The notes under the pieces were generated by a model that saw nothing but the letters and a program-made list of their open reading frames with translations, ran no database searches and was not told the DNA's origin. From an uncultured Spirochaetaceae bacterium (GTDB lineage Bacteria > Spirochaetota > Spirochaetia > Sphaerochaetales > Sphaerochaetaceae): DNA of 64,000 nt. Positions 1 through 64,000 of this stretch are shown here, piece after piece. Position numbers and translations under genes: made by a program. The stretch spans positions 1 through 64,000 of the forward strand of contig CALXMP010000011.1 of NCBI GenBank assembly GCA_944389505.1. The letters are read 5' to 3'. Positions within the stretch are counted from its first letter, which is position 1; the number at the start of each line of letters is the position of its first letter.

Positions 1-92
1 AGTTTCCTATTATTCTGCATATTCATGCTTCGGCCTGTGTATTTTCATTCGATAAATTCAAGTTTTGAAAAAAGCTCAATAGATTAAGTCTA

Positions 93-953
93 TTGGATAT
101 TCCATTTCAGAAAATGAGACCAGAACTTCGGAATACAATCATAAAGCGTCTGTTAAGCGCTGAGTTTTCTTCTCAGGTTCTTAGGAATGGGACTAAAGAA
201 GGTCATATCTCCGCTGAATCTGTTTCTTTGCATTCTTCAATTGATATTTCCGAGAAGGATAATAAATTCGATTCCGATATCTCTGCCGATAGCAGTGTTC
301 TATATTTTGATACGATTGGATTCATCGAGCAGGCTTATAAGAGGAATCAGAGCCCCATCAATCATCAGAATGGGACTTATCAGCAGCTGCAGAAGGCAAT
401 CGAGAATATAAAGAGCAATCAGGAATCGCTCTTTTCGGAGCTCGATAGGAATAAGATGATCAAAACGTTCGGTGATAAGCTTCATGATATCATCGGAGGC
501 AGATTTGATTATGATCCTGCTGATAAGAGCTACTATTATGAATCCAAAGGGATAAAGTATTCACTGGACAATGTAGCATCTGGCGTGAAGGCTTTCTCTG
601 CACTTGATCTTTTCATAAAGTATGGAGTCGTTAGAGATGATTCTACGATAATCCTTGATGAGCCCGAAACGAACCTTCATCCCCTTTGGCAGGTAAGGTT
701 CGCTGAGCTCCTTGTATCGCTTTCTGAGAATACTGGAATCAGGGTAGTCGTAAATTCCCATAGCCCATTCTTTATTGAAGCACTGGAGCTTTGCTGCTCA
801 AGAAAACTCAATAAGGATGATTACAGACTGTATTTCACAGAGATGGATAAGGGAATTGCGGCAATAAAAGATGTGACTTCCGATTCATCGTCAATATATG
901 ATTCCCTTGCAGCTCAATATGATGTGATGGATAAGATCTGGAGTCATCTATGA
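93..953 (+). CDS. AAA ATPase, C-terminal part (P-loop missing from window)
   Basis: The visible 286 residues carry the second half of an ABC/OLD-type AAA ATPase: a Walker B with following D-loop (IILDEPETNLHP, about residues 184-195) and a switch histidine (VVNSHSPF, about 217). No Walker A is present, so the N-terminal half should lie left of the window. The frame opens only after an in-frame TGA at 66-68, and the first usable start is TTG at 93 without a clear Shine-Dalgarno. The gene is therefore either truncated, frameshifted near the window edge, or a remnant. Its stop overlaps the next gene by 4 bases (ATGA), so the two were probably co-translated. Such ATPases commonly pair with a nuclease in phage defence; that role is inference. 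Confidence 0.6.
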   Translation: MDIPFQKMRPELRNTIIKRLLSAEFSSQVLRNGTKEGHISAESVSLHSSIDISEKDNKFDSDISADSSVLYFDTIGFIEQAYKRNQSPINHQNGTYQQLQKAIENIKSNQESLFSELDRNKMIKTFGDKLHDIIGGRFDYDPADKSYYYESKGIKYSLDNVASGVKAFSALDLFIKYGVVRDDSTIILDEPETNLHPLWQVRFAELLVSLSENTGIRVVVNSHSPFFIEALELCCSRKLNKDDYRLYFTEMDKGIAAIKDVTSDSSSIYDSLAAQYDVMDKIWSHL

Positions 954-1528
954 GCTGGAAGGATTTAAAGAGAGAAGGGGATTATCATAGTCCGCTTTCG
1001 CATGCTTCCATGGATGACAATAGACATCCTCTTCTTGATGATCCTAGGAAAGTATTCAATATAGAGAAATATGCGAAGGAAAAGGGTTATAATTGCTCTA
1101 CTGTTGATGCCGGTCATATTGATTTCCATGGCAGCTCAGACCCCAAAACTGTTCTACTTATTGAATTCAAAGGTGGACTGAATCCCGCAGATTGGGAAGA
1201 CCATAAGGAGAATACTTTCTATAAGAAATGTTTCGACACTCTTCATATTCTTCTAAAGGATATTGTCGATGATACAGATTCCTGGTGTTCTGTCTTTTAC
1301 GGAAGATGTAATCTGAAATACATTATCTGCCTGGATGAGCGGAATGCCCTTTTCCAGGAGAAAGACAAACCGGCAAAGCAACGAATACGCAATAGATCCA
1401 AGGTTGTGAATATGCGGAATAAGATTGCTTTGGATGGAGTATTCTCCTCCTTGAGATGCTGTACCAATCGCCATCCTTTCTCAGATATAGCTGTAATCAG
1501 AGCTTCAGATCTAAGAGGGTATCTCTGA
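950..1528 (+). CDS. Hypothetical partner of the ATPase, possible PD-(D/E)XK-like nuclease
   Basis: A 192-residue protein translationally coupled to the preceding ATPase gene. I do not recognise the family with certainty. Around residues 50-75 it has D-H-I-D-F-H-G followed by LLIEFKGG, which resembles the D...(E/D)xK core of PD-(D/E)XK nucleases. The C-terminal third is basic and contains two Cys/His-rich stretches (SLRCCTNRHPF). There is no signal peptide or membrane segment, so a cytoplasmic protein is expected. An ATPase plus small nuclease-like protein is a common two-gene defence layout; the nuclease assignment rests on one short motif. Confidence 0.5.
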   Translation: MSWKDLKREGDYHSPLSHASMDDNRHPLLDDPRKVFNIEKYAKEKGYNCSTVDAGHIDFHGSSDPKTVLLIEFKGGLNPADWEDHKENTFYKKCFDTLHILLKDIVDDTDSWCSVFYGRCNLKYIICLDERNALFQEKDKPAKQRIRNRSKVVNMRNKIALDGVFSSLRCCTNRHPFSDIAVIRASDLRGYL

Positions 1529-1667
1529 TATTCTAATACGGATAATAGCTGGCAGTTTACTTTTATAGCCCTGATCTTAATTGGGGCATTTTTTACCTGT
1601 ATTTAATGGAATTTCATCCAAAATATAGAATTCAATTAAATCCAAAATTGTTTGATTTTTATATTTT

Positions 1668-1703
1668 ATCGAACATAACGAACAAAATATGTTAGATAAC
1701 TTG
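1668..1703 (+). promoter_or_regulatory. Operator-like element with repeated AWCGAACA half-sites
   Basis: ATCGAACA (1668-1675) and AACGAACA (1677-1684) stand in tandem and face TGTTAGATAACTTG (1690-1703), an imperfect inverted copy. The same TGTT(A/C)G(A/T)TAACT core lies upstream of three other lipoprotein genes in the window. A possible -35 (TTGCAA, from 1701) and -10 (TATATG) with an 18-base spacer follow directly, so a bound protein would touch the -35 region. Confidence 0.55.
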
Positions 1704-1756
1704 CAAAGGAGGGTATTTTGTGCTTATATGGACAGCGTTCGTGGAAAGGATGATAC

Positions 1757-3643
1757 ATGAGAAGGTTCTTCTCCATTGGAGCAATGCTCCTTATTCTTTG
1801 CATGCTGTTCTCCTGTGAACCCGTAGTGAAGGATTCTCTGAGCACAGCACCTGTCGAAGCGAATTCTTCTACAACCGCTTCTATCAGTCAGATATCGGGT
1901 CAGCCGAAAAGGCTTTCTGTGAGATTCTCACCTGTTCCGAATGCATTGGAGTATCAGGTGATGGCAACGGAAGCAAGCCCATCGTCAGGTTCCAAGCTCG
2001 GGCTTGAGGATAGTATTGTTAAGGTTACGGATTCCGACTTCTCCGGTTCTTCATTCACCTGCGTACTTGATAATCTTGTCCCCGGTGGCACCTATGATAT
2101 CTCAATACAGGCAAAGAACAATGCGAATACCGATTGGGTCACTGTCTACAAGACAGAGAGGAAAGTGAATGATGCAGCACCAGCAGAGAATGAGAAGCCT
2201 GCGTATAGCATATCGCCGAATGCTGCAAAGACGGCCTTGAATGTAAAGCTGGATACGACAGTAGGTTATAAATATCTTATTAGCCTCAATCAGGTGGATG
2301 CCAGAGCCGGAGCAGAGACAAGCGGCATAATAACCGGTACTGGAAGAACTGCTGAATACTCATTCAAAGTTTCTCCTGAAGAGGAGTACTCTGTAGGTGT
2401 TTCCTATGCATATATCACTGCAAGTGATGATAGTCTGATGACCGGGGACGCACAGTCCTCCGCATCCTCAGAGCAGAGTATCGATATGAGTGCGTATGAC
2501 AGCAATATCAAACTTGAATACAATGATGGGACAAGCTCCTTTGATGTATCAGGTCTTCCTGATGGAACGGCATCTGTATCTATTGTCTCCTCAGATGGAA
2601 GTCTTGCAAGTTCTCCTGTAGCTGTCTCGGGGAATGAGATAAGCATACCAGCCTCCGATTTCCTTGCTGGTCTTGATCATGGATACTTCTCTGTCAATGC
2701 GACAATGGATGATGCCTCTGTTAAGATGAGTACAACTTCTGTCTGGTGTTTTGTAGCTCCGATTATCTCCAGCAGTGATAATTCAGCTCTTTGGCAGACA
2801 TACAGCGTATCATGGTCTGTTTCTTCTTCAATTGAGGCAACATATAAAGCTGAAGTTAGGGAGGATAGTTCCAATACCAATACTATCCCTGCAGATCCTT
2901 CAAGAAAGATAGAAACATCAGTCTCCTCATCTGGCTTATCTATAACCGGTCTTAATAGCCGTACGAAGTATATTGCAGAGGTCGAAATAAGAACCAGCGA
3001 TAACTTTACATATAATCTTGAACTTCCATTTGAGACAAAAAGCTTTGCTGGAACATATCGGTGGGATAATGAATCATATTCAGGCTCAGGGGTAAAGGCT
3101 TTTGAGGTAGTTGTAACAGATGCTCCTGCCGAAAGCAATTTCCAGTATTATGCGGCTGTATCTGAAAATGATCCGGATAATACTACGAAAACAGCTTTCA
3201 GAATGCTTCCATTGATTGATACAAATGAAAAGATAACGACTAAGATTGAATTCTCCAATCCAGGGAAATTTACGGAAGAAAACAGTGCATACGAGTGGAA
3301 TTACAAGAAATGGGCAATTATGGATGCCTCAATCAATTACTGGTTTCCCTGTTCAATGAAAGAGAGCGGAGGTTCTTATTCTGAGGTAATAGGAGAGGAA
3401 AATATCAACTATAAGGATTATGTAAGAACCTATGTTACAACCAATGCTTCAGCTCTGGGTGGATTGGTGACAACTGATGCAACGACAATAACATCCTGGG
3501 AATTTCGAGAGCGAAATGGTGGACCGGAGATTATTTTCCACAATGAGGGCACAGGTCTTGCAGGAATAGGAATGTTCAAGAATCCGAACCCAATGGAAGG
3601 TCTGGGGCAGTGGGATTTCCCCATGCTGCCTGTCACAGTGTAA
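1757..3643 (+). CDS. Surface lipoprotein with fibronectin-like repeats
   Basis: A 628-residue predicted lipoprotein. The N-terminus is a type II signal peptide with lipobox LFSC and acylated Cys20. Residues about 45-430 are Ser/Thr-rich and contain beta-sandwich-like segments of the fibronectin type III style (for example the VPNALEYQVMA and GTYDISIQAKN strands). The last 200 residues, starting around FAGTYRWDN, resemble the C-terminal domain of the lipoprotein at 10218-12023, so the two are paralogues. It is followed after 15 bases by a beta-barrel gene, and the second copy has the same arrangement, suggesting that lipoprotein and barrel work together at the outer membrane. The function is unknown. 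The start is supported by GGAAAGGATG upstream. Confidence 0.75.
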   Translation: MRRFFSIGAMLLILCMLFSCEPVVKDSLSTAPVEANSSTTASISQISGQPKRLSVRFSPVPNALEYQVMATEASPSSGSKLGLEDSIVKVTDSDFSGSSFTCVLDNLVPGGTYDISIQAKNNANTDWVTVYKTERKVNDAAPAENEKPAYSISPNAAKTALNVKLDTTVGYKYLISLNQVDARAGAETSGIITGTGRTAEYSFKVSPEEEYSVGVSYAYITASDDSLMTGDAQSSASSEQSIDMSAYDSNIKLEYNDGTSSFDVSGLPDGTASVSIVSSDGSLASSPVAVSGNEISIPASDFLAGLDHGYFSVNATMDDASVKMSTTSVWCFVAPIISSSDNSALWQTYSVSWSVSSSIEATYKAEVREDSSNTNTIPADPSRKIETSVSSSGLSITGLNSRTKYIAEVEIRTSDNFTYNLELPFETKSFAGTYRWDNESYSGSGVKAFEVVVTDAPAESNFQYYAAVSENDPDNTTKTAFRMLPLIDTNEKITTKIEFSNPGKFTEENSAYEWNYKKWAIMDASINYWFPCSMKESGGSYSEVIGEENINYKDYVRTYVTTNASALGGLVTTDATTITSWEFRERNGGPEIIFHNEGTGLAGIGMFKNPNPMEGLGQWDFPMLPVTV

Positions 3644-3658
3644 TAGGAGGGCCGAATA

Positions 3659-4945
3659 ATGAGATTTAGAAAATTCATTCCAATATTCATATTGGCTCTT
3701 CTCTGTTCATTCTCAGTCTATGCGGATGTTATTCTGATAAAGGATAATATCGACCATGGAGTATTTGCATCTCCTGCCAGGATTGTGGATATTGATAAGA
3801 CAACGCCATTTGGATTCAGAGCAGAGCTTATCAGCGATATCGATGAGCTTGATTTCCTGAATGATCCTGTATCTTCGTTTGAGAAAGCATCGAAAGCTGT
3901 TGCGGATTATCTGTCAGAGCAGGGGAGTGACTTCTGGTACAAGCATTCCAATCTCGCAAGCGATCTAGCATCTCTTGATCCTTCTTTCCCTGTTAAGGGA
4001 ACCAATGAAGAGCTGTATATCAAGGAGCTGCAGGAGTATTTCTCTGGAAGATTCCTATCCGATGAATATGGTGATAACAACAGGACCCTTGCCGTTGCTG
4101 ATGTCTTTGATAACGGAGTCTATCCACCTGGTCTTGAGAAGACCATGGGCGGGGACATGGATCTCGGTCTCAGTTTCTTCGGTGGTGATATCTCAAATGG
4201 ATTCGGATGGAATGTTGGCTTCGATCTCTATCTCGATAGTGCAGGTTCGCTTCTGAGTAACTACACCGATGGTGACTGGATATATGGCAACGACCTTGCA
4301 GGAATAATATATGCAGATCTTGGATTCGCAACATATGTCATTGATGATGTTCTTGCGATAGGTCTGTCAGTTTCTCCTGAGCTGTTCTTCAGAACGACAT
4401 TCCTCAACTCAGACATCATCAATGCGAGAATGGAGAATCAGATCCTCAATATCTTTGCTCAGAACAACTACTATTTTGGAGCCGGAATAGGTCTTAACTT
4501 CGGCATCATGTATAAGCCATTGGATAACCTTTCCCTTTCATTTGACTTAAGGAATGCTCCAGCAATAAAGGGAGCAATCTGCTTCAGTGCCGCTGATGTT
4601 GCTTCAGGCAGCTTCAGCTTAAGACCTGATGAGAATATCTATTTCACTCCGCCTGATTTTGCTGTTTCGGTTAAATGGGACTACGACAGGTGGCATATAG
4701 AAGGGGAGATCAATGACTGGGTATCGCAGCTTATATGGATGTCAAAGGTAAAAGGACTGGATTTCAAGTGGTGGTATATCCCTGATATCCGCGTTGCATA
4801 TGATGTCAGCGACGGTCTTACTCTTAGTCTTCTCTATGAGAATGATATGCTTGGACTAGGTTTCAAGTGCGGAGGTTTCACTGCCGATCTTCTTACCAAA
4901 CTCGATAGATTCGCCGTCGGCATACGGATGGGATATGTAATGTAA
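3659..4945 (+). CDS. Outer-membrane beta-barrel protein, copy 1
   Basis: A 428-residue protein with an N-terminal signal peptide (cleavage probably after SVYA, residue 22) followed by alternating aromatic/Gly-rich amphipathic strands, ending in a strand typical of outer-membrane barrels. It is a clear paralogue of the protein at 12020-13297: both share a PFGF motif near residue 45, GG(D/E)ISNGF.WN.G around 170, DENIYF.PPD around 325 and a W..-GEI......QLIW segment. Each follows a lipoprotein gene. A strong RBS (AGGAGGGCCG) precedes the ATG, and a perfect 12-bp hairpin follows the stop. The substrate or function is unknown. Confidence 0.75.
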   Translation: MRFRKFIPIFILALLCSFSVYADVILIKDNIDHGVFASPARIVDIDKTTPFGFRAELISDIDELDFLNDPVSSFEKASKAVADYLSEQGSDFWYKHSNLASDLASLDPSFPVKGTNEELYIKELQEYFSGRFLSDEYGDNNRTLAVADVFDNGVYPPGLEKTMGGDMDLGLSFFGGDISNGFGWNVGFDLYLDSAGSLLSNYTDGDWIYGNDLAGIIYADLGFATYVIDDVLAIGLSVSPELFFRTTFLNSDIINARMENQILNIFAQNNYYFGAGIGLNFGIMYKPLDNLSLSFDLRNAPAIKGAICFSAADVASGSFSLRPDENIYFTPPDFAVSVKWDYDRWHIEGEINDWVSQLIWMSKVKGLDFKWWYIPDIRVAYDVSDGLTLSLLYENDMLGLGFKCGGFTADLLTKLDRFAVGIRMGYVM

Positions 4946-4952
4946 TCCTGCT

Positions 4953-4982
4953 CTCTGGGGATTCTGAAGAGAATCCCCAGAG
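4953..4982 (+). terminator. Hairpin terminator after the first lipoprotein/barrel pair
   Basis: CTCTGGGGATTC and GAATCCCCAGAG form a perfect 12-bp stem with a 6-base loop, 8 bases after the barrel stop codon. The downstream T-tract is weak (CAATTATTA). Confidence 0.7.
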
Positions 4983-5388
4983 CAATTATTAGGAGAAATC
5001 ATCACATGATAATCCATAGGAATATATCCAGTTCTATGGGACTAAAGCTTAAACATCAGCCAAGTCATTTTGAGAATTCTTGCCGTTAGCTCTGCATAGA
5101 CATTGCGTTCAATCTTGAATTCTGAGAAATCATATGCTTTTGTGCTTATTTTCCTGATACTCCCTTATTGATGTCTGCAGGTATATTGGCAGATTATCGA
5201 AGCTGATCATATATTTTTCCTATACATGACATATAGACCAATTTCATTATAGATAAGAAATTTTGTTATAATTTGTTCTTTTTTTGGTTTTCGAAGAGTC
5301 AGCAAACAAACGATACCGTAAAAAAATTACGATAAAACTTGACGCATATAAGAAAGTTTCCATAAAGTATAAAAAGGACATACACTTT
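4983..5388. other. AT-rich intergenic region without a recognisable gene
   Basis: About 400 bases between the terminator and the next start codon. I see no tRNA, repeat or credible ORF. It must hold the promoter of the RloA/RloB-like pair. The reading frame of the downstream gene stays open upstream to a TTG at 5284, but that extension is Lys-rich and unlike the family, so it is treated as non-coding. Confidence 0.5.
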
Positions 5389-6516
5389 ATGGAAGCTAGA
5401 CTTGCAAAATTCACGGTTAAGGGATTCAGGAATTTCAAGGATTCCATCACGATTGATTTTACAGATGTAAGAGATTATAGATTCACTCCGGAGTGTATCA
5501 CTGATGGAATTATCACAAAGATGGGTATATATGGTCCCAATGGTTCTGGTAAAAGCAATTTAGGAATTGCGCTCTTCAATATTGTTCCATACCTTACAGA
5601 TTTCAATTGTGATCCAATTGCTTTCAATCCTGGCAATTTCCTCAATGTAGATCAGAAGACTGATGAGGCTATCTTCAGATATGATTTCTTGATTGGAGAG
5701 TCCGAATACATTTTTGAATATCATAAAGCGGCATATAATAATGCTTTAAGAGAGCTTTTAATTGTAAATGGAAGAACTCTGTATGATTATGATTTCCGCC
5801 GAAAACATTTTAATATTCTGAATCGAGATGGGTTCATAGGGGATAATCTTAATTTTGAATATCTTAGTGGGAATCTTTCGATTCTTAGATATATAGCCAA
5901 CAATGCAGCTCTGAAGGATGACTCGCCTGTAAAGGTCATCATGGATTTTGTCTCCCACATGCTTTGGTTCAGATCTATACGTGATAATTCTTTCATTGGA
6001 CTTGAGCCTAGCTCTACGATGCTTGATGACTGGATTATCAGCAATGGATTAATAGGAGATTTCAATAGATTCCTCAGAGAAGTGTGCAATATCGATATAA
6101 AGCTTGATGCTGTTACTACTCCTGATAATAAGAAGATCCTAGTTGAGAAACATGACAATGGTTTGCTTATATTCCAGCAGGTTTGTTCCAGTGGTACAAG
6201 CGCTGCAGAGCTTTTCTATTTCTGGATGAAGCGTTTCAACAGAATCTCCTTGCTCTTTATGGATGAGTTTGATGCATACTATCATTTTGAATTAGCAGAG
6301 AAAATTATATCCATCATCAAAACTTATTCTGATATGCAGATGATATTCACCACCCATAATACATCGCTTATGGGTAACGATATCCTCAGGCCTGATTGTT
6401 ATTTCTTCCTTAATAAAGGCTTGCTGAAATCCTATGTCGATAGAGCAGGGGGCAGGGAAATCAGAGAAGGGCATAATCTTGAAAAAATCTATAGAAATGG
6501 TGGGTTGAATGGCTGA
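5389..6516 (+). CDS. AAA_15/RloA-like ATP-binding protein
   Basis: A 375-residue ABC-type ATPase of the AAA_15/AAA_21 group. The N-terminus (ARLAKFTVKGFRNFKD) is the usual SMC/RecF-like start, with Walker A GPNGSGKSN near residue 48, Walker B LLFMDEFDA near 288, and the switch His in FTTHNTS near 320. I chose the ATG at 5389 because AAAAGGAC lies about 10 bases upstream and the family N-terminus begins there; an upstream TTG at 5284 would add 35 basic residues. It overlaps the next gene by 8 bases. RloA proteins and AriA of PARIS are related ATPases that pair with a Toprim/RloB-like effector, so an anti-phage role is likely but inferred. Confidence 0.7.
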   Translation: MEARLAKFTVKGFRNFKDSITIDFTDVRDYRFTPECITDGIITKMGIYGPNGSGKSNLGIALFNIVPYLTDFNCDPIAFNPGNFLNVDQKTDEAIFRYDFLIGESEYIFEYHKAAYNNALRELLIVNGRTLYDYDFRRKHFNILNRDGFIGDNLNFEYLSGNLSILRYIANNAALKDDSPVKVIMDFVSHMLWFRSIRDNSFIGLEPSSTMLDDWIISNGLIGDFNRFLREVCNIDIKLDAVTTPDNKKILVEKHDNGLLIFQQVCSSGTSAAELFYFWMKRFNRISLLFMDEFDAYYHFELAEKIISIIKTYSDMQMIFTTHNTSLMGNDILRPDCYFFLNKGLLKSYVDRAGGREIREGHNLEKIYRNGGLNG

Positions 6517-7255
6517 TAGAAAGCTTCTCTTTATATGTGAAGGACTACAGGATGAACCAGATTTCCTGAAGCATATGATGCTCAAGGTCTTTCCTGATAT
6601 CAGCTACAAGATTTATTCATATCGAACGACAATACATACCCTTGCTTCACGGCTTAAGAATGAGTATCCGGATTTCGATGATGGTTATCATGATATCCGA
6701 CTTATTCTGAGAGATAACGAGAGAGATCAGGATTTAAGGGACATCCTTTCCGGATCTTTCTCGGATATAATTCTTGCATTTGATTTTGAGCCTCATCATG
6801 ATCATCCTGATTTCGATACTGTCAGAAGGATGCTGGCTTATTTCTGTGATTCAACGGATATGGGAAAACTTTACATAAACTATCCTATGATGCAGTCATA
6901 TAAGCATCTTAAATGTCTTCCTGATCCAGATTATATTAACAGGAAAGCTTTTCCAAGAGGGTATAAGGAACTTGTAGGCATTGAAAGCTGTATGACTGAT
7001 TTACAGAAGTATAACTACGAGATATTCATTCAGATTGCGATACATAATCTTATTAAGATCTATAATATCCTTCGCAATTTGAGGCTAATTCCAGATTCGG
7101 AGTCATATTATAAAATGGATTGGGTTGAATTATTTGACAGGGAGCTAGGAATCTATTGGAACACAGATATGGTTGATGTAATCAATACCCTGTGTTTCTT
7201 TCCTGTTGATTACAATCCGGCTGATTTCTTTGAAAGAATCAGAAGACATCAATAA
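6509..7255 (+). CDS. RloB/Toprim-like effector, partner of the ATPase
   Basis: A 248-residue protein overlapping the ATPase gene by 8 bases. The N-terminus LLFICEGLQDEPDFL places a Glu in the position of the Toprim/RloB catalytic glutamate, and a second acidic cluster follows near residue 87 (AFDFEPHHDH), as expected for a Toprim-like metal site. A third block, YPMMQSYKHLK, near 130 fits RloB-like proteins, where a similar conserved stretch follows. ATPase plus RloB/DUF4435-like Toprim protein is the layout of RloAB and PARIS defence modules. I cannot tell these subfamilies apart by eye. The region is AT-richer than the housekeeping part of the window, which suits an acquired module. Confidence 0.6.
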   Translation: MADRKLLFICEGLQDEPDFLKHMMLKVFPDISYKIYSYRTTIHTLASRLKNEYPDFDDGYHDIRLILRDNERDQDLRDILSGSFSDIILAFDFEPHHDHPDFDTVRRMLAYFCDSTDMGKLYINYPMMQSYKHLKCLPDPDYINRKAFPRGYKELVGIESCMTDLQKYNYEIFIQIAIHNLIKIYNILRNLRLIPDSESYYKMDWVELFDRELGIYWNTDMVDVINTLCFFPVDYNPADFFERIRRHQ

Positions 7256-7372
7256 AGTAGAGATGAAATATATATGCAGTTATATTTAAGCTTTATCGTA
7301 TGAGAAGTATATTCGAATAAAGATATCACATGATTCTTTTGCGCTATAGTTTATTGAATTGATATGAAATAA

Positions 7373-7391
7373 CCTCTAGCAATGCTAGAGG
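7373..7391 (-). terminator. Short hairpin after the large lipoprotein gene
   Basis: CCTCTAGC and GCTAGAGG form a perfect 8-bp stem with loop AAT, about 30 bases beyond the stop of the minus-strand gene. The minus-strand sequence after it is T-rich but interrupted (TTATTTC). Confidence 0.5.
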
Positions 7392-7418
7392 CAATATCAA
7401 TACCTAAAAATCTAGGAT

Positions 7419-9956
7419 TTAAAGAATTTTTGTGATTGAGGAATCGTTATTTATTATGTATTCCTTTCCAGCTTCGATTTCACCTTCATAACCATTTCTG
7501 CTAGAGAATATCACTGTGTAGCTACCACCATCTGAACTAGGATTAACACCAGCATATTTGATTTTTGCTGTACCTTGATTATAAGGTAATGAGATTTCTA
7601 ATGGTCCATAAGCAGCGGAATCAACTTCATCAAGATCATTGATTCCTAAATAAGTCCAATAATTACAGATCAAAGCTAGATTATTGTTAATTATCAAGGT
7701 ACCTATATCAGAATCATTTGTATATTGCTTAAATTCAATGTATCCATATGTAACATCGGCTCCACTTGATCCATGGCAATTTTTCACATAAACATTTTTG
7801 ATTGTATCAAATGTTTGCGCAGATCCCCATGCTTCTGTTCCGAACCAATCATACCCAAAGCTTATATTTGCTTCAGATATAGGATAATTGATTATATCAT
7901 TAACAGCATTTACAAGAGAGTTTGCATCAGTAATTGATACTCTATAGACATCAAGTTCCAGAGTTTCCTCTATATCATCAAAATATTTAGGGGAAACAGA
8001 TATCTTTACTTTTCCGGTTCCACCTGTAAGGGTAACAATACCTTTTTCTTCATCAACCTTTGCGATGCTTTCATCGCTTGAATGATATACAACATCCTTG
8101 ACGGTTGAATCTGATGGAAGAGTTGATGCCTTTAACTTGATTACACGTGCTTCTCCAGATTTTAGGGTAGTGGAGACACGGGTTTCTGTAGAGACAATAT
8201 TAACACCAGTAGTTGGGACTTTTACATAAACGAACTCAGTAGGTTCACTTTTGAATGTTCCTGAAGAGGTCTTTATAGAAAGCTCAAGTGTATTTTTGCC
8301 TTCTTTAAGTCCTAGTGATCCAGCTATTCCCTCTGTCATATTGATAAATGTTCCACCATTATCAGCTGTTGCTGTTTTTACCTCTGTTCCGTTTACCTGC
8401 CAGATATATTCAGTAACAGCAGAAGATTCAGAGATGGAGACACATAAACCATCTGAATTAGGTAGAATAGCCATCTTGTTGGAGTCAGATGGGGTGAAAT
8501 CAAATCCATCTTTGATTTCAGGTTCCTTGACTGTGACTCTATTATCAGAGATGACAAGATCAGAAGTCGGCAAACTCAATTCTCCCTCAATTTCACCTCT
8601 CATTCCCATGACTTTATACGCATATGTATTGTAGGAATAAAGCGCTGAATCAGAGAATCTGTTCTTATCACTTTTCTCTACTTTTTCAAGGAATTCAAAA
8701 TCCCTTCCGTTAACACTTCTGTAGATAGCGTAACTATCAGAACCTTCAACATCTCCCCATGAAATAGTAAAAGCATTGCCATCAACAGCTGCAGAAATAG
8801 ATTTAGGAGCTTCAAGAATTATTTTTGCAATAACTTTCTCTGGGTATGTATAGTATGAAGAAACAAGACCTGTTTTGTGATGCGCCTGGAAGCGTACAGT
8901 ATATTCATCTCCCATAGCCATATCTGTGATTGTAAATGATGAGGTATCACTGCCATTGACCTGAACAGTTGCAGTCTTTTCAGCTACAATAGGGGATGAA
9001 TACTTTATTGTTACATAATCAAAGATTACATCTCCATCCTGAACCTGATTCTTCCAGGACAAAGTAACAGAAGATCCTTCGTCTGGTCCACTTGTATATG
9101 TTACATCATAAACGTTATCTGCACTGTTGATTTCTGTGTCAGTTATCTTATAGATATCACTGTTATCAGTTCCATTCTGGATTGAAATGAGATTGGAGAA
9201 AATCTGTGTTTTCGGAGTTGCTAAAGAAGGATTAAGCATTATACCGCTTTTTGTTGTAAGAGCATACTTCAGTCTCAGATCTGTTGCTACTGGCAGATTA
9301 TCGACTACAAACTGAAACATTGTTGTGCTGGTTCCTGTTGCGGCGCTTTTCCCAGCTTCAATCCATTTATTATTTCCTTCGTCATAATAATAAAGGATAA
9401 AAACAAGTCCACCATCTGCCATAGCAGATTTTATTGTTTCATTTGTTTCGGCAATTCCGCTCCAGTCAAATGTCATTGATGAAGAACCTGTATATTTCTT
9501 AGTACTTATCTCGGCAAGGTTCACGGCAACAGAATTTGAACTGTCCTCATCAACAGTCAGATATTTTTCCCCTGTTCCATTCAGAAGTTTTGTTTTGCCA
9601 TCCTTTCCAAATGCATCGATGATTACAGCGTATTCACCATATTCAACATTTCTGATTATGAATTGTGTTGCAGAACCGGGGAAACTTTCATTCCTTTTAC
9701 TTGTTTGATCGGCGCTGATAACCCATTTGCCATTTTTATTTGTAATCCGGCCAAGACAGACCGAGTATGTAGAAATATCAGAAGAAGCAGATGAATCCGA
9801 GTCAGTCTGATCATTTATTTCTCTAGAAGTTACAGGAGAAGCGTTTTTTATCATTACTGTCGCATCTGCTCTTGGAACACCTGGAGTAGAGTTTGCACAG
9901 GAAAGGATCATAAGAACAATCATAAGGATTGAAGACATTGATCCGATTTTTCTCAT
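7419..9956 (-). CDS. Large lipoprotein with fibronectin III and Big_2-like domains, copy 1
   Basis: An 845-residue predicted lipoprotein with lipobox ILSC and Cys20. Residues about 45-160 resemble a carbohydrate-binding-like beta domain with the phrase NVEYGEYAVIIDAFGKDGKT. FN3-like domains span about 285-475 (DYVTIKYSSP, then SISAAVDGNAFTISWGDVEG and YAIYRSVNGRDFEF). A Big_2-like Ig domain occupies about 585-670 (VSTTLKSGEARVIKLKASTLPSD...VVYHSSDESIAKVDEEKGIVTLTGGTGKVKISV). It is paralogous in architecture to the lipoprotein at 13804-16764. It is transcribed divergently from the lipoprotein at 10218 and shares the regulatory motif with it. A surface adhesin or glycan-binding role is inferred from the domains. 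Confidence 0.7.
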   Translation of the reverse strand: MRKIGSMSSILMIVLMILSCANSTPGVPRADATVMIKNASPVTSREINDQTDSDSSASSDISTYSVCLGRITNKNGKWVISADQTSKRNESFPGSATQFIIRNVEYGEYAVIIDAFGKDGKTKLLNGTGEKYLTVDEDSSNSVAVNLAEISTKKYTGSSSMTFDWSGIAETNETIKSAMADGGLVFILYYYDEGNNKWIEAGKSAATGTSTTMFQFVVDNLPVATDLRLKYALTTKSGIMLNPSLATPKTQIFSNLISIQNGTDNSDIYKITDTEINSADNVYDVTYTSGPDEGSSVTLSWKNQVQDGDVIFDYVTIKYSSPIVAEKTATVQVNGSDTSSFTITDMAMGDEYTVRFQAHHKTGLVSSYYTYPEKVIAKIILEAPKSISAAVDGNAFTISWGDVEGSDSYAIYRSVNGRDFEFLEKVEKSDKNRFSDSALYSYNTYAYKVMGMRGEIEGELSLPTSDLVISDNRVTVKEPEIKDGFDFTPSDSNKMAILPNSDGLCVSISESSAVTEYIWQVNGTEVKTATADNGGTFINMTEGIAGSLGLKEGKNTLELSIKTSSGTFKSEPTEFVYVKVPTTGVNIVSTETRVSTTLKSGEARVIKLKASTLPSDSTVKDVVYHSSDESIAKVDEEKGIVTLTGGTGKVKISVSPKYFDDIEETLELDVYRVSITDANSLVNAVNDIINYPISEANISFGYDWFGTEAWGSAQTFDTIKNVYVKNCHGSSGADVTYGYIEFKQYTNDSDIGTLIINNNLALICNYWTYLGINDLDEVDSAAYGPLEISLPYNQGTAKIKYAGVNPSSDGGSYTVIFSSRNGYEGEIEAGKEYIINNDSSITKIL

Positions 9957-9990
9957 TGATTTCTCCTCTATAGAACGAATCTCTTTACGT

Positions 9991-10002
9991 AGTTAACGAA
10001 CA
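9991..10002 (-). promoter_or_regulatory. TGTTCGTTAACT operator-like motif
   Basis: On the minus strand TGTTCGTTAACT stands 35 bases before the ATG of the 845-residue lipoprotein. It matches the motif found upstream of the three other lipoprotein genes in this half of the window. Confidence 0.5.
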
Positions 10003-10122
10003 GAAGGATATAGTTTTGTCGTTTAAGTATCAATATGTTTTTAGAATTTAATTCTATATTGATATATTCAAACATTGCGATAATCTGACAAAAGCTATTT
10101 CTTTGTCAACATCAGCTGATTT

Positions 10123-10158
10123 AACGAACATGATAAAGTATTTTTGTTAGATAACTTG
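10123..10158 (+). promoter_or_regulatory. Operator-like element AACGAACA / TGTTAGATAACTTG
   Basis: AACGAACA (10123-10130) and TGTTAGATAACTTG (10145-10158) repeat exactly the two elements found upstream of the paralogous gene at 1757, although the gap between them is 14 instead of 5 bases. The TTG at its end runs into TTGTCA, a plausible -35, with TACTAT 19 bases further. Confidence 0.55.
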
Positions 10159-10217
10159 TCATTGATTCTTGTTTATGATTTACTATGTCGGGCAACTCAT
10201 AGGAGCAGCACGTATAA

Positions 10218-12023
10218 ATGAATAAAAGATTAAATTACATTTTATATATTATATTGATTATTTGTCTTTTTGGTTGTTCACCAATGCCATATGAGGACCT
10301 TTCTGATGATAGCAATTCAATATCTATAGATAGGAATGATTATGAGATTGAAGCAACTGAAAATGGCGATTATATCGAGGTAAAATTCCAGAGTATATCA
10401 AATGCTCGGTCATATGGTTATGGACTTTCCAGTGATAACGTTACGAAGTTATCTCTTAGTGAGCTTACTTTCAGTGATGGCTATTATACTGTAAAGATAA
10501 GCAAGGATATTTTTTCCTCTAATACGGAAAGTACACCTGTTGCTCAATCCAGAGCTGCAGGGGGTAAGTTCTCCATTATAATGTTTGCTTCAACTAGTAG
10601 TACTCCTTCAGATGACTGGATTCTTCTTAAATCTGTTGATGTTGCTTTAAGCCTTACAATTGCTCCAAATCTCAACGTTTCAAATAGACATGAAGATAGT
10701 GTTGTTTTCGATGCAAGATCTGAGGCTGTGTCTGGAGGAATGACATATAGCATTTCTTATGGTGAAAATAAAACCGTTGAATTCGATTCCTCAGAGCTCC
10801 CATATACACTCGAGGGGGTAGGGAGTGAAGCTTTTGAAATAACTGTATCCCATAAATATACTGGAACTTCTTCTTACTATGATCAGACACAGACTCTATC
10901 TGTGCCTGAGTTTGACGAGAGGCAGGCTGATATAGATATGACTATCAATGCCGATGGTTCTATTTCTTTATCAGGAATTCCTGAGAATGCGCTGAAGATG
11001 GCGAATTATGCTGTTGTTTCTGCTGGTAGTGATGGTAAATTAACAAGTATCCATTCTGCTAAGAATAATCTTTCTGGAAGCGCAACGCTTTCCAGTGATG
11101 TTTTTGGAGAAGGATTCTATGCTGGAACTATAAGGATTGCTTTTTATAATAACAGTCCTGATGATTCTTCTTCTGTCATCAGTCCTTCAATCGATTATGC
11201 TGCAGATGTTAATAAGCTGAAGAAGAATGAGAAGATAGGTAAGCAGAGCTACAGCGTTTCTATACCAGTTTCCGATCTTCTTGGTCTTAATGATGGCAAT
11301 ATTAAAGTATCAGGTATCAGTGATGTCTCGATTGAGAAAAGCTTCGAGAATGACATGCTGAATATCAGCATTGGGGCAGGGCAGCTTATCAGCAAGACTA
11401 AGTATTCATTGACAATTTCTTTTGAGATTCCTTCCTATGGTACTGTTACTAGAACACTCGATTTCACCACAGGTTCTTTCGCAGGAACTCTTTATGAATG
11501 GCGATATGATAATTCAAATCAATTCGCTGTCATTGTAGAAGATGCGCCCGCTGGGTCTCCTTTTAACTATTATGTTTATACATCACCGAGTGATATAAAG
11601 TACAATGGCCAGAAACTACGCCTATCTCCGTTGTATGAGCATGATGAGGATTTGCCTGATGGTGGAGTAAGTTATTCGGATTCTCCGGAAGCGTATAAAT
11701 GGAATAATTCCAAATGGAATAATTCAGGTATCAATCCATCATCATTAAATGATATCAGAACAACCATAATAAATAAGGATTATACATCTGCAGAGGTTGA
11801 TTCTTCTGCTTCAGGCTTTGATGTTACAACCACTACATCTGTCCAGTTCAAGGAAACAGAGGATGCTCTTTATCTTATTTTCTATAATTATATAACTGGT
11901 GGTGATTCACTAGGTGTAACATTCGGAAGGAAGGAGCTTGCATCAAATCCTGATCCCGATCCAGCAAAGTTTGAGACCAGTGATTATCATTTTGCATTGA
12001 AATACATGGGGTCTGGAAATTGA
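10218..12023 (+). CDS. Surface lipoprotein, paralogue of the 1757 gene product
   Basis: A 601-residue predicted lipoprotein with lipobox LFGC and Cys20. Most of the chain is Ser-rich beta-structure. The C-terminal part (FAGTLYEWRYDNSNQFAVIV, then DAPAGSPFNYYVY and later SPEAYKWNNSKWNN) aligns with the C-terminus of the 628-residue lipoprotein upstream, which has FAGTYRWDN, DAPAESNFQYYA and AYEWNYKKW. Its last codon overlaps the TTG start of the following barrel gene, so the two are translationally coupled. The substrate is unknown. Confidence 0.75.
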   Translation: MNKRLNYILYIILIICLFGCSPMPYEDLSDDSNSISIDRNDYEIEATENGDYIEVKFQSISNARSYGYGLSSDNVTKLSLSELTFSDGYYTVKISKDIFSSNTESTPVAQSRAAGGKFSIIMFASTSSTPSDDWILLKSVDVALSLTIAPNLNVSNRHEDSVVFDARSEAVSGGMTYSISYGENKTVEFDSSELPYTLEGVGSEAFEITVSHKYTGTSSYYDQTQTLSVPEFDERQADIDMTINADGSISLSGIPENALKMANYAVVSAGSDGKLTSIHSAKNNLSGSATLSSDVFGEGFYAGTIRIAFYNNSPDDSSSVISPSIDYAADVNKLKKNEKIGKQSYSVSIPVSDLLGLNDGNIKVSGISDVSIEKSFENDMLNISIGAGQLISKTKYSLTISFEIPSYGTVTRTLDFTTGSFAGTLYEWRYDNSNQFAVIVEDAPAGSPFNYYVYTSPSDIKYNGQKLRLSPLYEHDEDLPDGGVSYSDSPEAYKWNNSKWNNSGINPSSLNDIRTTIINKDYTSAEVDSSASGFDVTTTTSVQFKETEDALYLIFYNYITGGDSLGVTFGRKELASNPDPDPAKFETSDYHFALKYMGSGN

Positions 12024-13297
12024 GAAAGGCATTCCTGTATCTGATTATATTTTCTTTTGCTGTATCAGGTCTTTACTCAATTGATCTCATTCCTGTGAAT
12101 GGGTTTGATGATAAAAGCATATACAGTAGTCCCGCAATATTAGCTTCACTGGAAGATAAGAAGGTTCCTTTTGGCTTTGAACTGAAGGGATATGCTGATA
12201 TGGATATGATAAATTTCATATCAAATCCAGCTCCTGTCCTTGCTGATGCAGCAAACTATCTGAAAGATTATCTTCTGGAGAAAGATGATCAGTATTTATA
12301 TGATAATTATGATGCAATAAAGGAAATCTTTCAGTTTGATGCCCAATTTCCGGTCCTTTATGAAGACATAACAGAGAATTCGTACTTCATCAGGGATTAT
12401 CTTGCGAATAGATTTGAGATGATAGGTGCCGGTAATCGAGCAAGAGCTGTATCAAATGCATTGACCTCTTCTCTTGGTATATTCCCTGAAGATACCTCTT
12501 CGCTTGTCGATGGTGAACTTGATTTCTCCCTGCGATTGTATGGGGGAGAAATCAGTAATGGTTTTGCCTGGAATATTGGAATGGGAATTGTATATGATGG
12601 ATCTCCCTCGATTCTTAATTCAGTTTCCTATAAGAATCATGAATATGGTAGTGATCTATATTTTACATTAGGAGGAGACCTCGGGTATGGCACCTATATT
12701 GGTGATAATTTTGCAATAGGTGTTTCATTCTCTCCAGATTTTATTTTTAGATCAACAATTCCTGGTTCAGCTTTGATGTCTTCGAGGCTTAGTGGCAAAT
12801 TTCTGGAATTACTTGGAGGAAATACATTTGATTTTGGTCTGTCTCTGAATCTTAATCTTGGTTTCATGATTGATGCGGGAGAAGCTAAGATTCTTATTGA
12901 TTTCAGGAATCTTCCCTCAATGCAGATGTATTGGTACTTTGATGCTAATGATATTCTCGATGGGTTCAAATTTCATGAGGATGAGAATATCTACTTTGTT
13001 CCCCCTGATGCATCTATTGGTGTAGTTTGGAATCATGATTCCTGGTGCATCAAAGGTGAAATAAGCAATATAGCTGATCAGCTTATCTGGAAAACTATGA
13101 TTCCATCCTATAATTTTGATATCCTTTCTGTTCCTAAATTCTCTATTGGCTATTCGATTATAGAGGATATGATTATCAGCCTTGGATATGAATATAGAAA
13201 GGTTGTTCTCGGTTTTGGATACAAAGGGCTTAATGTTGAGTTTTCAACAAGAGTGGATAGGATAGGGTTCGGCGTTGCTCTTGGCTACGAATTCTGA
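12020..13297 (+). CDS. Outer-membrane beta-barrel protein, copy 2
   Basis: A 425-residue barrel-type protein that starts with TTG overlapping the lipoprotein stop (TTGA). Signal peptide MRKAFLYLIIFSFAVSGLYS, then repeated amphipathic strands. It shares the PFGF, GG-EISNGFAWN.G, DENIYFVPPD and W..KGEISN..DQLIW landmarks with the barrel at 3659-4945, with the same order and nearly the same length. The pair of lipoprotein plus barrel is therefore duplicated as a unit within 9 kb. Its role may be uptake, secretion or surface display of the lipoprotein; the sequence does not decide this. Confidence 0.75.
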   Translation: MRKAFLYLIIFSFAVSGLYSIDLIPVNGFDDKSIYSSPAILASLEDKKVPFGFELKGYADMDMINFISNPAPVLADAANYLKDYLLEKDDQYLYDNYDAIKEIFQFDAQFPVLYEDITENSYFIRDYLANRFEMIGAGNRARAVSNALTSSLGIFPEDTSSLVDGELDFSLRLYGGEISNGFAWNIGMGIVYDGSPSILNSVSYKNHEYGSDLYFTLGGDLGYGTYIGDNFAIGVSFSPDFIFRSTIPGSALMSSRLSGKFLELLGGNTFDFGLSLNLNLGFMIDAGEAKILIDFRNLPSMQMYWYFDANDILDGFKFHEDENIYFVPPDASIGVVWNHDSWCIKGEISNIADQLIWKTMIPSYNFDILSVPKFSIGYSIIEDMIISLGYEYRKVVLGFGYKGLNVEFSTRVDRIGFGVALGYEF

Positions 13298-13305
13298 AAA
13301 TAGTA

Positions 13306-13335
13306 TTGAAATTCGATTAAGTATTCAGCTATAAT
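13306..13335 (+). promoter_or_regulatory. Promoter of tRNA-Thr
   Basis: TTGAAA (13306-13311), an 18-base spacer and TATAAT (13330-13335), placed 10 bases before the mature tRNA start. Confidence 0.65.
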
Positions 13336-13345
13336 CCCCGAGTAT

Positions 13346-13417
13346 GCCAAAGTAGCTCAGTGGTAGAGCAGCTCACTCGTAATGAGCAGGTCGCGGGTTC
13401 GACTCCCATCTTTGGCT
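13346..13417 (+). tRNA. tRNA-Thr (anticodon CGT)
   Basis: Cloverleaf with acceptor stem GCCAAAG/CTTTGGC, D-arm GCTCAGTGGTAGAGC, anticodon stem GCTCA/TGAGC with loop CTCGTAA (anticodon CGT), and T-loop TTCGACT. CCA is not encoded. The T-stem reads GCGGG against CCCAT, which leaves a C-A mismatch and a G-T pair at the outer end. Confidence 0.93.
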
Positions 13418-13452
13418 TTAAGTAACATCTGAGATTAAGTAACATCAGTATC

Positions 13453-13487
13453 AAAAACCTTGTTTCAAGCATTGAAATGAGGTTTTT
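13453..13487 (+). terminator. Terminator after tRNA-Thr
   Basis: AAAAACCT and AGGTTTTT with an inner TTTCAA/TTGAAA form a bipartite hairpin ending in TTTTTCTC. A 12-base direct repeat TTAAGTAACATC (13418-13429 and 13435-13446) sits between the tRNA and this hairpin. Confidence 0.65.
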
Positions 13488-13639
13488 CTCGTTAATATGC
13501 AACTTAATATTCTGTCTTCAGCCGCATCGTACAATCTTCCAAAGGAGGATTGTAATGACAGAGAAGAAGGCAAGTAGACCATGGTGATTGACTTTAATAC
13601 TCATTTTATTGATATAAGTCAGCTTTTTCCTTTAAGTCA

Positions 13640-13657
13640 TATAGACAATTGTCTATA
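13640..13657. promoter_or_regulatory. Perfect 18-bp palindrome overlapping a -35 box
   Basis: TATAGACAATTGTCTATA is fully self-complementary. It covers the candidate -35 TAGACA (13642-13647) of a promoter whose -10 TATAAT lies at 13664-13669 (16-base spacer), an arrangement expected for a repressor operator. Confidence 0.5.
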
Positions 13658-13669
13658 AATTAATATAAT
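13642..13669 (+). promoter_or_regulatory. Candidate promoter of the 986-residue lipoprotein gene
   Basis: TAGACA, 16 bases, TATAAT. This gives a 5' leader of about 125 bases that would contain the TGTTCGATAACT motif. Confidence 0.5.
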
Positions 13670-13702
13670 GGTCCAAGGTTATTCTACACGAAAGGCCTAA
13701 AT

Positions 13703-13714
13703 TGTTCGATAACT
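13703..13714 (+). promoter_or_regulatory. TGTTCGATAACT operator-like motif
   Basis: This is the fourth copy of the motif seen upstream of the lipoproteins at 1757, 9956 (minus) and 10218. It starts 101 bases before the ATG. Confidence 0.5.
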
Positions 13715-13803
13715 CTACATTCTTGACACTTTGGTAAAAAATGAACTTTTAGGATTTATGTTGATGGCCAATGATATTGAATTTGATTTGAGGTGTAACA
13801 ATA

Positions 13804-16764
13804 ATGGAATCTAGACGTCTTTCAGGTTTTGCTATTATTTCTTTTCTTTTTTTGATTCTTATATCATCATGCAGCCCTAGTGGACCTAATTTGGAAGATA
13901 CTGTTGATCTGACCATTACAACGCGATCCTCAAATGTTTCCACTATGTCAATTCTTCCGGAGGAAGATGCTATTACTCCTGAGAATCTGAGTATTGAGCT
14001 TGAGAACAATGAGACAAAAGAAGTATCTCAGGGAGGAAGTTTCCCATATAACAAAGAGGGTGGGGAATATACTCTCAGCAATGTTAAAATTGGTTCTTAT
14101 AAGATAATTGTCAAAGGAAAAATTACACGTAATGGTGAGCAGGTTACTATCCTGACAGGTTCAACAGATTACAATGTTACTGCATCTGGAAAGAATTCAT
14201 GCACAGTTGAAATGAAGTTTGGTTCTGATGGCAAAGGTCTGTTTGAGGCGAATATCATCTGGAAAGATCTTACTGCAACCAGTGGAAGTCCTTTAGCTGA
14301 TGCCATTTCCAAGAACAAGAGTCTAGGATTCCTTGCTTTCTACGAAGATACTGATGAGCCAATTTCAGGAGAGAATGGAACTAAAGATGAGCTCCCCATC
14401 CAGTGGGTTGATGATATAGCATCAGGCGAGTATCTTTATCATGACTATGAGGTCCCTGCTACTGGAAAGACATCAAAGGATATTTATTTCCTGATTTATA
14501 CAAAGGATAGTTCCGGGAATATTTCGGTAGTTGCAAAAACCTTCTATACATCGCTTACAATTTATCCGAATATCTTATCTATTCCTGATGCTAATGAAGC
14601 CTATAATTTTGTCCTAACAAACAATAATGTTCAGGGATATCTTCAGAATGTCAGTGATGTGAAGGTAACCATTGATGACAAGGATCCTTCAGGGACACTT
14701 GTTGTATCCTGGACAAATCCTGCTTTCTCAAGTTCGGTTTATCCTATGACAGTTTCCGTAAGGATAGAGCAGGAAGGTGAAGGTAGCTATACTCATACAG
14801 AATCTGTTACATTTTCTTCTGCTGCAGATTCAAAAGAAAGAACAGTAAAATTCACAGGATTAAGTGCTGCCAATACATATTCTATCTATACTAAGATTGA
14901 TGGCGCTGTAGGATATTCTCTTGAAGATCTGCAGAAAACCGGTGTAAGAACACAGGGAGTAACAAAAATCGAATTTGGTTCAGCCCTTGAATCTACTTAT
15001 GTTGTTGGTGATTCTGTTGATATCAAAGCAAAGATTACACCAGCTGCCGCGGATCAGAATAAATACACGATAAAAGAGCAATGCAATTCTGATGGAATAA
15101 CAATCGAAGGACATAAGGTAACATTCACTAAGTATGGTGATTACACAATTGTTCTTGTTGCTGATGAGGATAATACAAAGACTGCATCTCAGACAGTTAC
15201 AGTTAAACTTGCTGCACCTGCAGATGTGAAAGCTGAAAACTCTGATGGTGTTAAGATATCATGGACAGCTGTCTCGGGGGCTGCAGGGTACACGGTGTAT
15301 AGATCTGGTTCGGATGATCCTATTGTAACAGGTCTAACGGCAACCTCTTATGTTGATAAGAATGTTGAGGCTGGTGGATCATATTCATATACTGTAGTAG
15401 CAACTGCTGGTAATACAAAATACAATAGTGATAAGTCAGAGGTATCTGATACTGTAACTACAGCCAGTGCTTTCCTTGAAATAAAGATTCCAAGCATTCC
15501 TTCGCTATCTCTTACATCTTATCTTGAACCAGTAAGAGGTCATTACCTTAAGCTTGATGATGAGGCTATGTCATCAATCGGACTTGAGCTCTCAAATCCG
15601 ATTGAAGGGGCCACAAGGTATATCTGGAAGCTTAATGACACTGAGCTTGTTAATACTGACAGCTTTGAAACAGCAAAGACTCTTAGTATAACTACAGGAA
15701 CAAATGGCCTGATAACTGATAGTATCGGTAATAATCCTAATACTCTGACATTGAAGGTTTATACTGCAAATGCAGAATACTCAGGCAGTGTGCAGTTCTA
15801 TGTTATCAGAGGAGAGATTCAGAAGCTTTCCTCAATTACTATTGGAAATGGTGATGATCGTGTTGTGTATGGTACAGCAGAAGACCTTATCGCTAACTTT
15901 ACTGGTAATGGGACAATTCCTGCTGTAACGTGGTCAGCTTCACCAGAAGGAATTGTGGAAATAACCGATGATGGTAAAATCAAGGCTCTGAGAATGGGAG
16001 ATGCAACAATCTCTGCAAAGGTTGAAGGAGCTGATTATTCTGTTGAACCAGTCACGATTAAGACATACATTCCTGCAAAGGAAATCAAGATAAACACTTT
16101 ACCTCATACTGAAATGTTCCTTACAGCAGATAAAGGTGTAGAAATTGTTGATAACTCATATCATGAAATGGATTTGAGTGATTATCTTGTTGTTTGTGCA
16201 GAGAACGGGGAGACTGTTTCTGCAGATAAGCAGGGCGTATATTCATCGGATATTATATGGACTTCCGATAATACAAATGTAATATCAATAAATGGCGATA
16301 CTGGTTTAATTACTTCTCAAAAGGGAAGTGATACTAACCCTGGTGATACATCTGTTACTATCAAAGCAACATCATCAGATAATTCAGAAGTTTTTGGTAG
16401 TGTCACAATGCAAGCTTTGAAAATTGATATATATATTGATAGTAAAGATAATATAGTCACTGGTGGAAGTTATATTAATCGAATATACGATACTCAGTCT
16501 TTGAATCTTTTATTTACTGATGACTATTTTAATAATGAAAATTTTGGTGGTAGATTTAAAAACTATTGGTCATTTAGCAATACTGATGTTAATAAGACTG
16601 ACATCGGTTCTAGTGTAAGTCCTTTTTATATAAAAAGTAATGGATTCACAGGTGAAATATACAGAGGTGGATTTAGTACTAAAACAGCAACTGTCTATTC
16701 ATGTATTTTTGATTTGCAAAACAATCCAATTGTTACATTGAGTTATACGGCAAAAGCGACGTGA
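13804..16764 (+). CDS. Very large lipoprotein with FN3 and Big_2-like domains, copy 2
   Basis: A 986-residue predicted lipoprotein with lipobox ISSC and Cys23. The N-terminal 130 residues resemble those of the 845-residue lipoprotein (YTLSNVKIGSYKIIVKGKIT against NVEYGEYAVIIDAFGK). FN3-like domains follow at about 275-390 and 470-560 (ADVKAENSDGVKISWTAVSG and GYTVYRSGSDDP). Two Big_2-like segments follow at about 665-750 (TWSASPEGIVEITDDGKIKA) and 780-870 (IIWTSDNTNVISINGDTGLI). The C-terminal 110 residues are more AT-rich and look different. A surface-exposed binding protein is likely from the domains; the ligand is unknown. Confidence 0.7.
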   Translation: MESRRLSGFAIISFLFLILISSCSPSGPNLEDTVDLTITTRSSNVSTMSILPEEDAITPENLSIELENNETKEVSQGGSFPYNKEGGEYTLSNVKIGSYKIIVKGKITRNGEQVTILTGSTDYNVTASGKNSCTVEMKFGSDGKGLFEANIIWKDLTATSGSPLADAISKNKSLGFLAFYEDTDEPISGENGTKDELPIQWVDDIASGEYLYHDYEVPATGKTSKDIYFLIYTKDSSGNISVVAKTFYTSLTIYPNILSIPDANEAYNFVLTNNNVQGYLQNVSDVKVTIDDKDPSGTLVVSWTNPAFSSSVYPMTVSVRIEQEGEGSYTHTESVTFSSAADSKERTVKFTGLSAANTYSIYTKIDGAVGYSLEDLQKTGVRTQGVTKIEFGSALESTYVVGDSVDIKAKITPAAADQNKYTIKEQCNSDGITIEGHKVTFTKYGDYTIVLVADEDNTKTASQTVTVKLAAPADVKAENSDGVKISWTAVSGAAGYTVYRSGSDDPIVTGLTATSYVDKNVEAGGSYSYTVVATAGNTKYNSDKSEVSDTVTTASAFLEIKIPSIPSLSLTSYLEPVRGHYLKLDDEAMSSIGLELSNPIEGATRYIWKLNDTELVNTDSFETAKTLSITTGTNGLITDSIGNNPNTLTLKVYTANAEYSGSVQFYVIRGEIQKLSSITIGNGDDRVVYGTAEDLIANFTGNGTIPAVTWSASPEGIVEITDDGKIKALRMGDATISAKVEGADYSVEPVTIKTYIPAKEIKINTLPHTEMFLTADKGVEIVDNSYHEMDLSDYLVVCAENGETVSADKQGVYSSDIIWTSDNTNVISINGDTGLITSQKGSDTNPGDTSVTIKATSSDNSEVFGSVTMQALKIDIYIDSKDNIVTGGSYINRIYDTQSLNLLFTDDYFNNENFGGRFKNYWSFSNTDVNKTDIGSSVSPFYIKSNGFTGEIYRGGFSTKTATVYSCIFDLQNNPIVTLSYTAKAT

Positions 16765-16797
16765 AAATTATGTTATTTTCATCACAGTACTTGATTG

Positions 16798-17289
16798 TCA
16801 GTAGCTATTTTCGAATATGAGCATCGTCTCATCAACGAGCAGAGCGAATGCCTGCATATCATCGGAGAAGGAGAGGAGGATTCTCTTTCTCCCTTGATAT
16901 GCCACAAGAAAGCCATCTTCGTATCTGAATGAGATGAGCGTAGGAAAGGAAGGGGAGGATAGTTTCAACAGAAGCTCCCCATTACCTTCCTGTATGGTCT
17001 GTGCACTGCCATCTGCATCGATGAAGAATGTATTATTGAGGATTTCCCTGTTAGCTTCGTCTGCAAGCCAGTATCTTTCATCCGCTATGCTTATCTCCGC
17101 TATTATCTCGCTATATGTCTTTTCCTGGATATCCATTGATAGAAAGAGCTTTATGCAGGTAAAAGCTATTGTTGTTACTATCGCTGCAGATATGGCAAGA
17201 GCAATAATGAGCTTCCTCCAATCTCCCTTAGGTCCATCCCCTTGCTCCATGTACTTCTTTGTTGGCTTGATATCCTCTATTGCCATCAT
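16798..17289 (-). CDS. Hypothetical single-pass membrane protein
   Basis: 163 residues. After a charged cytoplasmic stretch of 26 residues comes one membrane helix (about 28-52, LIIALAISAAIVTTIAFTCI) and then an extracytoplasmic domain of about 110 residues with a YRYEDGFLVAYQGRKRILL-like beta pattern. No family is recognised. It is transcribed divergently from the small gene and tsaD, and convergently with the large lipoprotein gene, 33 bases away. Confidence 0.6.
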   Translation of the reverse strand: MMAIEDIKPTKKYMEQGDGPKGDWRKLIIALAISAAIVTTIAFTCIKLFLSMDIQEKTYSEIIAEISIADERYWLADEANREILNNTFFIDADGSAQTIQEGNGELLLKLSSPSFPTLISFRYEDGFLVAYQGRKRILLSFSDDMQAFALLVDETMLIFENSY

Positions 17290-17494
17290 ATTGATGTTAT
17301 GTGCTTCCTTGTTCCAGGGGAGATGCTTTCGGCTTAATATCTGCTTTTCTGCTTATTGGAACATGTAGTTTTCCAATCATTGGTGCAATATTGCGGTTTT
17401 TATGCTATCCTGCACACAGATGCAGGGATTATCAATTGACGGCAGGGCGTCAGTGTATTATCTTAGCATCAGCGTACGGAGGCAGGGGAGCAAT

Positions 17495-17722
17495 ATGGAA
17501 GAGATCAGATTTGATTCATTCGGAGCAGATCTCAGCAGCCTGGGGCTGTCTTTCCTTCAGGAGATTACAGAGAAATCGAAGCAGAACGGAGTCCAGATCG
17601 GCGTGCCATGGTCGAAGGATGTATATAGATATATATTCGAGCTTTCACCGGCTGGCGATGTTGAGACCATTCTCGAGAATTCTGTCTGCGGACTTACAAT
17701 CATCGATCCGGATAACCTATGA
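17495..17722 (+). CDS. Small protein of unknown function coupled to tsaD
   Basis: 75 residues from the ATG at 17495, chosen because GGAGGCAGGGGAG precedes it. The frame remains open further upstream, but that part has no family-like character. It reads MEEIRFDSFGADLSSLG and ends in IIDPDNL. Its stop overlaps the tsaD start by 4 bases (ATGA), so it is likely a coupled first gene of the tsaD operon. No domain is recognised. Confidence 0.6.
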   Translation: MEEIRFDSFGADLSSLGLSFLQEITEKSKQNGVQIGVPWSKDVYRYIFELSPAGDVETILENSVCGLTIIDPDNL

Positions 17723-18732
17723 TCATACTTGGCATTGAAACTAGCTGCGATGAATGCAGCGCTGCGGTTGTGCGCGATGGCCATGAGATTCTCTCAAATG
17801 TCATTGCGACACAGATAGAGCTGCATAAGCCCTATCAGGGAGTTGTGCCTGAGCTTGCATCCAGACTCCATACGGAGTGGATACAGCAGGTCGTTGAGGC
17901 TTCGCTTCGCCAGGCTGGTATTACGAACAAGGAACTTGATGCTGTTGCCGTCACTTCGCGTCCAGGGCTTCTTGGATCGCTTCTTGTCGGTGTCAGCTTC
18001 GCAAAGTGCTATGCTCAGGCTCTTGGTATTCCATTCATCGGTATCGATCACATCAGGGCGCATCTCTATGCATCGCAGATCGAGAATCCGCTGGAGTATC
18101 CTTATCTTGGAGTGCTTGTATCAGGTGGTCACACAGTCATCTGCCGCGTTGATTCCTATGATAAGGTCGATGTATTGGGCACAACGATTGATGATGCGAT
18201 AGGTGAGGCTTTCGATAAGGTTGCTAAGTTCTATGACCTAGGATTCCCAGGAGGAGTTGTCATAGACAGGCTCTCAAAGAATGGCGATCCTAATGCATTC
18301 CTTTTCCCTGGTCCTTCACTTGACAGGACTGAGCATCCCTATGATATGTCCTACTCAGGTCTCAAGACAGCTGTTATAAACCAGAAGGATAAGTTCAGGA
18401 ATGGCGATGCTCCTGATACCCCTGAGAATATCGCAGCATCATTCCAGAGACAGGCAGTAGGGATTCTTATGAGACGTGTAAAGCTTGCTTTGAATGATAC
18501 AGGACTGAAGAGGGTATCGGCAGGTGGAGGAGTCGCTGCCAATTCGCTTCTTCGTGCGGAGCTTAAGGATCTTGAGAAGAGCGGATACACAGTTACATTC
18601 CCATCTCTGAAGCTCTGTACGGATAATGGTGCGATGGTTGCTGGACTCGCTTACTGCTATCTTCGCGACGGGTATCGCGATGATGTGCATCTGAGTGCTT
18701 CAGCTCGTGTCACTGCTTTCAAAAAATTCTGA
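17719..18732 (+). CDS. tsaD: tRNA threonylcarbamoyladenosine transferase TsaD
   Basis: A 337-residue Kae1/TsaD ATPase that transfers threonylcarbamoyl to A37 of tRNAs reading ANN codons, together with TsaB and TsaE. The N-terminus ILGIETSCDECSAAVV is diagnostic. The metal-binding H-x-x-x-H occurs in IDHIRAHLYAS (about residues 110-120), followed by the GVLVSGGHT nucleotide loop and the C-terminal CTDNGAMVAGLAY motif. The length fits the family. The neighbouring tRNA genes are probably coincidental. Confidence 0.97.
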   Translation: MIILGIETSCDECSAAVVRDGHEILSNVIATQIELHKPYQGVVPELASRLHTEWIQQVVEASLRQAGITNKELDAVAVTSRPGLLGSLLVGVSFAKCYAQALGIPFIGIDHIRAHLYASQIENPLEYPYLGVLVSGGHTVICRVDSYDKVDVLGTTIDDAIGEAFDKVAKFYDLGFPGGVVIDRLSKNGDPNAFLFPGPSLDRTEHPYDMSYSGLKTAVINQKDKFRNGDAPDTPENIAASFQRQAVGILMRRVKLALNDTGLKRVSAGGGVAANSLLRAELKDLEKSGYTVTFPSLKLCTDNGAMVAGLAYCYLRDGYRDDVHLSASARVTAFKKF

Positions 18733-18804
18733 GAATAATTTGATGTATTTAAAGAAGTTATATATTTCTTCAAATATATTCTACTGTAATTTTCACGAAA
18801 GCTA

Positions 18805-18833
18805 TTGACACATTTGCGACATTCCTTTAATCT
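18805..18833 (+). promoter_or_regulatory. Promoter of the tRNA-Gln/tRNA-Glu unit
   Basis: TTGACA (18805-18810), 17-base spacer, TAATCT (18828-18833), 18 bases before tRNA-Gln. Confidence 0.7.
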
Positions 18834-18851
18834 TGCTGAGGATTCGGAAAT

Positions 18852-18922
18852 TGGGATGTGGTGTAACGGTAACACTGCAGATTCTGGTTCTGCCTTTGGG
18901 GGTTCGAGTCCCTCCATCCCAG
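18852..18922 (+). tRNA. tRNA-Gln (anticodon CTG)
   Basis: Acceptor TGGGATG/CATCCCA, anticodon stem GCAGA/TCTGC with loop TTCTGGT (anticodon CTG), T-arm GGGGGTTCGAGTCCCTC. CCA is not encoded. Confidence 0.93.
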
Positions 18923-18932
18923 GAGTAAAAAT

Positions 18933-19004
18933 GGTTCCTTCGTCTAATGGTTAGGACAGGAGATTCTCAGTCTCTAAATAGGGGTTCGATTCCCCTAGGA
19001 ACTA
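18933..19004 (+). tRNA. tRNA-Glu (anticodon CTC)
   Basis: Acceptor GGTTCCT/AGGAACT, anticodon stem GGAGA/TCTCT with loop TTCTCAG (anticodon CTC), T-arm GGGGTTCGATTCCCC. It lies 10 bases after tRNA-Gln and shares its promoter and terminator. Confidence 0.93.
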
Positions 19005-19007
19005 TCT

Positions 19008-19032
19008 AAGCGGCGATGAAGCCGCTTTTTTT
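19008..19032 (+). terminator. Rho-independent terminator of the tRNA pair
   Basis: AAGCGGC, loop GATGAA, GCCGCTT, then a run of T residues. Confidence 0.85.
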
Positions 19033-19046
19033 AGTTAATTGACTTA

Positions 19047-19639
19047 TCATTGCCCGCTTATTGCCAAAGCAGTTTTCTGGAAGAATGCAACGCCATAGCA
19101 GATGATACTGTCATACTCACGAAGGCCGCTACGGTAGTCCATCGTCTGAATCTGCGCAAGTGCCTTCTGTGCATCATATTCCATATCATCAGCTTTCTTA
19201 GATCGTTTGAATTCGAATATAGCAGCCTTGCCTGTATCAGCATCTGCGATGATGAGATCAGGACGTCCGTTGCCGGATTCCCTGTTGGACATCACTCTGT
19301 ATCCGGAAGAGGCAACCAGCCCTGCTGTGAATGCATGATAATAGCTCTCGCTATAATCATAGTAGCTTATAGTCTTCCTGAGATATGCAGTGAGGATCTT
19401 CGATAATTCTTCGTCCTTTCCGTTCCATATTGCTGAGAACAGGGGAGTGCGGTCCGCGCTCTCTGCCATGTCTGCAAACCAGTTGTTCGACCTCCTCAAT
19501 GAAAAGGTGGCGTATCTCCTCGTTTGGCAGCCTCAGCTTTGTCTCCTCATAAGGGATATAGCGTTCTGCAAGGGTAAGGTAACCAGTAGATAGCATGAGG
19601 CTCCATATATTCGTCTCATTGCGGTGAACGCTCTCCATC
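19047..19639 (-). pseudogene. AAA-ATPase-like / PD-(D/E)XK protein, C-terminal fragment (frameshifted)
   Basis: The minus strand encodes the C-terminal half of a protein of the AAA-ATPase_like (PF09820)/PDDEXK_9 (DUF1703) family. The upstream frame reads IWSLMLSTGYLTL and then LPNEEIRHLFIEEVE; near 19490 the homology moves to another frame that continues WFADMAESADRTPLFSAI, then YYHAFTAGLVASSGYRV and the nuclease core GRPDLIIADADTGKAAIFEFK. A single-base indel separates them. The N-terminal part lies beyond the TnpB element, at 20996-21289, and about 230 residues between them are gone. In this family the C-terminal domain carries the PD-(D/E)XK-like fold; the intact protein's role is unknown. 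Confidence 0.8.
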
Positions 19640-20927
19640 TTATCCGGACAGGTTGTCCGTCTTGAAGATGGAGCTCCCAGCATCCTGTGCTGGAACTTTT
19701 CCTGCTTCTCTCATGTCGGGGCACTGCTTCTTAGGGGATTGCTCCTTGTCGTCCACAGTTGGCCTCTCCACAGGCTTGACTTCCCCAGCGACCCTGGGTA
19801 GGGAATCTCTTCCAATCTTAGCTATCACTTTCGCGGCATTGAGGTCCCTGCCATGGATGGCATGGCAGCGGGGGCACTCCCAGGTGCGGATGCCCAGGTT
19901 CTCGAAGCCCTTCAGCTCCTTATTGATGTTTCCGCACCGGCTGCAGGTCTGGGTGCTCGCGGCAAAGCGGGGGATGACCATAAGGGCCTTTCCCTTCCTT
20001 GCGCACTTGTACTCCAGCTGCCGCCTTATCTCAGAGAACGAGGCTTCGGATATGGAGGATGCAAGCCTGTGGTTCTTCAGCATTCCTTTGACGTTCAGAT
20101 TCTCGATGGCTATCACATCGGCTTGGCTCTCGCTGATCTGATATGTCATCTTGTGGATTGATTGCGTCACTGCGGCATGCCCTTATCTTCTCATGCACCT
20201 TCGCCACCTTGACCCTGGCCTTATCCCTGTTCTTCGAGCCGGGCTTCTTCCTCGATAATGCCTTCTGCCTCCTCTTCAGGAGCCTCTCATACCTCTTGGC
20301 ACTCCTGATGCTGTGGAAAGTCCTGCCATCGGAGCAGACGGCAAGCTCTTTTACCCCCAGATCTATGCCAAGGACATCAAGCTTTGCGATTACCTCTTCC
20401 TCATAGGCTTCTGGAAGCTCTAGCAGCCTTTTGCCATCCTCCATAAGCAGTACGGCATTGAACTTCCCGCTCTTCTCTATCCTTATCGTGACCGAGCGCA
20501 GCTTCCCTTCGATCCTCCTATGGAACACAGCATCGATATCGCCGACCTTGGGGATATGGACTGCATGCCTCCTGAAGTCCAGCCTGCATGACTGCGGATT
20601 GAGGAAGCTGTCCCCGTTCCTCTTCTTCCTGAACTTAGGGAATCCTGCCCTCTTCTCGAAGAATGCCTTGTATGCCTTGGCCAGGTTCTTGGACACCTGC
20701 TGCAGCGATTGGGCATTCACCTCCTTCAGCCATGGGAATTCCTCTTTCAGCGTAAGGATGCGGCTGTTGAGCTCATATTCAGGGACGAACCTCTTCTCGT
20801 TCTCGTATACGCTCTTCTCATATGAAAAAAGCTGGTTGTACAGGAAGCGGCAGGCTCCGCCGGAGCGCCTTATGAGGCTCTCCTGCTCGGCTGTTGGATA
20901 TATCCTTACCACGTGTCCTGTAAGCAT
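19640..20927 (-). pseudogene. tnpB: TnpB, RNA-guided nuclease of an IS200/IS605-family element, frameshifted
   Basis: Two frames on the minus strand together make a TnpB of about 430 residues. The first (start ATG at 20927) has the N-terminal MLTGHVVRIYPTAEQESLI, the helix-turn-helix region and RuvC-I (GIDLGVKELAV). The second has RuvC-II (VIAIENLNVKGM), the zinc ribbon (CSRCG...CPRCH) and RuvC-III (GRDLNAAKVI). The frame changes near 20160-20180, after HEKIRACRSDA, so one base has been gained or lost. All catalytic acidic residues remain, which suggests recent inactivation. No TnpA transposase is nearby. The C-terminal 40 residues and the downstream hairpins would overlap the guide RNA. Confidence 0.88.
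19645..19800 (-). ncRNA. Candidate omega-RNA (reRNA) scaffold at the tnpB 3' end
   Basis: On the minus strand the last part of tnpB folds into CCAGC-(7)-GCTGG (19677-19693) and a terminal CGGAC-(5)-GTCCG hairpin (19645-19659), followed directly by host sequence. In known TnpB systems the guide RNA comes from this position and takes its guide from the flanking DNA. The 5' limit is arbitrary, and no transcript evidence is available. Confidence 0.35.
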
Positions 20928-20995
20928 GATTCATCATACCATGTCTGCCGATTCATCTCCATCTTATCTGCGAATTGAAGGTGGAGTCCTCTCGG

Positions 20996-21289
20996 CTATT
21001 TGTGATAGATAACGGGATATTTGTTCATCCAGTTATTGATAGCTTCTTTGTCATCATAGACATCCAGTCTTCTGAACAGCTCTTCAGAGTCCTCTCTTAT
21101 ATCGAAGAATGAGGCAAGCATGGATTGTACAGTTGTTTTGCCGAAACGCCGTGGACGGGTAAAGATAATCCCTCTGGCATTATCCCTGATGATTTCGCTT
21201 ATTATCTTTGTCTTATCCACATAATAGTTCCCTGACTTTCTTATATCCTGGAACCCGGAGCTTTCAATCGGCAGGGAGATTCTTTTCAT
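20996..21289 (-). pseudogene. AAA-ATPase-like protein, N-terminal fragment
   Basis: 97 residues beginning MKRISLPIESSGFQDIRKSG and containing YYVDKT and the P-loop-like FTRPRRFGKT, both hallmarks of the PF09820 AAA-ATPase_like family, then a stop after KYPVIYHK where intact members continue with a further 400 residues. The rest of the gene lies beyond the TnpB element. It is probably non-functional, although the short reading frame itself is intact. Confidence 0.8.
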
Positions 21290-21334
21290 ATGGAAGATTG
21301 TATTGTGTTTTCAGCTGATTAGAAAGAAGCAGGG

Positions 21335-21361
21335 AAAAAGAATCCCGCCTTGCGGGCGGGA
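21335..21361 (-). terminator. Rho-independent terminator of the efflux operon
   Basis: On the minus strand TCCCGCC, loop CGCAA, GGCGGGA, then TTCTTTTT. It stands about 20 bases after the RND gene stop. Confidence 0.8.
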
Positions 21362-21381
21362 CTCTTGGGATTGGCTTTCTA

Positions 21382-24300
21382 TCAGCCTACGATATCATCA
21401 AGGCTCTTAAGCCTTCTCATATCATATTCCCTGAGCTGGTTGGTGAGTGACTCAGGATCATCGTATCTCTTCTCCCTTCTTCCATTGAAGATTGAATAGA
21501 GGACAGGGGAGAGGAGGAGGGTTAGGAATGCTCCTGTCGTAATACCGCCTGTGAATGTGAGAGCGATAGGCTGGAGCATCTCGGCGCCTTCTCCAGGGAA
21601 GAATGCCATAGGAATGAGTCCGAGAATCGTCGTGAGGGTTGTCATGAGAATAGGTCTCAGACGTCCGTAAGCTGCCTGGAGACAAGCCTGGCGCACAGGT
21701 ACCTTCTGCTTTACGAGACGGTTGATACAGTCGATGAGAACGATACCGTTGTTTACGACAACACCGATAAGGGCGACTATACCGACTATCGAGAAGAGCG
21801 AGAATGACTGGCCGTATGCGAGGTGGATTCCTATAACACCGATCATCAGGAGCGGGATTGTCGCGAAAATGATGAACGGATCGACAAGCGATTCGAACTG
21901 CGCAGCCATGACAGCATAGACGAGGAAGAGGGCAAGGGCAACGATTCCGATAAGCGTTCCCATGTATCCTGCCATCTCACTCATCTGTCCGCCCTGCTCG
22001 ATTGTAACGCCTTCAGGAAGCACGAGGTACTGGCTGAGTGCCTTGTCGAGCTCATTCTGCACATCGCTTGCCGCATATCCATCGAGGAGGTCAGCTGTGA
22101 CATGGTTGATCCTTACCCTGTCCTCCCTCATGATCGAGACAGGCGTTGTGGTGCGTTCGAACTGAGCGATAGTGTCGAGCCTTATCATGCCGGATGTCGA
22201 TGGGATCAGAAGCTGTCCAAGCTGATCGACAGTCATGATTGTCTCTGGATCGATCTCGACGACAACATCGTATGTCTCCGTGCTGTCGAATGTTGAGATC
22301 GTGGACGAAGTCGTTCCAGAGATAGCTGTCTGCAGTACGCTTGTGATTGTGGATACCGTGATACCGTAATCAGCAGCAAGATCCTTGTCGATTGCGATAT
22401 TGATCTTCGGGGCACCGTTATCGGCATCGCTATCGATATTCACAGCCCCTGGTACATGCTCATGCATGATGGCCATGACCTGATCGGCTACGTACTTGGC
22501 ATCTCCCATCTCATCGCTGTGGATCTCAACATCGATTGCGCTGATGCTTCCTGCGGATGAGGATTCGAAGAGCCATGGCGCGTTCGGGTCAGCAGTCGTA
22601 AATGGCCTGATAAGGTTCTGGACCTCTGTTGCGGATATCGTCTGTTCAGTAATGTCAGGAAGCTTGATCGTGATGCTTCCAGAGTTCTCCGCTGTGGTGA
22701 GCATACCTGTTCCAATGAAGAGCTGGATGCTTTCATAGGAGTCTTCAGGCAGTACGGATACGATGTTCTCATACATATCCATCACGTACTCCCTTGTCAC
22801 ATCGATAGCCGTTCCCTGTGCAAGCTCAAGCTCAAGTGTTACCTCATCATCGGTAGTCTGCTGTGGCATGAGATCGAAGCCAAGAAGCGGGAAGAGCTTC
22901 AGGCAGAACGCAAGGAGGAGAACAAGAAGGACGATAAGCAGCAGGCGGTGCCTCATGAAGTAGGCAAGGACTCTTACATATCCTCTCTTCATCGAGTTCT
23001 CGAAATTGATGCATGCATCGTCAATTCTCTTCATCCAGCGGAGCTTGAGTGGCTTCTGCGTTCTTGTGTTGATTCTCATGATTGAACCACAGAGCGCAGG
23101 GACAAGCGTGACTGCTACGAAGAGCGAACAGGCAAGCGAGATACAGATCGTTATTACGATATCCTGGAACATGATTCCAAGGAATTCGAGATCATTCTTG
23201 AAGATGATGATAGGAACGAATACGCAGATAGTCGTAAGCGTGGAAGCGAAGATAGCATTGAACATGTTCTTGCTTCCGAGGATTGCGGCAACCGCGCTCT
23301 TCTCGCCGAGAAGCCTGTATGAATAGGTATTCTCAAGGATAACGATTGAAGCGTCGACTATCATTCCGATGCCGAGGATAAGACCCGACATACTCATAGC
23401 GTTGATCGTTACATCGAAGATCGACATGAGCATCATTGTTATGAGAACACAGATAGGCATCGAGAGCGAGATGATTATCGTTGTCTTTATTCCACGGAGG
23501 AAGAGCCAGATGATGAGAGCTGCAAGGATGACACCCTGATAGAGTGAGTTGAATGCCTCGCTCATCGTACTCTTGATCATCTCTGTCGAATCGTTGAGAA
23601 GCTCAAGGGATACGCCCTCAGGAAGCTCTGCCCTGATTGAATCGAGCTGGGCAAGGACAGCGGTTGCAACGGTCGTGGCATTGCTGTCGGAGTCATTCGT
23701 TACACCGATTGTGACAATCCTCTCGTTGCCGAGATAGGATTCGCTCCTGTTGTTCTTGTCAGTGCTCTGGAGTACTGTTGCGACATCGTTGACGCGGACA
23801 GGGTAGCCATCGACCTTTGCGATAACTGTATTGCCGATATCGCTGAACTGTGTGTAGCGCGCATCGGCCGCGACCTGGAGATTCATTCCGGACTCTGTGA
23901 TCTGACCGCCAGTTGCCTGGATGTTATCAGAGGCTATAGCGCTGATGATCTGGGTAAGCGAAATGCCGTAAGCCTCGAGTCTGTTCGGATCAACATCGAT
24001 GTGGTACTCGATATCGCTTCCACCTCTTACAGATACCTGTCCGACACCATCGATTCTCTCGATGAGAGGGGAGACCGTTGTCTCACCAAGCATCTTCAGG
24101 TCATCGAGCGACATCGAATCGCTTGTAAGGGAAAGTCTCAGTGCAGTTCCTGCTCCCATAGAATCAAGCCTGAAGTACTGAGGTGTCTCAGTCCAGTCAG
24201 GAAGAATCTGGGAAAGAATCGTGATAGCGGAGTTGAGGTCCCTTTCAGAGTCGTCAAGATCGGTTCCGAAGTCATACTGGAGAATGGCCATACAGCTTCC

Positions 24301-24558
24301 ATCGCTGGATATAGTCATGATCTGGTCGAGATTCTCAAGCGAGCTGAATCTGTCCTCGAGCTCTTTCGCAACCTGCTGCTCAATCTCCTCCGGACCTGCA
24401 TCTCCGCAGTCTACGAAGACCGTGATGACAGGGAGGTCGATATCAGGGTAGAGAGCGATCTCCATCCTTGGAAGGAATACCATCGCTATAACCATGATCA
24501 GTATGTAGATCATGGTCATCAGCACAGGTCTCCTTACTGATAATTCAGATAAAGTCAT
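21382..24558 (-). CDS. RND-family efflux transporter (AcrB/MexF-like inner-membrane pump)
   Basis: 1058 residues, the full length of an HAE1/AcrB-type pump. One helix near the N-terminus (about 12-30) precedes a periplasmic porter domain (about 31-330), six helices (about 335-560, with the ILGIGMIVDASIVILENTY motif that carries the essential TM4 Asp), a second porter domain and a final helix bundle including GVVVNNGIVLIDCINR. It uses the proton-motive force to drive substrates across the envelope with a fusion protein and a TolC-like channel, both encoded just upstream in the same operon. Substrate specificity cannot be read from the sequence. It starts 12 bases after the MFP stop with a GGAGGAG ribosome site. 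Confidence 0.93.
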   Translation of the reverse strand: MTLSELSVRRPVLMTMIYILIMVIAMVFLPRMEIALYPDIDLPVITVFVDCGDAGPEEIEQQVAKELEDRFSSLENLDQIMTISSDGSCMAILQYDFGTDLDDSERDLNSAITILSQILPDWTETPQYFRLDSMGAGTALRLSLTSDSMSLDDLKMLGETTVSPLIERIDGVGQVSVRGGSDIEYHIDVDPNRLEAYGISLTQIISAIASDNIQATGGQITESGMNLQVAADARYTQFSDIGNTVIAKVDGYPVRVNDVATVLQSTDKNNRSESYLGNERIVTIGVTNDSDSNATTVATAVLAQLDSIRAELPEGVSLELLNDSTEMIKSTMSEAFNSLYQGVILAALIIWLFLRGIKTTIIISLSMPICVLITMMLMSIFDVTINAMSMSGLILGIGMIVDASIVILENTYSYRLLGEKSAVAAILGSKNMFNAIFASTLTTICVFVPIIIFKNDLEFLGIMFQDIVITICISLACSLFVAVTLVPALCGSIMRINTRTQKPLKLRWMKRIDDACINFENSMKRGYVRVLAYFMRHRLLLIVLLVLLLAFCLKLFPLLGFDLMPQQTTDDEVTLELELAQGTAIDVTREYVMDMYENIVSVLPEDSYESIQLFIGTGMLTTAENSGSITIKLPDITEQTISATEVQNLIRPFTTADPNAPWLFESSSAGSISAIDVEIHSDEMGDAKYVADQVMAIMHEHVPGAVNIDSDADNGAPKINIAIDKDLAADYGITVSTITSVLQTAISGTTSSTISTFDSTETYDVVVEIDPETIMTVDQLGQLLIPSTSGMIRLDTIAQFERTTTPVSIMREDRVRINHVTADLLDGYAASDVQNELDKALSQYLVLPEGVTIEQGGQMSEMAGYMGTLIGIVALALFLVYAVMAAQFESLVDPFIIFATIPLLMIGVIGIHLAYGQSFSLFSIVGIVALIGVVVNNGIVLIDCINRLVKQKVPVRQACLQAAYGRLRPILMTTLTTILGLIPMAFFPGEGAEMLQPIALTFTGGITTGAFLTLLLSPVLYSIFNGRREKRYDDPESLTNQLREYDMRRLKSLDDIVG

Positions 24559-24570
24559 TCCCGCTCCTCC

Positions 24571-25566
24571 TTACTCAAGCACGTTGACGGAGCTTCCGTC
24601 AGCTACGGTTCCTGCGGTTATGACGACATCGCCGGCGTTGAGGCCCGATGTTATTACTGTCTCGGATTCATTCCTGCTTCCGGTTGTAACATTCCTCAGT
24701 GATGCTGTTCCGTTCTCGACAACATAGACGATGCTTCCATCGATTGTCTCTGTGATAGCCGATGACGGGATCGAAATCGCATTCTGGATCTCCTCTGTCA
24801 CAAGGTCGACAGTCACATACATGCCTTCCCTGAGCTTCTCGCTTCCGCTTGTGATCTGAAGCTCAATATCTGAGGTGCGGTTTGTTGTCTTAACATACGG
24901 TGCGATGTAGGAAAGCTCTGCTGTGAAGGTTTCGCCAGGGTAGGCTACACTGGTGAAATCTGCAGCCATTCCGACCTCTGCTGTTCCGATATAGCGCTCA
25001 GGAAGCGATGCTTCGATATAGAGTGTCTTGTTGTTGCCGGATACAGTGGCAATTGAGGAAGCAGCAGATACCTGCTCTCCGATGGAGACAGGAATCGATG
25101 TGATGATTCCATCAACAGGGCTTGTTACAGGATTCTCCTTGAAGCTCTGTCCTGGGCGTGAAGGATCGATGTATGCAATCACATCGCCTGCCTTAACCTC
25201 ATCTCCGCGGGAGACAAGGATTGAGACAACATTGCCTGCTGTATCAGGGACGATAGCGACATCCCTTGTATCGCTCCCGATCTCACCATTGAGTCTTGTG
25301 TAGTTCCTGAATGCATCCGGAGCAACTGCTTCTGCACGCACATTTATCCTGTTGTCGATGACCTCCTCAGCTGCAGCTACCTCTCTGGTGCCTACAGAGC
25401 CGAAGATGACATAAGCTGCGAGAGCAACGCAGATCAGAAGCAGTATGATTGTCGTAATCCTGTCGAATGCAGAGGACTTATGCGAGATCTTCGCGAGATC
25501 CTCGAATGAAATCTTTGAATCCTCAACCTGCTCGGTAAGGTCTTTCTTCTCTTTATCTTCACTCAT
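24571..25566 (-). CDS. RND efflux periplasmic adaptor (membrane fusion protein)
   Basis: 331 residues. An unusually long cytoplasmic N-terminus of about 35 charged residues precedes one membrane helix (about 37-57, ITTIILLLICVALAAYVI). The lipoyl-like hairpin follows (VVSILVSRGDEVKAGDVIAYIDPS and PVDGIITSIPVSIGEQVSA) with almost no coiled-coil between, then the beta-barrel and membrane-proximal domains (DVVITAGTVADGSSVNVLE). It links the inner-membrane pump to the outer-membrane channel. It overlaps the TolC-like gene by 8 bases, so the three are one operon. Confidence 0.9.
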   Translation of the reverse strand: MSEDKEKKDLTEQVEDSKISFEDLAKISHKSSAFDRITTIILLLICVALAAYVIFGSVGTREVAAAEEVIDNRINVRAEAVAPDAFRNYTRLNGEIGSDTRDVAIVPDTAGNVVSILVSRGDEVKAGDVIAYIDPSRPGQSFKENPVTSPVDGIITSIPVSIGEQVSAASSIATVSGNNKTLYIEASLPERYIGTAEVGMAADFTSVAYPGETFTAELSYIAPYVKTTNRTSDIELQITSGSEKLREGMYVTVDLVTEEIQNAISIPSSAITETIDGSIVYVVENGTASLRNVTTGSRNESETVITSGLNAGDVVITAGTVADGSSVNVLE

Positions 25567-26944
25567 TTGTATTTATCTCCCCATCTGCTGCGTATTTCTC
25601 CTGCAGCTCTGTTATATCGATATTAAGTGTGTCTGCCAGCGTATAGCAGGAAACAAGGTGGTTAAGCTCGAGCGATGTCAGCGACATCCTCTCCGAAAGG
25701 ACGTTGTTCCTTGCAGATGCAAGATCCTCCGCAGTCATCATTCCGGCATTGAATGCCTCCTCGGAAAGCTCGTAGGAGCGCTCTGCCGAAGCGACAGCAT
25801 CCTGCTGCAGCAGCATGTTCGCCTGGTTCTGGCTTATTGAGATAACGCTCTGCCTCACATCCTCAATGAAGGTATTCTTCGTATCCTGGAGCGATAGTGC
25901 CGATATCCTCGCATTGTCCTCAGCATCCTTAACGGCCATGCTTGTGGATGAGCCCGGGATCAGGGCGCTTATCGGGAGAGATACGGAGACGCTTCCTGTT
26001 ATCGCATTTGTCTGGTGGGCATAGTCTGTCCATGAATCCTTATAGTACTGGTAACCGCTTCCGGTGTAATTGTAGCCGACGGATGCAGTAAGGATAGGGA
26101 AGTATGTGCCCATGCGGGCTGAGTCAACAGCGTTGTTCGCGCTCTCTAGCTGGTTCCTTGCACTCTGTACGGCCAAGGAGTTCTCCGAGTATTCCTCAGC
26201 GAGCAGTTCAGGAGCTGGAAGAGAGAGGATGACTGGATCTGGAAGCTCCGATGTAGTGAAATCGAAATCGATTCCTGTTGTATTTCTGAATGCAGACATC
26301 AGGAGCGCTTTGCTGTCCTCTAGTGTCCTGACCTGGAGCTCGGTCTGCTTCAGCGCAAGCTCTGTCTGCCTGAGCGTGAGCTCGTCTGCAAGACCGTTAT
26401 CATACATCTGTGAGATGGAATCATACTGTGCCTTGGCATCCTCCATCAGAAGTTTAGCATCATTTATCGATATATCTGCCGCTGCAAGGTTCCAGTAGGC
26501 TTCTGTTATCGCGCTCTTCATGCTGGACCATGTTGTCTGGTACTGAAGCGATGCGCTCTGCTTTGCAAGCTCACGTCCTTTCCCATCTGTGATCATCGAT
26601 CCATTGAATGTGAATGATGCAGAGACCCCGGCATTGACTGAAAGGCCGTTGAACATCGGTGAATCGAGCGAAGCTGCCGCTCCACCTCTTGAGATTGTGG
26701 TCCCCGGAAATGATACGCCTGTGGATGCTCCCGCCGTCAGTGCTATGTCCGGCATGAATGTGGTCATGACAGCATCCTGATTCCTCAGCGCCATCTGCAG
26801 CCCTATTGCGGCCTCCTGCAGCGGAATGCTGTTCTCCTCAGCTGAGATGATTGCGTCATCTAGTGTCAGCGTCTGGAGTTCATCCGCACTGATTGGCAGG
26901 AGAAAGGCTGCGGCGATGATAAGAAATGATCCTATCTTCTTCAT
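25559..26944 (-). CDS. TolC-family outer-membrane efflux channel
   Basis: 461 residues from the ATG at 26944, chosen because it gives a clean signal peptide (MKKIGSFLIIAAAFLLPISA) and is preceded by GGAG; the frame extends further upstream without good reason. The mature part shows the duplicated TolC architecture: LTLDDAIISAEENS.P at the first helix, a mid region with TELALKQTELQVRTLEDS, and a repeat with AEEYSENSLAVQSARNQLESANNAV. It forms the outer-membrane exit duct of the efflux system. It is the first gene of the operon; an inverted repeat upstream is a possible regulator site. Confidence 0.9.
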   Translation of the reverse strand: MKKIGSFLIIAAAFLLPISADELQTLTLDDAIISAEENSIPLQEAAIGLQMALRNQDAVMTTFMPDIALTAGASTGVSFPGTTISRGGAAASLDSPMFNGLSVNAGVSASFTFNGSMITDGKGRELAKQSASLQYQTTWSSMKSAITEAYWNLAAADISINDAKLLMEDAKAQYDSISQMYDNGLADELTLRQTELALKQTELQVRTLEDSKALLMSAFRNTTGIDFDFTTSELPDPVILSLPAPELLAEEYSENSLAVQSARNQLESANNAVDSARMGTYFPILTASVGYNYTGSGYQYYKDSWTDYAHQTNAITGSVSVSLPISALIPGSSTSMAVKDAEDNARISALSLQDTKNTFIEDVRQSVISISQNQANMLLQQDAVASAERSYELSEEAFNAGMMTAEDLASARNNVLSERMSLTSLELNHLVSCYTLADTLNIDITELQEKYAADGEINTNE

Positions 26945-27074
26945 CGGTTTCTCCAATTTATATTCATAGTTTTCAAATACAGAGTATGAGATATTCTTCA
27001 ATGTATAGTTTTTCTATGACAATAGTAATACCGCCAACGTGTTGTTTTTGTGAATTGTAATTACAGGGTGTTCA

Positions 27075-27097
27075 TTATCTATGTTAGATGGATAATC
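27075..27097. promoter_or_regulatory. Inverted repeat upstream of the efflux operon
   Basis: ATTATCTAT, 5 bases, ATGGATAAT: nine-base arms with one mismatch, in the 246-base divergent region between the efflux operon and the kinase-like gene. The size suits a dimeric repressor such as a TetR or MarR protein, but no regulator gene lies nearby. Confidence 0.4.
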
Positions 27098-27190
27098 TAT
27101 CGATTCTTTTCCGCTTTCTATCCGCATTTCACTGTATTATATTTATAGGTAGCTGGCCGATAACCCCGGACTGCATAAAGGAGGATTATT

Positions 27191-27751
27191 ATGAAAAGGA
27201 CAATCATCGCAATCAGCCGTCAGTATGGGTCAGGGGGAAGAACTATAGGAAGGAAGGTTGCTGAGAGGCTTTCTATACCATTTGTCGACGGGAATACCGC
27301 AATCCCTGATTTCCATGAGAGGGAAGGCGTCCTGAAGGAGCCTGTGATAGGCTTCATGGAAGGGGCTGCGGAGAACTATGCGATATCCGATGCGATGATA
27401 AAGCGCTTCAAGGCAGAGATAAAGGAATCGGCTTCCTCTTCCTGTGTAATCGTCGGGCTTGCTGCCACATATATCCTCCGCAATGATCCGGATCTTATAA
27501 CGATCTTCATCAAGGCCCCGATTGATTCCAGAGTCGAGAGAGCTGTCAATATTTATGGTATCGGGAAGCGCAAGGCTGAGAAGTATGTCAACCGCATGGA
27601 TACTGCCCGCTCATCGTTCTTCGAGTATGTCTCGGAGATGAAATGGGGAATGGCAAGGAACTACAACCTGACCATCGATTCATCGGTCACGGGCATAGAC
27701 GGCGCTGTCGAGACTATCATCTCATTCCTGGAGAGAGCAGGTAGGCTTTAA
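27191..27751 (+). CDS. Cytidylate kinase-like protein
   Basis: 186 residues of the cytidylate kinase-like family (PF13189). The N-terminus TIIAISRQYGSGGRTIGRKVAERL contains the P-loop GSGGRTIG of that family, which differs from a standard GxxxxGK(S/T). It is followed by CVIVGLAATYILRNDPDLITIFIKAP and a lid-like region with R-x-R. Members are predicted nucleotide or other small-molecule kinases; most lack proof of substrate. Strong RBS AAAGGAGG. It stands alone, divergent from the efflux operon. Confidence 0.8.
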   Translation: MKRTIIAISRQYGSGGRTIGRKVAERLSIPFVDGNTAIPDFHEREGVLKEPVIGFMEGAAENYAISDAMIKRFKAEIKESASSSCVIVGLAATYILRNDPDLITIFIKAPIDSRVERAVNIYGIGKRKAEKYVNRMDTARSSFFEYVSEMKWGMARNYNLTIDSSVTGIDGAVETIISFLERAGRL

Positions 27752-27762
27752 ATCTCTAATTG

Positions 27763-27791
27763 TTGACAGAGAAAGGAGCAGTTGCTACGAT
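27763..27791 (+). promoter_or_regulatory. Promoter of the ABC-F/coaX operon
   Basis: TTGACA (27763-27768), 17 bases, TACGAT (27786-27791). GCAGTTGC (27778-27785) and GCAACTGC (27808-27815) form an inverted repeat around the -10 region, which could be a regulator site. Confidence 0.65.
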
Positions 27792-27845
27792 AAAGCGGTT
27801 TTCGCGGGCAACTGCCCATATATTGTCTGAGAGGGTAATCAACTA

Positions 27846-29483
27846 ATGATCACTGCATCAAACGTATCGCTGTCATATGGAACCCAGGTTCTTTTCAAGG
27901 AAGTAAATATCAAATTCACGCCGGGCAACTGCTACGGCATAATCGGAGCCAATGGCGCTGGCAAATCCACATTCCTCAAGATCCTTTCCGGTGAGATCGA
28001 GCCGGATACAGGTGAGATCATCGTAACGCCGGGCGAGCGCATGGCCGTTCTCCGCCAGGATCACTTCGCCTTCAATGATTACCGTGTCATCGATACAGTC
28101 ATCATGGGCTACCAGAAGCTCTACGACGTGATGCAGGAGAGGGACCAGATCTACTCAAAGCCCGATTTCTCCGAAGAGGATGGAATAAGGGCTGCAGAGC
28201 TCGAGGGCGAGTTCGCTGAGCTCGGCGGATGGGAGGCTGAGGCAAATGCGGGACAGATGCTCGATGGTCTTGGAATCCCTCAGGATATGCATGAGAAGAA
28301 GATGGCGGAGATTGAGGACAACCTCAAGGTCCGTGTCCTTCTTGCCCAGGCTCTCTTCGGAAACCCTGATATCCTTCTCCTCGACGAGCCTACGAACCAT
28401 CTTGACCTTGAGTCGATCCACTGGCTTGAGGATTACCTTGAGACATTCAACAACACAGTCATCGTTGTCTCACATGACAGACACTTCCTCAACACAGTCT
28501 GTACGCATATCTGCGATATTGACTACGGCAAGATCCAGCTCTATGTCGGTAACTACGACTTCTGGTATATGTCCTCTCAGCTTGCGGCTAAGCAGCTGAA
28601 GGATGAGAAGAAGAGAAGGGAGGATAAGATTGCCGAGCTCAAGGAGTTCATCCAGCGCTTCTCCTCGAATGTCGCAAAGGCAAAGCAGGCAACGAGCCGC
28701 AAGAAGCTCATCGATAAGCTTACCATCGATGATATAAGGCCATCCTCAAGGCGCTTCCCGTATGTTGCATTCAAGCCTAATAGGGATATCGGTAAGAATG
28801 TCCTTGAGATAAAGAATCTCTCGAAGACGATTGAGGGGGAGAAGGTCCTCGATAACCTCTCTCTGACGATCAACCCTGGTGACAAGGTTGCGTTCGTCGG
28901 TCCTAACCATTTCGCAAAGACGGTGCTCTTCCAGATCCTGGCAGGGGAGATGGAGCCAGATGAAGGCACATTCACATGGGGTGTAACGACATCGCTTTCG
29001 TATTTCCCGAAGGACAATGCAGGTATGTTCAAGGAGAATGAGTCAATCGCTGACTATCTCCAGCAGTTCTCCAAGGAGGATGATGATACATACGTCAGAT
29101 CGTTCCTCGGCAGGATGCTCTTCACAGGTGATGAGGCGCTCAAGCCTTGCAATGTCCTCTCAGGAGGCGAGAGAGTCAGGGTTGTCCTTGCCCGCATGAT
29201 GCTCGAAGGCGCCAACTGCATGATCTTCGATGAACCAACATCCCACCTCGATCTCGAGGCTATCCAGGCGCTCAACAACGGAATCATCGAATTCAAGGGT
29301 GTTGTGCTCTTCAACTCGCACGACCACCAGTTCGTCGACTCCATCGCCAATAGAATCATTGAGTTCACACCTGATGGAATCATAGACAGGATGATGGAAT
29401 TCGATGACTATATCAATGATGAGTCCATCAAGGCCCTTCGCCAGAAAGCTTATAAAGATGTAAAGGGAGTTGTTCTTCTCTGA
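27846..29483 (+). CDS. ABC-F family ATPase (YkpA/YbiT-like)
   Basis: 545 residues with two nucleotide-binding domains joined by a charged linker (about 240-300), no membrane segments. NBD1 has Walker A GANGAGKST near 37 and Walker B ILLLDEPTNHLDLE, but its signature is NLKVRVLLAQALF rather than LSGGE, as in YbiT/YkpA-type members. NBD2 has LSGGERVRVVLARMML and IFDEPTSHLDLE, but its P-loop reads GPNHFAKT where the canonical second Gly is Ala. ABC-F proteins act on the ribosome to relieve stalls or protect from antibiotics; which function applies is not decided. It shares one base with coaX. Confidence 0.9.
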   Translation: MITASNVSLSYGTQVLFKEVNIKFTPGNCYGIIGANGAGKSTFLKILSGEIEPDTGEIIVTPGERMAVLRQDHFAFNDYRVIDTVIMGYQKLYDVMQERDQIYSKPDFSEEDGIRAAELEGEFAELGGWEAEANAGQMLDGLGIPQDMHEKKMAEIEDNLKVRVLLAQALFGNPDILLLDEPTNHLDLESIHWLEDYLETFNNTVIVVSHDRHFLNTVCTHICDIDYGKIQLYVGNYDFWYMSSQLAAKQLKDEKKRREDKIAELKEFIQRFSSNVAKAKQATSRKKLIDKLTIDDIRPSSRRFPYVAFKPNRDIGKNVLEIKNLSKTIEGEKVLDNLSLTINPGDKVAFVGPNHFAKTVLFQILAGEMEPDEGTFTWGVTTSLSYFPKDNAGMFKENESIADYLQQFSKEDDDTYVRSFLGRMLFTGDEALKPCNVLSGGERVRVVLARMMLEGANCMIFDEPTSHLDLEAIQALNNGIIEFKGVVLFNSHDHQFVDSIANRIIEFTPDGIIDRMMEFDDYINDESIKALRQKAYKDVKGVVLL

Positions 29484-30247
29484 TGCTTGTTACAGCAGAT
29501 ATAGGCAATACAAATATAGTCCTCGCTATCTTCGATGGCGAGGATTTTGTGACTTCGTTCCGTGTCTATACGGATATCCACAAGACCAGCGATGAGTACT
29601 TCGTGATCTTCAATGCGCTCTTCCGTGAGGGAGGAGTGAAGGCTGAGTCGGTCACGAGCGCGATTATTTCATCCGTAGTCCCGAACCTGACAAGATCGAT
29701 AGAGAAGAATCTCCGTAGGCTCTTCGGAATCAGCCCCATCGTGATATCCCACGATGTTGAGACGGGGCTGAAGAAGGAGACGATACCCTCGGAGCTCGGC
29801 TCTGATCTCCTCTGCAACCTTGCCTATGCCCACTACAGGAAGCCAGATGAAGCTGTGATGGTCATTGATTTCGGTACAGCCCTCACACTCTCTGCAGTCG
29901 ATTCCGACGGCTCGGTCTTCGGCTGTTCCATAGCCCCCGGCCTGGTCACTGCAGTAAACGCGCTCTTCGGGAATACAGCTCAGCTTCCGCAGGTTGAGCT
30001 CAAGGTGCCTGCAAAGGCCATGGGCAGGGATTCCCAGGAATCGATCAGGGCAGGGATAATGTTCGGTTATGCAGGTCTTGTCGACTCAATGATCGAGAGA
30101 ACGGAGAAAGAGATCGGGAAGAAGCTCTATGTCATAGCGACAGGAGGACTTTCCCAGACCATCTCCCCGCTGATAAAGCATGTCGATGAGATCGATGGCC
30201 TCCATACGCTAAGAGGCCTGGAACTCATATCGAGGCTCAACAGCTAG
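29483..30247 (+). CDS. coaX: Type III pantothenate kinase
   Basis: 254 residues with the ASKHA fold of CoaX: phosphate-1 motif VTADIGNTNIVLAIFDG at the start, the catalytic region SDLLCNLAYAH and the phosphate-2 motif VIDFGTALTLSAV near 130, and ATGGLS near 230. It phosphorylates pantothenate, the first step of CoA synthesis; coaD, a later step, is at 39421. It follows the ABC-F gene with a one-base overlap (TGATG) and is convergent with the M29-like gene. Confidence 0.93.
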   Translation: MLVTADIGNTNIVLAIFDGEDFVTSFRVYTDIHKTSDEYFVIFNALFREGGVKAESVTSAIISSVVPNLTRSIEKNLRRLFGISPIVISHDVETGLKKETIPSELGSDLLCNLAYAHYRKPDEAVMVIDFGTALTLSAVDSDGSVFGCSIAPGLVTAVNALFGNTAQLPQVELKVPAKAMGRDSQESIRAGIMFGYAGLVDSMIERTEKEIGKKLYVIATGGLSQTISPLIKHVDEIDGLHTLRGLELISRLNS

Positions 30248-31389
30248 AATTCATCGGGGATGAATCCATCCTCCATGATTGTGAATTCATTGCCATTGCT
30301 ATCGGTTGCAGTAATCTCTGTCTGATCCGTTCCGACTGGAATGGAAAGTGTGACAAGGGAATCATTGGCCTTTCCTGCATCGTCTCCGATGCTTTCAGGC
30401 CGTGGGCCGCCGATTGAAAGGGATACGGTACGCATCCTGTCCCATTCGGGAAGCGCGAAGTAATCCACATCCGATGCTCCCGATGAAAGCTCTGAGAAAG
30501 AGAGTTCAGAGAGCCTTCCAGCATTCTGGTCAAGCGAGAGGAATGTCCTGAAAAGCTCTCCCGTCTCCTCGTCTGTGGAGAACTCGGTGATGCATCCATC
30601 CCTGAACGCTGCAGAGAATGAGCTTACCTTTCTGCCGAAGAGCATGAACGGTCTTGTCGATGTGATATACCCATCAGCCGATGAAGGATCGATCGCACGG
30701 AAGATATCCGAAGCGAAGACCGTCGGCACAAAACGCTTTCCAGAGGGGAGCTCCGTTATTGTTGTAGCGAATCTTGAGCCCGGAAGGAATCTGAATGAGA
30801 TATCGGTACCGTTCTCATCTGCTATCCTGCACTCATATAGATCAAGCTTGTTGAGCTCATTCCTTTCATAGACAACAAGGTCCGAATCCTCGTTAAGCTT
30901 CGATATGAAGCTATCCTCTTCGAGGGACAGAAGCGATGAGATAAGGGATGCAGGAATCATCCTGTCCCCATCTTCCTCGATTACCGCACCCCATGCATCA
31001 GATGGAGCAGGAGCTGCTGCAAACGCAAGGGACGGGGCTGGATTTCCAAGCGGATCGGACAGATGCCTGAAGCGCTGTATTGCTGCAGGAGTGAGCTTTT
31101 TCTCATCGATTTCCTCATACTCCCTGTATACAGGAATATAGAGCAGGGCAGTGGGCTTTGCAGAGATCGGGAAATCTGAGAAGACCTCATCGCTTGAGAT
31201 GACCTTCCCGTTCTCTATTGTCTGTATGAATGAGCCATTTCCCGTGATCTCCCTGGCTTTTCTTGCGACATCATGGGCAAAATCGAGGTTATCGGCCTCT
31301 GTGTTGATTGAAAGCACATCGCCCCTGGCAAGACCAAGAGCGTGGCGGAGGATTGCCTCCGCATATCTTTCGCTGAAGATATCCATCAC
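30244..31389 (-). CDS. Peptidase M29-like protein with degenerate active site
   Basis: 381 residues resembling thermophilic aminopeptidases of family M29: the N-terminal NTEADNLDFAHDVARKARE, the GSRFATTITELPSGKRFVPTVFASD block that corresponds to the family's Glu-containing PEVFTAP region, and the following Y-I-T-S-T-R-P-F stretch. In active members two downstream metal/proton blocks, of the type N.LFDENA.CH and N.S..H.D.M.G, follow. I find no counterpart here: the C-terminal third has no histidine in such a setting. It is therefore probably not a peptidase. It overlaps the PurA-type gene by 4 bases, so the two are co-expressed. Confidence 0.7.
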   Translation of the reverse strand: MMDIFSERYAEAILRHALGLARGDVLSINTEADNLDFAHDVARKAREITGNGSFIQTIENGKVISSDEVFSDFPISAKPTALLYIPVYREYEEIDEKKLTPAAIQRFRHLSDPLGNPAPSLAFAAAPAPSDAWGAVIEEDGDRMIPASLISSLLSLEEDSFISKLNEDSDLVVYERNELNKLDLYECRIADENGTDISFRFLPGSRFATTITELPSGKRFVPTVFASDIFRAIDPSSADGYITSTRPFMLFGRKVSSFSAAFRDGCITEFSTDEETGELFRTFLSLDQNAGRLSELSFSELSSGASDVDYFALPEWDRMRTVSLSIGGPRPESIGDDAGKANDSLVTLSIPVGTDQTEITATDSNGNEFTIMEDGFIPDEF

Positions 31390-31679
31390 TCTTTATCCGT
31401 TTCCGGAGTCCTCTTCCTTCTCCTGAGATTGTCCTCTCTTACTCTTGTTCCATGCATCTTGATGTAATCGATGGATTTCTGGAACTCCTTTATGAACTCT
31501 CCCATATCTTCCTGATAGACGATGATAGACTGCCTGAGATACCTGCCTTCCGTATCGGTCGGCCTTGACTCTACGATATTGAGAAAGAGATCGCCATAGA
31601 TATTCTCCTTCACATTGAAGAAGTATGTGCGGTCATTCTTCATAAGCTTGGTCGAAAAGACCTCTCCTCGCTCTCCCAT
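31386..31679 (-). CDS. PUR-alpha-like ssDNA/RNA-binding protein (DUF3276, BpuR-like)
   Basis: 97 residues. The sequence MGERGEVFSTKLMKNDRTYFFNVKENIYGD is a PUR repeat: two or three beta strands with aromatic residues, then an amphipathic helix (DMGEFIKEFQKSIDYIKMHG). Borrelia BpuR is the best-studied relative, a homodimer that binds DNA and RNA and regulates translation and transcription. The protein ends in a basic tail (RVREDNLRRRKRTPE). Start ATG at 31679 is preceded by GGACCC; upstream spacing is acceptable. Confidence 0.85.
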   Translation of the reverse strand: MGERGEVFSTKLMKNDRTYFFNVKENIYGDLFLNIVESRPTDTEGRYLRQSIIVYQEDMGEFIKEFQKSIDYIKMHGTRVREDNLRRRKRTPETDKE

Positions 31680-31744
31680 AATGGGTCCTCCGTTGATGAT
31701 TGATGACTACTTATACCATCTAGAAGATATTATGAAAAGATATA

Positions 31745-31773
31745 TTGACACAGGTTTTCACATGGTGTAATGT
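31745..31773 (+). promoter_or_regulatory. Promoter of tRNA-Gly
   Basis: TTGACA (31745-31750), 17 bases, TAATGT (31768-31773), 16 bases before the tRNA. Confidence 0.65.
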
Positions 31774-31789
31774 ATCACCCGTTGCTGAT

Positions 31790-31861
<72 letters not shown>

Positions 31862-31866
31862 TTCAT

Positions 31867-31888
31867 ATCCTCCTTTGGAGGATTTTTC
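31867..31888 (+). terminator. Terminator after tRNA-Gly
   Basis: ATCCTCC, loop TTT, GGAGGAT, then TTTTC. Its reverse complement ends the convergent rnhB region only weakly. Confidence 0.8.
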
Positions 31889-31900
31889 TTTTTCTGTTCG

Positions 31901-32527
31901 TTAGAAAAGCTCCGGCTGCTCATCGTTCCTTGTTACTGTTCCTGCATTGAATGTCATGCGCTCAATAGGGGAAGGACCAAGCTCTGCGATTCTCTTCCTA
32001 TGCTCCGGAGAGGGATAGCCTTTGTGCTTTGCATAGCCGTATCCAGGCCATTTCCTGTCGCAGAGGACCATTATCCTGTCTCTCTCGTTCTTTGCGAGGA
32101 TCGACGCAGCCATTATCTCGGGAATCTTCGCATCGCCTTTGATGATTGCCCTGCATTCGATATCCACATCGGGGGTTCGGTTGCCATCTGCAAGGAGAAG
32201 ATCGATATGGACCTTCGTAGCAACCTTCTCATAGGCCTTTCTCATCGCAAGCATCGATGCGTTGAGGATGTTGATCTCGTCGATTGTTTTATGGCTGACC
32301 GATGCCGTTGCCCATACAGCTCGCTCCTTGATGATTCTCTCTGCCTCGATGCGCTTCTTTTCAGAGAGCTTCTTGCTGTCTCCCAGTATTTCTATGGGAA
32401 AATCTGGAGGGAGGACTACGGCCGCGGCTACGACAGGGCCTGCAAGAGGGCCTCTTCCGGCTTCATCGGTTCCACAGATTGTGAGGGTGCTTTCCTCCAG
32501 ATTGAACAGAGTGTTTTCCATTTCCAT
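31901..32527 (-). CDS. rnhB: Ribonuclease HII
   Basis: 208 residues. The DEDD-type active site is visible in GTDEAGRGPLAGPVVAAAVV (Asp and Glu, about residues 20-40), DSKKLSEKKR, and the LLADGNR block (about 110-116). It removes RNA primers and single misincorporated ribonucleotides from DNA. It is divergent from smc with 45 bases between starts. Confidence 0.95.
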   Translation of the reverse strand: MEMENTLFNLEESTLTICGTDEAGRGPLAGPVVAAAVVLPPDFPIEILGDSKKLSEKKRIEAERIIKERAVWATASVSHKTIDEINILNASMLAMRKAYEKVATKVHIDLLLADGNRTPDVDIECRAIIKGDAKIPEIMAASILAKNERDRIMVLCDRKWPGYGYAKHKGYPSPEHRKRIAELGPSPIERMTFNAGTVTRNDEQPELF

Positions 32528-32572
32528 CCTTAATGCTATAATCGGGAGGATTTCTTTGCAAGGAGTGGGCCG

Positions 32573-35389
32573 TTGTTTCTAAAGTCTCTAGAACTCTATG
32601 GCTTCAAGAGTTTCGCCGATAGGACGCATATTAATTTCGTTGATGGCATCACTGCCCTCATAGGGCCGAATGGCTGCGGCAAATCGAATATCGTCGATGC
32701 CGTGAAGTGGGTTCTCGGTGAGCAGTCGATGAAGACCATCAGAGCAGGGAAGAAAGAGGATGTCATCTTCAATGGCACGGATACTCGTAAGCCCATGACA
32801 TTCGCCGAGGTCTCCCTTGTTATAGACAACAGCGCCCATACGCTTCCGACAGATGTTGAGGAGATCGAGATAAGGCGAAGGGTGTTCCGCTCCGGTGAGA
32901 GCGAATACTACCTGAACAAGCAGCGCTGTCTTCTCAGGAATATCCAGGAACTCTTCTTCGATACGGGAGTAGGCAAGAGCGCCTATTCAATACTCGAGCA
33001 GGGAAAGATCGACCAGATCCTCTCAACCAAGCCTGAGGACAGAAGGTACATATTCGAAGAGGCTGCCGGTATCTCAAGATACAAGGCACAGTGCAATGAA
33101 GCGCAGAACAAGCTCCAGCGTACCGAGGAGAATATCAATGATATCGAGATACAGGCCAGGGACGCGAAGAGAGCATGCGACAGGACGCGCAGCCAGGCTG
33201 AGAAGGCCATAAAGGCTAAGGAGCTGGAGAAGAGGGCCTTTGCTCTCGATGTCCAGTTCCATCTCGGGCAGCTGAGGACCTACTCGCTCATGAATGATGA
33301 GAGGGCAAGGCTTCTTTCAGAGGCGCAGGCTGAGATTGAGCGGCTGAAAGCCCGGATTGACGATCTCACTAAGGAGATAAATGACGAGCAGGATACGGTG
33401 ACGGGCGACAATGACCGCCTCCATGCAATACAGATTGAGATTACTGCTCTCTCCGGTTCAATACAGAATGCGGAACAGGCAATCTCCATGATGGATGAGC
33501 GCTACAAAGAGTATGCCCTGACGGAGCGTACAAGCCGGGAGAAGGCTGAGGATATAAGATCATCCTTTGACCGCGATAGGGGTGAGATAGAGCGCTTTGA
33601 GGAGACTGTCAGGGATAATGAGGACAGGCTTGAGGAAGAGGAGCGCCAGCTTTCTGCCCTGCGGAAGATGCTCGAAGACAATATGGAGAAGATCCAGACA
33701 ACGGAGAAGGAGGCCAGCGACCGCGAGGCACGCAACAACGAGCTCGATGCTGAGCTTCTCTCCCTTTCCGATGAGCTGAGGGGCATCATCGAGGAGCTTG
33801 TCAGCGAGGTTGATGAGAATACAGGAACGGAGTACTCCTCTGAGCGCCGGGATGCTGCAGAGAAGGCGATAAGATCCCAGGCTGATTCCCTTCTTGTTCT
33901 TCTCGATGGGAGAATCGGGCATATCTCCGGCCTCAAGGATGATATCCCAATCTCCAGAGACGGTGTTCTCAAGGATTTCTCGAAGATACATTCAGGTATT
34001 GAGGAGATGATCGGGGCATTCGATGAGTATAAGTCCTCGATTCCTCCTGTAATCGATCTTCTCCTTTCATCGGAAGGACTTATCGCAAGAAAGCGCAATG
34101 CTGAGACAAGGGAGAAGGAAGTAAGGGCGGAGATGGCCAGCAACAGGATCTTCATCTCCGATGCCCGTGAGCGCGTGCAGATCCTCAGAGGCGATACCGA
34201 TTCGCTCAGGAACGCTATTGATGCCGCGAACCGCCACTATGGTGAGCTCAAGGCTTCGGTAGAGGGCTCCCAGCAGATACTCGGGAATATGAAAAAGGCC
34301 CTTGAGGATAAGTCATTCACGCTCTCCGATGCACTTGCGGAGGCCGAGAAGGCCAAGAGCAGGATGACAGAGGTTGCAGAAGGGCTGAAGGAGAAGGAGG
34401 CCGAGAAGGCCGAGTGCATCGAGAAGCGGAAAGCAAAAGAGGAGGAGTATAACCTGCTTGCATCCGAGTCTGCACAGAAGGGGCAGCAGCTTGCACAGAA
34501 GCGCAAGGAGAAGGATGAGCTGATGACGAAGTTCACCGAGACTCAGTCAGCAGCAGCTTCGCAGAAATCATACCTTGAGAGCTCCGGCAATCTTACGCAG
34601 AACACGATCCAGAACTTCTTCAACAAGTATGGAAGGAATCTCGGCGAGTTCATGGAGGAGTACAAGGACAAGGAGATTCCCTCCGAGACACTGATCCAGA
34701 ATGAGCTCAAGCAGGTCCAGTCAGAGCTTCAGGCTTTCGGCAACATAAACTTCATGGCTGAGCAGGAGTATGAGGAGAATCTCGAGCAGTATAAGTTCTA
34801 TGCTAAGCATCTTGAGGATCTGGAGAAGGCCAAGGCCGATCTTGTGCAGGTTCTTGATGAGATAACCCATCGTTCCGAGGAGCTCTTCACGAAGACATAC
34901 AAGGAGATAAGCGCGAACTTTCAGGCGATGTTCAAGCGTCTCTTCGGTGGCGGAAGGGCGGAGATAACGCTCGAGGATCCGGAAAATGTCCTTACGTCGG
35001 GCATAAATATCCTTGCACAGCCGCCTGGGAAGAAGCCTCAGTATCTCAACCTGCTCTCAGGCGGAGAGAGGTCGATGACAGCTGTTGCACTCCTTTTCGC
35101 GACGTATCAGGTAAAGCCATCTCCTTTCTGTATACTCGATGAGCTCGATGCGGCACTCGATGACAGGAACGTAGGCTACTTCCTGGGAGTCCTTGATGAC
35201 TTCTCCAGATCCAGCCAGTTCATCATCATCACGCATAACAAGCATACCGTCACCGGTTCGCAGAGCCTGCTTGGCGTAACGCAGATGGAGCCGGGTGTCT
35301 CCATCACTACAACGTATAGGCTTGAGAGCGTGAAGGGCGAGCCGGTCATCTTTGATGACAGCAACAAGGAAGTGAACTTCGATGCCTGA
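32573..35389 (+). CDS. smc: Chromosome segregation protein SMC, short form
   Basis: 938 residues, clearly shorter than the usual 1150-1190. The N-terminal head has Walker A GPNGCGKSN at 31-39 and the WVLGEQSMKTIRAGKKEDVIF block; the C-terminal head has signature LLSGGERSMTA near 824 and Walker B FCILDELDAALDD near 852. Two long coiled-coil arms (about 165-400 and 520-740) flank a middle part (about 400-520) in which I find no recognisable SMC hinge motif. Start is TTG at 32573, supported by AAGGAG 8 bases upstream and by the family N-terminus FLKSLELYGFKSFADRT. SMC organises and segregates the chromosome with ScpA/B. Confidence 0.93.
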   Translation: MFLKSLELYGFKSFADRTHINFVDGITALIGPNGCGKSNIVDAVKWVLGEQSMKTIRAGKKEDVIFNGTDTRKPMTFAEVSLVIDNSAHTLPTDVEEIEIRRRVFRSGESEYYLNKQRCLLRNIQELFFDTGVGKSAYSILEQGKIDQILSTKPEDRRYIFEEAAGISRYKAQCNEAQNKLQRTEENINDIEIQARDAKRACDRTRSQAEKAIKAKELEKRAFALDVQFHLGQLRTYSLMNDERARLLSEAQAEIERLKARIDDLTKEINDEQDTVTGDNDRLHAIQIEITALSGSIQNAEQAISMMDERYKEYALTERTSREKAEDIRSSFDRDRGEIERFEETVRDNEDRLEEEERQLSALRKMLEDNMEKIQTTEKEASDREARNNELDAELLSLSDELRGIIEELVSEVDENTGTEYSSERRDAAEKAIRSQADSLLVLLDGRIGHISGLKDDIPISRDGVLKDFSKIHSGIEEMIGAFDEYKSSIPPVIDLLLSSEGLIARKRNAETREKEVRAEMASNRIFISDARERVQILRGDTDSLRNAIDAANRHYGELKASVEGSQQILGNMKKALEDKSFTLSDALAEAEKAKSRMTEVAEGLKEKEAEKAECIEKRKAKEEEYNLLASESAQKGQQLAQKRKEKDELMTKFTETQSAAASQKSYLESSGNLTQNTIQNFFNKYGRNLGEFMEEYKDKEIPSETLIQNELKQVQSELQAFGNINFMAEQEYEENLEQYKFYAKHLEDLEKAKADLVQVLDEITHRSEELFTKTYKEISANFQAMFKRLFGGGRAEITLEDPENVLTSGINILAQPPGKKPQYLNLLSGGERSMTAVALLFATYQVKPSPFCILDELDAALDDRNVGYFLGVLDDFSRSSQFIIITHNKHTVTGSQSLLGVTQMEPGVSITTTYRLESVKGEPVIFDDSNKEVNFDA

Positions 35390-35396
35390 TGCCGTA

Positions 35397-35426
35397 TTGA
35401 CTGCAGACGCTACGTTATTGTATAAG
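35397..35426 (+). promoter_or_regulatory. Promoter of the ffh-rplS operon
   Basis: TTGACT (35397-35402), 18 bases, TATAAG (35421-35426), 32 bases before the ffh ATG. Confidence 0.6.
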
Positions 35427-35457
35427 CATAATGTTGTTTTCTTGGGTTTAGGTAGCG

Positions 35458-36792
35458 ATGTTTGATAGCATTACAGCGAAATTCAGCGGAATAATGAGGA
35501 CTCTTTCCGGAAAGGGAAAGATCTCGGAGAAGAATGTACGTGATGCCGTGGAGGAAATCAAGGAGGCTCTCCTTGATGCAGATGTCAATCTCCGCGTTGT
35601 CCGCCGTTTCGTCAATTCAACGCTCGATGAGGCGCTTGGCGAGAAGGTTCTCCAGTCCGTCAATCCCGGTCAGCAGTTCACCAAGATCGTATACGATAAG
35701 ATGGTGCAGCTCCTGGGAGGTGATGAGGCATCGTCACTGAATCTAAAGGGAAAGGACACAACATCCGTAATCCTTCTTATGGGTCTGCAGGGATCAGGTA
35801 AAACGACTGCGGCACATAAGCTCGCATACCGGCTGAAGAAGGAAGGACGCTCAGTCATGCTCGTTGCAGCTGACCTTGTCCGTCCAGCAGCTATCACACA
35901 GCTCCAGGTTCTCGGGGAGAAGGCCGGTGTTCCTGTATTCACAATCCCTGAGGAGAAGAATCCTGCGGTCGTTGCCGAGAAGGCTATATCGAAGGCAAGA
36001 CACGATCTTATCGATACGGTCATAATCGATACATCAGGAAGAATGCACCTTGATCAGGCTCTTATGGAGGAAATCCAGAGAGTCGCGAAGGTATCAAGGC
36101 CGGATGAGACGCTCTTCGTTGCAGATGCAATGACAGGCCAGAGTGCCGTTGATATCGCGAAGGAGTTCGAGGAGAAGGTCGGTATATCCGGCGTAATCCT
36201 TACCAAGTTCGATTCAGATACCAGAGGCGGTGCTGCTCTCTCGCTCCGTTCCGTTGTCGGTAAGCCGATCAAGTTCATCGGTACTGGCGAGAAGATGGAG
36301 GATCTCGAGGTCTTCCATGCAGACAGGATCGCATCCAGAATCCTCGGAATGGGCGATGTCGTCTCCCTCGTCGAGAAGGCGCAGGAGCAGTATGACCAGG
36401 CTGAGGCAGAGAAGCTCCAGAAGAAGATGGAGAAGAACACCTTCGATCTTCAGGACTATCTCGATCAGCTGGAGAAGGTGGGGAACATGGGATCTGCGGA
36501 TAAGCTTCTTGAGATGATTCCAGGAGCAAAGGGGAATATCTCTGAAGAGGACCTTGATCTTGCAGGTCTTGAGAAGGAGAAGGCTATCATCAAGTCGATG
36601 ACAAAGTTCGAAAAGGAAAACTACAGGATCATCGGGCCTTCCAGAAGAAAGAGGATAGCTAAGGGGTCTGGCACATCTGTCGCTGATGTCGCAAGGCTTC
36701 TTAAGAAATTCGAGAAATCGAAGCTCATGATGAGAAAGATCATGACGAATAAGAAATTACAGGCTGCGTTCCTCAAGCAGATGGGAATGTAG
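35458..36792 (+). CDS. ffh: Signal recognition particle protein Ffh (SRP54)
   Basis: 444 residues. NG domain: G1 loop GLQGSGKTT near 112, DTSGRMHLD near 190 and TKFDSDTRGGAAL near 250. The M domain starts near 300 and holds the RNA-binding helix-turn-helix (GPSRRKRIAKGSGTSVADV, about 388-406) and a methionine-rich end (MMRKIMTNKKLQAAFLKQMGM). It binds signal peptides together with 4.5S RNA and delivers ribosomes to FtsY. First gene of the conserved ffh-rpsP-khpA-rimM-trmD-rplS block. Confidence 0.97.
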   Translation: MFDSITAKFSGIMRTLSGKGKISEKNVRDAVEEIKEALLDADVNLRVVRRFVNSTLDEALGEKVLQSVNPGQQFTKIVYDKMVQLLGGDEASSLNLKGKDTTSVILLMGLQGSGKTTAAHKLAYRLKKEGRSVMLVAADLVRPAAITQLQVLGEKAGVPVFTIPEEKNPAVVAEKAISKARHDLIDTVIIDTSGRMHLDQALMEEIQRVAKVSRPDETLFVADAMTGQSAVDIAKEFEEKVGISGVILTKFDSDTRGGAALSLRSVVGKPIKFIGTGEKMEDLEVFHADRIASRILGMGDVVSLVEKAQEQYDQAEAEKLQKKMEKNTFDLQDYLDQLEKVGNMGSADKLLEMIPGAKGNISEEDLDLAGLEKEKAIIKSMTKFEKENYRIIGPSRRKRIAKGSGTSVADVARLLKKFEKSKLMMRKIMTNKKLQAAFLKQMGM

Positions 36793-36818
36793 CTTTCAAG
36801 CAGTATAAGGAGATTACC

Positions 36819-37076
36819 GTGAGCACTACAATGAGACTCAAGCGCTTTGGCACCAAGAAGAGACCTTATTACAGGGTCGTTGTCCAGGACAATCGTCTTG
36901 CGACATCTTCGAAGACTATCGATGAAGTCGGAACATACCGCCCAATCGAGGAGAAGGACCAGGTTCTTCTCAACGAGGAGAAAGTCAGGGAATGGCTTAA
37001 GAAGGGTGTTGTTGTTTCCCCAACTGTAAAGCAGCTTCTGAATTCGCAGGGAATCGCGATTAGCCGCAAGGACTGA
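36819..37076 (+). CDS. rpsP: 30S ribosomal protein S16
   Basis: 85 residues. RLKRFGTKKRPYYRVVVQD is the S16 signature. GTG at 36819 is chosen as start because AAGGAG sits 5 bases upstream and the protein then begins a few residues before RLKRFG as in homologues; ATG at 36831 would shorten it. Component of the small subunit 5' domain. Confidence 0.96.
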   Translation: MSTTMRLKRFGTKKRPYYRVVVQDNRLATSSKTIDEVGTYRPIEEKDQVLLNEEKVREWLKKGVVVSPTVKQLLNSQGIAISRKD

Positions 37077-37091
37077 TGTCCGGAGGCTCAT

Positions 37092-37325
37092 ATGGAGAAG
37101 GAACTGATTGAATTCATTGTCAGAAGCCTTGTCGATGAGCCTGATCAGGTAACGGTGAATGTGATCGAGGGAGAGAAATCCACGATCCTTGAGCTACATG
37201 TTGCCGAATCGGATATCGGTAAGGTGATAGGCAAGCAGGGGAGGATCGCAAAGGCTATCCGCACGATTCTTTCCGCGTCCGCCACAAAGGGCGGCAAGCG
37301 TGCCGTACTGGAGATACTCGACTGA
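37092..37325 (+). CDS. khpA: KH-domain RNA-binding protein KhpA
   Basis: 77 residues, a single KH domain with the GxxG loop in [20 protein letters not shown] (about 41-60). KhpA binds RNA, often as a partner of KhpB/Jag, and its gene usually lies between rpsP and rimM as here. It shares one base (TGATG) with rimM. Confidence 0.93.
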
Positions 37326-37834
37326 TGAAAGCATCGCTTCTCGCAGCTGCCACAATTGGCAGGACACATGGTCTTGATGGCTACCTCAGGCTCTATCCTC
37401 TCTCGGGTGAGATAGAGCATCTGATGAAGCTTGAAGAGGCTGTTATCCGGCTCCGTGATGGCAGCGAGAAGAAGGTCATTGCCGAATCAATCAGAATGGT
37501 ATCTGGAGACGCCCTTATCAGATTCAGGGGTTATGATACGCCGGAGAAGGCTAGAGTCCTTGCCGGCGGAGTGCTTCTAATAGAACGCTCACAGGCTCCT
37601 GAGCTCGATGAGGGCGAATTCTATGTCGCCGACTTCTATGGGCTTGATGTGATTTCAGATGGAGTGAAGATCGGAACCATTGAGGATACCTCCGAAGGCG
37701 CCCAGGCAATAATGCTCCATATCAGATGCAATGACGGGCGCATTAGGCTTGTTCCATATCTTCCTGTCTTCCTTTCCCATCCTGATTTCGATAAAGGCAC
37801 GATAGAGCTCCTGATGCCGGAGCTTCTGAGCTGA
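37325..37834 (+). CDS. rimM: 16S rRNA processing protein RimM
   Basis: 169 residues. The N-terminal barrel (AAATIGRTHGLDGYLRLYPL) and the C-terminal PRC-barrel (EGEFYVADFYGLDVISDGVKIGT and RLVPYLPVFL) are both present. It assists maturation of the 30S head together with S19. Spacing to trmD is two bases. Confidence 0.95.
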   Translation: MKASLLAAATIGRTHGLDGYLRLYPLSGEIEHLMKLEEAVIRLRDGSEKKVIAESIRMVSGDALIRFRGYDTPEKARVLAGGVLLIERSQAPELDEGEFYVADFYGLDVISDGVKIGTIEDTSEGAQAIMLHIRCNDGRIRLVPYLPVFLSHPDFDKGTIELLMPELLS

Positions 37835-37836
37835 AT

Positions 37837-38586
37837 ATGCATATAACGATCCTTACTCTCTTTCCTGAGATGGTTATTCCGTTCTTCACCTCTTCAATAA
37901 TGAAGCGCGCGGTGGATAAGGGGATAATCACCTACAGCATCATTGATTTCAGGGATTTCGCCGAGGGTGTACACCATAAGTGCGATGACATCCCGTACGG
38001 AGGCGGAGCCGGCATGGTCATTATGCCTGAGCCTCTCTCAAAGGCTCTGGATAGTATCGCTGCGAAAGGAAAGCGTGTCGTCTTCCCGACCCCGTCGGGC
38101 AGGCTTCTTACAGAAAGCTATGCAGAGGATCTTTCGAAGAACGATGAGCTTGTCTTCATCTGCGGGCACTACGAAGGGGTGGACCAGCGGATAATCGATG
38201 AGTATGTCACCGATGAGATCTCCATAGGCGATTACGTTCTCTCATCTGGAGAGAGCGCATCTATTGTCATCATTGATGCGCTTTTCAGGCTTATCGATGG
38301 GGTCATCGCATCGGAGTCGCTGGAGGAGGAGAGCTTCACGTCGCATCTCCTTGAATATCCTCAGTATACGAGACCGGAAAGGTATTGCAACAAATCCGTG
38401 CCTGATGTATTATTATCCGGTCATCACCGCCATATTACCCAATGGCGTAATGACAAACGGATTGAGAAGACGATGCACTCAAGACCGGATCTGCTCTCTG
38501 ATGCCTCTCTCAGCGTCGATGAGCGGAACAGACTATTGACTATTTTGGATAAGGAAGACCGAAGATGGATATTATCAGAGCTATAG
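37837..38586 (+). CDS. trmD: tRNA (guanine37-N1)-methyltransferase
   Basis: 249 residues of the SPOUT family. The knot region with [16 protein letters not shown] and [12 protein letters not shown] (about 108-140) binds AdoMet; the C-terminal helical domain begins with [21 protein letters not shown]. It makes m1G37, which prevents frameshifting. Its end overlaps the rplS start by 22 bases. Confidence 0.97.
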
Positions 38587-38921
38587 AAGCTAAGCAGATC
38601 AAGGAGAATGCCGAGAACTTCAATGTAGGTGACACTGTCCGTGTCTCATTCAAGATCGTTGAGGGTGCAACCGAAAGAATCCAGGTATTCGAAGGTATCG
38701 TCATTGCAAAGAACAACACAGGCGTGAGAAGGACATTCGTTGTCAGGAAGATCAGCTATGGTGTTGGCGTCGAGAGGATTTTCCCGCTTCACTCCCCAAG
38801 GGTAGAGAAGATCGAGGTTGTCAGAAGAGGACGTGTCAGAAGGGCAAAGCTCTACTACCTCCGCTCCCGCGTTGGCAAGAGCGCAAAGGTGCCTGAGCTC
38901 ATCGTCAAGAAGAATGCCTAA
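38565..38921 (+). CDS. rplS: 50S ribosomal protein L19
   Basis: 118 residues. [26 protein letters not shown] and the [24 protein letters not shown] block are the L19 signature. The start lies inside trmD, which couples translation. A hairpin terminator follows. Confidence 0.97.
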
Positions 38922-38938
38922 TCATAAGGGCAGTACAG

Positions 38939-38966
38939 GAGGCGGCTTTGACCGCCTCTTTCTTTT
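38939..38966 (+). terminator. Terminator of the ffh-rplS operon
   Basis: GAGGCGG, loop CTTTGA, CCGCCTC, then TTTCTTTT. Confidence 0.85.
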
Positions 38967-38983
38967 GTCTTAATATTCAAGCT

Positions 38984-39424
38984 ATGAAGAAAACACAGAA
39001 GCCCAACAGAGAAGCCAGCCGCAAGAAGCGGAAGAAGGATGCCATCTCTGGTTTTTCAACGCTTAACCAGGTCGCTGGAGTATCTAAGCCGCGCGTTCAT
39101 CATTCATCGCTGTCTGTCGATGAACCGAAGGTCATCAGGGAACCTCTTCCCCAGTGCGCTTTCTGTTCCGCTCCTATCGAGAGCATTGCCGAATCCTTCA
39201 TGATCGATGACGGAAGGTATGTCCATTTCGACTGCGCTGTGAAGCACATCCGAGAAATGGAGAATATCCCGGATGATAAGATTGTCTCATATATCGGATC
39301 GGGCAACTTCGGGATAATCGAGAAGGGTGAGGATGGTAAATTCACTATCCTGAAGACTATTCCATTCGAGAATAGCGACAGAGTCAGGTCGATGAAGGCG
39401 TTTGTGGAAGGCTGCAAGGTATGA
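38984..39424 (+). CDS. Hypothetical zinc-ribbon-like protein upstream of coaD
   Basis: 146 residues from ATG 38984. The first 25 residues are very basic (MKKTQKPNREASRKKRKKD). A C-x2-C...H-x2-D-C arrangement (CAFCSAPIESIAESF, then YVHFDCAVKHI) around residues 60-100 suggests one bound zinc, followed by a small C-terminal domain (DKIVSYIGSGNFGIIEKGE). The family is not recognised. It overlaps coaD by 4 bases, so it is probably co-translated with it. A nucleic-acid-binding role would suit the basic tail and zinc site, but that is inference. Confidence 0.65.
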   Translation: MKKTQKPNREASRKKRKKDAISGFSTLNQVAGVSKPRVHHSSLSVDEPKVIREPLPQCAFCSAPIESIAESFMIDDGRYVHFDCAVKHIREMENIPDDKIVSYIGSGNFGIIEKGEDGKFTILKTIPFENSDRVRSMKAFVEGCKV

Positions 39425-39903
39425 AGAGAGCTATGCTTCCGGGATCTTTCGATCCACCGACGATGGGACATATAAATATCATAGAGAGAGCAGCATCGCT
39501 TTTCGATGAACTCTATGTCGTTATTGCCGATAATATTTCGAAGAAATGCCTCTTCACACCTGAGGAGAGAAGGGCAATGATTATTGAGTCACTGCCTGAT
39601 GTCAGCAATATGAAGGTTGAGATCTTCCAGGGTCTTACCGTTGATTTCGCAGCCAAGCATGATATCGATGTGATAGTCCGTGGCGTGCGTGCCATGAACG
39701 ACTTCTCCTATGAGTTCGAGCTTGCGATGACCAATAAGATGCTCAATCCAAATGTCGATGTTATTTTCATACCGACCGATCCCCAGTATTTCCTCATCCG
39801 TTCCTCGCAGATAAAGGAGATGGCGGAGTTCGGCGCTGATTTCTCTCCTATGGTTCCTGAGCCTGTCAGGAAGAGAATGAAGGAGAAGTTCGCAAGATCA
39901 TAG
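39421..39903 (+). CDS. coaD: Phosphopantetheine adenylyltransferase
   Basis: 160 residues, class I nucleotidyltransferase fold. The T-x-G-H motif is in GSFDPPTMGHINII (residues 8-21), and the C-terminal Ser/Arg motif appears as FLIRSSQIKEMAEFGADFS. It converts 4'-phosphopantetheine to dephospho-CoA. The gene is convergent with the DUF554 gene and overlaps it by 6 bases. Confidence 0.96.
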   Translation: MKRAMLPGSFDPPTMGHINIIERAASLFDELYVVIADNISKKCLFTPEERRAMIIESLPDVSNMKVEIFQGLTVDFAAKHDIDVIVRGVRAMNDFSYEFELAMTNKMLNPNVDVIFIPTDPQYFLIRSSQIKEMAEFGADFSPMVPEPVRKRMKEKFARS

Positions 39904-40581
39904 CTTATCAATAGCTATCTGGATAATCGGCGCAAGGACAAGGGCGGGAAGGAAATTCCCGCTCGCTGCGTCCTTTATGCCGAGAAGCTTAAGTGCTATG
40001 AGTATCAGGAGCAGACCACCCTCAGCGCTCAGTGCAGTGATTCCTGCATCACCAAGCAATGGTTCAAGGTAACCTCCTAGAAGAGTGAAGAACCCCTGAT
40101 AGATGATTATCGAGATAGCGGAAAGCATCGTTCCAAGGCCATAGATCGCAGAGAATACGATTGCGACCATTCCATCCATTACCGATTTGACGAGTATCAG
40201 GTTATAGTCCCCGATTGTTCCTGCCTGAATCGATCCGACAACAGCCATAGCACCTGCGCAGAAGAGCACTGAGGCATTCAGAAATCCTGTACCGACCCCG
40301 CCACCATCCTGTCCTGCTTTCTTTCCAATCATCTCTCCGAGATTGAATATCCTCTCCTCGATTCTCATGACCGTTCCGATAACACCCCCGATGACGAGAG
40401 CAAAGAGAGATACGATAGCTGATGGCATCTCCATTGCCATCTGTATGCCAAGAATTAGCGTTATGGTTCCAGCCCCATACATAATGACAGCCTGCAGTGA
40501 AGAGCTGATCTTTTTTCCGAATAGAAGCCCTACAGCAGAACCAAGGACGATAGCAAGTGCATTGATGATTGTCGCAATCAT
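39898..40581 (-). CDS. DUF554 family membrane protein
   Basis: 227 residues from ATG 40581 (MIATIINALAIVLGSAVGLLFGK), which matches the usual N-terminus of DUF554; a longer frame to 40626 needs a TTG and has no better RBS. About seven hydrophobic helices, Gly-rich (VIMYGAGTITLILGIQMA; VFSAIYGLGTMLSAI). The transport or other role of the family is unknown. E. coli YdfK/YqgA-type proteins belong here. Confidence 0.85.
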   Translation of the reverse strand: MIATIINALAIVLGSAVGLLFGKKISSSLQAVIMYGAGTITLILGIQMAMEMPSAIVSLFALVIGGVIGTVMRIEERIFNLGEMIGKKAGQDGGGVGTGFLNASVLFCAGAMAVVGSIQAGTIGDYNLILVKSVMDGMVAIVFSAIYGLGTMLSAISIIIYQGFFTLLGGYLEPLLGDAGITALSAEGGLLLILIALKLLGIKDAASGNFLPALVLAPIIQIAIDKL

Positions 40582-40744
40582 GGAATGAATGATAGGAAAA
40601 CAGCTCTTCAGCATCAATAAGAGCAAAGGCTAAGAAATAGAAAATGAAGAGAAAAATTAGTCAGCAGATATTAGATATAGCACTCCCTGAATCTGTTAAT
40701 TCTCAGCAGATTATAGTAATATTTGCAGACGGTAGGAGGGAGAG

Positions 40745-41317
40745 ATGAGGAAAATCATAATAGTTGTTCTGCTGCTTTTGCTTTCTATCTCTTCAATATA
40801 TGCATCCAAAGGTGAAATAGGGATATTGAGTTCAGCCGAACTAAGTCTTGGAACAATAAGAAACAATAACTCAATCAGAATAGCATCAATTGATATAATG
40901 TTAGATGGTGCTACATATTTTGGCCGATCAGGAATGTTCGGGCTTGATTATGGTGCAGGAATAACAATGTCTTGGGAGGGGCAGAGTTATCCTGAGTATA
41001 ATAATTTCTATTATATCGGCGGAGGATTCAAGCTCGGGTTTGGTTTCAGTATTGATATTACATCTTTAATTGACATCACTGGCGGCGCTGGAATTAAAAC
41101 GAGAGTTTCTAGTTGTTTGAATGATTTTGTTATTTTGGCTGATATCGAAGAGTATATCGATGCTGCTGTTAGATTCAAACTCGCTGAGCATTTTGGATTA
41201 TCAACAGGTATTGCTATAGGATATCATTCTATAATTTGTTTTGATGAGTCATCAATGAGTTTGTCAAATGGAGGTCTTTCTCTTTCTCCATTTGTTGGGG
41301 TATCATTTCTTTACTGA
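40745..41317 (+). CDS. Small outer-membrane beta-barrel-like protein
   Basis: 190 residues with signal peptide MRKIIIVVLLLLLSISSIYA, then Gly/aromatic-rich alternating strands (GLDYGAGITMSWEG, YYIGGGFKLGFGFSIDI) and a final strand ending in FVGVSFLY, typical of an 8-stranded barrel. It is more AT-rich than its neighbours. No family is recognised. A GGAGGGAG ribosome site precedes the ATG. Confidence 0.6.
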   Translation: MRKIIIVVLLLLLSISSIYASKGEIGILSSAELSLGTIRNNNSIRIASIDIMLDGATYFGRSGMFGLDYGAGITMSWEGQSYPEYNNFYYIGGGFKLGFGFSIDITSLIDITGGAGIKTRVSSCLNDFVILADIEEYIDAAVRFKLAEHFGLSTGIAIGYHSIICFDESSMSLSNGGLSLSPFVGVSFLY

Positions 41318-41326
41318 TTGAACTTG

Positions 41327-41347
41327 CTGGAACAGTTTCTGTTCCAG
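41327..41347 (+). terminator. Hairpin between the barrel gene and the polyene cluster
   Basis: CTGGAACAG, loop TTT, CTGTTCCAG, perfect 9-bp stem, 10 bases after the barrel stop. The following T-tract is weak (ATATTTATG). Confidence 0.55.
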
Positions 41348-41381
41348 ATATTTATGTATATAGGGGATGGGAGTTTTCTCA

Positions 41382-41651
41382 ATGGAAAATCTAAAAGAGG
41401 AAATCAAGAAGGTGATTGTCTCCAGCCTCGAGCTGGAAGGGGTATCTCCGGAGGATATCGGTGATGATGAGCCGCTTTTCGGAGAAGGACTTGAGCTTGA
41501 TAGCGTTGATGCGCTCGAGCTTGGAATTGCGCTGAAGAAGAAGTTCGGTGTTTCGTTCCAGAGCGATAGCAGTGACAACAAGAAGCACTTCGCATCGGTA
41601 AATGCACTGGCTGAATACATCAGTGCGGCAAAAGGAGCGGAGAATGGCTGA
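41382..41651 (+). CDS. Acyl carrier protein (ApeE-like), first gene of the aryl-polyene operon
   Basis: 89 residues from ATG 41382, preceded by GGGAG at a good distance; an ATG at 41367 is too close to its upstream purines. The phosphopantetheine site is the Ser in GLELDSVDALEL. In aryl-polyene clusters two ACPs carry the growing chain, and both stand next to the ligase as here. It overlaps the second ACP gene by 8 bases. Confidence 0.9.
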   Translation: MENLKEEIKKVIVSSLELEGVSPEDIGDDEPLFGEGLELDSVDALELGIALKKKFGVSFQSDSSDNKKHFASVNALAEYISAAKGAENG

Positions 41652-41889
41652 TAAAGACGCGCTTTTCCAGGAGATCAAGGAGGTCCTTGTCTCTGAGTTC
41701 GATATCCCGGAGGATGAGATTTCCCTTTCATCGAATCTCATTACAGACTTCGATTTTGATTCAATCGATGCTGCAGAGCTTATCGTAAGATTCAAGGATC
41801 GTCTCCCTGCGAACATTGATGCAAGCATGTTCAGGGACATAAGGACGATTGATGATCTTATTGAAATGCTGGTGAAGACCGGGAACTGA
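41644..41889 (+). CDS. Acyl carrier protein (ApeF-like)
   Basis: 81 residues from ATG 41644, with AAAGGAGCGG upstream. The site is the Ser of DFDFDSIDAAELI. It differs strongly from the first ACP, suggesting distinct loading partners, as with ApeE and ApeF. It shares one base with the ligase gene (TGATG). Confidence 0.9.
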   Translation: MADKDALFQEIKEVLVSEFDIPEDEISLSSNLITDFDFDSIDAAELIVRFKDRLPANIDASMFRDIRTIDDLIEMLVKTGN

Positions 41890-43826
41890 TGCCGCTGAAG
41901 ATCCTTGGATGCGTGGTTGGCATCATGTATCCTGTATTCGTCTTCGTCTCAATCAACATACTTCACCTGCCGATGCGTATTCTCGCTCTGGGAATACTTG
42001 TGCTTGCAGTGGTTCTCTTTGCTATGAGACGCGGAAGCATGAAAAGCAGGGCAGGTGCAGTTGGTCTTGGCGCGATTGCCCTGATCGTGATGATAACATC
42101 AAGCGAGACGGTTCTCAGGTTCTATCCTGTGCTGGTGAACTGTTCCCTTTTCCTTGTCTTCTCATTATCGATGAGGGGAGGGGACAGCATCATATTCCAT
42201 TTCGCTGAGCTATGGGACAGAAGGGTCAGGACCAGTCCGGACAGGAAAGCGATATTAGGGTACTGCAGGAAGGTCAACATCGTATGGTGCTGTTTCTTTA
42301 TATTCAATATCTCGGTGTCGCTCTATACGGTATTCTGGGGATCATCATTCATATGGGCAATATACAATAGCTTTATTGTCTATATTCTCATCGGAACGTT
42401 ATTCGCGGGGGAGTTTATCGTGAGATGCATTTACAATAGAAAGCTTACAGAGAGAATCTTCCTTTCTGCTACTGATATCAATTCAAGGCATCCTGACCAT
42501 GTCGTTGCTTATTCTGGGAAGTACTCCGATGGCAACTATCTTGCATGGAAGGATTTCGTTGCTGATGTTTCGCGTATCCGCTCATTCATTGAGGAAAAGG
42601 ATCCGGAGATCGTTGTCGTTCATGTCGATGATTTCTATCTCTTCCTCGCATCCATAACTGCCGCGATGCAGTGCAGGAAGGATCTGAGGATTTCTGCGAA
42701 CAACAGCCCTGGATTCGTGAGCGAGATGACAGAGGGCAGAGGCATCGCCATAACTGATAATCCTGCATCGGGCTTTGATGTGAAGGAGATTGTGAAGCGT
42801 CCTTTAACGGAAGAGCCATCATTTCCTCCTGTTAGCCCTGATTCCCCTGTCAGCCTCTTCACATCCGGTTCGACAGGAAAGCCCAAGGCCGTTCTGCATA
42901 CGATCTTCGGCCTTGAGAATGATAACAGCTTCTTCATGGAGAAATGGAAGAAGGACTTCAAGGTGCGGTCGGTGGTGTCCAGTGTGAACCCACACCATAT
43001 CTTCGGCCTCATATTCTCCGTTCTCCGTCCATTTGCAGAGGGTGTCCCATTCAGAAGGGAGAGGATAGAGGATCCAATGCAGTTCCTCCCGCTTGGCAAT
43101 GAGCATCTCCTTATTGTCACCACGCCATATTTCCTTGATATCTGCACAAAGGATCCTGATCTTAAGAATGACCTTAAGCTGAATGATCCTTATATCGCTG
43201 TATCCGGTGGAGCTCTATCAAGGGAGACTGCCGCTGCTGCTGAGGAAGTATTCGGCGTCTGGCCAACGGAGATCTATGGCAGCACGGAGACTGGAGGAAT
43301 CGCATGGAGGATAACGAAGGATCTGGAGAATTGTGCTTGGCATCCTGCTGATGATGTGAAGCTCAGCCTGGCAGATGATGGCTGCCTCATTGTCTCATGT
43401 CCTTCCATCTTCGATGGACAGCCCCTCCATACCCAGGATCTTGTGTCTTTCGATGATAGCGGGAACTTCACTATTCTTGGAAGAAAGGATTCCGTCGTAA
43501 AGATCGCTGAGAAGAGAATCTCCACGCTGGAAGTGGAGGGAAGGATAAAGGAGACCGGGTACGTATCTGATGCGAAGGTCATACTCCTTGGAAATGAAAG
43601 GAAGTACCTTGGAGCTGCTGTTGTACTCTCCGATGAAGGACGCAAAGCCCTGAAAGGGATGAAACCAGCTGAATACGCCAGAGTATTCCGAAAAGAGCTT
43701 TCAAAGTATCTTGAATCGGTTACCATCCCCAGAAAGTGGAGATTCGTCGATGCGATTCCACGCAATTCGATGGGCAAGATACAGATGGAAGAGGTCGAGG
43801 CCCTTTTCAGAAGTGAGGTTGAATAA
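41889..43826 (+). CDS. Membrane domain fused to AMP-ligase (ApeG-ApeH-like)
   Basis: 645 residues. The first 180 hold five or six membrane helices (KILGCVVGIMYPVFVFVSI and on) and the DSIIFHFAELWDRRVRTSPD loop that is typical of the COG4648 protein, separate in E. coli. From about residue 195 follows an acyl/aryl-AMP ligase: P-loop SLFTSGSTGKPKAVLH near 320, PHHIFGLIFSV, IYGSTETGGIAWR near 460, and C-terminal hinge LGRKDSVVKIAEKRIS near 535. It should activate an aromatic acid, probably 4-hydroxybenzoate or a cinnamate, and load the ACP. The fusion would place activation at the membrane. Confidence 0.88.
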   Translation: MPLKILGCVVGIMYPVFVFVSINILHLPMRILALGILVLAVVLFAMRRGSMKSRAGAVGLGAIALIVMITSSETVLRFYPVLVNCSLFLVFSLSMRGGDSIIFHFAELWDRRVRTSPDRKAILGYCRKVNIVWCCFFIFNISVSLYTVFWGSSFIWAIYNSFIVYILIGTLFAGEFIVRCIYNRKLTERIFLSATDINSRHPDHVVAYSGKYSDGNYLAWKDFVADVSRIRSFIEEKDPEIVVVHVDDFYLFLASITAAMQCRKDLRISANNSPGFVSEMTEGRGIAITDNPASGFDVKEIVKRPLTEEPSFPPVSPDSPVSLFTSGSTGKPKAVLHTIFGLENDNSFFMEKWKKDFKVRSVVSSVNPHHIFGLIFSVLRPFAEGVPFRRERIEDPMQFLPLGNEHLLIVTTPYFLDICTKDPDLKNDLKLNDPYIAVSGGALSRETAAAAEEVFGVWPTEIYGSTETGGIAWRITKDLENCAWHPADDVKLSLADDGCLIVSCPSIFDGQPLHTQDLVSFDDSGNFTILGRKDSVVKIAEKRISTLEVEGRIKETGYVSDAKVILLGNERKYLGAAVVLSDEGRKALKGMKPAEYARVFRKELSKYLESVTIPRKWRFVDAIPRNSMGKIQMEEVEALFRSEVE

Positions 43827-43828
43827 TC

Positions 43829-44182
43829 ATGGATGGATATAAAGGAGTAAGCATCTTCTCAATTGAGGCTGAAAGCGAGGGACGGTACTCAGCCAGGCTC
43901 AGCGTCAGTTCCGATTCATCATATTACCATGATCATTTTCCTTCATTCAGGCTTCTTCCCGCTGTTGCTGAGATTGATATCGTGGTGCTTACAGCTGAGA
44001 GAATACTCGGAAAGGAGATCAAGGTCTCATCGATAACGAAGACGAAGTTCACGAAGCCGATTGTCCCAGACAGCGATCTGGAGCTTCTTCTTGATTTCAA
44101 TGCATCGGGAGTCATCCGCTTCTCTTTCAGGCTTGTATCTGGCGATGAGTGCTCGTCGGGAAGGATAGGGTATATTTTATGA
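43829..44182 (+). CDS. Hotdog-fold 3-hydroxyacyl-ACP dehydratase (ApeI-like)
   Basis: 117 residues. The FabZ-like catalytic His lies in YYHDHFPSFRLLPAVAEID (about residues 30-48). ApeI works with ApeP as a heteromeric dehydratase that makes the conjugated double bonds. It begins 2 bases after the ligase stop and overlaps the glycosyltransferase gene by 4 bases. Confidence 0.82.
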   Translation: MDGYKGVSIFSIEAESEGRYSARLSVSSDSSYYHDHFPSFRLLPAVAEIDIVVLTAERILGKEIKVSSITKTKFTKPIVPDSDLELLLDFNASGVIRFSFRLVSGDECSSGRIGYIL

Positions 44183-44913
44183 AATATGGTTTTCTTATTC
44201 CTGTATACAACCATGGAAAGCCCTGCTATGCGGAGACGGAATCCCTCCTTGGATATGGTCTGCCGATAATCCTTGTCGATGATGGAAGCAATGAGGAGAC
44301 GAAGGAATGGCTTAGGAGAGCGGGAGAGATCTCCCCTCTTGTCCATGTGATTGCGAATGAGCGCAATATGGGCAAGGGAGGTGCTGTGATCAATGGCATT
44401 GGATACGCCCACAGCATTGGTCTGACACATGTGCTTCAGCTCGATGCCGATGGTCAGCATGACATCTCAGCAGTTCCCCGTTTTCTGAAGATTTCGGAGG
44501 AGAATCCATCCTCTGCCGTCTTCGGTTATCCGATCTACGATGAGACAGTTCCTGAAAGCAGGCAGAAGGGAAGGAATGTAGCGAATTTCTTCTGCCACTT
44601 CGCGACAATGAGCGATAGCGTGAAGGACTGCATGTGCGGCTTCAGGGTCTATCCTGTAGATAAGGCATACGCTGTACTCCGAAAGGGCGGATTCGATCTC
44701 CGCATGGGTTTTGATATCGAGATAGCGGTCAGACTGTACTGGAGCGGAGTAAGGATCATAAGCGAGGGAGTAAGTGTGACCTATCCCGAAGGTGGTACAT
44801 CGAGCTTCCATATGGTCCGTGATAACGTCCGCATTTCGCTTGTATTCACAAAGCTTATTGCGTCAATGCTCTTCCATATTCCTACAATAGTGCGGATGAG
44901 GAGGAATGCATGA
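44179..44913 (+). CDS. Glycosyltransferase family 2 (ApeJ N-terminal half)
   Basis: 244 residues from ATG 44179, overlapping the dehydratase stop (TTATGA). GT-A features are visible: FLIPVYNHG at the start, ILVDDGSNEET (about 34-44), LQLDADGQHD (about 95-104, the DxD), and RMGFDIEIAVRLYW. In E. coli this domain is fused to an acyltransferase in ApeJ; here the acyltransferase is the next gene. It may glycosylate the polyene head or a lipid anchor. Confidence 0.88.
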   Translation: MKYGFLIPVYNHGKPCYAETESLLGYGLPIILVDDGSNEETKEWLRRAGEISPLVHVIANERNMGKGGAVINGIGYAHSIGLTHVLQLDADGQHDISAVPRFLKISEENPSSAVFGYPIYDETVPESRQKGRNVANFFCHFATMSDSVKDCMCGFRVYPVDKAYAVLRKGGFDLRMGFDIEIAVRLYWSGVRIISEGVSVTYPEGGTSSFHMVRDNVRISLVFTKLIASMLFHIPTIVRMRRNA

Positions 44914-45842
44914 GGTTATGGCAGCAGGTTGAGGAGGTCGGAGGGCCCCTTGCGATGAGGATGACATTCATCCTTCTCAAGACGCTTCCATATGCGCTTC
45001 TTGTCCTCATTGCCATCCCTGTGAGCTTCTTCTACTGGGTAATCGACGGGAAGGGAAGGAAGGCTGTAGCCTCGTACCTAGAGTCAATCGGTAGGATCAA
45101 CGGCAAGAAGTACCATTCCTATCCGCTCTTTCTCTCATTCGCTATATCGATTGTTGAGAAGGGAAAGAGCTGGATCGGAAGCATCGATGAGCGTAATCTC
45201 ATCTTCTCCGATGATGATATCTCCCAGTTCGATAAGGATCTCAAGGAAGGGAAGGGGGCGATTGCCATTGTCTCCCATCTTGGATCTACAGAGGAGCTCA
45301 GAGCGCTCTCTTCTCGTATTATGGACAGCAATCTCGGACATCAGATTCCAATCCTCTGCATTGTCGATTTCGATGGCACAGAGCAGTTCAGCAAGCTGCT
45401 TACGACGCTGAATCCCGGATCGATGCTCAATATAATGGGCATAAGGACAATGGGTATAGAGAGCATGGGAAGGATTACGGACACGCTTGAGAGCGGCGGG
45501 CTTGTCATCATTGCAGGAGATAGGGCCGGAGAGAGGAATATGAGCATAGACTTCCTTGGCAGGAATGCACGCTTCCCGCTCGGGGCGTTCCTTATCCCTG
45601 CGCTCACAGCTGTTCCCTGCTACTTCATGTTCTGCCTGAGGCAGAAGGATATATGGCTGAGCAAGAAGCGTGAGATCCATGTCCACAGGAATCCTGCGGT
45701 TCTTATGGGTAATAGCAGGAAGGACAGGATGGAGTATGCGGAGGCGTCCGCTGTCAGCTTCTCCGGTTTCCTCGCGCATTACACACTGCTTCATCCATAT
45801 CAGTGGTTCAATTTCTTTGAGTTCTGGAGCAATCATGACTGA
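44910..45842 (+). CDS. LpxL/HtrB-family acyltransferase (ApeJ C-terminal half)
   Basis: 310 residues. One N-terminal membrane helix (about 21-46), then the H-x4-(D/E) catalytic motif SHLGSTEE (about 122-129) of lipid A acyltransferases, and GDRAGERNMSIDFLGR near 205. It would transfer an acyl chain or the polyene onto the lipid anchor. It overlaps the glycosyltransferase by 4 bases and the thioesterase by 8. Confidence 0.85.
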   Translation: MRLWQQVEEVGGPLAMRMTFILLKTLPYALLVLIAIPVSFFYWVIDGKGRKAVASYLESIGRINGKKYHSYPLFLSFAISIVEKGKSWIGSIDERNLIFSDDDISQFDKDLKEGKGAIAIVSHLGSTEELRALSSRIMDSNLGHQIPILCIVDFDGTEQFSKLLTTLNPGSMLNIMGIRTMGIESMGRITDTLESGGLVIIAGDRAGERNMSIDFLGRNARFPLGAFLIPALTAVPCYFMFCLRQKDIWLSKKREIHVHRNPAVLMGNSRKDRMEYAEASAVSFSGFLAHYTLLHPYQWFNFFEFWSNHD

Positions 45843-46239
45843 GATAGAAGATGAGATAATCGTTGAGTTCTATGATACCGACTGCATGGGAATAGTCTGG
45901 AACGGAACATACTTCAATTACTTCGAGAAGGTCCGTTCAAAGCTCTTCCGCGCCAATGGATATGACTACAGCCGTATGTATGGCGAAGGCTTTCTGCTTC
46001 CGCTTGTCCGTAACAGCGCCAAGTACATCCATCCACTCAGGCTCGGTGAGAGAGCTATAATTAAGGCAACTGTTACGGAATGTGAGTATATGCTTGAAAT
46101 GAAGTATGAGATCAGAGCGAAGGATTCAGGCATGCTCCTGACGAAGGGAAAGAGCCAGCAGATGGCTACGGATCTTGAGGGAAATGGCCTTGGAATGCTT
46201 CCAAAACAGTTCGCTGCATCCTTCCAGGAGGGTGTATGA
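45835..46239 (+). CDS. 4-Hydroxybenzoyl-CoA-type thioesterase (ApeK-like)
   Basis: 134 residues from ATG 45835; an open frame upstream overlaps the acyltransferase gene and is not credible. The motif VEFYDTDCMGIVWNGTYFNYFEK contains the catalytic Asp of the hotdog 4-HBT family. It may release mis-loaded or finished chains from the ACP. It overlaps the LolA gene by 4 bases (ATGA). Confidence 0.88.
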   Translation: MTEIEDEIIVEFYDTDCMGIVWNGTYFNYFEKVRSKLFRANGYDYSRMYGEGFLLPLVRNSAKYIHPLRLGERAIIKATVTECEYMLEMKYEIRAKDSGMLLTKGKSQQMATDLEGNGLGMLPKQFAASFQEGV

Positions 46240-46874
46240 AGAGGCTTGCTGTAATTCTCATATCTTTTATCGCATTGATGCCGGTCTTTGCTGAGCCGGA
46301 GGTATTCAGCCATCCTGCAGATCTCTCAGATCCAGGCTTCATCGCGTTCTGCGATAGCTTCCAGAACGCTTCGCTATCTGCGGATTTCACGCAGATCAGG
46401 AGGCTTGAGCGTCTTGGCATCGAACTCGAGTCATCGGGCAAGGTAATCATCTCAGAGAACGTCGGGATGGCATGGCTGACAGAGACACCCTATGAATCGG
46501 TCATGATCGTCACGGACTCAGCTGTAAAGCAGAAGCTTGCGAACGGAACTGTATCGGAGATGGATGTCTCAGGGAATATCATATACACGGCAATAGCCGA
46601 TGCAATCCAGAATGTCTTCTCCGGTGATTTCAGAAGCGCATCTGAGGAGTTCAGCGTCTTCTTTACCGGATCTGATAATAGCTGGGAGATAGGCCTCATA
46701 CCATCAGATCAGGCTGTGTCGGCATTCATCTCGTATATAACAATCAAAGGCGAAGGAACTGTCTTCAATGAGGTTGCCATGGTGCAGAGCGATGGCAATT
46801 CCGTGATATATGAATTCCGCAATATGGAAGCATGGGATAACAGCGATGAGGAAGCAGCGCTTTTCTCCATCTAG
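46236..46874 (+). CDS. LolA-like periplasmic lipid carrier (ApeL-like)
   Basis: 212 residues with signal peptide MKRLAVILISFIALMPVFA. The LolA fold is seen in LSADFTQIRRLERLGIELESSG and the GMAWLTETPYESVMIV strands. In aryl-polyene clusters this protein is thought to carry the lipid-linked pigment to the outer membrane. Its end overlaps the exporter gene by 29 bases. Confidence 0.8.
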   Translation: MKRLAVILISFIALMPVFAEPEVFSHPADLSDPGFIAFCDSFQNASLSADFTQIRRLERLGIELESSGKVIISENVGMAWLTETPYESVMIVTDSAVKQKLANGTVSEMDVSGNIIYTAIADAIQNVFSGDFRSASEEFSVFFTGSDNSWEIGLIPSDQAVSAFISYITIKGEGTVFNEVAMVQSDGNSVIYEFRNMEAWDNSDEEAALFSI

Positions 46875-49137
46875 TATCTTCTTCTGCGTCTTCTATATCG
46901 CTGCAGTGCTCATTGCTGCAGCAATGGTGTCGACGAAGGGGATAGATATCTCGACAGACCTGATGACGCTTCTTCCGACCAACGGGATTCCGGAGGGACA
47001 TAGCAAGGCGGAGATGCAGATAGCCGAAAGGCAGAATGACAGCGTCAATATCTTTGTATCACATGAGGATTTCAATAAGGCAAAGGAGGGCGCTGAGCTT
47101 CTTTCATCCCAGCTTGAGAGCGAGGGGATTCTCATACCATCGGAAGGAATCTCATTCGATGTATCGCAGTTTGCACCTGTTCTCGGCAGATACAGATACC
47201 AGCTCCTCGATGAGGATACGGTTTCCCGGATAGCAGAGAATCCTGGATCATTCCAGGCCGAATCCCTTTCACGCATCTTCTCAACCTTCTCGCTTTCATC
47301 GATGGATACTCTCGATGAGGATCCCTTCCAGCTTGACAGCATTATGCTATCGAGGCTGATTGCGATGGCATCGTCGCTTTCTCCCTTCATGCCAAAGGAT
47401 GGGGTTCTATCTGCAGAGGAGGATGGCATATGGTATGTGCTTCTGCAGAGAAGGATTGCTCCCGAGCATCTTGATATCTCCAATGCAGGGGGAAGCGGTA
47501 TAAGCATCATCTATGAGAAAGGAGATGCCCTTGAAGAGAGCATCCCAGGCCTTTCCATATATTATTCAGGCCTACCGTTCCATAGCTATGAGAGCGCATC
47601 CTCTGCACAGAGGGAGATAACGATAATCACCACAGCGTCTCTGCTTCTGATAATGCTGATGTTCATCATTCTCTTCAGGAATATCCATGTCGTCGGGCTT
47701 TTCCTGATCAGCACGTTCTTCTCATTCCTCTCCGCCGGTGCGGTGATCCTGATCTTCTTCAGGGAGATCCATATATTAACGCTTATCTTCGGCACCACGC
47801 TCATAGGTACGAGCATCGACTATGCGATACATTACTACCTTGCATATGCGAAGCGTGGAGAAGGCGAGGGGGCTGGGGATGTTTCCTTGAAGCTTGGAAG
47901 GAATCTTCTCACAAGCTTCCTGTCGACTGTGCTGTGCTATCTTCTGATCCTTTTCTCTCCATATTCAATCCTCAGACAGGTAGCTCTCTTCTCATCTGCA
48001 GGCCTTTTCGGAGCGTATATCACTGTCAGGGGATTCTTCCCTGTGATAATCAGGCCATGGATGGTAAAGAGCAATGCTCTTGCCTTCCGCCTTCCGGGAA
48101 TGAGGCCGCACAGGTCTTACATACCGCTGCTTCTCATTGCCTCAGCCCTCATCTTCATCACAGCGCTTCCGAAGGCTGTGATACATAATGACATAACCAG
48201 GTTCTATACCATGAGCCCAAGGCTTCTCGAGAGCGAGATGACTGCCGGCAAGATCATGGGATACACCTCTGTATCCTATACGATAATCGAAGGAGAGGAT
48301 GAGCGCGATGCAAGGGAGAAGGATGCATCATACTCCAAAGCTCTTGATCAGCTTGCTGAAGAGGATGCTATTACAGGGCACTTATCGCTCTCCTCATTCC
48401 TTCCAGCCCCATCGATGCAGGAAAGGAGCCATGATGCATCAATGGCCCTTGTCCCCCTCGTAGAGAGCCAGTGCAGTGCCATCGGCATCGATTCCGGGAA
48501 GGCTATGGATGCTATATCCGCACCTTTGGATATAGCAGATCTTGAAGATCTTCCAGAGCCTATCGAGGCAATGCTGTCCCAGCTCGTGCCAGGAGAGATC
48601 GATGGTAAGTTCTACATTGCTTCGATGCTCTTCGGCGTCAGCGATGGTGCTGCCGTACGGGAGATGACAATGGACCATGATGGAGCATTCTACTTCCAGA
48701 AGAGCACGGATATAAGCATGCAGCTTGATATGCTTACATCCTCGATCCTGAGGATATTCGCTATCGCATCAGCTGCCATATTCATCCTGCTTGCTGTGAT
48801 GTACGGCAGGCGCGGTCTCGCTCTCTTCTCATCTCCGCTGATCATCATTATGTCGACGATAGGGATAGTGGTCTGGACGGGTATGGACCTCGACTTCTTC
48901 TTCGCAGTCGGGCTTCTACTTGTGATAGGACTTGGGCTGGACTACATGGTCTTTGCATCATCCTCCGGAGAGAAGCCGATTATGGCGATAACGCTTTCCT
49001 ATGCGACAACGGCACTGAGCTTCGGCACATTGCTCTTCAGCTCGTTCGGGCCTGTCCATATCTTCGGCGTCGTTGTATTCATAGGGATAACGGCAGCGTA
49101 TATTGCTGCGCTTGGAGCCGGGTATCGGAGAGAATGA
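46846..49137 (+). CDS. MMPL/RND-type lipid exporter (ApeM-like)
   Basis: 763 residues from ATG 46846 (MRKQRFSPSSIFFCVFY); the reading frame starts 36 bases earlier but this start fits better. A first helix, a periplasmic domain of 200 residues, a block of five or six helices near 260-420 including GTTLIGTSIDYAIHYYLAYAKRG, a second periplasmic domain and a second helix block near 630-763 with LLLVIGLGLDYMVFASS. The paired Asp residues in TM helices are as in MMPL proteins. It should export the lipid-linked polyene. Its 3' end overlaps the antisense PPTase by 59 bases. Confidence 0.88.
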   Translation: MRKQRFSPSSIFFCVFYIAAVLIAAAMVSTKGIDISTDLMTLLPTNGIPEGHSKAEMQIAERQNDSVNIFVSHEDFNKAKEGAELLSSQLESEGILIPSEGISFDVSQFAPVLGRYRYQLLDEDTVSRIAENPGSFQAESLSRIFSTFSLSSMDTLDEDPFQLDSIMLSRLIAMASSLSPFMPKDGVLSAEEDGIWYVLLQRRIAPEHLDISNAGGSGISIIYEKGDALEESIPGLSIYYSGLPFHSYESASSAQREITIITTASLLLIMLMFIILFRNIHVVGLFLISTFFSFLSAGAVILIFFREIHILTLIFGTTLIGTSIDYAIHYYLAYAKRGEGEGAGDVSLKLGRNLLTSFLSTVLCYLLILFSPYSILRQVALFSSAGLFGAYITVRGFFPVIIRPWMVKSNALAFRLPGMRPHRSYIPLLLIASALIFITALPKAVIHNDITRFYTMSPRLLESEMTAGKIMGYTSVSYTIIEGEDERDAREKDASYSKALDQLAEEDAITGHLSLSSFLPAPSMQERSHDASMALVPLVESQCSAIGIDSGKAMDAISAPLDIADLEDLPEPIEAMLSQLVPGEIDGKFYIASMLFGVSDGAAVREMTMDHDGAFYFQKSTDISMQLDMLTSSILRIFAIASAAIFILLAVMYGRRGLALFSSPLIIIMSTIGIVVWTGMDLDFFFAVGLLLVIGLGLDYMVFASSSGEKPIMAITLSYATTALSFGTLLFSSFGPVHIFGVVVFIGITAAYIAALGAGYRRE

Positions 49138-49657
49138 GCTCCGTATTCCCTGCAGGATATATTGAAAGGAAATAGCTGTCCGGTCCGTCACTGATGGTCC
49201 AGGATCTGAATAGATGAATCTGCGGCAGAATCGATCCAAGCTGATGGAAGAGGAATATTCCCCGTCCATCGGCTTTCGCAAAGGCTTCCTTCAGCGACCA
49301 CATGAGGAAGAACGGTACAGAGTTCCTCTCCATCCATTCAATCTCATCGCTCTCGAACGCCTTTGCCGCTATCTCATTCTCGGAATACTTCCTGTCGGTT
49401 CTCTGTATATCGCAGCCAACGGAGGGAAGGGAGGAGATGTAGATTGAGATCAGCTTCGAAGAGTGGGAGAGGCTGAATGAACAGTGCCCATCTGCATCAT
49501 ACGGCTTTCCATCCGGAGTGCGCTTTATCACTGCCCCGGATACCCCGCAGAAACGTTCCAGACTATCCCTGATATATGCATCGGAATCCACACCAGCATT
49601 CCTTCTGCTGCAGTAGACAATTCCTTTTTTCTCTATATCATATGAAGAATGAAACAC
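49079..49657 (-). CDS. 4'-Phosphopantetheinyl transferase (Sfp-type)
   Basis: 192 residues with a GTG start at 49657 behind AGGAAT. The Sfp motifs are present: SFSLSHSSKLISI, VGCDIQRTD (about 77-85) and WSLKEAFAKADG (about 118-129), with the Mg-binding Asp and Glu. It would activate the two ACPs. It is the only antisense gene in the forward operon: its 3' end overlaps apeM-like by 59 bases and its 5' end overlaps the following lipoprotein by 9 bases. Confidence 0.88.
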   Translation of the reverse strand: MFHSSYDIEKKGIVYCSRRNAGVDSDAYIRDSLERFCGVSGAVIKRTPDGKPYDADGHCSFSLSHSSKLISIYISSLPSVGCDIQRTDRKYSENEIAAKAFESDEIEWMERNSVPFFLMWSLKEAFAKADGRGIFLFHQLGSILPQIHLFRSWTISDGPDSYFLSIYPAGNTELILSDTRLQAQQYTLPLSL

Positions 49658-50212
49658 AGATTCCTGCCTTTGGCCCTGATAATGGCCATATCGATTATAT
49701 CATGTACATCGACAAGAGGCATCGAGCCAGTCTATATAACCGATGATATCCCATTCATGCTTCTGCCAACAGAGTGCATGGATGGCTCATTCGAGTCCTA
49801 TCAGCTTCTTGACGGAAGCTTCCCAGACGGAAGCTCTGCTGTCATGGAAGCGTATATAATCGCTGATCCAGAGAGAATAGATCTTGTATTCATGGCAAAC
49901 ACAGGGCAGACCATCGCGGAGATCGGATACGCGGAAAGCACAGTGACATTGTCATCGCCATTCATCCCTGCAGGAAGCCTCAAGGCGGAGTATATCATTG
50001 CCGATATCCAGTTCGCGCTATACAGGAATGATGCTGTCGCTGCAGCGCTTTCAGCATGCGGTCTCGACTTCAGCGAGGAGAGTGCTGATGGACTGTACAG
50101 AAGGACGATCTCCCATAATGGTTCCCTTATATGGGAGATGACTGTATCGGGAAATGAGACTGTGGTTGTCAATCATCTCAGAGACTACAGATATGGTATA
50201 ATCTCGCTGTGA
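49649..50212 (+). CDS. DUF3261-type lipoprotein (ApeN-like)
   Basis: 187 residues with lipobox IISC and Cys19. The rest is a small beta-rich domain with LLPTECMDGSFESYQLLDGSF. A lipoprotein of this size and position occurs in aryl-polyene clusters between exporter and ketosynthase, where it may serve the outer-membrane end of export. It overlaps the ketosynthase by 4 bases (GTGA). Confidence 0.7.
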   Translation: MKHRFLPLALIMAISIISCTSTRGIEPVYITDDIPFMLLPTECMDGSFESYQLLDGSFPDGSSAVMEAYIIADPERIDLVFMANTGQTIAEIGYAESTVTLSSPFIPAGSLKAEYIIADIQFALYRNDAVAAALSACGLDFSEESADGLYRRTISHNGSLIWEMTVSGNETVVVNHLRDYRYGIISL

Positions 50213-51357
50213 AAAAACGGTATCATATCTCCAGACCGGTACTCGTAGGAGCTGCTGGCAGCAATACAGATGAATTCATGCGTACTGTTCTCAGCGGCTC
50301 ATGGGAATGCATGAAAAGGAGCATGAAGGGCCATCTAATCGCAGAGTCCGACCATGACAGGGACTCTGTATCTGCCTCGCTCCTTGAAGCGTCTCTCAGG
50401 CTTCTCAGCGATGATGCGTCGCTTGTTCTCTCGCGCTTCACTCCGGACCGGATCGGTGTTGTGCTCGGTGCATGCGATTATGGCAGCTCTGCTTCCTGGA
50501 AGGCCCATATGGCATTCATAGAGACTGGGAGCTTCGGCTCATATGATATAAATACGCAGAATCCTGCCTCTCAGCTTGAGATAATCAAAAAGCGCTTTGG
50601 ATTCCAAGGACCTTCATTTACCGTTGCCTCTGCATGCTCATCTGGCGCTCAGGCGATAATCCGTGCAATCGACCTTCTTGAGGCGGGCTATGCCGATGCC
50701 GTCCTTGCAGGTGGAATTGATATCGCGAGTGATATCATCGAAGATGGCTTTACAGCCCTTACCGCGATAAGCGACGGACATACGAATCCATTCAGCAGAA
50801 ACAGGGATGGGATCAATCTTGGTGATGGTGCAGGCTTCATGTTCATAACAAAGGAGAGAATCTTCCCGTTCCCTGTATCGGTGACAGGCTTTTCCGAATC
50901 ATCCGATGGATACAATATGACAAGCCCGGAGCCTTCAGGCGAGGTTGTCGCTGTCACACTCAGGGGTGCCCTTTCCATGGCAGAGCTTGCGCCTGAGGAT
51001 ATAGGGTATATCAATCTTCATGGGACGGGGACGCATGACAATGACATGATGGAATCAAGAGCTGTCCATGCCGTCTTCCCTGAATCAGTTCCTGTCTCCA
51101 GTACGAAACCCGTAACAGGCCATACGCTCGGCGCAGCAGGTGCTATCGAGGCAGGAATCGCTGCAATGACAATCGCATCCCCGCAGCCTGCGCTCCTTCC
51201 TCCACATATCTTCGACGGGGAGGAGGATCCAGAGCTTCCGCACCTCCATTTCGCAGGAATAGGTGAGAAGTCCTCTGTTACGGCCGCAATATCCTCATCA
51301 TTTGCATTCGGAGGGTGCAATGCTGTAATCTTATTGGAGAGGGATGAGAATGAATGA
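50209..51357 (+). CDS. Beta-ketoacyl synthase (ApeO-like)
   Basis: 382 residues, GTG start overlapping the lipoprotein stop. Active-site residues: Cys in VASACSSGAQA (about 144), His in LHGTGTHDND (about 272) and His in PVTGHTLGAAGAIEAG (about 305). The thiolase fold is full length for KSs of this cluster. In E. coli, ApeO works with the ApeC chain-length factor; the ApeC-like gene is on the opposite operon here. Confidence 0.92.
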   Translation: MKKRYHISRPVLVGAAGSNTDEFMRTVLSGSWECMKRSMKGHLIAESDHDRDSVSASLLEASLRLLSDDASLVLSRFTPDRIGVVLGACDYGSSASWKAHMAFIETGSFGSYDINTQNPASQLEIIKKRFGFQGPSFTVASACSSGAQAIIRAIDLLEAGYADAVLAGGIDIASDIIEDGFTALTAISDGHTNPFSRNRDGINLGDGAGFMFITKERIFPFPVSVTGFSESSDGYNMTSPEPSGEVVAVTLRGALSMAELAPEDIGYINLHGTGTHDNDMMESRAVHAVFPESVPVSSTKPVTGHTLGAAGAIEAGIAAMTIASPQPALLPPHIFDGEEDPELPHLHFAGIGEKSSVTAAISSSFAFGGCNAVILLERDENE

Positions 51358-51802
51358 TGTGATTCTGCCGCTTACCGGCAGAGAGAATGTTGCGGCGATT
51401 GTTCCGCATAGGAATGATATGCTTCTTCTTGATGGAATTGAAGCATTCGGGGATGGGAGTCTGAAGGCATCTGCTGTCATTTCTGAGTCTCCCTTCCTCC
51501 GCCAGGGCAGAGCTCCTTCATATATAGCATTTGAGCTTATAGCGCAGTCAATCAGCGCATACTCCTATCTCAGAGGCCTCCGCAATGGGGATGAGCCTCT
51601 TATAGGATTCATACTGCGCGTTTCCGACTTCACCATTTCCAGGCCTTTCCTGGCTGATGGCTCTGAGGTTGATATCTCAATACACGAAGACTGCGCGCTC
51701 GGTGATGATCTATATAGCTTCACTGGAAGCGTCTCATCCGATGGCGAGGAGATCGCATCGGGAAGGCTTCTCGTGATGTGTTCAGAGAATGGGGGAATAT
51801 GA
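51344..51802 (+). CDS. Hotdog dehydratase (ApeP-like)
   Basis: 152 residues. IVPHRNDMLLLDGIEAF holds the predicted His of a FabA/FabZ-like site, and PSYIAFELIAQSISAYSYLRG is the long hotdog helix with the acidic residue. It partners with ApeI in known systems. Overlaps the KS by 14 bases and the ketoreductase by 4 bases (ATGA). Confidence 0.85.
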   Translation: MRMNDVILPLTGRENVAAIVPHRNDMLLLDGIEAFGDGSLKASAVISESPFLRQGRAPSYIAFELIAQSISAYSYLRGLRNGDEPLIGFILRVSDFTISRPFLADGSEVDISIHEDCALGDDLYSFTGSVSSDGEEIASGRLLVMCSENGGI

Positions 51803-52527
51803 TGGATAAGAGTGTTCTCGTAACGGGAGCCGTCAGGGGAATCGGCAGGGCGATTGCGCTCCGCCTCGCATCTGATGGATACAATGTAGTTCTGAACTGC
51901 AGGCCCGGAAGGGAGGAAGCTGCAGAGCTTCTTGCTGAAGAGATAAGGAATAACGGGGGTTCATGCTCCATCCTTCCTTTTGATATCTCATCGAGGGAAG
52001 GGACGAAGAAGGCGATTGAGGGATATCTTGCCGATAATCCCGTCTTCTGGGGTGTAGTGCTTAATGCCGGGATATGCCGGGACAATGTCTTTGCGGCTAT
52101 GACTGGCGAGAACTGGGATGACGTCATACATACCAATCTTGATGGATTCTTCAATGTCCTGAGCCCTATCATGCTTCCTCTATGCAGGAAGCGTCGTGGC
52201 AGGATCGTAGCCGTATCATCGGTATCGGGGATCATCGGCAACAGGGGACAGGTGAACTACAGCGCTTCGAAAGCCGGTATAATCGGTGCTTCGAAAGCGC
52301 TTGCGGCGGAGCTTGCATCGAGGAGCATAACGGTCAACGTCATCGCTCCGGGGATTATCGAGACCGATATGATTGAGGGAATCCCCGTGGAGGAGATGCT
52401 AAAGGCTGTGCCTATGAAGCGTCTTGGAAAGCCTGAGGAGATTGCGGCGCTCGCATCATTCCTCCTTTCCGAGGATGCAGGATATATCACACGGCAGGTG
52501 ATTTCAGTCAATGGGGGACTATGTTGA
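51799..52527 (+). CDS. 3-Ketoacyl-ACP reductase (FabG/ApeQ-like)
   Basis: 242 residues, short-chain dehydrogenase. Nucleotide site TGAVRGIGRAIALRL at 8-22, VLNAGICRD near 83, catalytic Ser in VSSVSG, Y-x3-K in NYSASKAG near 152-157, and IAPGIIETDM near 182. ATG 51799 is chosen over an upstream GTG since it gives the standard SDR N-terminus. It reduces the beta-keto group during each cycle. Confidence 0.92.
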   Translation: MMDKSVLVTGAVRGIGRAIALRLASDGYNVVLNCRPGREEAAELLAEEIRNNGGSCSILPFDISSREGTKKAIEGYLADNPVFWGVVLNAGICRDNVFAAMTGENWDDVIHTNLDGFFNVLSPIMLPLCRKRRGRIVAVSSVSGIIGNRGQVNYSASKAGIIGASKALAAELASRSITVNVIAPGIIETDMIEGIPVEEMLKAVPMKRLGKPEEIAALASFLLSEDAGYITRQVISVNGGLC

Positions 52528-53741
52528 GACGTGTTGTTGTAACTGGAGGAAGCATCGTATCGGCACTCGGAAGTGATGACGATGCAGTCTGGGCTTCACT
52601 GAGGAAACTTGAGAATAAAATCGCTGTAATGGATAGCTGGAAGGAGTATGAAGGACTCCGCCCAATGCTTGCTGCTCCTGTCACCGAATCGCTCCCGCAA
52701 TATCCGAGGAAGGATGTCCGCGGAATGGGAAGGGTTGCACTTCTGGCGCTTACCGCAACGGAGGATGCTCTCAGGAAAGCGGGGCTGAAGGATGATCCTG
52801 TCCTCAAGTCAGGTAGGACTGGAATAGCATATGGCTCATCATCAGGAAGCATCGAGGCACTGCTAGGCTTCTATGAACTTCTTGCGAACAAGAGCACGAA
52901 GAAGATATCTGCAACGACATACATAAAGAGCATGCCGCAGACATGTGCTGCCAATCTATCCGTATACTATGGCCTTACAGGAAGGCTTATATCGACGAAT
53001 ACGGCATGTACCTCCGGCAGTATTTCCATAGGCTATGCCTATGAAGCGATAGCATCGGGAAAGCAGGATGTGATGATCGTTGGGGGCGCTGAGGAGCTCA
53101 GTGCTGCGGATGCTGCTGTATTCGACAGCCTTTTCTCCGCATCGACGCGGAACGATGAGCCATCGCTTACCCCACGCGCATACGATGCTGACAGGGATGG
53201 GCTTGTCGTGGGCGAGGGAGCTGGTACGCTCATCCTTGAATCCTATGAGAGCGCTGTTGCACGCAATGCGGAGATCTATGGTGAGATTGTCGGATTCGCT
53301 ACGAATACCGATGGTGTCCATATAACACATCCCAACAGGGATACGATTGCCCAGGTAATGAGGGATTCGCTTAAGAGCGCAGGACTTGAGCCTGGTGATA
53401 TCTCATACGTCAATACACATGGCACTGCAACGATATCAGGGGATGTGGTAGAGACGAATGCAATGCACGATGTCTTCGGGCCTGGCATTCCATGCTCAAC
53501 CCTCAAGAGCTATATCGGGCACACCCTTGGTGCATGCGGCGCGATTGAGGCATGGGTGACACTGATGATGCAGAGGAAGGGATGGTTCTGTCCAAATCTC
53601 AATCTTGTCAATGTCGATCCGGAATGCGCAGATCTCGGGTACATAACTGGAAGCGGGATGGATCTCGATGCAGAGTATGTCATGTCGAATAACTTTGCAT
53701 TCGGAGGCATCAACACCTCCCTCATCTTCAGAAAGATATGA
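52521..53741 (+). CDS. Beta-ketoacyl synthase (ApeR-like, FabF type)
   Basis: 406 residues, the full KS length. Cys in TNTACTSGSISI (about 164), His in VNTHGTATISGD (about 300) and His in YIGHTLGACGAIEA (about 335). In E. coli ApeR acts as homodimer in the first elongations. It overlaps the ketoreductase by 7 bases and the carboxyltransferase by 4. Confidence 0.92.
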   Translation: MLRRVVVTGGSIVSALGSDDDAVWASLRKLENKIAVMDSWKEYEGLRPMLAAPVTESLPQYPRKDVRGMGRVALLALTATEDALRKAGLKDDPVLKSGRTGIAYGSSSGSIEALLGFYELLANKSTKKISATTYIKSMPQTCAANLSVYYGLTGRLISTNTACTSGSISIGYAYEAIASGKQDVMIVGGAEELSAADAAVFDSLFSASTRNDEPSLTPRAYDADRDGLVVGEGAGTLILESYESAVARNAEIYGEIVGFATNTDGVHITHPNRDTIAQVMRDSLKSAGLEPGDISYVNTHGTATISGDVVETNAMHDVFGPGIPCSTLKSYIGHTLGACGAIEAWVTLMMQRKGWFCPNLNLVNVDPECADLGYITGSGMDLDAEYVMSNNFAFGGINTSLIFRKI

Positions 53742-55129
53742 AGAGCTACGATAAGCTTTCAGCCATGAGAGCTGGAAGCAGGGGAGAGGGACGCGGCGGA
53801 AGGCTCTCAGCATATGAGCGCATTCTGCTGCTTACCGATGAGGGATCATTCCATGAAGTCCACCGTTTCGCTTCCGGAAGCAGCGGGAAGGCTGGCGATG
53901 GTGTAATAACTGGCTTCGGTACGGTCGATGGCCGTACGGTCTTCATCTCCTCCGATGATTTCTCTATAGCCGGAGGTTCCCTCGGCTCGGTCCATGCACG
54001 GAAGATAATGGATATCATGGACAGGGCCTTCAATGCCCGTGCCCCATATATCGCCATCCATGATACAGGAGGAGCAAGGATCGAGGAGGGCATCAGGTCG
54101 CTTGCGGGCTATGGCGGGATATTCCGCAGGAATGTAGAGTATAAAGGGAAGATTCCCCAGGTTGCTCTCATCCTTGGTCCTGCTGCAGGCGGGGCAAGCT
54201 ATTCCCCTGCGCTGATGGATGCGATATTCCTCTCCAAGAAGCATGCAAGGATGTTCCTTACCGGCCCCGATGTCACAAAGAAGGTCACATTCGAGGAGCA
54301 TACTGCGGAGGAGCTTGGAGGATGGCGCCTCCATATGAGGGAGAGCGGTGTTGCCCATTATGCATATGATGATGAGAAGTCCTGCATTGAAGGCGTAAGA
54401 CGCTATCTATCATATTACTCCGATTCATCAGCTGAAATCATGTGCGGAGATCAGTCAGCGCTTTCTGCCATTCTTCCGGAGGAGAGCAGGAAGCCCTATG
54501 ATATGCATAGAATCATAGAGACCATCTTCGACAGCGGGAGCATCATGGAAGAGAGGGCGGAGTATGCACAGAATGCAATCACAGCGCTTGCCTGTCTCGA
54601 TGGAAGGACTGTCGGTATAGTTGCGGATAATCCGATGCATATCGCAGGTTCCCTTGATATCAATGCATCGTACAAGATCTCCTCATTCATCGATTTCTGC
54701 TCAGGAGCAGGTTTCCCTGTGATTACATTTGTCGATGTTCCAGCCTTCATGCCGGGCATCGGCCAGGAATCCGGAGGGATAATAAGGCATGGCGCATCAA
54801 TCATCAGATCGTATGTCTCCGCATCCGTTCCGCTTCTGACTGTCATAGTCCGCAAAGCATACGGAGGCGCATATATAGCGATGGGATCAAAGAGCCTCGG
54901 CGCTGACTTCGTCTATGCATGGCCCTCTGCAGAGATTGCGGTAATGGGAAAGGATGGGGCGAAGGAGATACTCAGGAAGAAGCATCCGGATGCGGATGAG
55001 GCTGAGCTTAAGAACTATCTCCCAGGCATGGATCCATGGTCTGCGGAGAATGCGCTCCAGGTCGATGAGGTGATACTCCCAGAGGAGACCAGGGAGCGGC
55101 TCACCACAGCACTCAGAGCGCTGTCATAG
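53738..55129 (+). CDS. Acyl-CoA carboxyltransferase (PccB/AccD-like) attached to the polyene operon
   Basis: 463 residues of the PF01039 carboxyltransferase family, with two crotonase-like halves. N half: AYIAIHDTGGARIEEGIRSL and ILGPAAGGASYSPALMD (acyl-CoA oxyanion Gly pair). C half: GFPVITFVDVPAFMPG and RKAYGGAYIAMGSKSLGADF. It is about 50 residues shorter than typical PccB. It overlaps the ketosynthase by 4 bases, so it is co-translated. No biotin carboxylase or biotin carrier gene is visible in the window. It could make malonyl-CoA for the polyene with partners elsewhere; it is not a standard ape gene to my knowledge. Confidence 0.88.
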   Translation: MKSYDKLSAMRAGSRGEGRGGRLSAYERILLLTDEGSFHEVHRFASGSSGKAGDGVITGFGTVDGRTVFISSDDFSIAGGSLGSVHARKIMDIMDRAFNARAPYIAIHDTGGARIEEGIRSLAGYGGIFRRNVEYKGKIPQVALILGPAAGGASYSPALMDAIFLSKKHARMFLTGPDVTKKVTFEEHTAEELGGWRLHMRESGVAHYAYDDEKSCIEGVRRYLSYYSDSSAEIMCGDQSALSAILPEESRKPYDMHRIIETIFDSGSIMEERAEYAQNAITALACLDGRTVGIVADNPMHIAGSLDINASYKISSFIDFCSGAGFPVITFVDVPAFMPGIGQESGGIIRHGASIIRSYVSASVPLLTVIVRKAYGGAYIAMGSKSLGADFVYAWPSAEIAVMGKDGAKEILRKKHPDADEAELKNYLPGMDPWSAENALQVDEVILPEETRERLTTALRALS

Positions 55130-55891
55130 GTTCTCGCTTCCTGCTTCCTTCCGGAAGAACGCCTCCATATCATCTGTAAGGTTTATGGCATCGCTTCTTG
55201 GATTGCCTGTATCGTACCCTGCAGGATCGAATACCTTGTCCGGGCGTCTTATTGTATAGATGTACCTGCCTGTATCGTTGACTGAATAGAAGTGGTTCTT
55301 CTTCCTCAGCCCATCCTTGCTGTTTCCCCCGATTATTACAGGGACGATCTCAGCTCCTGTATAGAGCGAGATATATGCTGTACCGCGCTTGAGGTTTATC
55401 TGGATATTCTTCTTCGTGCGAGTGCCCTCTGGGAAGATAATCAGCGTATTCCCCGCATCAAGCGACTTCCTGCAGTCCTCCTTCAGCGTATCGAAGTCCT
55501 CGCTGTTGACGATATAAAGGGCTCTGACGATGAAGCCTGTGACAGTCCTCGTAAGTGCTCCGCGGACGATGCAGTCAGCTCCAGGAATCAGGGCGAACAT
55601 TATGACGACATCGAATAGCGATGGATGGTTCGGCGATACGATCTTCCCTCCAAGGTCGGAGAAATCTGGGAGGGGCTTCTCGATCTCCAGAAGCCTTATT
55701 GCCTTGCACATGGAGATGAACGCCCTGTGTGAATAGGTTATGGTGAGCCTTCCTACATGCCTGAACCTTGATGCAGGATGTATAAGGATGCGCTCTGCGG
55801 GAAGGATTATCAGCCCAATGATAAGCGAGCCCACTCCGAAAACGAGGTAGGCAAATGATTTTCTTATAGACCAGAGAAATCTCAAATCCAT
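55124..55891 (-). CDS. 1-Acyl-glycerol-3-phosphate-type acyltransferase (ApeD-like)
   Basis: 255 residues. One membrane helix (about 14-34), catalytic motif as SPNHPSLFDVVIM (H-x4-D, about 88-100), then IIFPEGTRTKKNI near 153. It belongs to the PlsC superfamily. Last gene of the convergent A-B-C-D operon; its stop overlaps the carboxyltransferase end by 6 bases and its start overlaps the CLF-like gene by 10. Confidence 0.9.
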   Translation of the reverse strand: MDLRFLWSIRKSFAYLVFGVGSLIIGLIILPAERILIHPASRFRHVGRLTITYSHRAFISMCKAIRLLEIEKPLPDFSDLGGKIVSPNHPSLFDVVIMFALIPGADCIVRGALTRTVTGFIVRALYIVNSEDFDTLKEDCRKSLDAGNTLIIFPEGTRTKKNIQINLKRGTAYISLYTGAEIVPVIIGGNSKDGLRKKNHFYSVNDTGRYIYTIRRPDKVFDPAGYDTGNPRSDAINLTDDMEAFFRKEAGSENL

Positions 55892-56523
55892 GCCTCCGGA
55901 AAGCTATCGATAAGATACCTTGCAAGGTCTGCGGGCTGGATATCCGTATTGGAAGGAAAGACCCCATCTCCGGAGGAGATCCTTATCCCTATGACCATAG
56001 GCTCAGGGATCCATCCGGCATATGGCCTGTACTCATCCGGCATTCTCTCATCTGCATAGATCAGGAGAGAAGAAGATAGGCGTCCTGATGCTATCGGTGC
56101 GCTCCCTGCCTTAAAGAGCGCATTGATCACATTGTCCTTTCCGGGGAATATGACCGAGTAGGGTGTGTGGGATTTCTCCAGTATTGTCGCCTCCGCAGCG
56201 GGAGCGTTGAATACGGATAGGGAGAAAGCCGCAGGCTTCACCTCTCCCTCCTTGATATGCATCATGTTGAGCTTGAGCTGGCTGTTCATCTCCCCGTAGA
56301 CAGAGGAAAGAAGGATGCAGCCGGCATCAGGGCCAAGCTCATGGACAGCATATGCAGTCATACGCGTAAGCTGGCTAAGGCGCCTGATGGCAATAGGAGA
56401 GGCAAATGAGAGCTTAGGTGAAAGGGACGAATCCTCAATCACCTTCGAGCCATTCCTCCATTCGATCCAGCTTTCATGATTCTCAACCCCAGGGGCCCAG
56501 AGAACGAAAGAATCGATCTTCAA
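55882..56523 (-). CDS. Ketosynthase-like chain-length factor fragment (ApeC-like)
   Basis: 213 residues of the Ketoacyl-synt_2 (PF13723) type: SFVLWAPGVENHESWIEWRNG at the start and PAAFSLSVFNAPAAEATILEK in the middle. It corresponds to the N-terminal half of a KS without catalytic Cys or His. In E. coli, ApeC forms a heterodimer with ApeO. It overlaps the methyltransferase by 4 bases. Confidence 0.85.
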   Translation of the reverse strand: MKIDSFVLWAPGVENHESWIEWRNGSKVIEDSSLSPKLSFASPIAIRRLSQLTRMTAYAVHELGPDAGCILLSSVYGEMNSQLKLNMMHIKEGEVKPAAFSLSVFNAPAAEATILEKSHTPYSVIFPGKDNVINALFKAGSAPIASGRLSSSLLIYADERMPDEYRPYAGWIPEPMVIGIRISSGDGVFPSNTDIQPADLARYLIDSFPEAWI

Positions 56524-57620
56524 GGCTGTTCCTCCTTCCTGAACCGCAGGAGGGAATAGCTGAACTGGCCGATTCCTCCGATCTCATCGATAAGCTTCAG
56601 ACCTCCGGCCTCGATGGCATCCTTCAGCTCATCATGGAGATACATCCTGCTGTTCCCATTCGCAATTGCGGCAAAGTACAGGCTGATTGCCTGCAGGCAG
56701 TATGATGAAGCCTGGTATTGCTGTCTGTCAATCAGTGGCTCAAGGACATAGACATCGGTATTGCATGATATCTTATCGGCAATGCCGGAAGAGATCATCG
56801 TGATCTCCTCAAGGGAGAAGCAGTCAAGGAACTGGCTCATCCATACAGCATCCGCATCGGATGGAATAGGGGGAGCTGCAGCAAGGACATTGGCAGGAAT
56901 GGCATTGATCCTTTCCTCAAGTCCATGTTCCTTTATTGTCTTCTCAGCCATCTTCACCTGACCCGGCATATCGATGATTGTGACTTTGACATCCTTATCG
57001 TATTCCGTGCATTTCAGTGCCCACCTGCCTGTATTGCCGCCTATATCGGCAATATGCTTTGGACTCCGGCTGAATACGGTCTCAAGGACCTTGTCGAAGG
57101 ATATGTCCGAATAGGCATGGTCGAATGCAAGCCAGCTCGTCTTTCTCTTCTCAGAAAGCATAGACAGCACCTGATAGAGCGTTTCGCCATTCACATCAAG
57201 CGCCTTGAGTCCCTCAGGTTTCCCGTTGGCAAGGCTCTCGGTAAGGTACTTCATGCTGTCGTAGCAGATGTCACGGACGAAGTCGAGATTAACCTTCGTC
57301 GTGTGATCCTCAAGGAGGAAGTATCCGATCTTGCCGAGGATGTAGTTATCTCCATGCTTCTTTACGATTCCTGCGCCAAGCGCCATCTGGAGAAGAATCA
57401 TTGCTGTATAGTGTGATACACCGCAGCGCAACATAATCTCCTCAAGGCTTATGCCACCCTCCCCGGAGCTGCCGATCAGGGGAAGGATTCCAAGCTCATT
57501 AAGTGAAAGGACGGAATTGAAGACGATGGGGGCGAATATTATCTTGTCAGCCTCAGCACGTGCATCGACAGCCGAGATGTCATCGGAATGGTAGAATGCC
57601 TCAATCTTATCCATGCTCAC
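56520..57620 (-). CDS. SAM-dependent O-methyltransferase (ApeB-like)
   Basis: 366 residues. N-terminal winged-helix dimerisation domain (about 20-105, LNELGILPLIG...CGVSHYTAMILLQMAL), then a Rossmann methyltransferase with AdoMet loop IADIGGNTGRWALK (about 188-201), VTIIDMPGQVKMAE and DADAVWMSQFLDCFSLEE. It is of the type that methylates hydroxyaryl groups, so it probably O-methylates the aromatic head. It overlaps the upstream gene by 4 bases. Confidence 0.87.
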   Translation of the reverse strand: MSMDKIEAFYHSDDISAVDARAEADKIIFAPIVFNSVLSLNELGILPLIGSSGEGGISLEEIMLRCGVSHYTAMILLQMALGAGIVKKHGDNYILGKIGYFLLEDHTTKVNLDFVRDICYDSMKYLTESLANGKPEGLKALDVNGETLYQVLSMLSEKRKTSWLAFDHAYSDISFDKVLETVFSRSPKHIADIGGNTGRWALKCTEYDKDVKVTIIDMPGQVKMAEKTIKEHGLEERINAIPANVLAAAPPIPSDADAVWMSQFLDCFSLEEITMISSGIADKISCNTDVYVLEPLIDRQQYQASSYCLQAISLYFAAIANGNSRMYLHDELKDAIEAGGLKLIDEIGGIGQFSYSLLRFRKEEQP

Positions 57621-58144
57621 AGGTAGTATCCCTCCGAGATCTCCTTCTCAAGTATATTTATCCAGCGGCTGTACCTTCTGTGGATGTAATTGCTCTGGAT
57701 ATCTGCATCGAGGCCTGTTGAATCAACATATTCATACCAGTATTCATCAGGAGCATAGCAGAAGCGCATCGTCAGGCTGATCCTTCCATTATCCAATCCA
57801 TAGGTTATCACCCCGGGTTCAGAGGAAAGAACTCTGTATCCATGGCTCACTAGTCCGCGTCTGAATGCATTCTCAAGCTTTGCGGTATCAATAGGAGCGG
57901 AGACAGCACCTCCCTGGATAAGCACGAAGCTGTCAGGGTAGGGCGGAACGATCTTCTCCGGCTTCTGCCATTGATTGTCCTCGATCATGCTTAGAGGCAG
58001 CATGAAGACAACCTCTGCCTTATCCCCATCGATGCCTGTCACATTCCCCTCTATGATAGAGCCATCGCTCAGCGTCAGCGATACAGCTGAGAGCATGGCT
58101 GCAGACACAAACAGCATCACAGATGCAAAAACAGTTTTCTTCAT
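57617..58144 (-). CDS. Secreted protein of unknown function (ApeA position)
   Basis: 175 residues from ATG 58144, which yields a signal peptide MKKTVFASVMLFVSAAMLSA; the frame also opens at ATG 58189, overlapping the upstream HTH gene stop (ATGA), which would add 15 residues before the signal. The mature part begins LTLSDGSIIEGNVTGIDGDKAEVVFMLP, an SH3-like or Sm-like strand pattern. No family assigned. It is the first gene of the A-B-C-D operon. Confidence 0.7.
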   Translation of the reverse strand: MKKTVFASVMLFVSAAMLSAVSLTLSDGSIIEGNVTGIDGDKAEVVFMLPLSMIEDNQWQKPEKIVPPYPDSFVLIQGGAVSAPIDTAKLENAFRRGLVSHGYRVLSSEPGVITYGLDNGRISLTMRFCYAPDEYWYEYVDSTGLDADIQSNYIHRRYSRWINILEKEISEGYYL

Positions 58145-58185
58145 AGGAAAATGGTATTTCACCCAGATGATATAAGCAAGCGGCT

Positions 58186-58836
58186 TCATGCCTCTGGCGC
58201 TGTTTTCTCCAGGAGATCCTCCATGCTGCAGAAAAGAGCCTTAGAAAGAGAATAGAGATTCCATGCAGCAGCTTTGTTGATATCAAGAACACGCTGCTCA
58301 TACTGCTGAATGGTTCTTTTGCTTATTCCCGTGCTTTCAGCAAGCTCGCTCTGGCTTAATCCTATCCTTTTGCGTCGGATCTGCAGATTCGTTCCGGCCT
58401 TCCGTTCTGAATACTTCCGGTCCATTTCATCTGAGAACTTCTCTGCATCCATTTCATGATATGGCAGATACATCGATACTATCTCATCGAATGGAATTGT
58501 CAGGAGGATTTCCTGAAAGGACAGATCCCTTTTCCATTGGTAATAAGCTAGAGCCCATCCAGCCCAGTACTCAGGGCTTCTGCTGAATACAGGAAGATGA
58601 TCAGGAGATGGTTTGAGAGAATGCTCATCAAGCAGGAGATTGCCAAGTTCGATTCCGGACATTCCGGCAATATATCGTACATCACCGGTTGCAAATAACC
58701 GGGAGATTTCAGAGAAGATGAAGATTTCTGCGGCTTTTGAAGCTGACAGTCCGCATCCACAGATGAGGTAGTCGAACATCTGCCCTAAGTTATCCTGAGC
58801 ATCCCTGAGGTAGATATAGTCATATGCATTAGGCAT
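58186..58836 (-). CDS. XRE-family HTH protein, predicted antitoxin of the DUF3990 pair
   Basis: 216 residues. The N-terminal 150 residues are a helical domain (DNLGQMFDYLICGCGLSASKAAEIF) including a DUF-like HEPN-unlike segment I do not recognise; the C-terminal 60 hold an XRE helix-turn-helix (RKRIGLSQSELAESTGISKRTIQQYEQ) and DINKAAAWNLYSLSKAL. It stands 15 bases after the toxin-like gene. The HTH suggests it autoregulates through the inverted repeats upstream of the pair. Confidence 0.8.
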   Translation of the reverse strand: MPNAYDYIYLRDAQDNLGQMFDYLICGCGLSASKAAEIFIFSEISRLFATGDVRYIAGMSGIELGNLLLDEHSLKPSPDHLPVFSRSPEYWAGWALAYYQWKRDLSFQEILLTIPFDEIVSMYLPYHEMDAEKFSDEMDRKYSERKAGTNLQIRRKRIGLSQSELAESTGISKRTIQQYEQRVLDINKAAAWNLYSLSKALFCSMEDLLEKTAPEA

Positions 58837-58851
58837 TGTGCTATCCTCCTG

Positions 58852-59520
58852 CTAAATCAAGCGAGGATCGCCAGGTTTGATCTCTTCATCCAGAATGGAT
58901 GTGATATAAAGATCACCTTTCTTCCTCCTTGCGATTCCATCAAAATACTGGCGTCTCGCCATAAGATCGCGATTCATTCTTCTCTCATACCATATTGATG
59001 AAGATACTGATTCCGAAAAAATGAACTTAAGTCTGCTGAAAGCTTCCCTGCTTTTAATCGCATATTGTATTCCAAGCTCTCCAAGCTTCATTGCCTGACC
59101 GAGCTGAGTGTATGAAATGGTGCCATTCAGGAAATCCTGGGCATATGCAAAATAGCTATCATCAGCTCTGTAGCCTATTATCAGATCCTTGCTCCGATAA
59201 TCCAATGAAAAGTTCCTGAGAATATACTCCTTTCCCTCAACGCCCAACGGATACGACAGTCGGAATGTCCTGTTTTCAAGAAGCACTGAAAGCCAATGCA
59301 GAACAGTATGGTTGGACAAATCAAGGATATCCAGGGAATCCGTGTCGAATGAATATGCATTGAGACAACCATCTCTGTCCTTTGCAGAGGCCCACTCCCT
59401 TGCCATGTCCGGCTCTCTTGTACAGTAGAAAGCAGGTCCATAATCATTATGAGGCTTTCCTCCACCGAATATCGGAGTAGTTATCTCATTTGATGAACCA
59501 TGGTAAAGGATTAGATTCAT
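58852..59520 (-). CDS. DUF3990 family protein, predicted ADP-ribosyltransferase-like toxin
   Basis: 222 residues. LILYHGSSNEITTP and DYGPAFYCTREPDMAREWA are the DUF3990 signature, with the H-G-S and the Y-x-T-motif that resemble the H-Y-E-type ADP-ribosyltransferase core. In known pairs such proteins act as toxins with an adjacent antitoxin. Operon partner is the downstream XRE protein. No signal peptide. Confidence 0.8.
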   Translation of the reverse strand: MNLILYHGSSNEITTPIFGGGKPHNDYGPAFYCTREPDMAREWASAKDRDGCLNAYSFDTDSLDILDLSNHTVLHWLSVLLENRTFRLSYPLGVEGKEYILRNFSLDYRSKDLIIGYRADDSYFAYAQDFLNGTISYTQLGQAMKLGELGIQYAIKSREAFSRLKFIFSESVSSSIWYERRMNRDLMARRQYFDGIARRKKGDLYITSILDEEIKPGDPRLI

Positions 59521-59542
59521 TCATACCTCCAATCTGATTATG

Positions 59543-59587
59543 CTTTTAAAAGGGTATGAAATCAAGAATCATACTCTTAAAAGAGTA
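59543..59587. promoter_or_regulatory. Tandem palindromes upstream of the toxin-antitoxin pair
   Basis: CTTTTAAAAG (59543-59552) is a perfect palindrome, and TACTCTT-AA-AAGAGTA (59572-59587) is a perfect inverted repeat; the segment between them holds GGGTATG/CATACTC. Likely binding sites for the XRE protein. Confidence 0.6.
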
Positions 59588-59685
59588 CAAAGTTATAAAT
59601 TATTCAAATCTCATAGACTTTATGTGGCTTGTATAGAGTAAATCTTCGAGGCTTCGAGCTCGTAAATCAACTGAATTTGGGGGTA

Positions 59686-59732
59686 AAAAAAAAGAAAGCC
59701 ATATACGTAAGCCTCAGCTCTTGTATATGGCT
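59686..59732 (-). terminator. Terminator of tRNA-Tyr
   Basis: On the minus strand AGCCATATAC pairs with GTATATGGCT (59697-59706 and 59723-59732), followed by a tract with nine consecutive T. Confidence 0.85.
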
Positions 59733-59734
59733 AG

Positions 59735-59816
59735 TGGAGAGAGAAGGATTCGGACCTTCGAAGGCTAAGCCAACAGATTTACAGTCTGCCCCCTTTGACC
59801 GCTCGGGAACCTCTCC
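59735..59816 (-). tRNA. tRNA-Tyr (anticodon GTA)
   Basis: Minus-strand class II cloverleaf: acceptor GGAGAGG/TCTCTCC, anticodon stem CAGA/TCTG with loop CTGTAAA (anticodon GTA), and a long variable arm, T-arm AAGGTCCGAATCCTT. CCA not encoded. Confidence 0.93.
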
Positions 59817-59830
59817 GTAAGAACAATGGT

Positions 59831-59859
59831 ATTAAACCTGAAAGTCCGGTTTATGTCAA
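59831..59859 (-). promoter_or_regulatory. Promoter of tRNA-Tyr
   Basis: On the minus strand TTGACA (59859-59854), 17 bases, TTTAAT (59836-59831), 15 bases before the tRNA. Confidence 0.65.
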
Positions 59860-60021
59860 TATTTTAAGGTGCAATATAATCAAAAAGTTTTCAATTATTT
59901 GTATTATAAATAATAAAACAATGAATCAGTCTTGATAGAGAAGTATTGGGGATATCACCATCGAGTAAAGTGATTTGGAGAAATAGCCTTCTTCTTTTTA
60001 TCGTCCAGACTAATATTCGGT

Positions 60022-60027
60022 TATAAT
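60022..60027 (+). promoter_or_regulatory. -10 box of the barrel/S41 operon
   Basis: TATAAT at 60022-60027 within a 260-base region upstream of the barrel gene; the -35 is weak (TTTTTA). Confidence 0.4.
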
Positions 60028-60077
60028 CAAAAGGTCCATATCTGAAGGGGAGGTGTGCTTCTAAAGCATTCCATTAA

Positions 60078-60776
60078 ATGATCAGAAAGCTTTTCACTAT
60101 ACTTGTTGCCTTGATTCTACCTGTCTGTCTCTATTCCTCATCTGGCTGGCTTATAGGCGTCGAAGGAGGATATAGCTACAGCCTTGTTGATACAGCAACC
60201 GGCTGGAGCGGGACTCATATTTCCAATGGTCATGGATTCGATGCAGCAGCGATTGCAGAGTACAGGGTCAATGACTATTTCTCCTTGACCGGAGGAATGA
60301 GGTACATCATGAAAAGCTCTGGTTATCATAAGGAGAATTCAAGCGGTGATGTTATCGATGATTATGTGAAGATGCACCATATGCTTGAGTTCCCCTTGAC
60401 GCTGAGGTTTTCTGCCGAGATCGGTGATTTCAGGCTCTATGCCGGAGCCGGTGGATACCTAGGGGTAAGGCTCTTCGATGTCCATGCCGGATACAGCGAG
60501 AGTCTAACATTCGACGGCAATGGAAATAGCATATATGGAAGCTATTATGAGCACATGGGTATCGGAGGGAGCGGGAATCTCTTTGATGCAGGAATCATTG
60601 CAGAGGCCGGTGTAATGTATCATCTGAATGAGCTTGGATATCTTTACGGCAATTTCAGATACCAGTATGGTCTCACTAGCCTTGAGAAGAATTACCGTCT
60701 CGCAGCCCATACATACTTCAGCAATCTTAGCTTTGCTGTCGGGTTCATGTTCAATATTCAGAGAGGTGAGGAATGA
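60078..60776 (+). CDS. Outer-membrane beta-barrel protein
   Basis: 232 residues with signal peptide MIRKLFTILVALILPVCLYS. Alternating strands as in OmpW/OmpA-type barrels: GWLIGVEGGYSYSLVDT, YFSLTGGMRYIMKSS, LEFPLTLRFSAEIGDFRLYAGAG and a final NLSFAVGFMFN. Overlaps the S41 peptidase gene by 4 bases (ATGA). The function is unknown; co-transcription with a peptidase lipoprotein suggests a joint envelope role. Confidence 0.72.
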   Translation: MIRKLFTILVALILPVCLYSSSGWLIGVEGGYSYSLVDTATGWSGTHISNGHGFDAAAIAEYRVNDYFSLTGGMRYIMKSSGYHKENSSGDVIDDYVKMHHMLEFPLTLRFSAEIGDFRLYAGAGGYLGVRLFDVHAGYSESLTFDGNGNSIYGSYYEHMGIGGSGNLFDAGIIAEAGVMYHLNELGYLYGNFRYQYGLTSLEKNYRLAAHTYFSNLSFAVGFMFNIQRGEE

Positions 60777-62170
60777 AGGTATTAAGGAATATCATACTGT
60801 CAGCTGTCATATTCATACTTGCTGTCTCCTGTCTGCCTCAGTCAGATCTCTCAAGAGACTTCGGTGATCTTGAAACGTGGAGCGATGTCTTTGATATCTT
60901 CTGGAAGAGGATGAGCACGAACTACCTTTTCTGGAACCTCGATTACGACAATGGTCTTGGCTGGGATGCTGTCTATGATGATTACAAGCCTGAGTTCGAT
61001 AAGCTTGGTGATGTCATTGATTCCATGAGGTCTGCCGCAGAGCAGAAGGAGAATACAGAGAGCGCTTACAGACTTTTCTATGAGATCGCAAAGAACCTAT
61101 CAGATGGCCATTTTGCCCTGAAGCTTACCGATACCGATGGGAATGATATCATGATCAGCCTCCTGGGATACAGAGTGATGTCCAGGCTCGGCTACAGCGA
61201 TGATGAAATCCTTGATTACCTTACAGGGGACCAGGATTTCAGGAGCAGCAGATACAGCGCATACAATGAATCCAGAGAGGAGAATACACCGCACATAGCA
61301 GAATATGTCTTCGGGATAGACAGAACGAAGTCCGGGATATATGACACTCATGGAATCCACGGATTCTCAAGCATGGAATACTATTACGATCCTGGCAACA
61401 ATGATTTCTCCATACTTCTTGGCAGGAACAGCGATGGTATCGTCTATTTCAGTTTAAGTTCATTCTTTTTCTCATCATATATTAGTACTAAGGGACCGGA
61501 AGCTGATGCTCTGCGTATTGCAAGACAGTTCCTGGAGCTGATTGCCGATCCAGAGACATCTGGCGTGATTATTGATATAAGGGGCAATGGTGGAGGAGCT
61601 GTATATGATCTCTCAGTCCTTTGGAGCGGTTTCATGAGAGAGGGCGTTGATACTATCAAGATAGCGGAGACAAGAAGGAAAGCAGGTGAGGGAAGAACCG
61701 ATTACGGAGCCTGGCTTGATTTATCCATAACAAAACCGGAGATCCTGGAGAATGCTTATCATCCGTTCAGCTCCGATGTTCCGATTGCAGTGCTTGTGAA
61801 CGATAACTGCCTTTCATGTGCCGAGCTGACCTGCCTTACTTTCATGGCATACAGGGATTATCATGGATACAATGTGAAATTCTTCGGAGCGGATACAGGC
61901 GGAGGATTCGGAGCCCTGCTCTATGACAGCAATAGTAATGAGCCTATCTCTGAGGATAACTACAATGGTGGGATATCATATGCTGCACCATATATGGATA
62001 TGCTGTATACGCCGTATCTGCAGACAAGATACCTGGATGGAAGGAACTTCGAAGGACAAGGAATCCCTGTCAGCGATGAAGGATATATCCCTTATGATTA
62101 CCAGACATTCAGTCAAGGTGATGATGCAAGGCTGGAAGCAGCTATTGACTGGCTGGAGTCTACAATGTGA
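60773..62170 (+). CDS. S41-family peptidase lipoprotein
   Basis: 465 residues with lipobox AVSC and Cys20. N-terminal helical part (LETWSDVFDIFWKRMSTNYLF), then a tail-specific protease-like core: SGVIIDIRGNGGGAVYDLS near 265 and NDNCLSCAELTCLTF near 343-357, in which Ser of CLSCAE is the predicted nucleophile. No clear PDZ domain is seen between. It should act in the periplasm or on the surface; substrate unknown. Confidence 0.82.
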   Translation: MKVLRNIILSAVIFILAVSCLPQSDLSRDFGDLETWSDVFDIFWKRMSTNYLFWNLDYDNGLGWDAVYDDYKPEFDKLGDVIDSMRSAAEQKENTESAYRLFYEIAKNLSDGHFALKLTDTDGNDIMISLLGYRVMSRLGYSDDEILDYLTGDQDFRSSRYSAYNESREENTPHIAEYVFGIDRTKSGIYDTHGIHGFSSMEYYYDPGNNDFSILLGRNSDGIVYFSLSSFFFSSYISTKGPEADALRIARQFLELIADPETSGVIIDIRGNGGGAVYDLSVLWSGFMREGVDTIKIAETRRKAGEGRTDYGAWLDLSITKPEILENAYHPFSSDVPIAVLVNDNCLSCAELTCLTFMAYRDYHGYNVKFFGADTGGGFGALLYDSNSNEPISEDNYNGGISYAAPYMDMLYTPYLQTRYLDGRNFEGQGIPVSDEGYIPYDYQTFSQGDDARLEAAIDWLESTM

Positions 62171-62708
62171 TTGTGAAGGCCTCTCCGCAGTGCGGGCATA
62201 CTGCGGGGATCTCCGTCATATCATCGATTACGGCAGTTCCATCAACAATGTCGATTATGTCCCCATAATCGATTGCGTCAAGCTTTATCTGCTGAAGCGA
62301 GTAGAACCGCTCATCGAGCTCAGTGGGCTCGGTGAATGTTATTACCTGGGATACACCGGAGCCCTTAAGCTCCGAGGGGTCAATCGCATTCAGGACTGGC
62401 ATGATAACCGTCTTTATATCCATCTGTGACCAGAGCGCATACCTGAGAAGATCGGCTGAATACGGCTTTGTAACTACGATTGCAGATTCGCCGTTCTCCC
62501 TTACTTTGTATATCCCTGTATTGAGCTGCTCCGCGAGGAGGTCGTTCCATTCCATGTAATAGAGATCATCATCGAGCTCCAGTGTCTCACCAACTGCATT
62601 CATCAGCATATACATTCCATCAGATGATTCAGGAGTGACAATGCTGTATGCCGCAAATAAAGATGACGATGCAACTATGAAAGCAAAGATGGAAATAGCT
62701 CTTCTCAT
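62160..62708 (-). CDS. Secreted hypothetical protein with C-terminal CxxC
   Basis: 182 residues with signal peptide MRRAISIFAFIVASSSLFA. The body is acidic (ETLELDDDLYYMEWNDLL). The C-terminus has CPHCGEAF, half of a zinc ribbon. No family is recognised. Its end overlaps the convergent S41 gene by 11 bases. Confidence 0.6.
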   Translation of the reverse strand: MRRAISIFAFIVASSSLFAAYSIVTPESSDGMYMLMNAVGETLELDDDLYYMEWNDLLAEQLNTGIYKVRENGESAIVVTKPYSADLLRYALWSQMDIKTVIMPVLNAIDPSELKGSGVSQVITFTEPTELDERFYSLQQIKLDAIDYGDIIDIVDGTAVIDDMTEIPAVCPHCGEAFTITL

Positions 62709-62807
62709 ACATCTATTGTAGCAGATGCAGGATTATTGTGAATGTCCTTTCATCCTCTCTGCACTATCTTTGCAATATTCACCAAAATCCTTAGACTCTT
62801 TATCGAT

Positions 62808-63242
62808 ATGTTCTACGATAACGGTCTCAGATTCCAATGCCAGATGTGCAGGTACTGCTGTTCCTCGGAACCCGGGTATGTCTATCTCTCCGATAAGGAG
62901 ATAGAGGAGGAGGCGGATTATCTCGGTCTTTCCCGTGAAGAGTTCATCAGGAAGTATTGCAGATATGTCGACTGCGGAGAGTACTCCCTTATATCGCTGC
63001 AGGAAACATCCGACTACGACTGCATCTTCCTTACGGAGAAGGGATGCGGGATCTATAAGGTTAGGCCGTATCAGTGCAGGCAGTATCCATTCTGGAAGAG
63101 CATCATGTCCAGCAAGGAAGCCTGGGAGAATGAGAAGAACTACTGTCCAGGCATAGGAAAGGGGCCGATAATACCGAAAAGAGAGATAGAAAAGCGGATG
63201 AAGGATGGCGATCCTCCATTGATGGTATTCAGAAAGAAGTGA
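62808..63242 (+). CDS. YkgJ-family cysteine-cluster protein
   Basis: 144 residues from ATG 62808; a longer frame begins at 62742 but the family starts near MFYDNGLRFQC. The CxxC..CC (CQMCRYCC) and later C-G-I-Y-x-x-R-P-Y-Q-C-R-x-Y-P with a final C-P-G-I-G-K-G are the hallmarks of the UPF0153/YkgJ family, thought to bind a metal or Fe-S cluster. It is just upstream of dnaG. Function unknown. Confidence 0.85.
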   Translation: MFYDNGLRFQCQMCRYCCSSEPGYVYLSDKEIEEEADYLGLSREEFIRKYCRYVDCGEYSLISLQETSDYDCIFLTEKGCGIYKVRPYQCRQYPFWKSIMSSKEAWENEKNYCPGIGKGPIIPKREIEKRMKDGDPPLMVFRKK

Positions 63243-63284
63243 CGCTTTCGTTTTTTTTCCTTATATTGTTAACTGGAGCCTGTC

Positions 63285-64000
63285 TTGCCTAGATATACCG
63301 ATTCGACGATAAATGCGATTAAGTCCCGACTCACGATGAAGGATGTGGTTAATTCCTATATCCCTGTCGTATCCCGTGGTGGACGGTTCTGGGCAAAATG
63401 TCCGTTCCATGGCGGTGGAAATGAGAGGACTCCTTCGTTTTCGATAAATGATAAGGATGGATTCTACCATTGCTTCGGCTGCGGTGAGTCAGGTGATATG
63501 TTCACATTCGTAATGAAGATGGAGCATCTGACATTCCCCGAGGCTGTTGAGCACCTTGCCCAGAAAGCAGGTGTGGAGCTTGAGGTCACATCCGGTAAGA
63601 CGGAGAAGAAAGACCGGAGCGAGATCGATGCGCTGTACGACCTAAATCAGAGACTCCAGGGAACATTCCATTACCTCCTTATGTCATCCGAGGAGGGGAA
63701 GAGCGCCAGGGAATACCTTGAGCGCAGGCATGTGTCAGGGGAGATGATAGACCGTTTCCAGCTAGGCTATGCCCCTAAGGGCTCATACTGGCTTCATGAT
63801 TTCCTGATCTCAAAGGGCTACTCCGATGAGCTTTTAAGGAAATCAGGGCTCTTTTCCCAGAACAGCTATCCATATTCGCTTTTCCAGGAGCGTCTTGTAT
63901 TCCCTGTCAGGAACAGACAGGGACGTACGATAGCGTTCTCTGGAAGGGATCTCTCCGGCAGGGAGAATGTCCCGAAGTATGTCAATTCACCCGACACACC
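63285..64000 (+). CDS. dnaG: DNA primase DnaG, 5' part (runs off the window)
   Basis: The first 238 residues of DnaG, start TTG at 63285 with CTGGAG upstream. The zinc-binding domain is clear: CPFHGGGNERTPSFSI and HCFGCGESGDMFTF (about 39-75) with PEAVEHLAQKAGVEL following. The RNA polymerase domain begins with ARKEYLERR-like text and FSGRDLSGRENVPKYVNSPDT at the edge. It makes RNA primers at the replication fork. The rest lies beyond 64000. Confidence 0.95.
   Translation, partial: MPRYTDSTINAIKSRLTMKDVVNSYIPVVSRGGRFWAKCPFHGGGNERTPSFSINDKDGFYHCFGCGESGDMFTFVMKMEHLTFPEAVEHLAQKAGVELEVTSGKTEKKDRSEIDALYDLNQRLQGTFHYLLMSSEEGKSAREYLERRHVSGEMIDRFQLGYAPKGSYWLHDFLISKGYSDELLRKSGLFSQNSYPYSLFQERLVFPVRNRQGRTIAFSGRDLSGRENVPKYVNSPDT

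Follow-up and report, generated by a model that had tools for sequence, protein, structure and literature searches.

FN3/Ig-type lipoproteins with differing C-terminal ends beside a lipoprotein-barrel gene pair in an uncultured Sphaerochaetaceae bacterium

INTRODUCTION

The route by which spirochetes place lipoproteins on their surface is poorly understood. Among spirochete surface proteins, the Lig proteins of Leptospira carry a long tandem array of about 12-13 Big_2 domains and bind host matrix proteins through their C-terminal domains. In the part of the literature drawn on here, they are the nearest precedent for differing ends that bind (PMC7821625). VlsE of Borrelia, as described in an excerpt of PMC9159922, is a surface lipoprotein varied by recombination, through segmental gene conversion. 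Precedent for a FadL barrel with its own surface lipoprotein comes from BamG-BamH of Bacteroidota (excerpts of PMC12578637 and PMC12611786); BamH has a highly conserved N-terminus that is wedged into the barrel of BamG, and a putative operon encodes BamG2 and BamH2 (PMC12578637). Treponema pallidum has five FadL-like proteins, according to the sections of PMC8407342 used here. Closer to the organism of this study, we found little literature on surface proteins in Sphaerochaetaceae-like spirochetes, and no dedicated study of Sphaerochaeta lipoproteins or outer membranes by title.

Here, we describe a family of large lipoproteins from this lineage. Like LigA and LigB, they are spirochete lipoproteins with Big_2 modules, a common N-terminal part, and differing C-terminal ends. 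Unlike the Lig proteins, they combine FN3 and an N-terminal domain of their own with no more than one or two modules of the Big_2 type; their end types, C1 and C2, are not recognized as Big domains, and a barrel-lipoprotein pair lies alongside. Unlike VlsE, it is whole 3′ ends that differ between species. We claim membership in neither the Lig nor the BamG-BamH system.

RESULTS

Two large lipoproteins with a common N-terminal domain

The window analyzed here is a 64,000-nucleotide stretch of an uncultured Spirochaetaceae bacterium (GCA_944389505.1, contig CALXMP010000011.1, positions 1 to 64,000). It encodes two large lipoproteins, P0001 and P0002, with the following parts.

7419-9956, minus strand: P0001, 845-aa lipoprotein of the FN3/Ig family, P0001 clade, C1 tail (open ORF; Cys 20)
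13804-16764, plus strand: P0002, 986-aa lipoprotein of the FN3/Ig family, P0002 clade, C2 tail (open ORF; Cys 23)
9102-9899, minus strand: N-terminal domain of P0001 in common with P0002, residues 20-285 (alignment and cross-clade profiles)
13870-14661, plus strand: N-terminal domain of P0002 in common with P0001, residues 23-286 (alignment and cross-clade profiles)
8868-9080, minus strand: FN3 of P0001, residues 293-363 (Pfam PF00041, E 1.2e-8)
15214-15441, plus strand: FN3 of P0002, residues 471-546 (Pfam PF00041)
7995-8204, minus strand: Big_2 of P0001, residues 585-654 (Pfam PF02368, exactly at cut-off)
7422-7952, minus strand: C1-type tail of P0001, residues 669-845 (tail alignment)
16405-16755, plus strand: C2-type tail of P0002, about 117 residues (tail alignment)

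As the initial annotation described, both ORFs are open, lie on opposite strands, and flank a gene pair at 10218-12023 and 12020-13297. Each begins with a hydrophobic signal followed by a lipidation-type Cys (residue 20 in P0001, residue 23 in P0002). BLASTP aligned the two proteins at 22% over 295 aa (E 3e-5), and their N-terminal parts alone at E 0.056. A profile built from 8 P0001-type N-terminal domains matched the P0002 domain at E 1.2e-16, and one built from 13 P0002-type domains matched P0001 at E 9.4e-14; each profile excluded the other clade, with domain edges taken from a joint profile. Together they recovered all opposite-clade members tested (13 and 8, at E 2e-13 to 4e-43), and none of 840 shuffled sequences scored. 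The proposed common N-terminal domain is thus borne out by profiles that leave out the clade being searched, and by sequence comparison P0001 and P0002 are real, old paralogues.

Beyond this domain, the two proteins are modular. FN3 was matched in both, at 35.5 bits in P0001 and 26.4 in P0002 (Pfam cut-off, 25), as had been predicted; the accompanying prediction of Big_2 repeats was overstated, since hmmscan found one in P0001, at 22.8 bits, which is the cut-off itself, and none in P0002. Across 18 scanned family members, Big_2 was matched by 17 and FN3 by 15 at E ≤ 0.01, and among solved structures the profile of the large-lipoprotein family matched chains of FN3, intimin, LigB, and Big_2. 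The analysis supports a lipid anchor with FN3/Ig-like modules behind it. The structure model of P0001 had a pLDDT of 48, too poor for a structure search.

P0001 and P0002 are each single copy in their own genome. Relatives were searched in 60 genomes (the bacterium's own, 35 others of its genus, and 24 of its class); P0001 matched 10 of them (9 in the genus) and P0002 matched 15 (12 in the genus). The matches outside the genus were short stretches within repeat modules, and full-length relatives were seen, among these 60 genomes, in this genus only. A scan of named genomes returned no P0002 relative. When the N-terminal domain was searched within the genus, 38 of 48 genomes matched, although many of the matches were weak and covered only part of it. 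The tree of this domain (30 rows) separates a P0001 clade of 12 from a P0002 clade of 18 with support 99/99.

The proteins end in one of two unrelated tails

Nine members of the P0001 clade end in C1 tails, one ends in C2, and two are cut by contig ends; for the cut gene in genome G003, the C1 tail is probably on another contig. In the P0002 clade, 13 rows carry C2 tails and 5 have no tail type in the tree set, although one of these five, from G063, matched C2 in the tail search. At domain E < 1e-3, neither tail profile matched the other protein, and hhalign gave C1 versus C2 a probability of 0.6%, so that the C-termini differ, as first noted. We also considered C1, C2, and the tail of the LIP lipoprotein described below as a single superfamily, which was rejected at hhalign probabilities of 0.1-0.6%. 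Searched against solved structures, C1 had no match at E ≤ 1, and C2 had a single match, at E 0.21; no recognized binding domain was found in either tail.

The initial annotation had read the AT-rich end of P0002 as consistent with a swap. The composition is real: the last 110 residues of P0002 are encoded at 29.1% GC (37.5% for the whole gene), and those of P0001 at 31.5% (37.0%). However, the tail is AT-richer than the body in 27 of 29 rows, corresponding to 26 of 28 distinct genes because one was counted twice, with P0001 among them. We therefore rejected AT-richness as evidence of a swap; a family-wide property is silent on any recent swap in P0002.

C1 was matched at E ≤ 4.3e-72 in 8 of 48 genus genomes and the C2 type in 16 of 48. 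Long ORFs of 1089-1263 aa, 13 in all and one of them in G018, also terminate in C1-like tails (E 8e-16 to 2e-4).

A lipoprotein-barrel pair accompanies P0001-type proteins with strong C1 tails

The pair between the two large genes consists of LIP, a lipoprotein, and BAR, a predicted barrel; a related cassette (the first) lies further left in the window. G019 in the list is the genome closest to the window.

10218-12023, plus strand: LIP of the second cassette, 601-aa lipoprotein, directly upstream of BAR
11478-12020, plus strand: C-terminal domain of this LIP, residues 421-601, corresponding to the part that related copies have replaced (alignment; replacements in other LIPs)
12020-13297, plus strand: BAR, 425-aa predicted outer-membrane barrel, FadL-like (AlphaFold2, Foldseek, VIA-align)
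1757-3643, plus strand: LIP of the first cassette, 628 aa, C-terminal end replaced relative to G019
3659-4945, plus strand: BAR of the first cassette, 428 aa, 97% identical to the G019 BAR

LIP lies directly upstream of BAR on the same strand at 37 of 39 loci, overlapping it by 4 bp in 15 of these; of the two exceptions, one is at a contig end and one has a LIP fragment. The two genes probably form one operon and, we infer, their products one complex. BAR was found in 35 of 48 genus genomes, with two or more matches in some. In the class, it occurred in 18 of 297 genomes and 3 of 112 genera, namely, this genus, a sister genus, and one weak match elsewhere; the sister-genus loci that were fetched gave no N-terminal domain of the large-lipoprotein type.

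All eight genomes with strong-C1 P0001-type proteins (8 of 48) have them beside LIP-BAR. In the window, G026, G062, and G025, the P0001-type gene is divergent from the pair; in G009, G029, G023, and G069, it immediately precedes the pair on the same strand. The same eight genomes are without F5 and F4, which belong to an alternative lipoprotein block and are found in 28 and 26 of the 48 genomes, respectively. An F3 protein of the alternative block directly follows BAR at 6 loci. P0002-type proteins are often at the end of an F3-F5-F7-F4 block. The window, G026, and G062 have them near LIP-BAR; in G001, G012, and G014, they close a run that LIP-BAR opens, and in other genomes they lie elsewhere. 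As a strict marker of the barrel, C1 was weakened by the long F3-type proteins with C1-like ends, by G018, in which no barrel was matched, and by G024 and G060, where P0001-clade proteins with weaker C1 tails are away from any LIP-BAR.

The barrel fold of BAR is predicted. An AlphaFold2 model made from four sequences had a pLDDT of 74.8, with residues 12-32 below 50, and Foldseek placed TodX/FadL first (best E 5.8e-9, for TodX; a low TM of 0.35-0.42 for the top two). VIA-align, in which we treat rows within 1 Z as tied, gave CymD 18.5, CymA 18.4, FadL 17.8, TodX 17.7, OmpG up to 17.0, a type IX secretion (T9SS) chain 16.7, and Bacteroidota BAM chains 15.8-16.9; the last two we take to be PorV and BamG. 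Given these near-tied scores, BAR matches barrels of this size (that of 14 strands), with FadL-type barrels ahead, and not FadL alone. The Pfam FadL/Toluene_X family was matched in 0 of 7 BARs at E ≤ 1, and no Pfam family fits them. A regular-expression search of 36 BARs (3 of the 39 were left out with overlapping loci) placed [NSH]-P-[AGS] near the position of the FadL hatch NPA in 33, and a single BAR carries NPA itself. In predicted size, and in the N-terminal region that precedes its first strands, the BAR barrel resembles FadL and TodX, as these are described in part in PMC8407342; unlike them, it has its cognate lipoprotein directly upstream.

These features bear on nutrient uptake, in which BAR would be a channel for hydrophobic or glycan-derived ligands, LIP its lid, and the large lipoproteins surface capture proteins whose tails alter the captured ligand, by analogy with SusCDEF. 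That the top-scoring solved barrels are channels, that the pair is constant, and that most BARs carry the motif near the FadL hatch position all fit, as do a sub-threshold match of P0002 to DUF4992 (22.2 bits; cut-off, 29) and sub-threshold GH85_C matches in 2 of 18 family members. However, two scans of 10 proteins each gave no above-cut-off match to any family of glycoside hydrolases, sugar-binding proteins, or SusD, no TonB-dependent SusC barrel or SusD lipoprotein was found among the proteins scanned, and the T9SS and BAM entries, which are FadL-type barrels outside nutrition, score 15.8-16.9. We regard uptake as possible, though doubtful.

The pair also invites comparison with envelope biogenesis. 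Like BamG-BamH (in the excerpt of PMC12578637), it joins a barrel, here predicted, of FadL-like fold to a co-encoded lipoprotein whose N-terminus is conserved; unlike BamG-BamH, a widely conserved, apparently essential part of BAM that associates with BamA, LIP-BAR is accessory and variable and, among the genomes searched, confined to two related genera apart from the one weak match. LIP-BAR might thus be a BamGH-like accessory module that exports or assembles surface lipoproteins, with the large lipoproteins as its clients. The precedent of BamG, a FadL homologue carrying the surface lipoprotein BamH (PMC12578637, in part), is in its favor, as is a C-x-P motif at the acylated Cys in 32 of 34 LIPs versus 6 of 30 large lipoproteins. 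Its patchy presence in the genus, its multiple matches in some genomes, its fast evolution, and the replacement of the LIP end are unlike a housekeeping machine, and we consider this role improbable.

3′-end replacement between species

Comparing close relatives, we saw three pairs in which a gene end was replaced between flanks that are 80-98% identical. The first is a P0002-clade large lipoprotein of G030 and G065: DNA identity is 83.5%, the last ~215 codons are unmatched by blastn, and from 4 bp beyond the stop codon the two sequences are again 80% identical. The other two are LIPs. Along the gene and flanks, identity between G025 and G026 runs 92%, no match, and 94%, and between the first-cassette LIPs of the window and G019 it runs 89%, no match, and 98%, with the C-terminal ~200 residues replaced. 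In both LIP cases, the unmatched stretch runs on into the beginning of BAR. The window and G019 LIP tails have nearest relatives elsewhere at 57% and 42%, versus 31% to each other. Thus, the search for recombination points proposed in the initial annotation revealed end replacement both in the large-lipoprotein family and in the ~600-aa lipoproteins, and, as read from these alignments, such replacement between species is real.

As a control, we counted close pairs (body identity ≥70%, both ORFs complete and ≥350 aa) with a tail drop of ≥30 points. The close pairs are few and not independent, but 3 of 9 large-lipoprotein or LIP pairs had such a drop versus 0 of 98 others. By family, the counts were 1/3 for the large lipoproteins, 2/6 for LIP, 0/13 for BAR, 0/2 for F5, 0/1 for F3, and 0/82 for 17 other families.

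More generally, the tail was less identical than the body in 10 of 13 chosen large-lipoprotein pairs, with no real tail excess in the four P0001-clade close pairs (among G009/G029/G069 and G026/G062). P0002 and its G026 orthologue are 26% identical in the tail versus 49% in the body; this faster divergence would fit variation and does not by itself show a swap. The G018 protein, P0001-like to about residue 550-600 and P0002-like beyond, is a chimera with a P0001 front and a P0002 end.

We infer that recombination caused the end replacements. The replaced tails in the three pairs are still 25-49% identical in protein sequence and so are diverged versions of one domain; for the same reason, very fast local divergence may instead be the cause. 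This bears on the reading that these are unremarkable surface antigens or phage receptors that evolve fast and bind no specific ligand, shaped by relaxed constraint and occasional recombination. Consistent with that reading, the residual likeness of the tails is joined by divergence at the locus: in a comparison of the window with G026, identity is 54% and 47% for the large lipoproteins, 57% for LIP, and 61% for BAR, versus 96% for TsaD, 95% for a large protein at 21382-24558, and 74-89% for three further neighbors. Against it, only 3′ ends are replaced, the edges are sharp, the reading frames stay intact, and none of the 98 control pairs shows such a change. It seems to us unlikely.

A search of 48 genomes with the C1 and C2 profiles found no silent donor cassettes. 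A C2 "orphan" of G030 (contig C133) was rejected as a donor: it is a contig-end fragment, 99% identical to a G001 tail, and, lying among G001-like neighbors, is probably bin contamination. C1 fragments in G003 and G016 were likewise rejected, as both run off contig ends. The single internal lone tail-like ORF, of 118 aa, is in G032. A repeat scan, made without a chance estimate, found only short diverged pairs, and scans for promoters and terminators found sites no more numerous than in shuffles.

A conserved front, an exchangeable C-terminus, and the lone G032 ORF would suit polymorphic toxins or contact-dependent competition proteins with toxic tips. No toxin family was recognized in the tails, however, the other apparent orphans are the contig-end fragments just described, and the resumption of homology so soon after the stop codon in G030/G065 leaves no space for a co-exchanged immunity gene. 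We consider toxins very improbable here.

The block lies at a tRNA-Thr/tsaD locus

The locus has two landmarks.

13346-13417, plus strand: tRNA-Thr (CGT), the hotspot landmark (ARAGORN)
17719-18732, plus strand: tsaD, conserved right-hand neighbor (NCBIfam TIGR03723)

Genes at 5284-16764 have 36.4-37.5% GC, the first cassette has 43.5-43.8%, and most other genes in the window have about 46-53%. Among 40 loci scanned, the same tRNA-Thr lies near the cluster or tsaD, in either orientation, in nine further genomes (G026, G009, G029, G018, G025, G030, G012, G062, and G061), and we read the tRNA-Thr/tsaD locus as an insertion hotspot.

G019, an 89%-complete metagenome-assembled genome whose contig C109 is CALXLE010000109.1, illustrates the variability that a comparison of relatives had been expected to reveal. 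It is 96.9% identical to the window over 16798-19818 and 98% identical over 3677-6305, yet of 7419-16764 only the tRNA is matched. Leftwards, the match ends without reaching the P0002 stop codon, 33 bp away, although the contig continues for 252 bp. Only two stretches of 5284-16797 are matched in G019, namely the first 1022 bp (100% identical, in the ATPase gene, where a contig ends) and, within the tRNA, 55 bp. It holds one BAR, that of the first cassette, and four weak N-terminal-domain matches (best, 1.8e-11), and profile searches found no C1 or C2 tail in it. Because contigs end on both sides of the gap, it is likely, rather than proven, that the 7419-16764 block is missing from this near relative.

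An origin in a phage or plasmid was rejected: tblastn of P0001 against plasmids gave no match, viral contigs held no C1 relative, and three phage records matched, all at the tRNA-Thr.

DISCUSSION

We give about even odds (roughly 0.5) to the reading that P0001 and P0002 are variable-tip surface lipoproteins beside a barrel-lipoprotein platform, varied by 3′-end recombination and by gain and loss of the block. The two proteins would be N-terminally lipidated stalks, with a domain of ~265 residues at the anchor, followed by FN3 and Big-type Ig modules and ending in a terminal domain that changes fast and is either C1 or C2, which are unrelated. Most likely, these proteins would be displayed on the external side of the outer membrane, their tips binding ligands. 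P0001-type proteins would go with a platform of LIP, the C-x-P lipoprotein, and the FadL-like BAR, and this platform would anchor, export, or dock the large lipoprotein.

On the same reading, recombination would give large-lipoprotein and LIP genes new 3′ ends while the stalk and barrel are kept. The incoming ends would mostly be diverged forms of the domain that they replace and, in one case, the other type. The whole block would be gained and lost at the tRNA-Thr/tsaD hotspot.

By analogy with the Leptospira Lig proteins, adhesion to glycan or matrix is plausible. One can also envision a tentative, rather speculative variant, in which LIP-BAR is a platform of the lineage's own, built like BamG-BamH, that carries the large stalk lipoproteins; recombination at domain borders would exchange the C1 and C2 tips and the LIP end from species to species and so re-aim the conserved platform at different ligands.

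A modular family with such clean end replacement amounts to a natural experiment, in which the stalk and barrel are constant and the tip differs. If the tips bind ligands, that experiment would map specificity; if LIP-BAR handles surface lipoproteins, it would bear on how lipoproteins are displayed on the surface in spirochetes.

Barrel genes and stray tails in related genomes

The genes for the predicted FadL-like outer-membrane barrel in G223 (L245:9878-11299) and G062 (L207:8255-9679), genomes of different genera, share 97.2% DNA identity. This match is limited to 1.4 kb, with no match in the flanks, and reflects either transfer of the barrel gene only or a bin artefact. Locus L260 carries G001-like genes on a contig binned with G030 (G030:C133), where it is probably contamination. 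In G032, a 118-aa ORF (L050:6425-6781), lying away from the contig end, is a tail fragment alone, similar to C1, the C-terminal type of the 845-aa lipoprotein.

In G062, the orthologue of the 986-aa lipoprotein P0002 (L207:10218-13186) is broken into a 187-aa and a 673-aa ORF, a split attributable to either a frameshift or an assembly error. The tRNA-Thr segment of about 220 bp (window 13345-13568) is found with 81% identity on the opposite strand in G026 and G062; in both, it is flipped relative to the neighbouring sequence.

ATPase pairs and a probably interrupted gene

Two ATPase loci lie at the left of the window:

93-1528, further AAA_21/AAA_15 ATPase piece and 192-aa partner, left edge of the window
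5284-7255, AAA_21 ATPase and partner, PADLOC match to the candidate defence pair PDC-M12A/B

The PADLOC matches at 5284-7255 have E values of 1e-108 and 3e-36, and G019, the closest genome, matches the initial 1022 bp at 100% identity. The low-GC block of the two lipoproteins also takes in this PDC-M12A/B-like pair.

Right of the cluster, at 19047-21289, two pieces match opposite ends of one 562-aa G030 protein, and a 566-aa relative is present in G026. Judged by their translations, the ORFs between the pieces resemble a TnpB-type transposase. The stretch 19047-21289 is probably a gene disrupted by an insertion.
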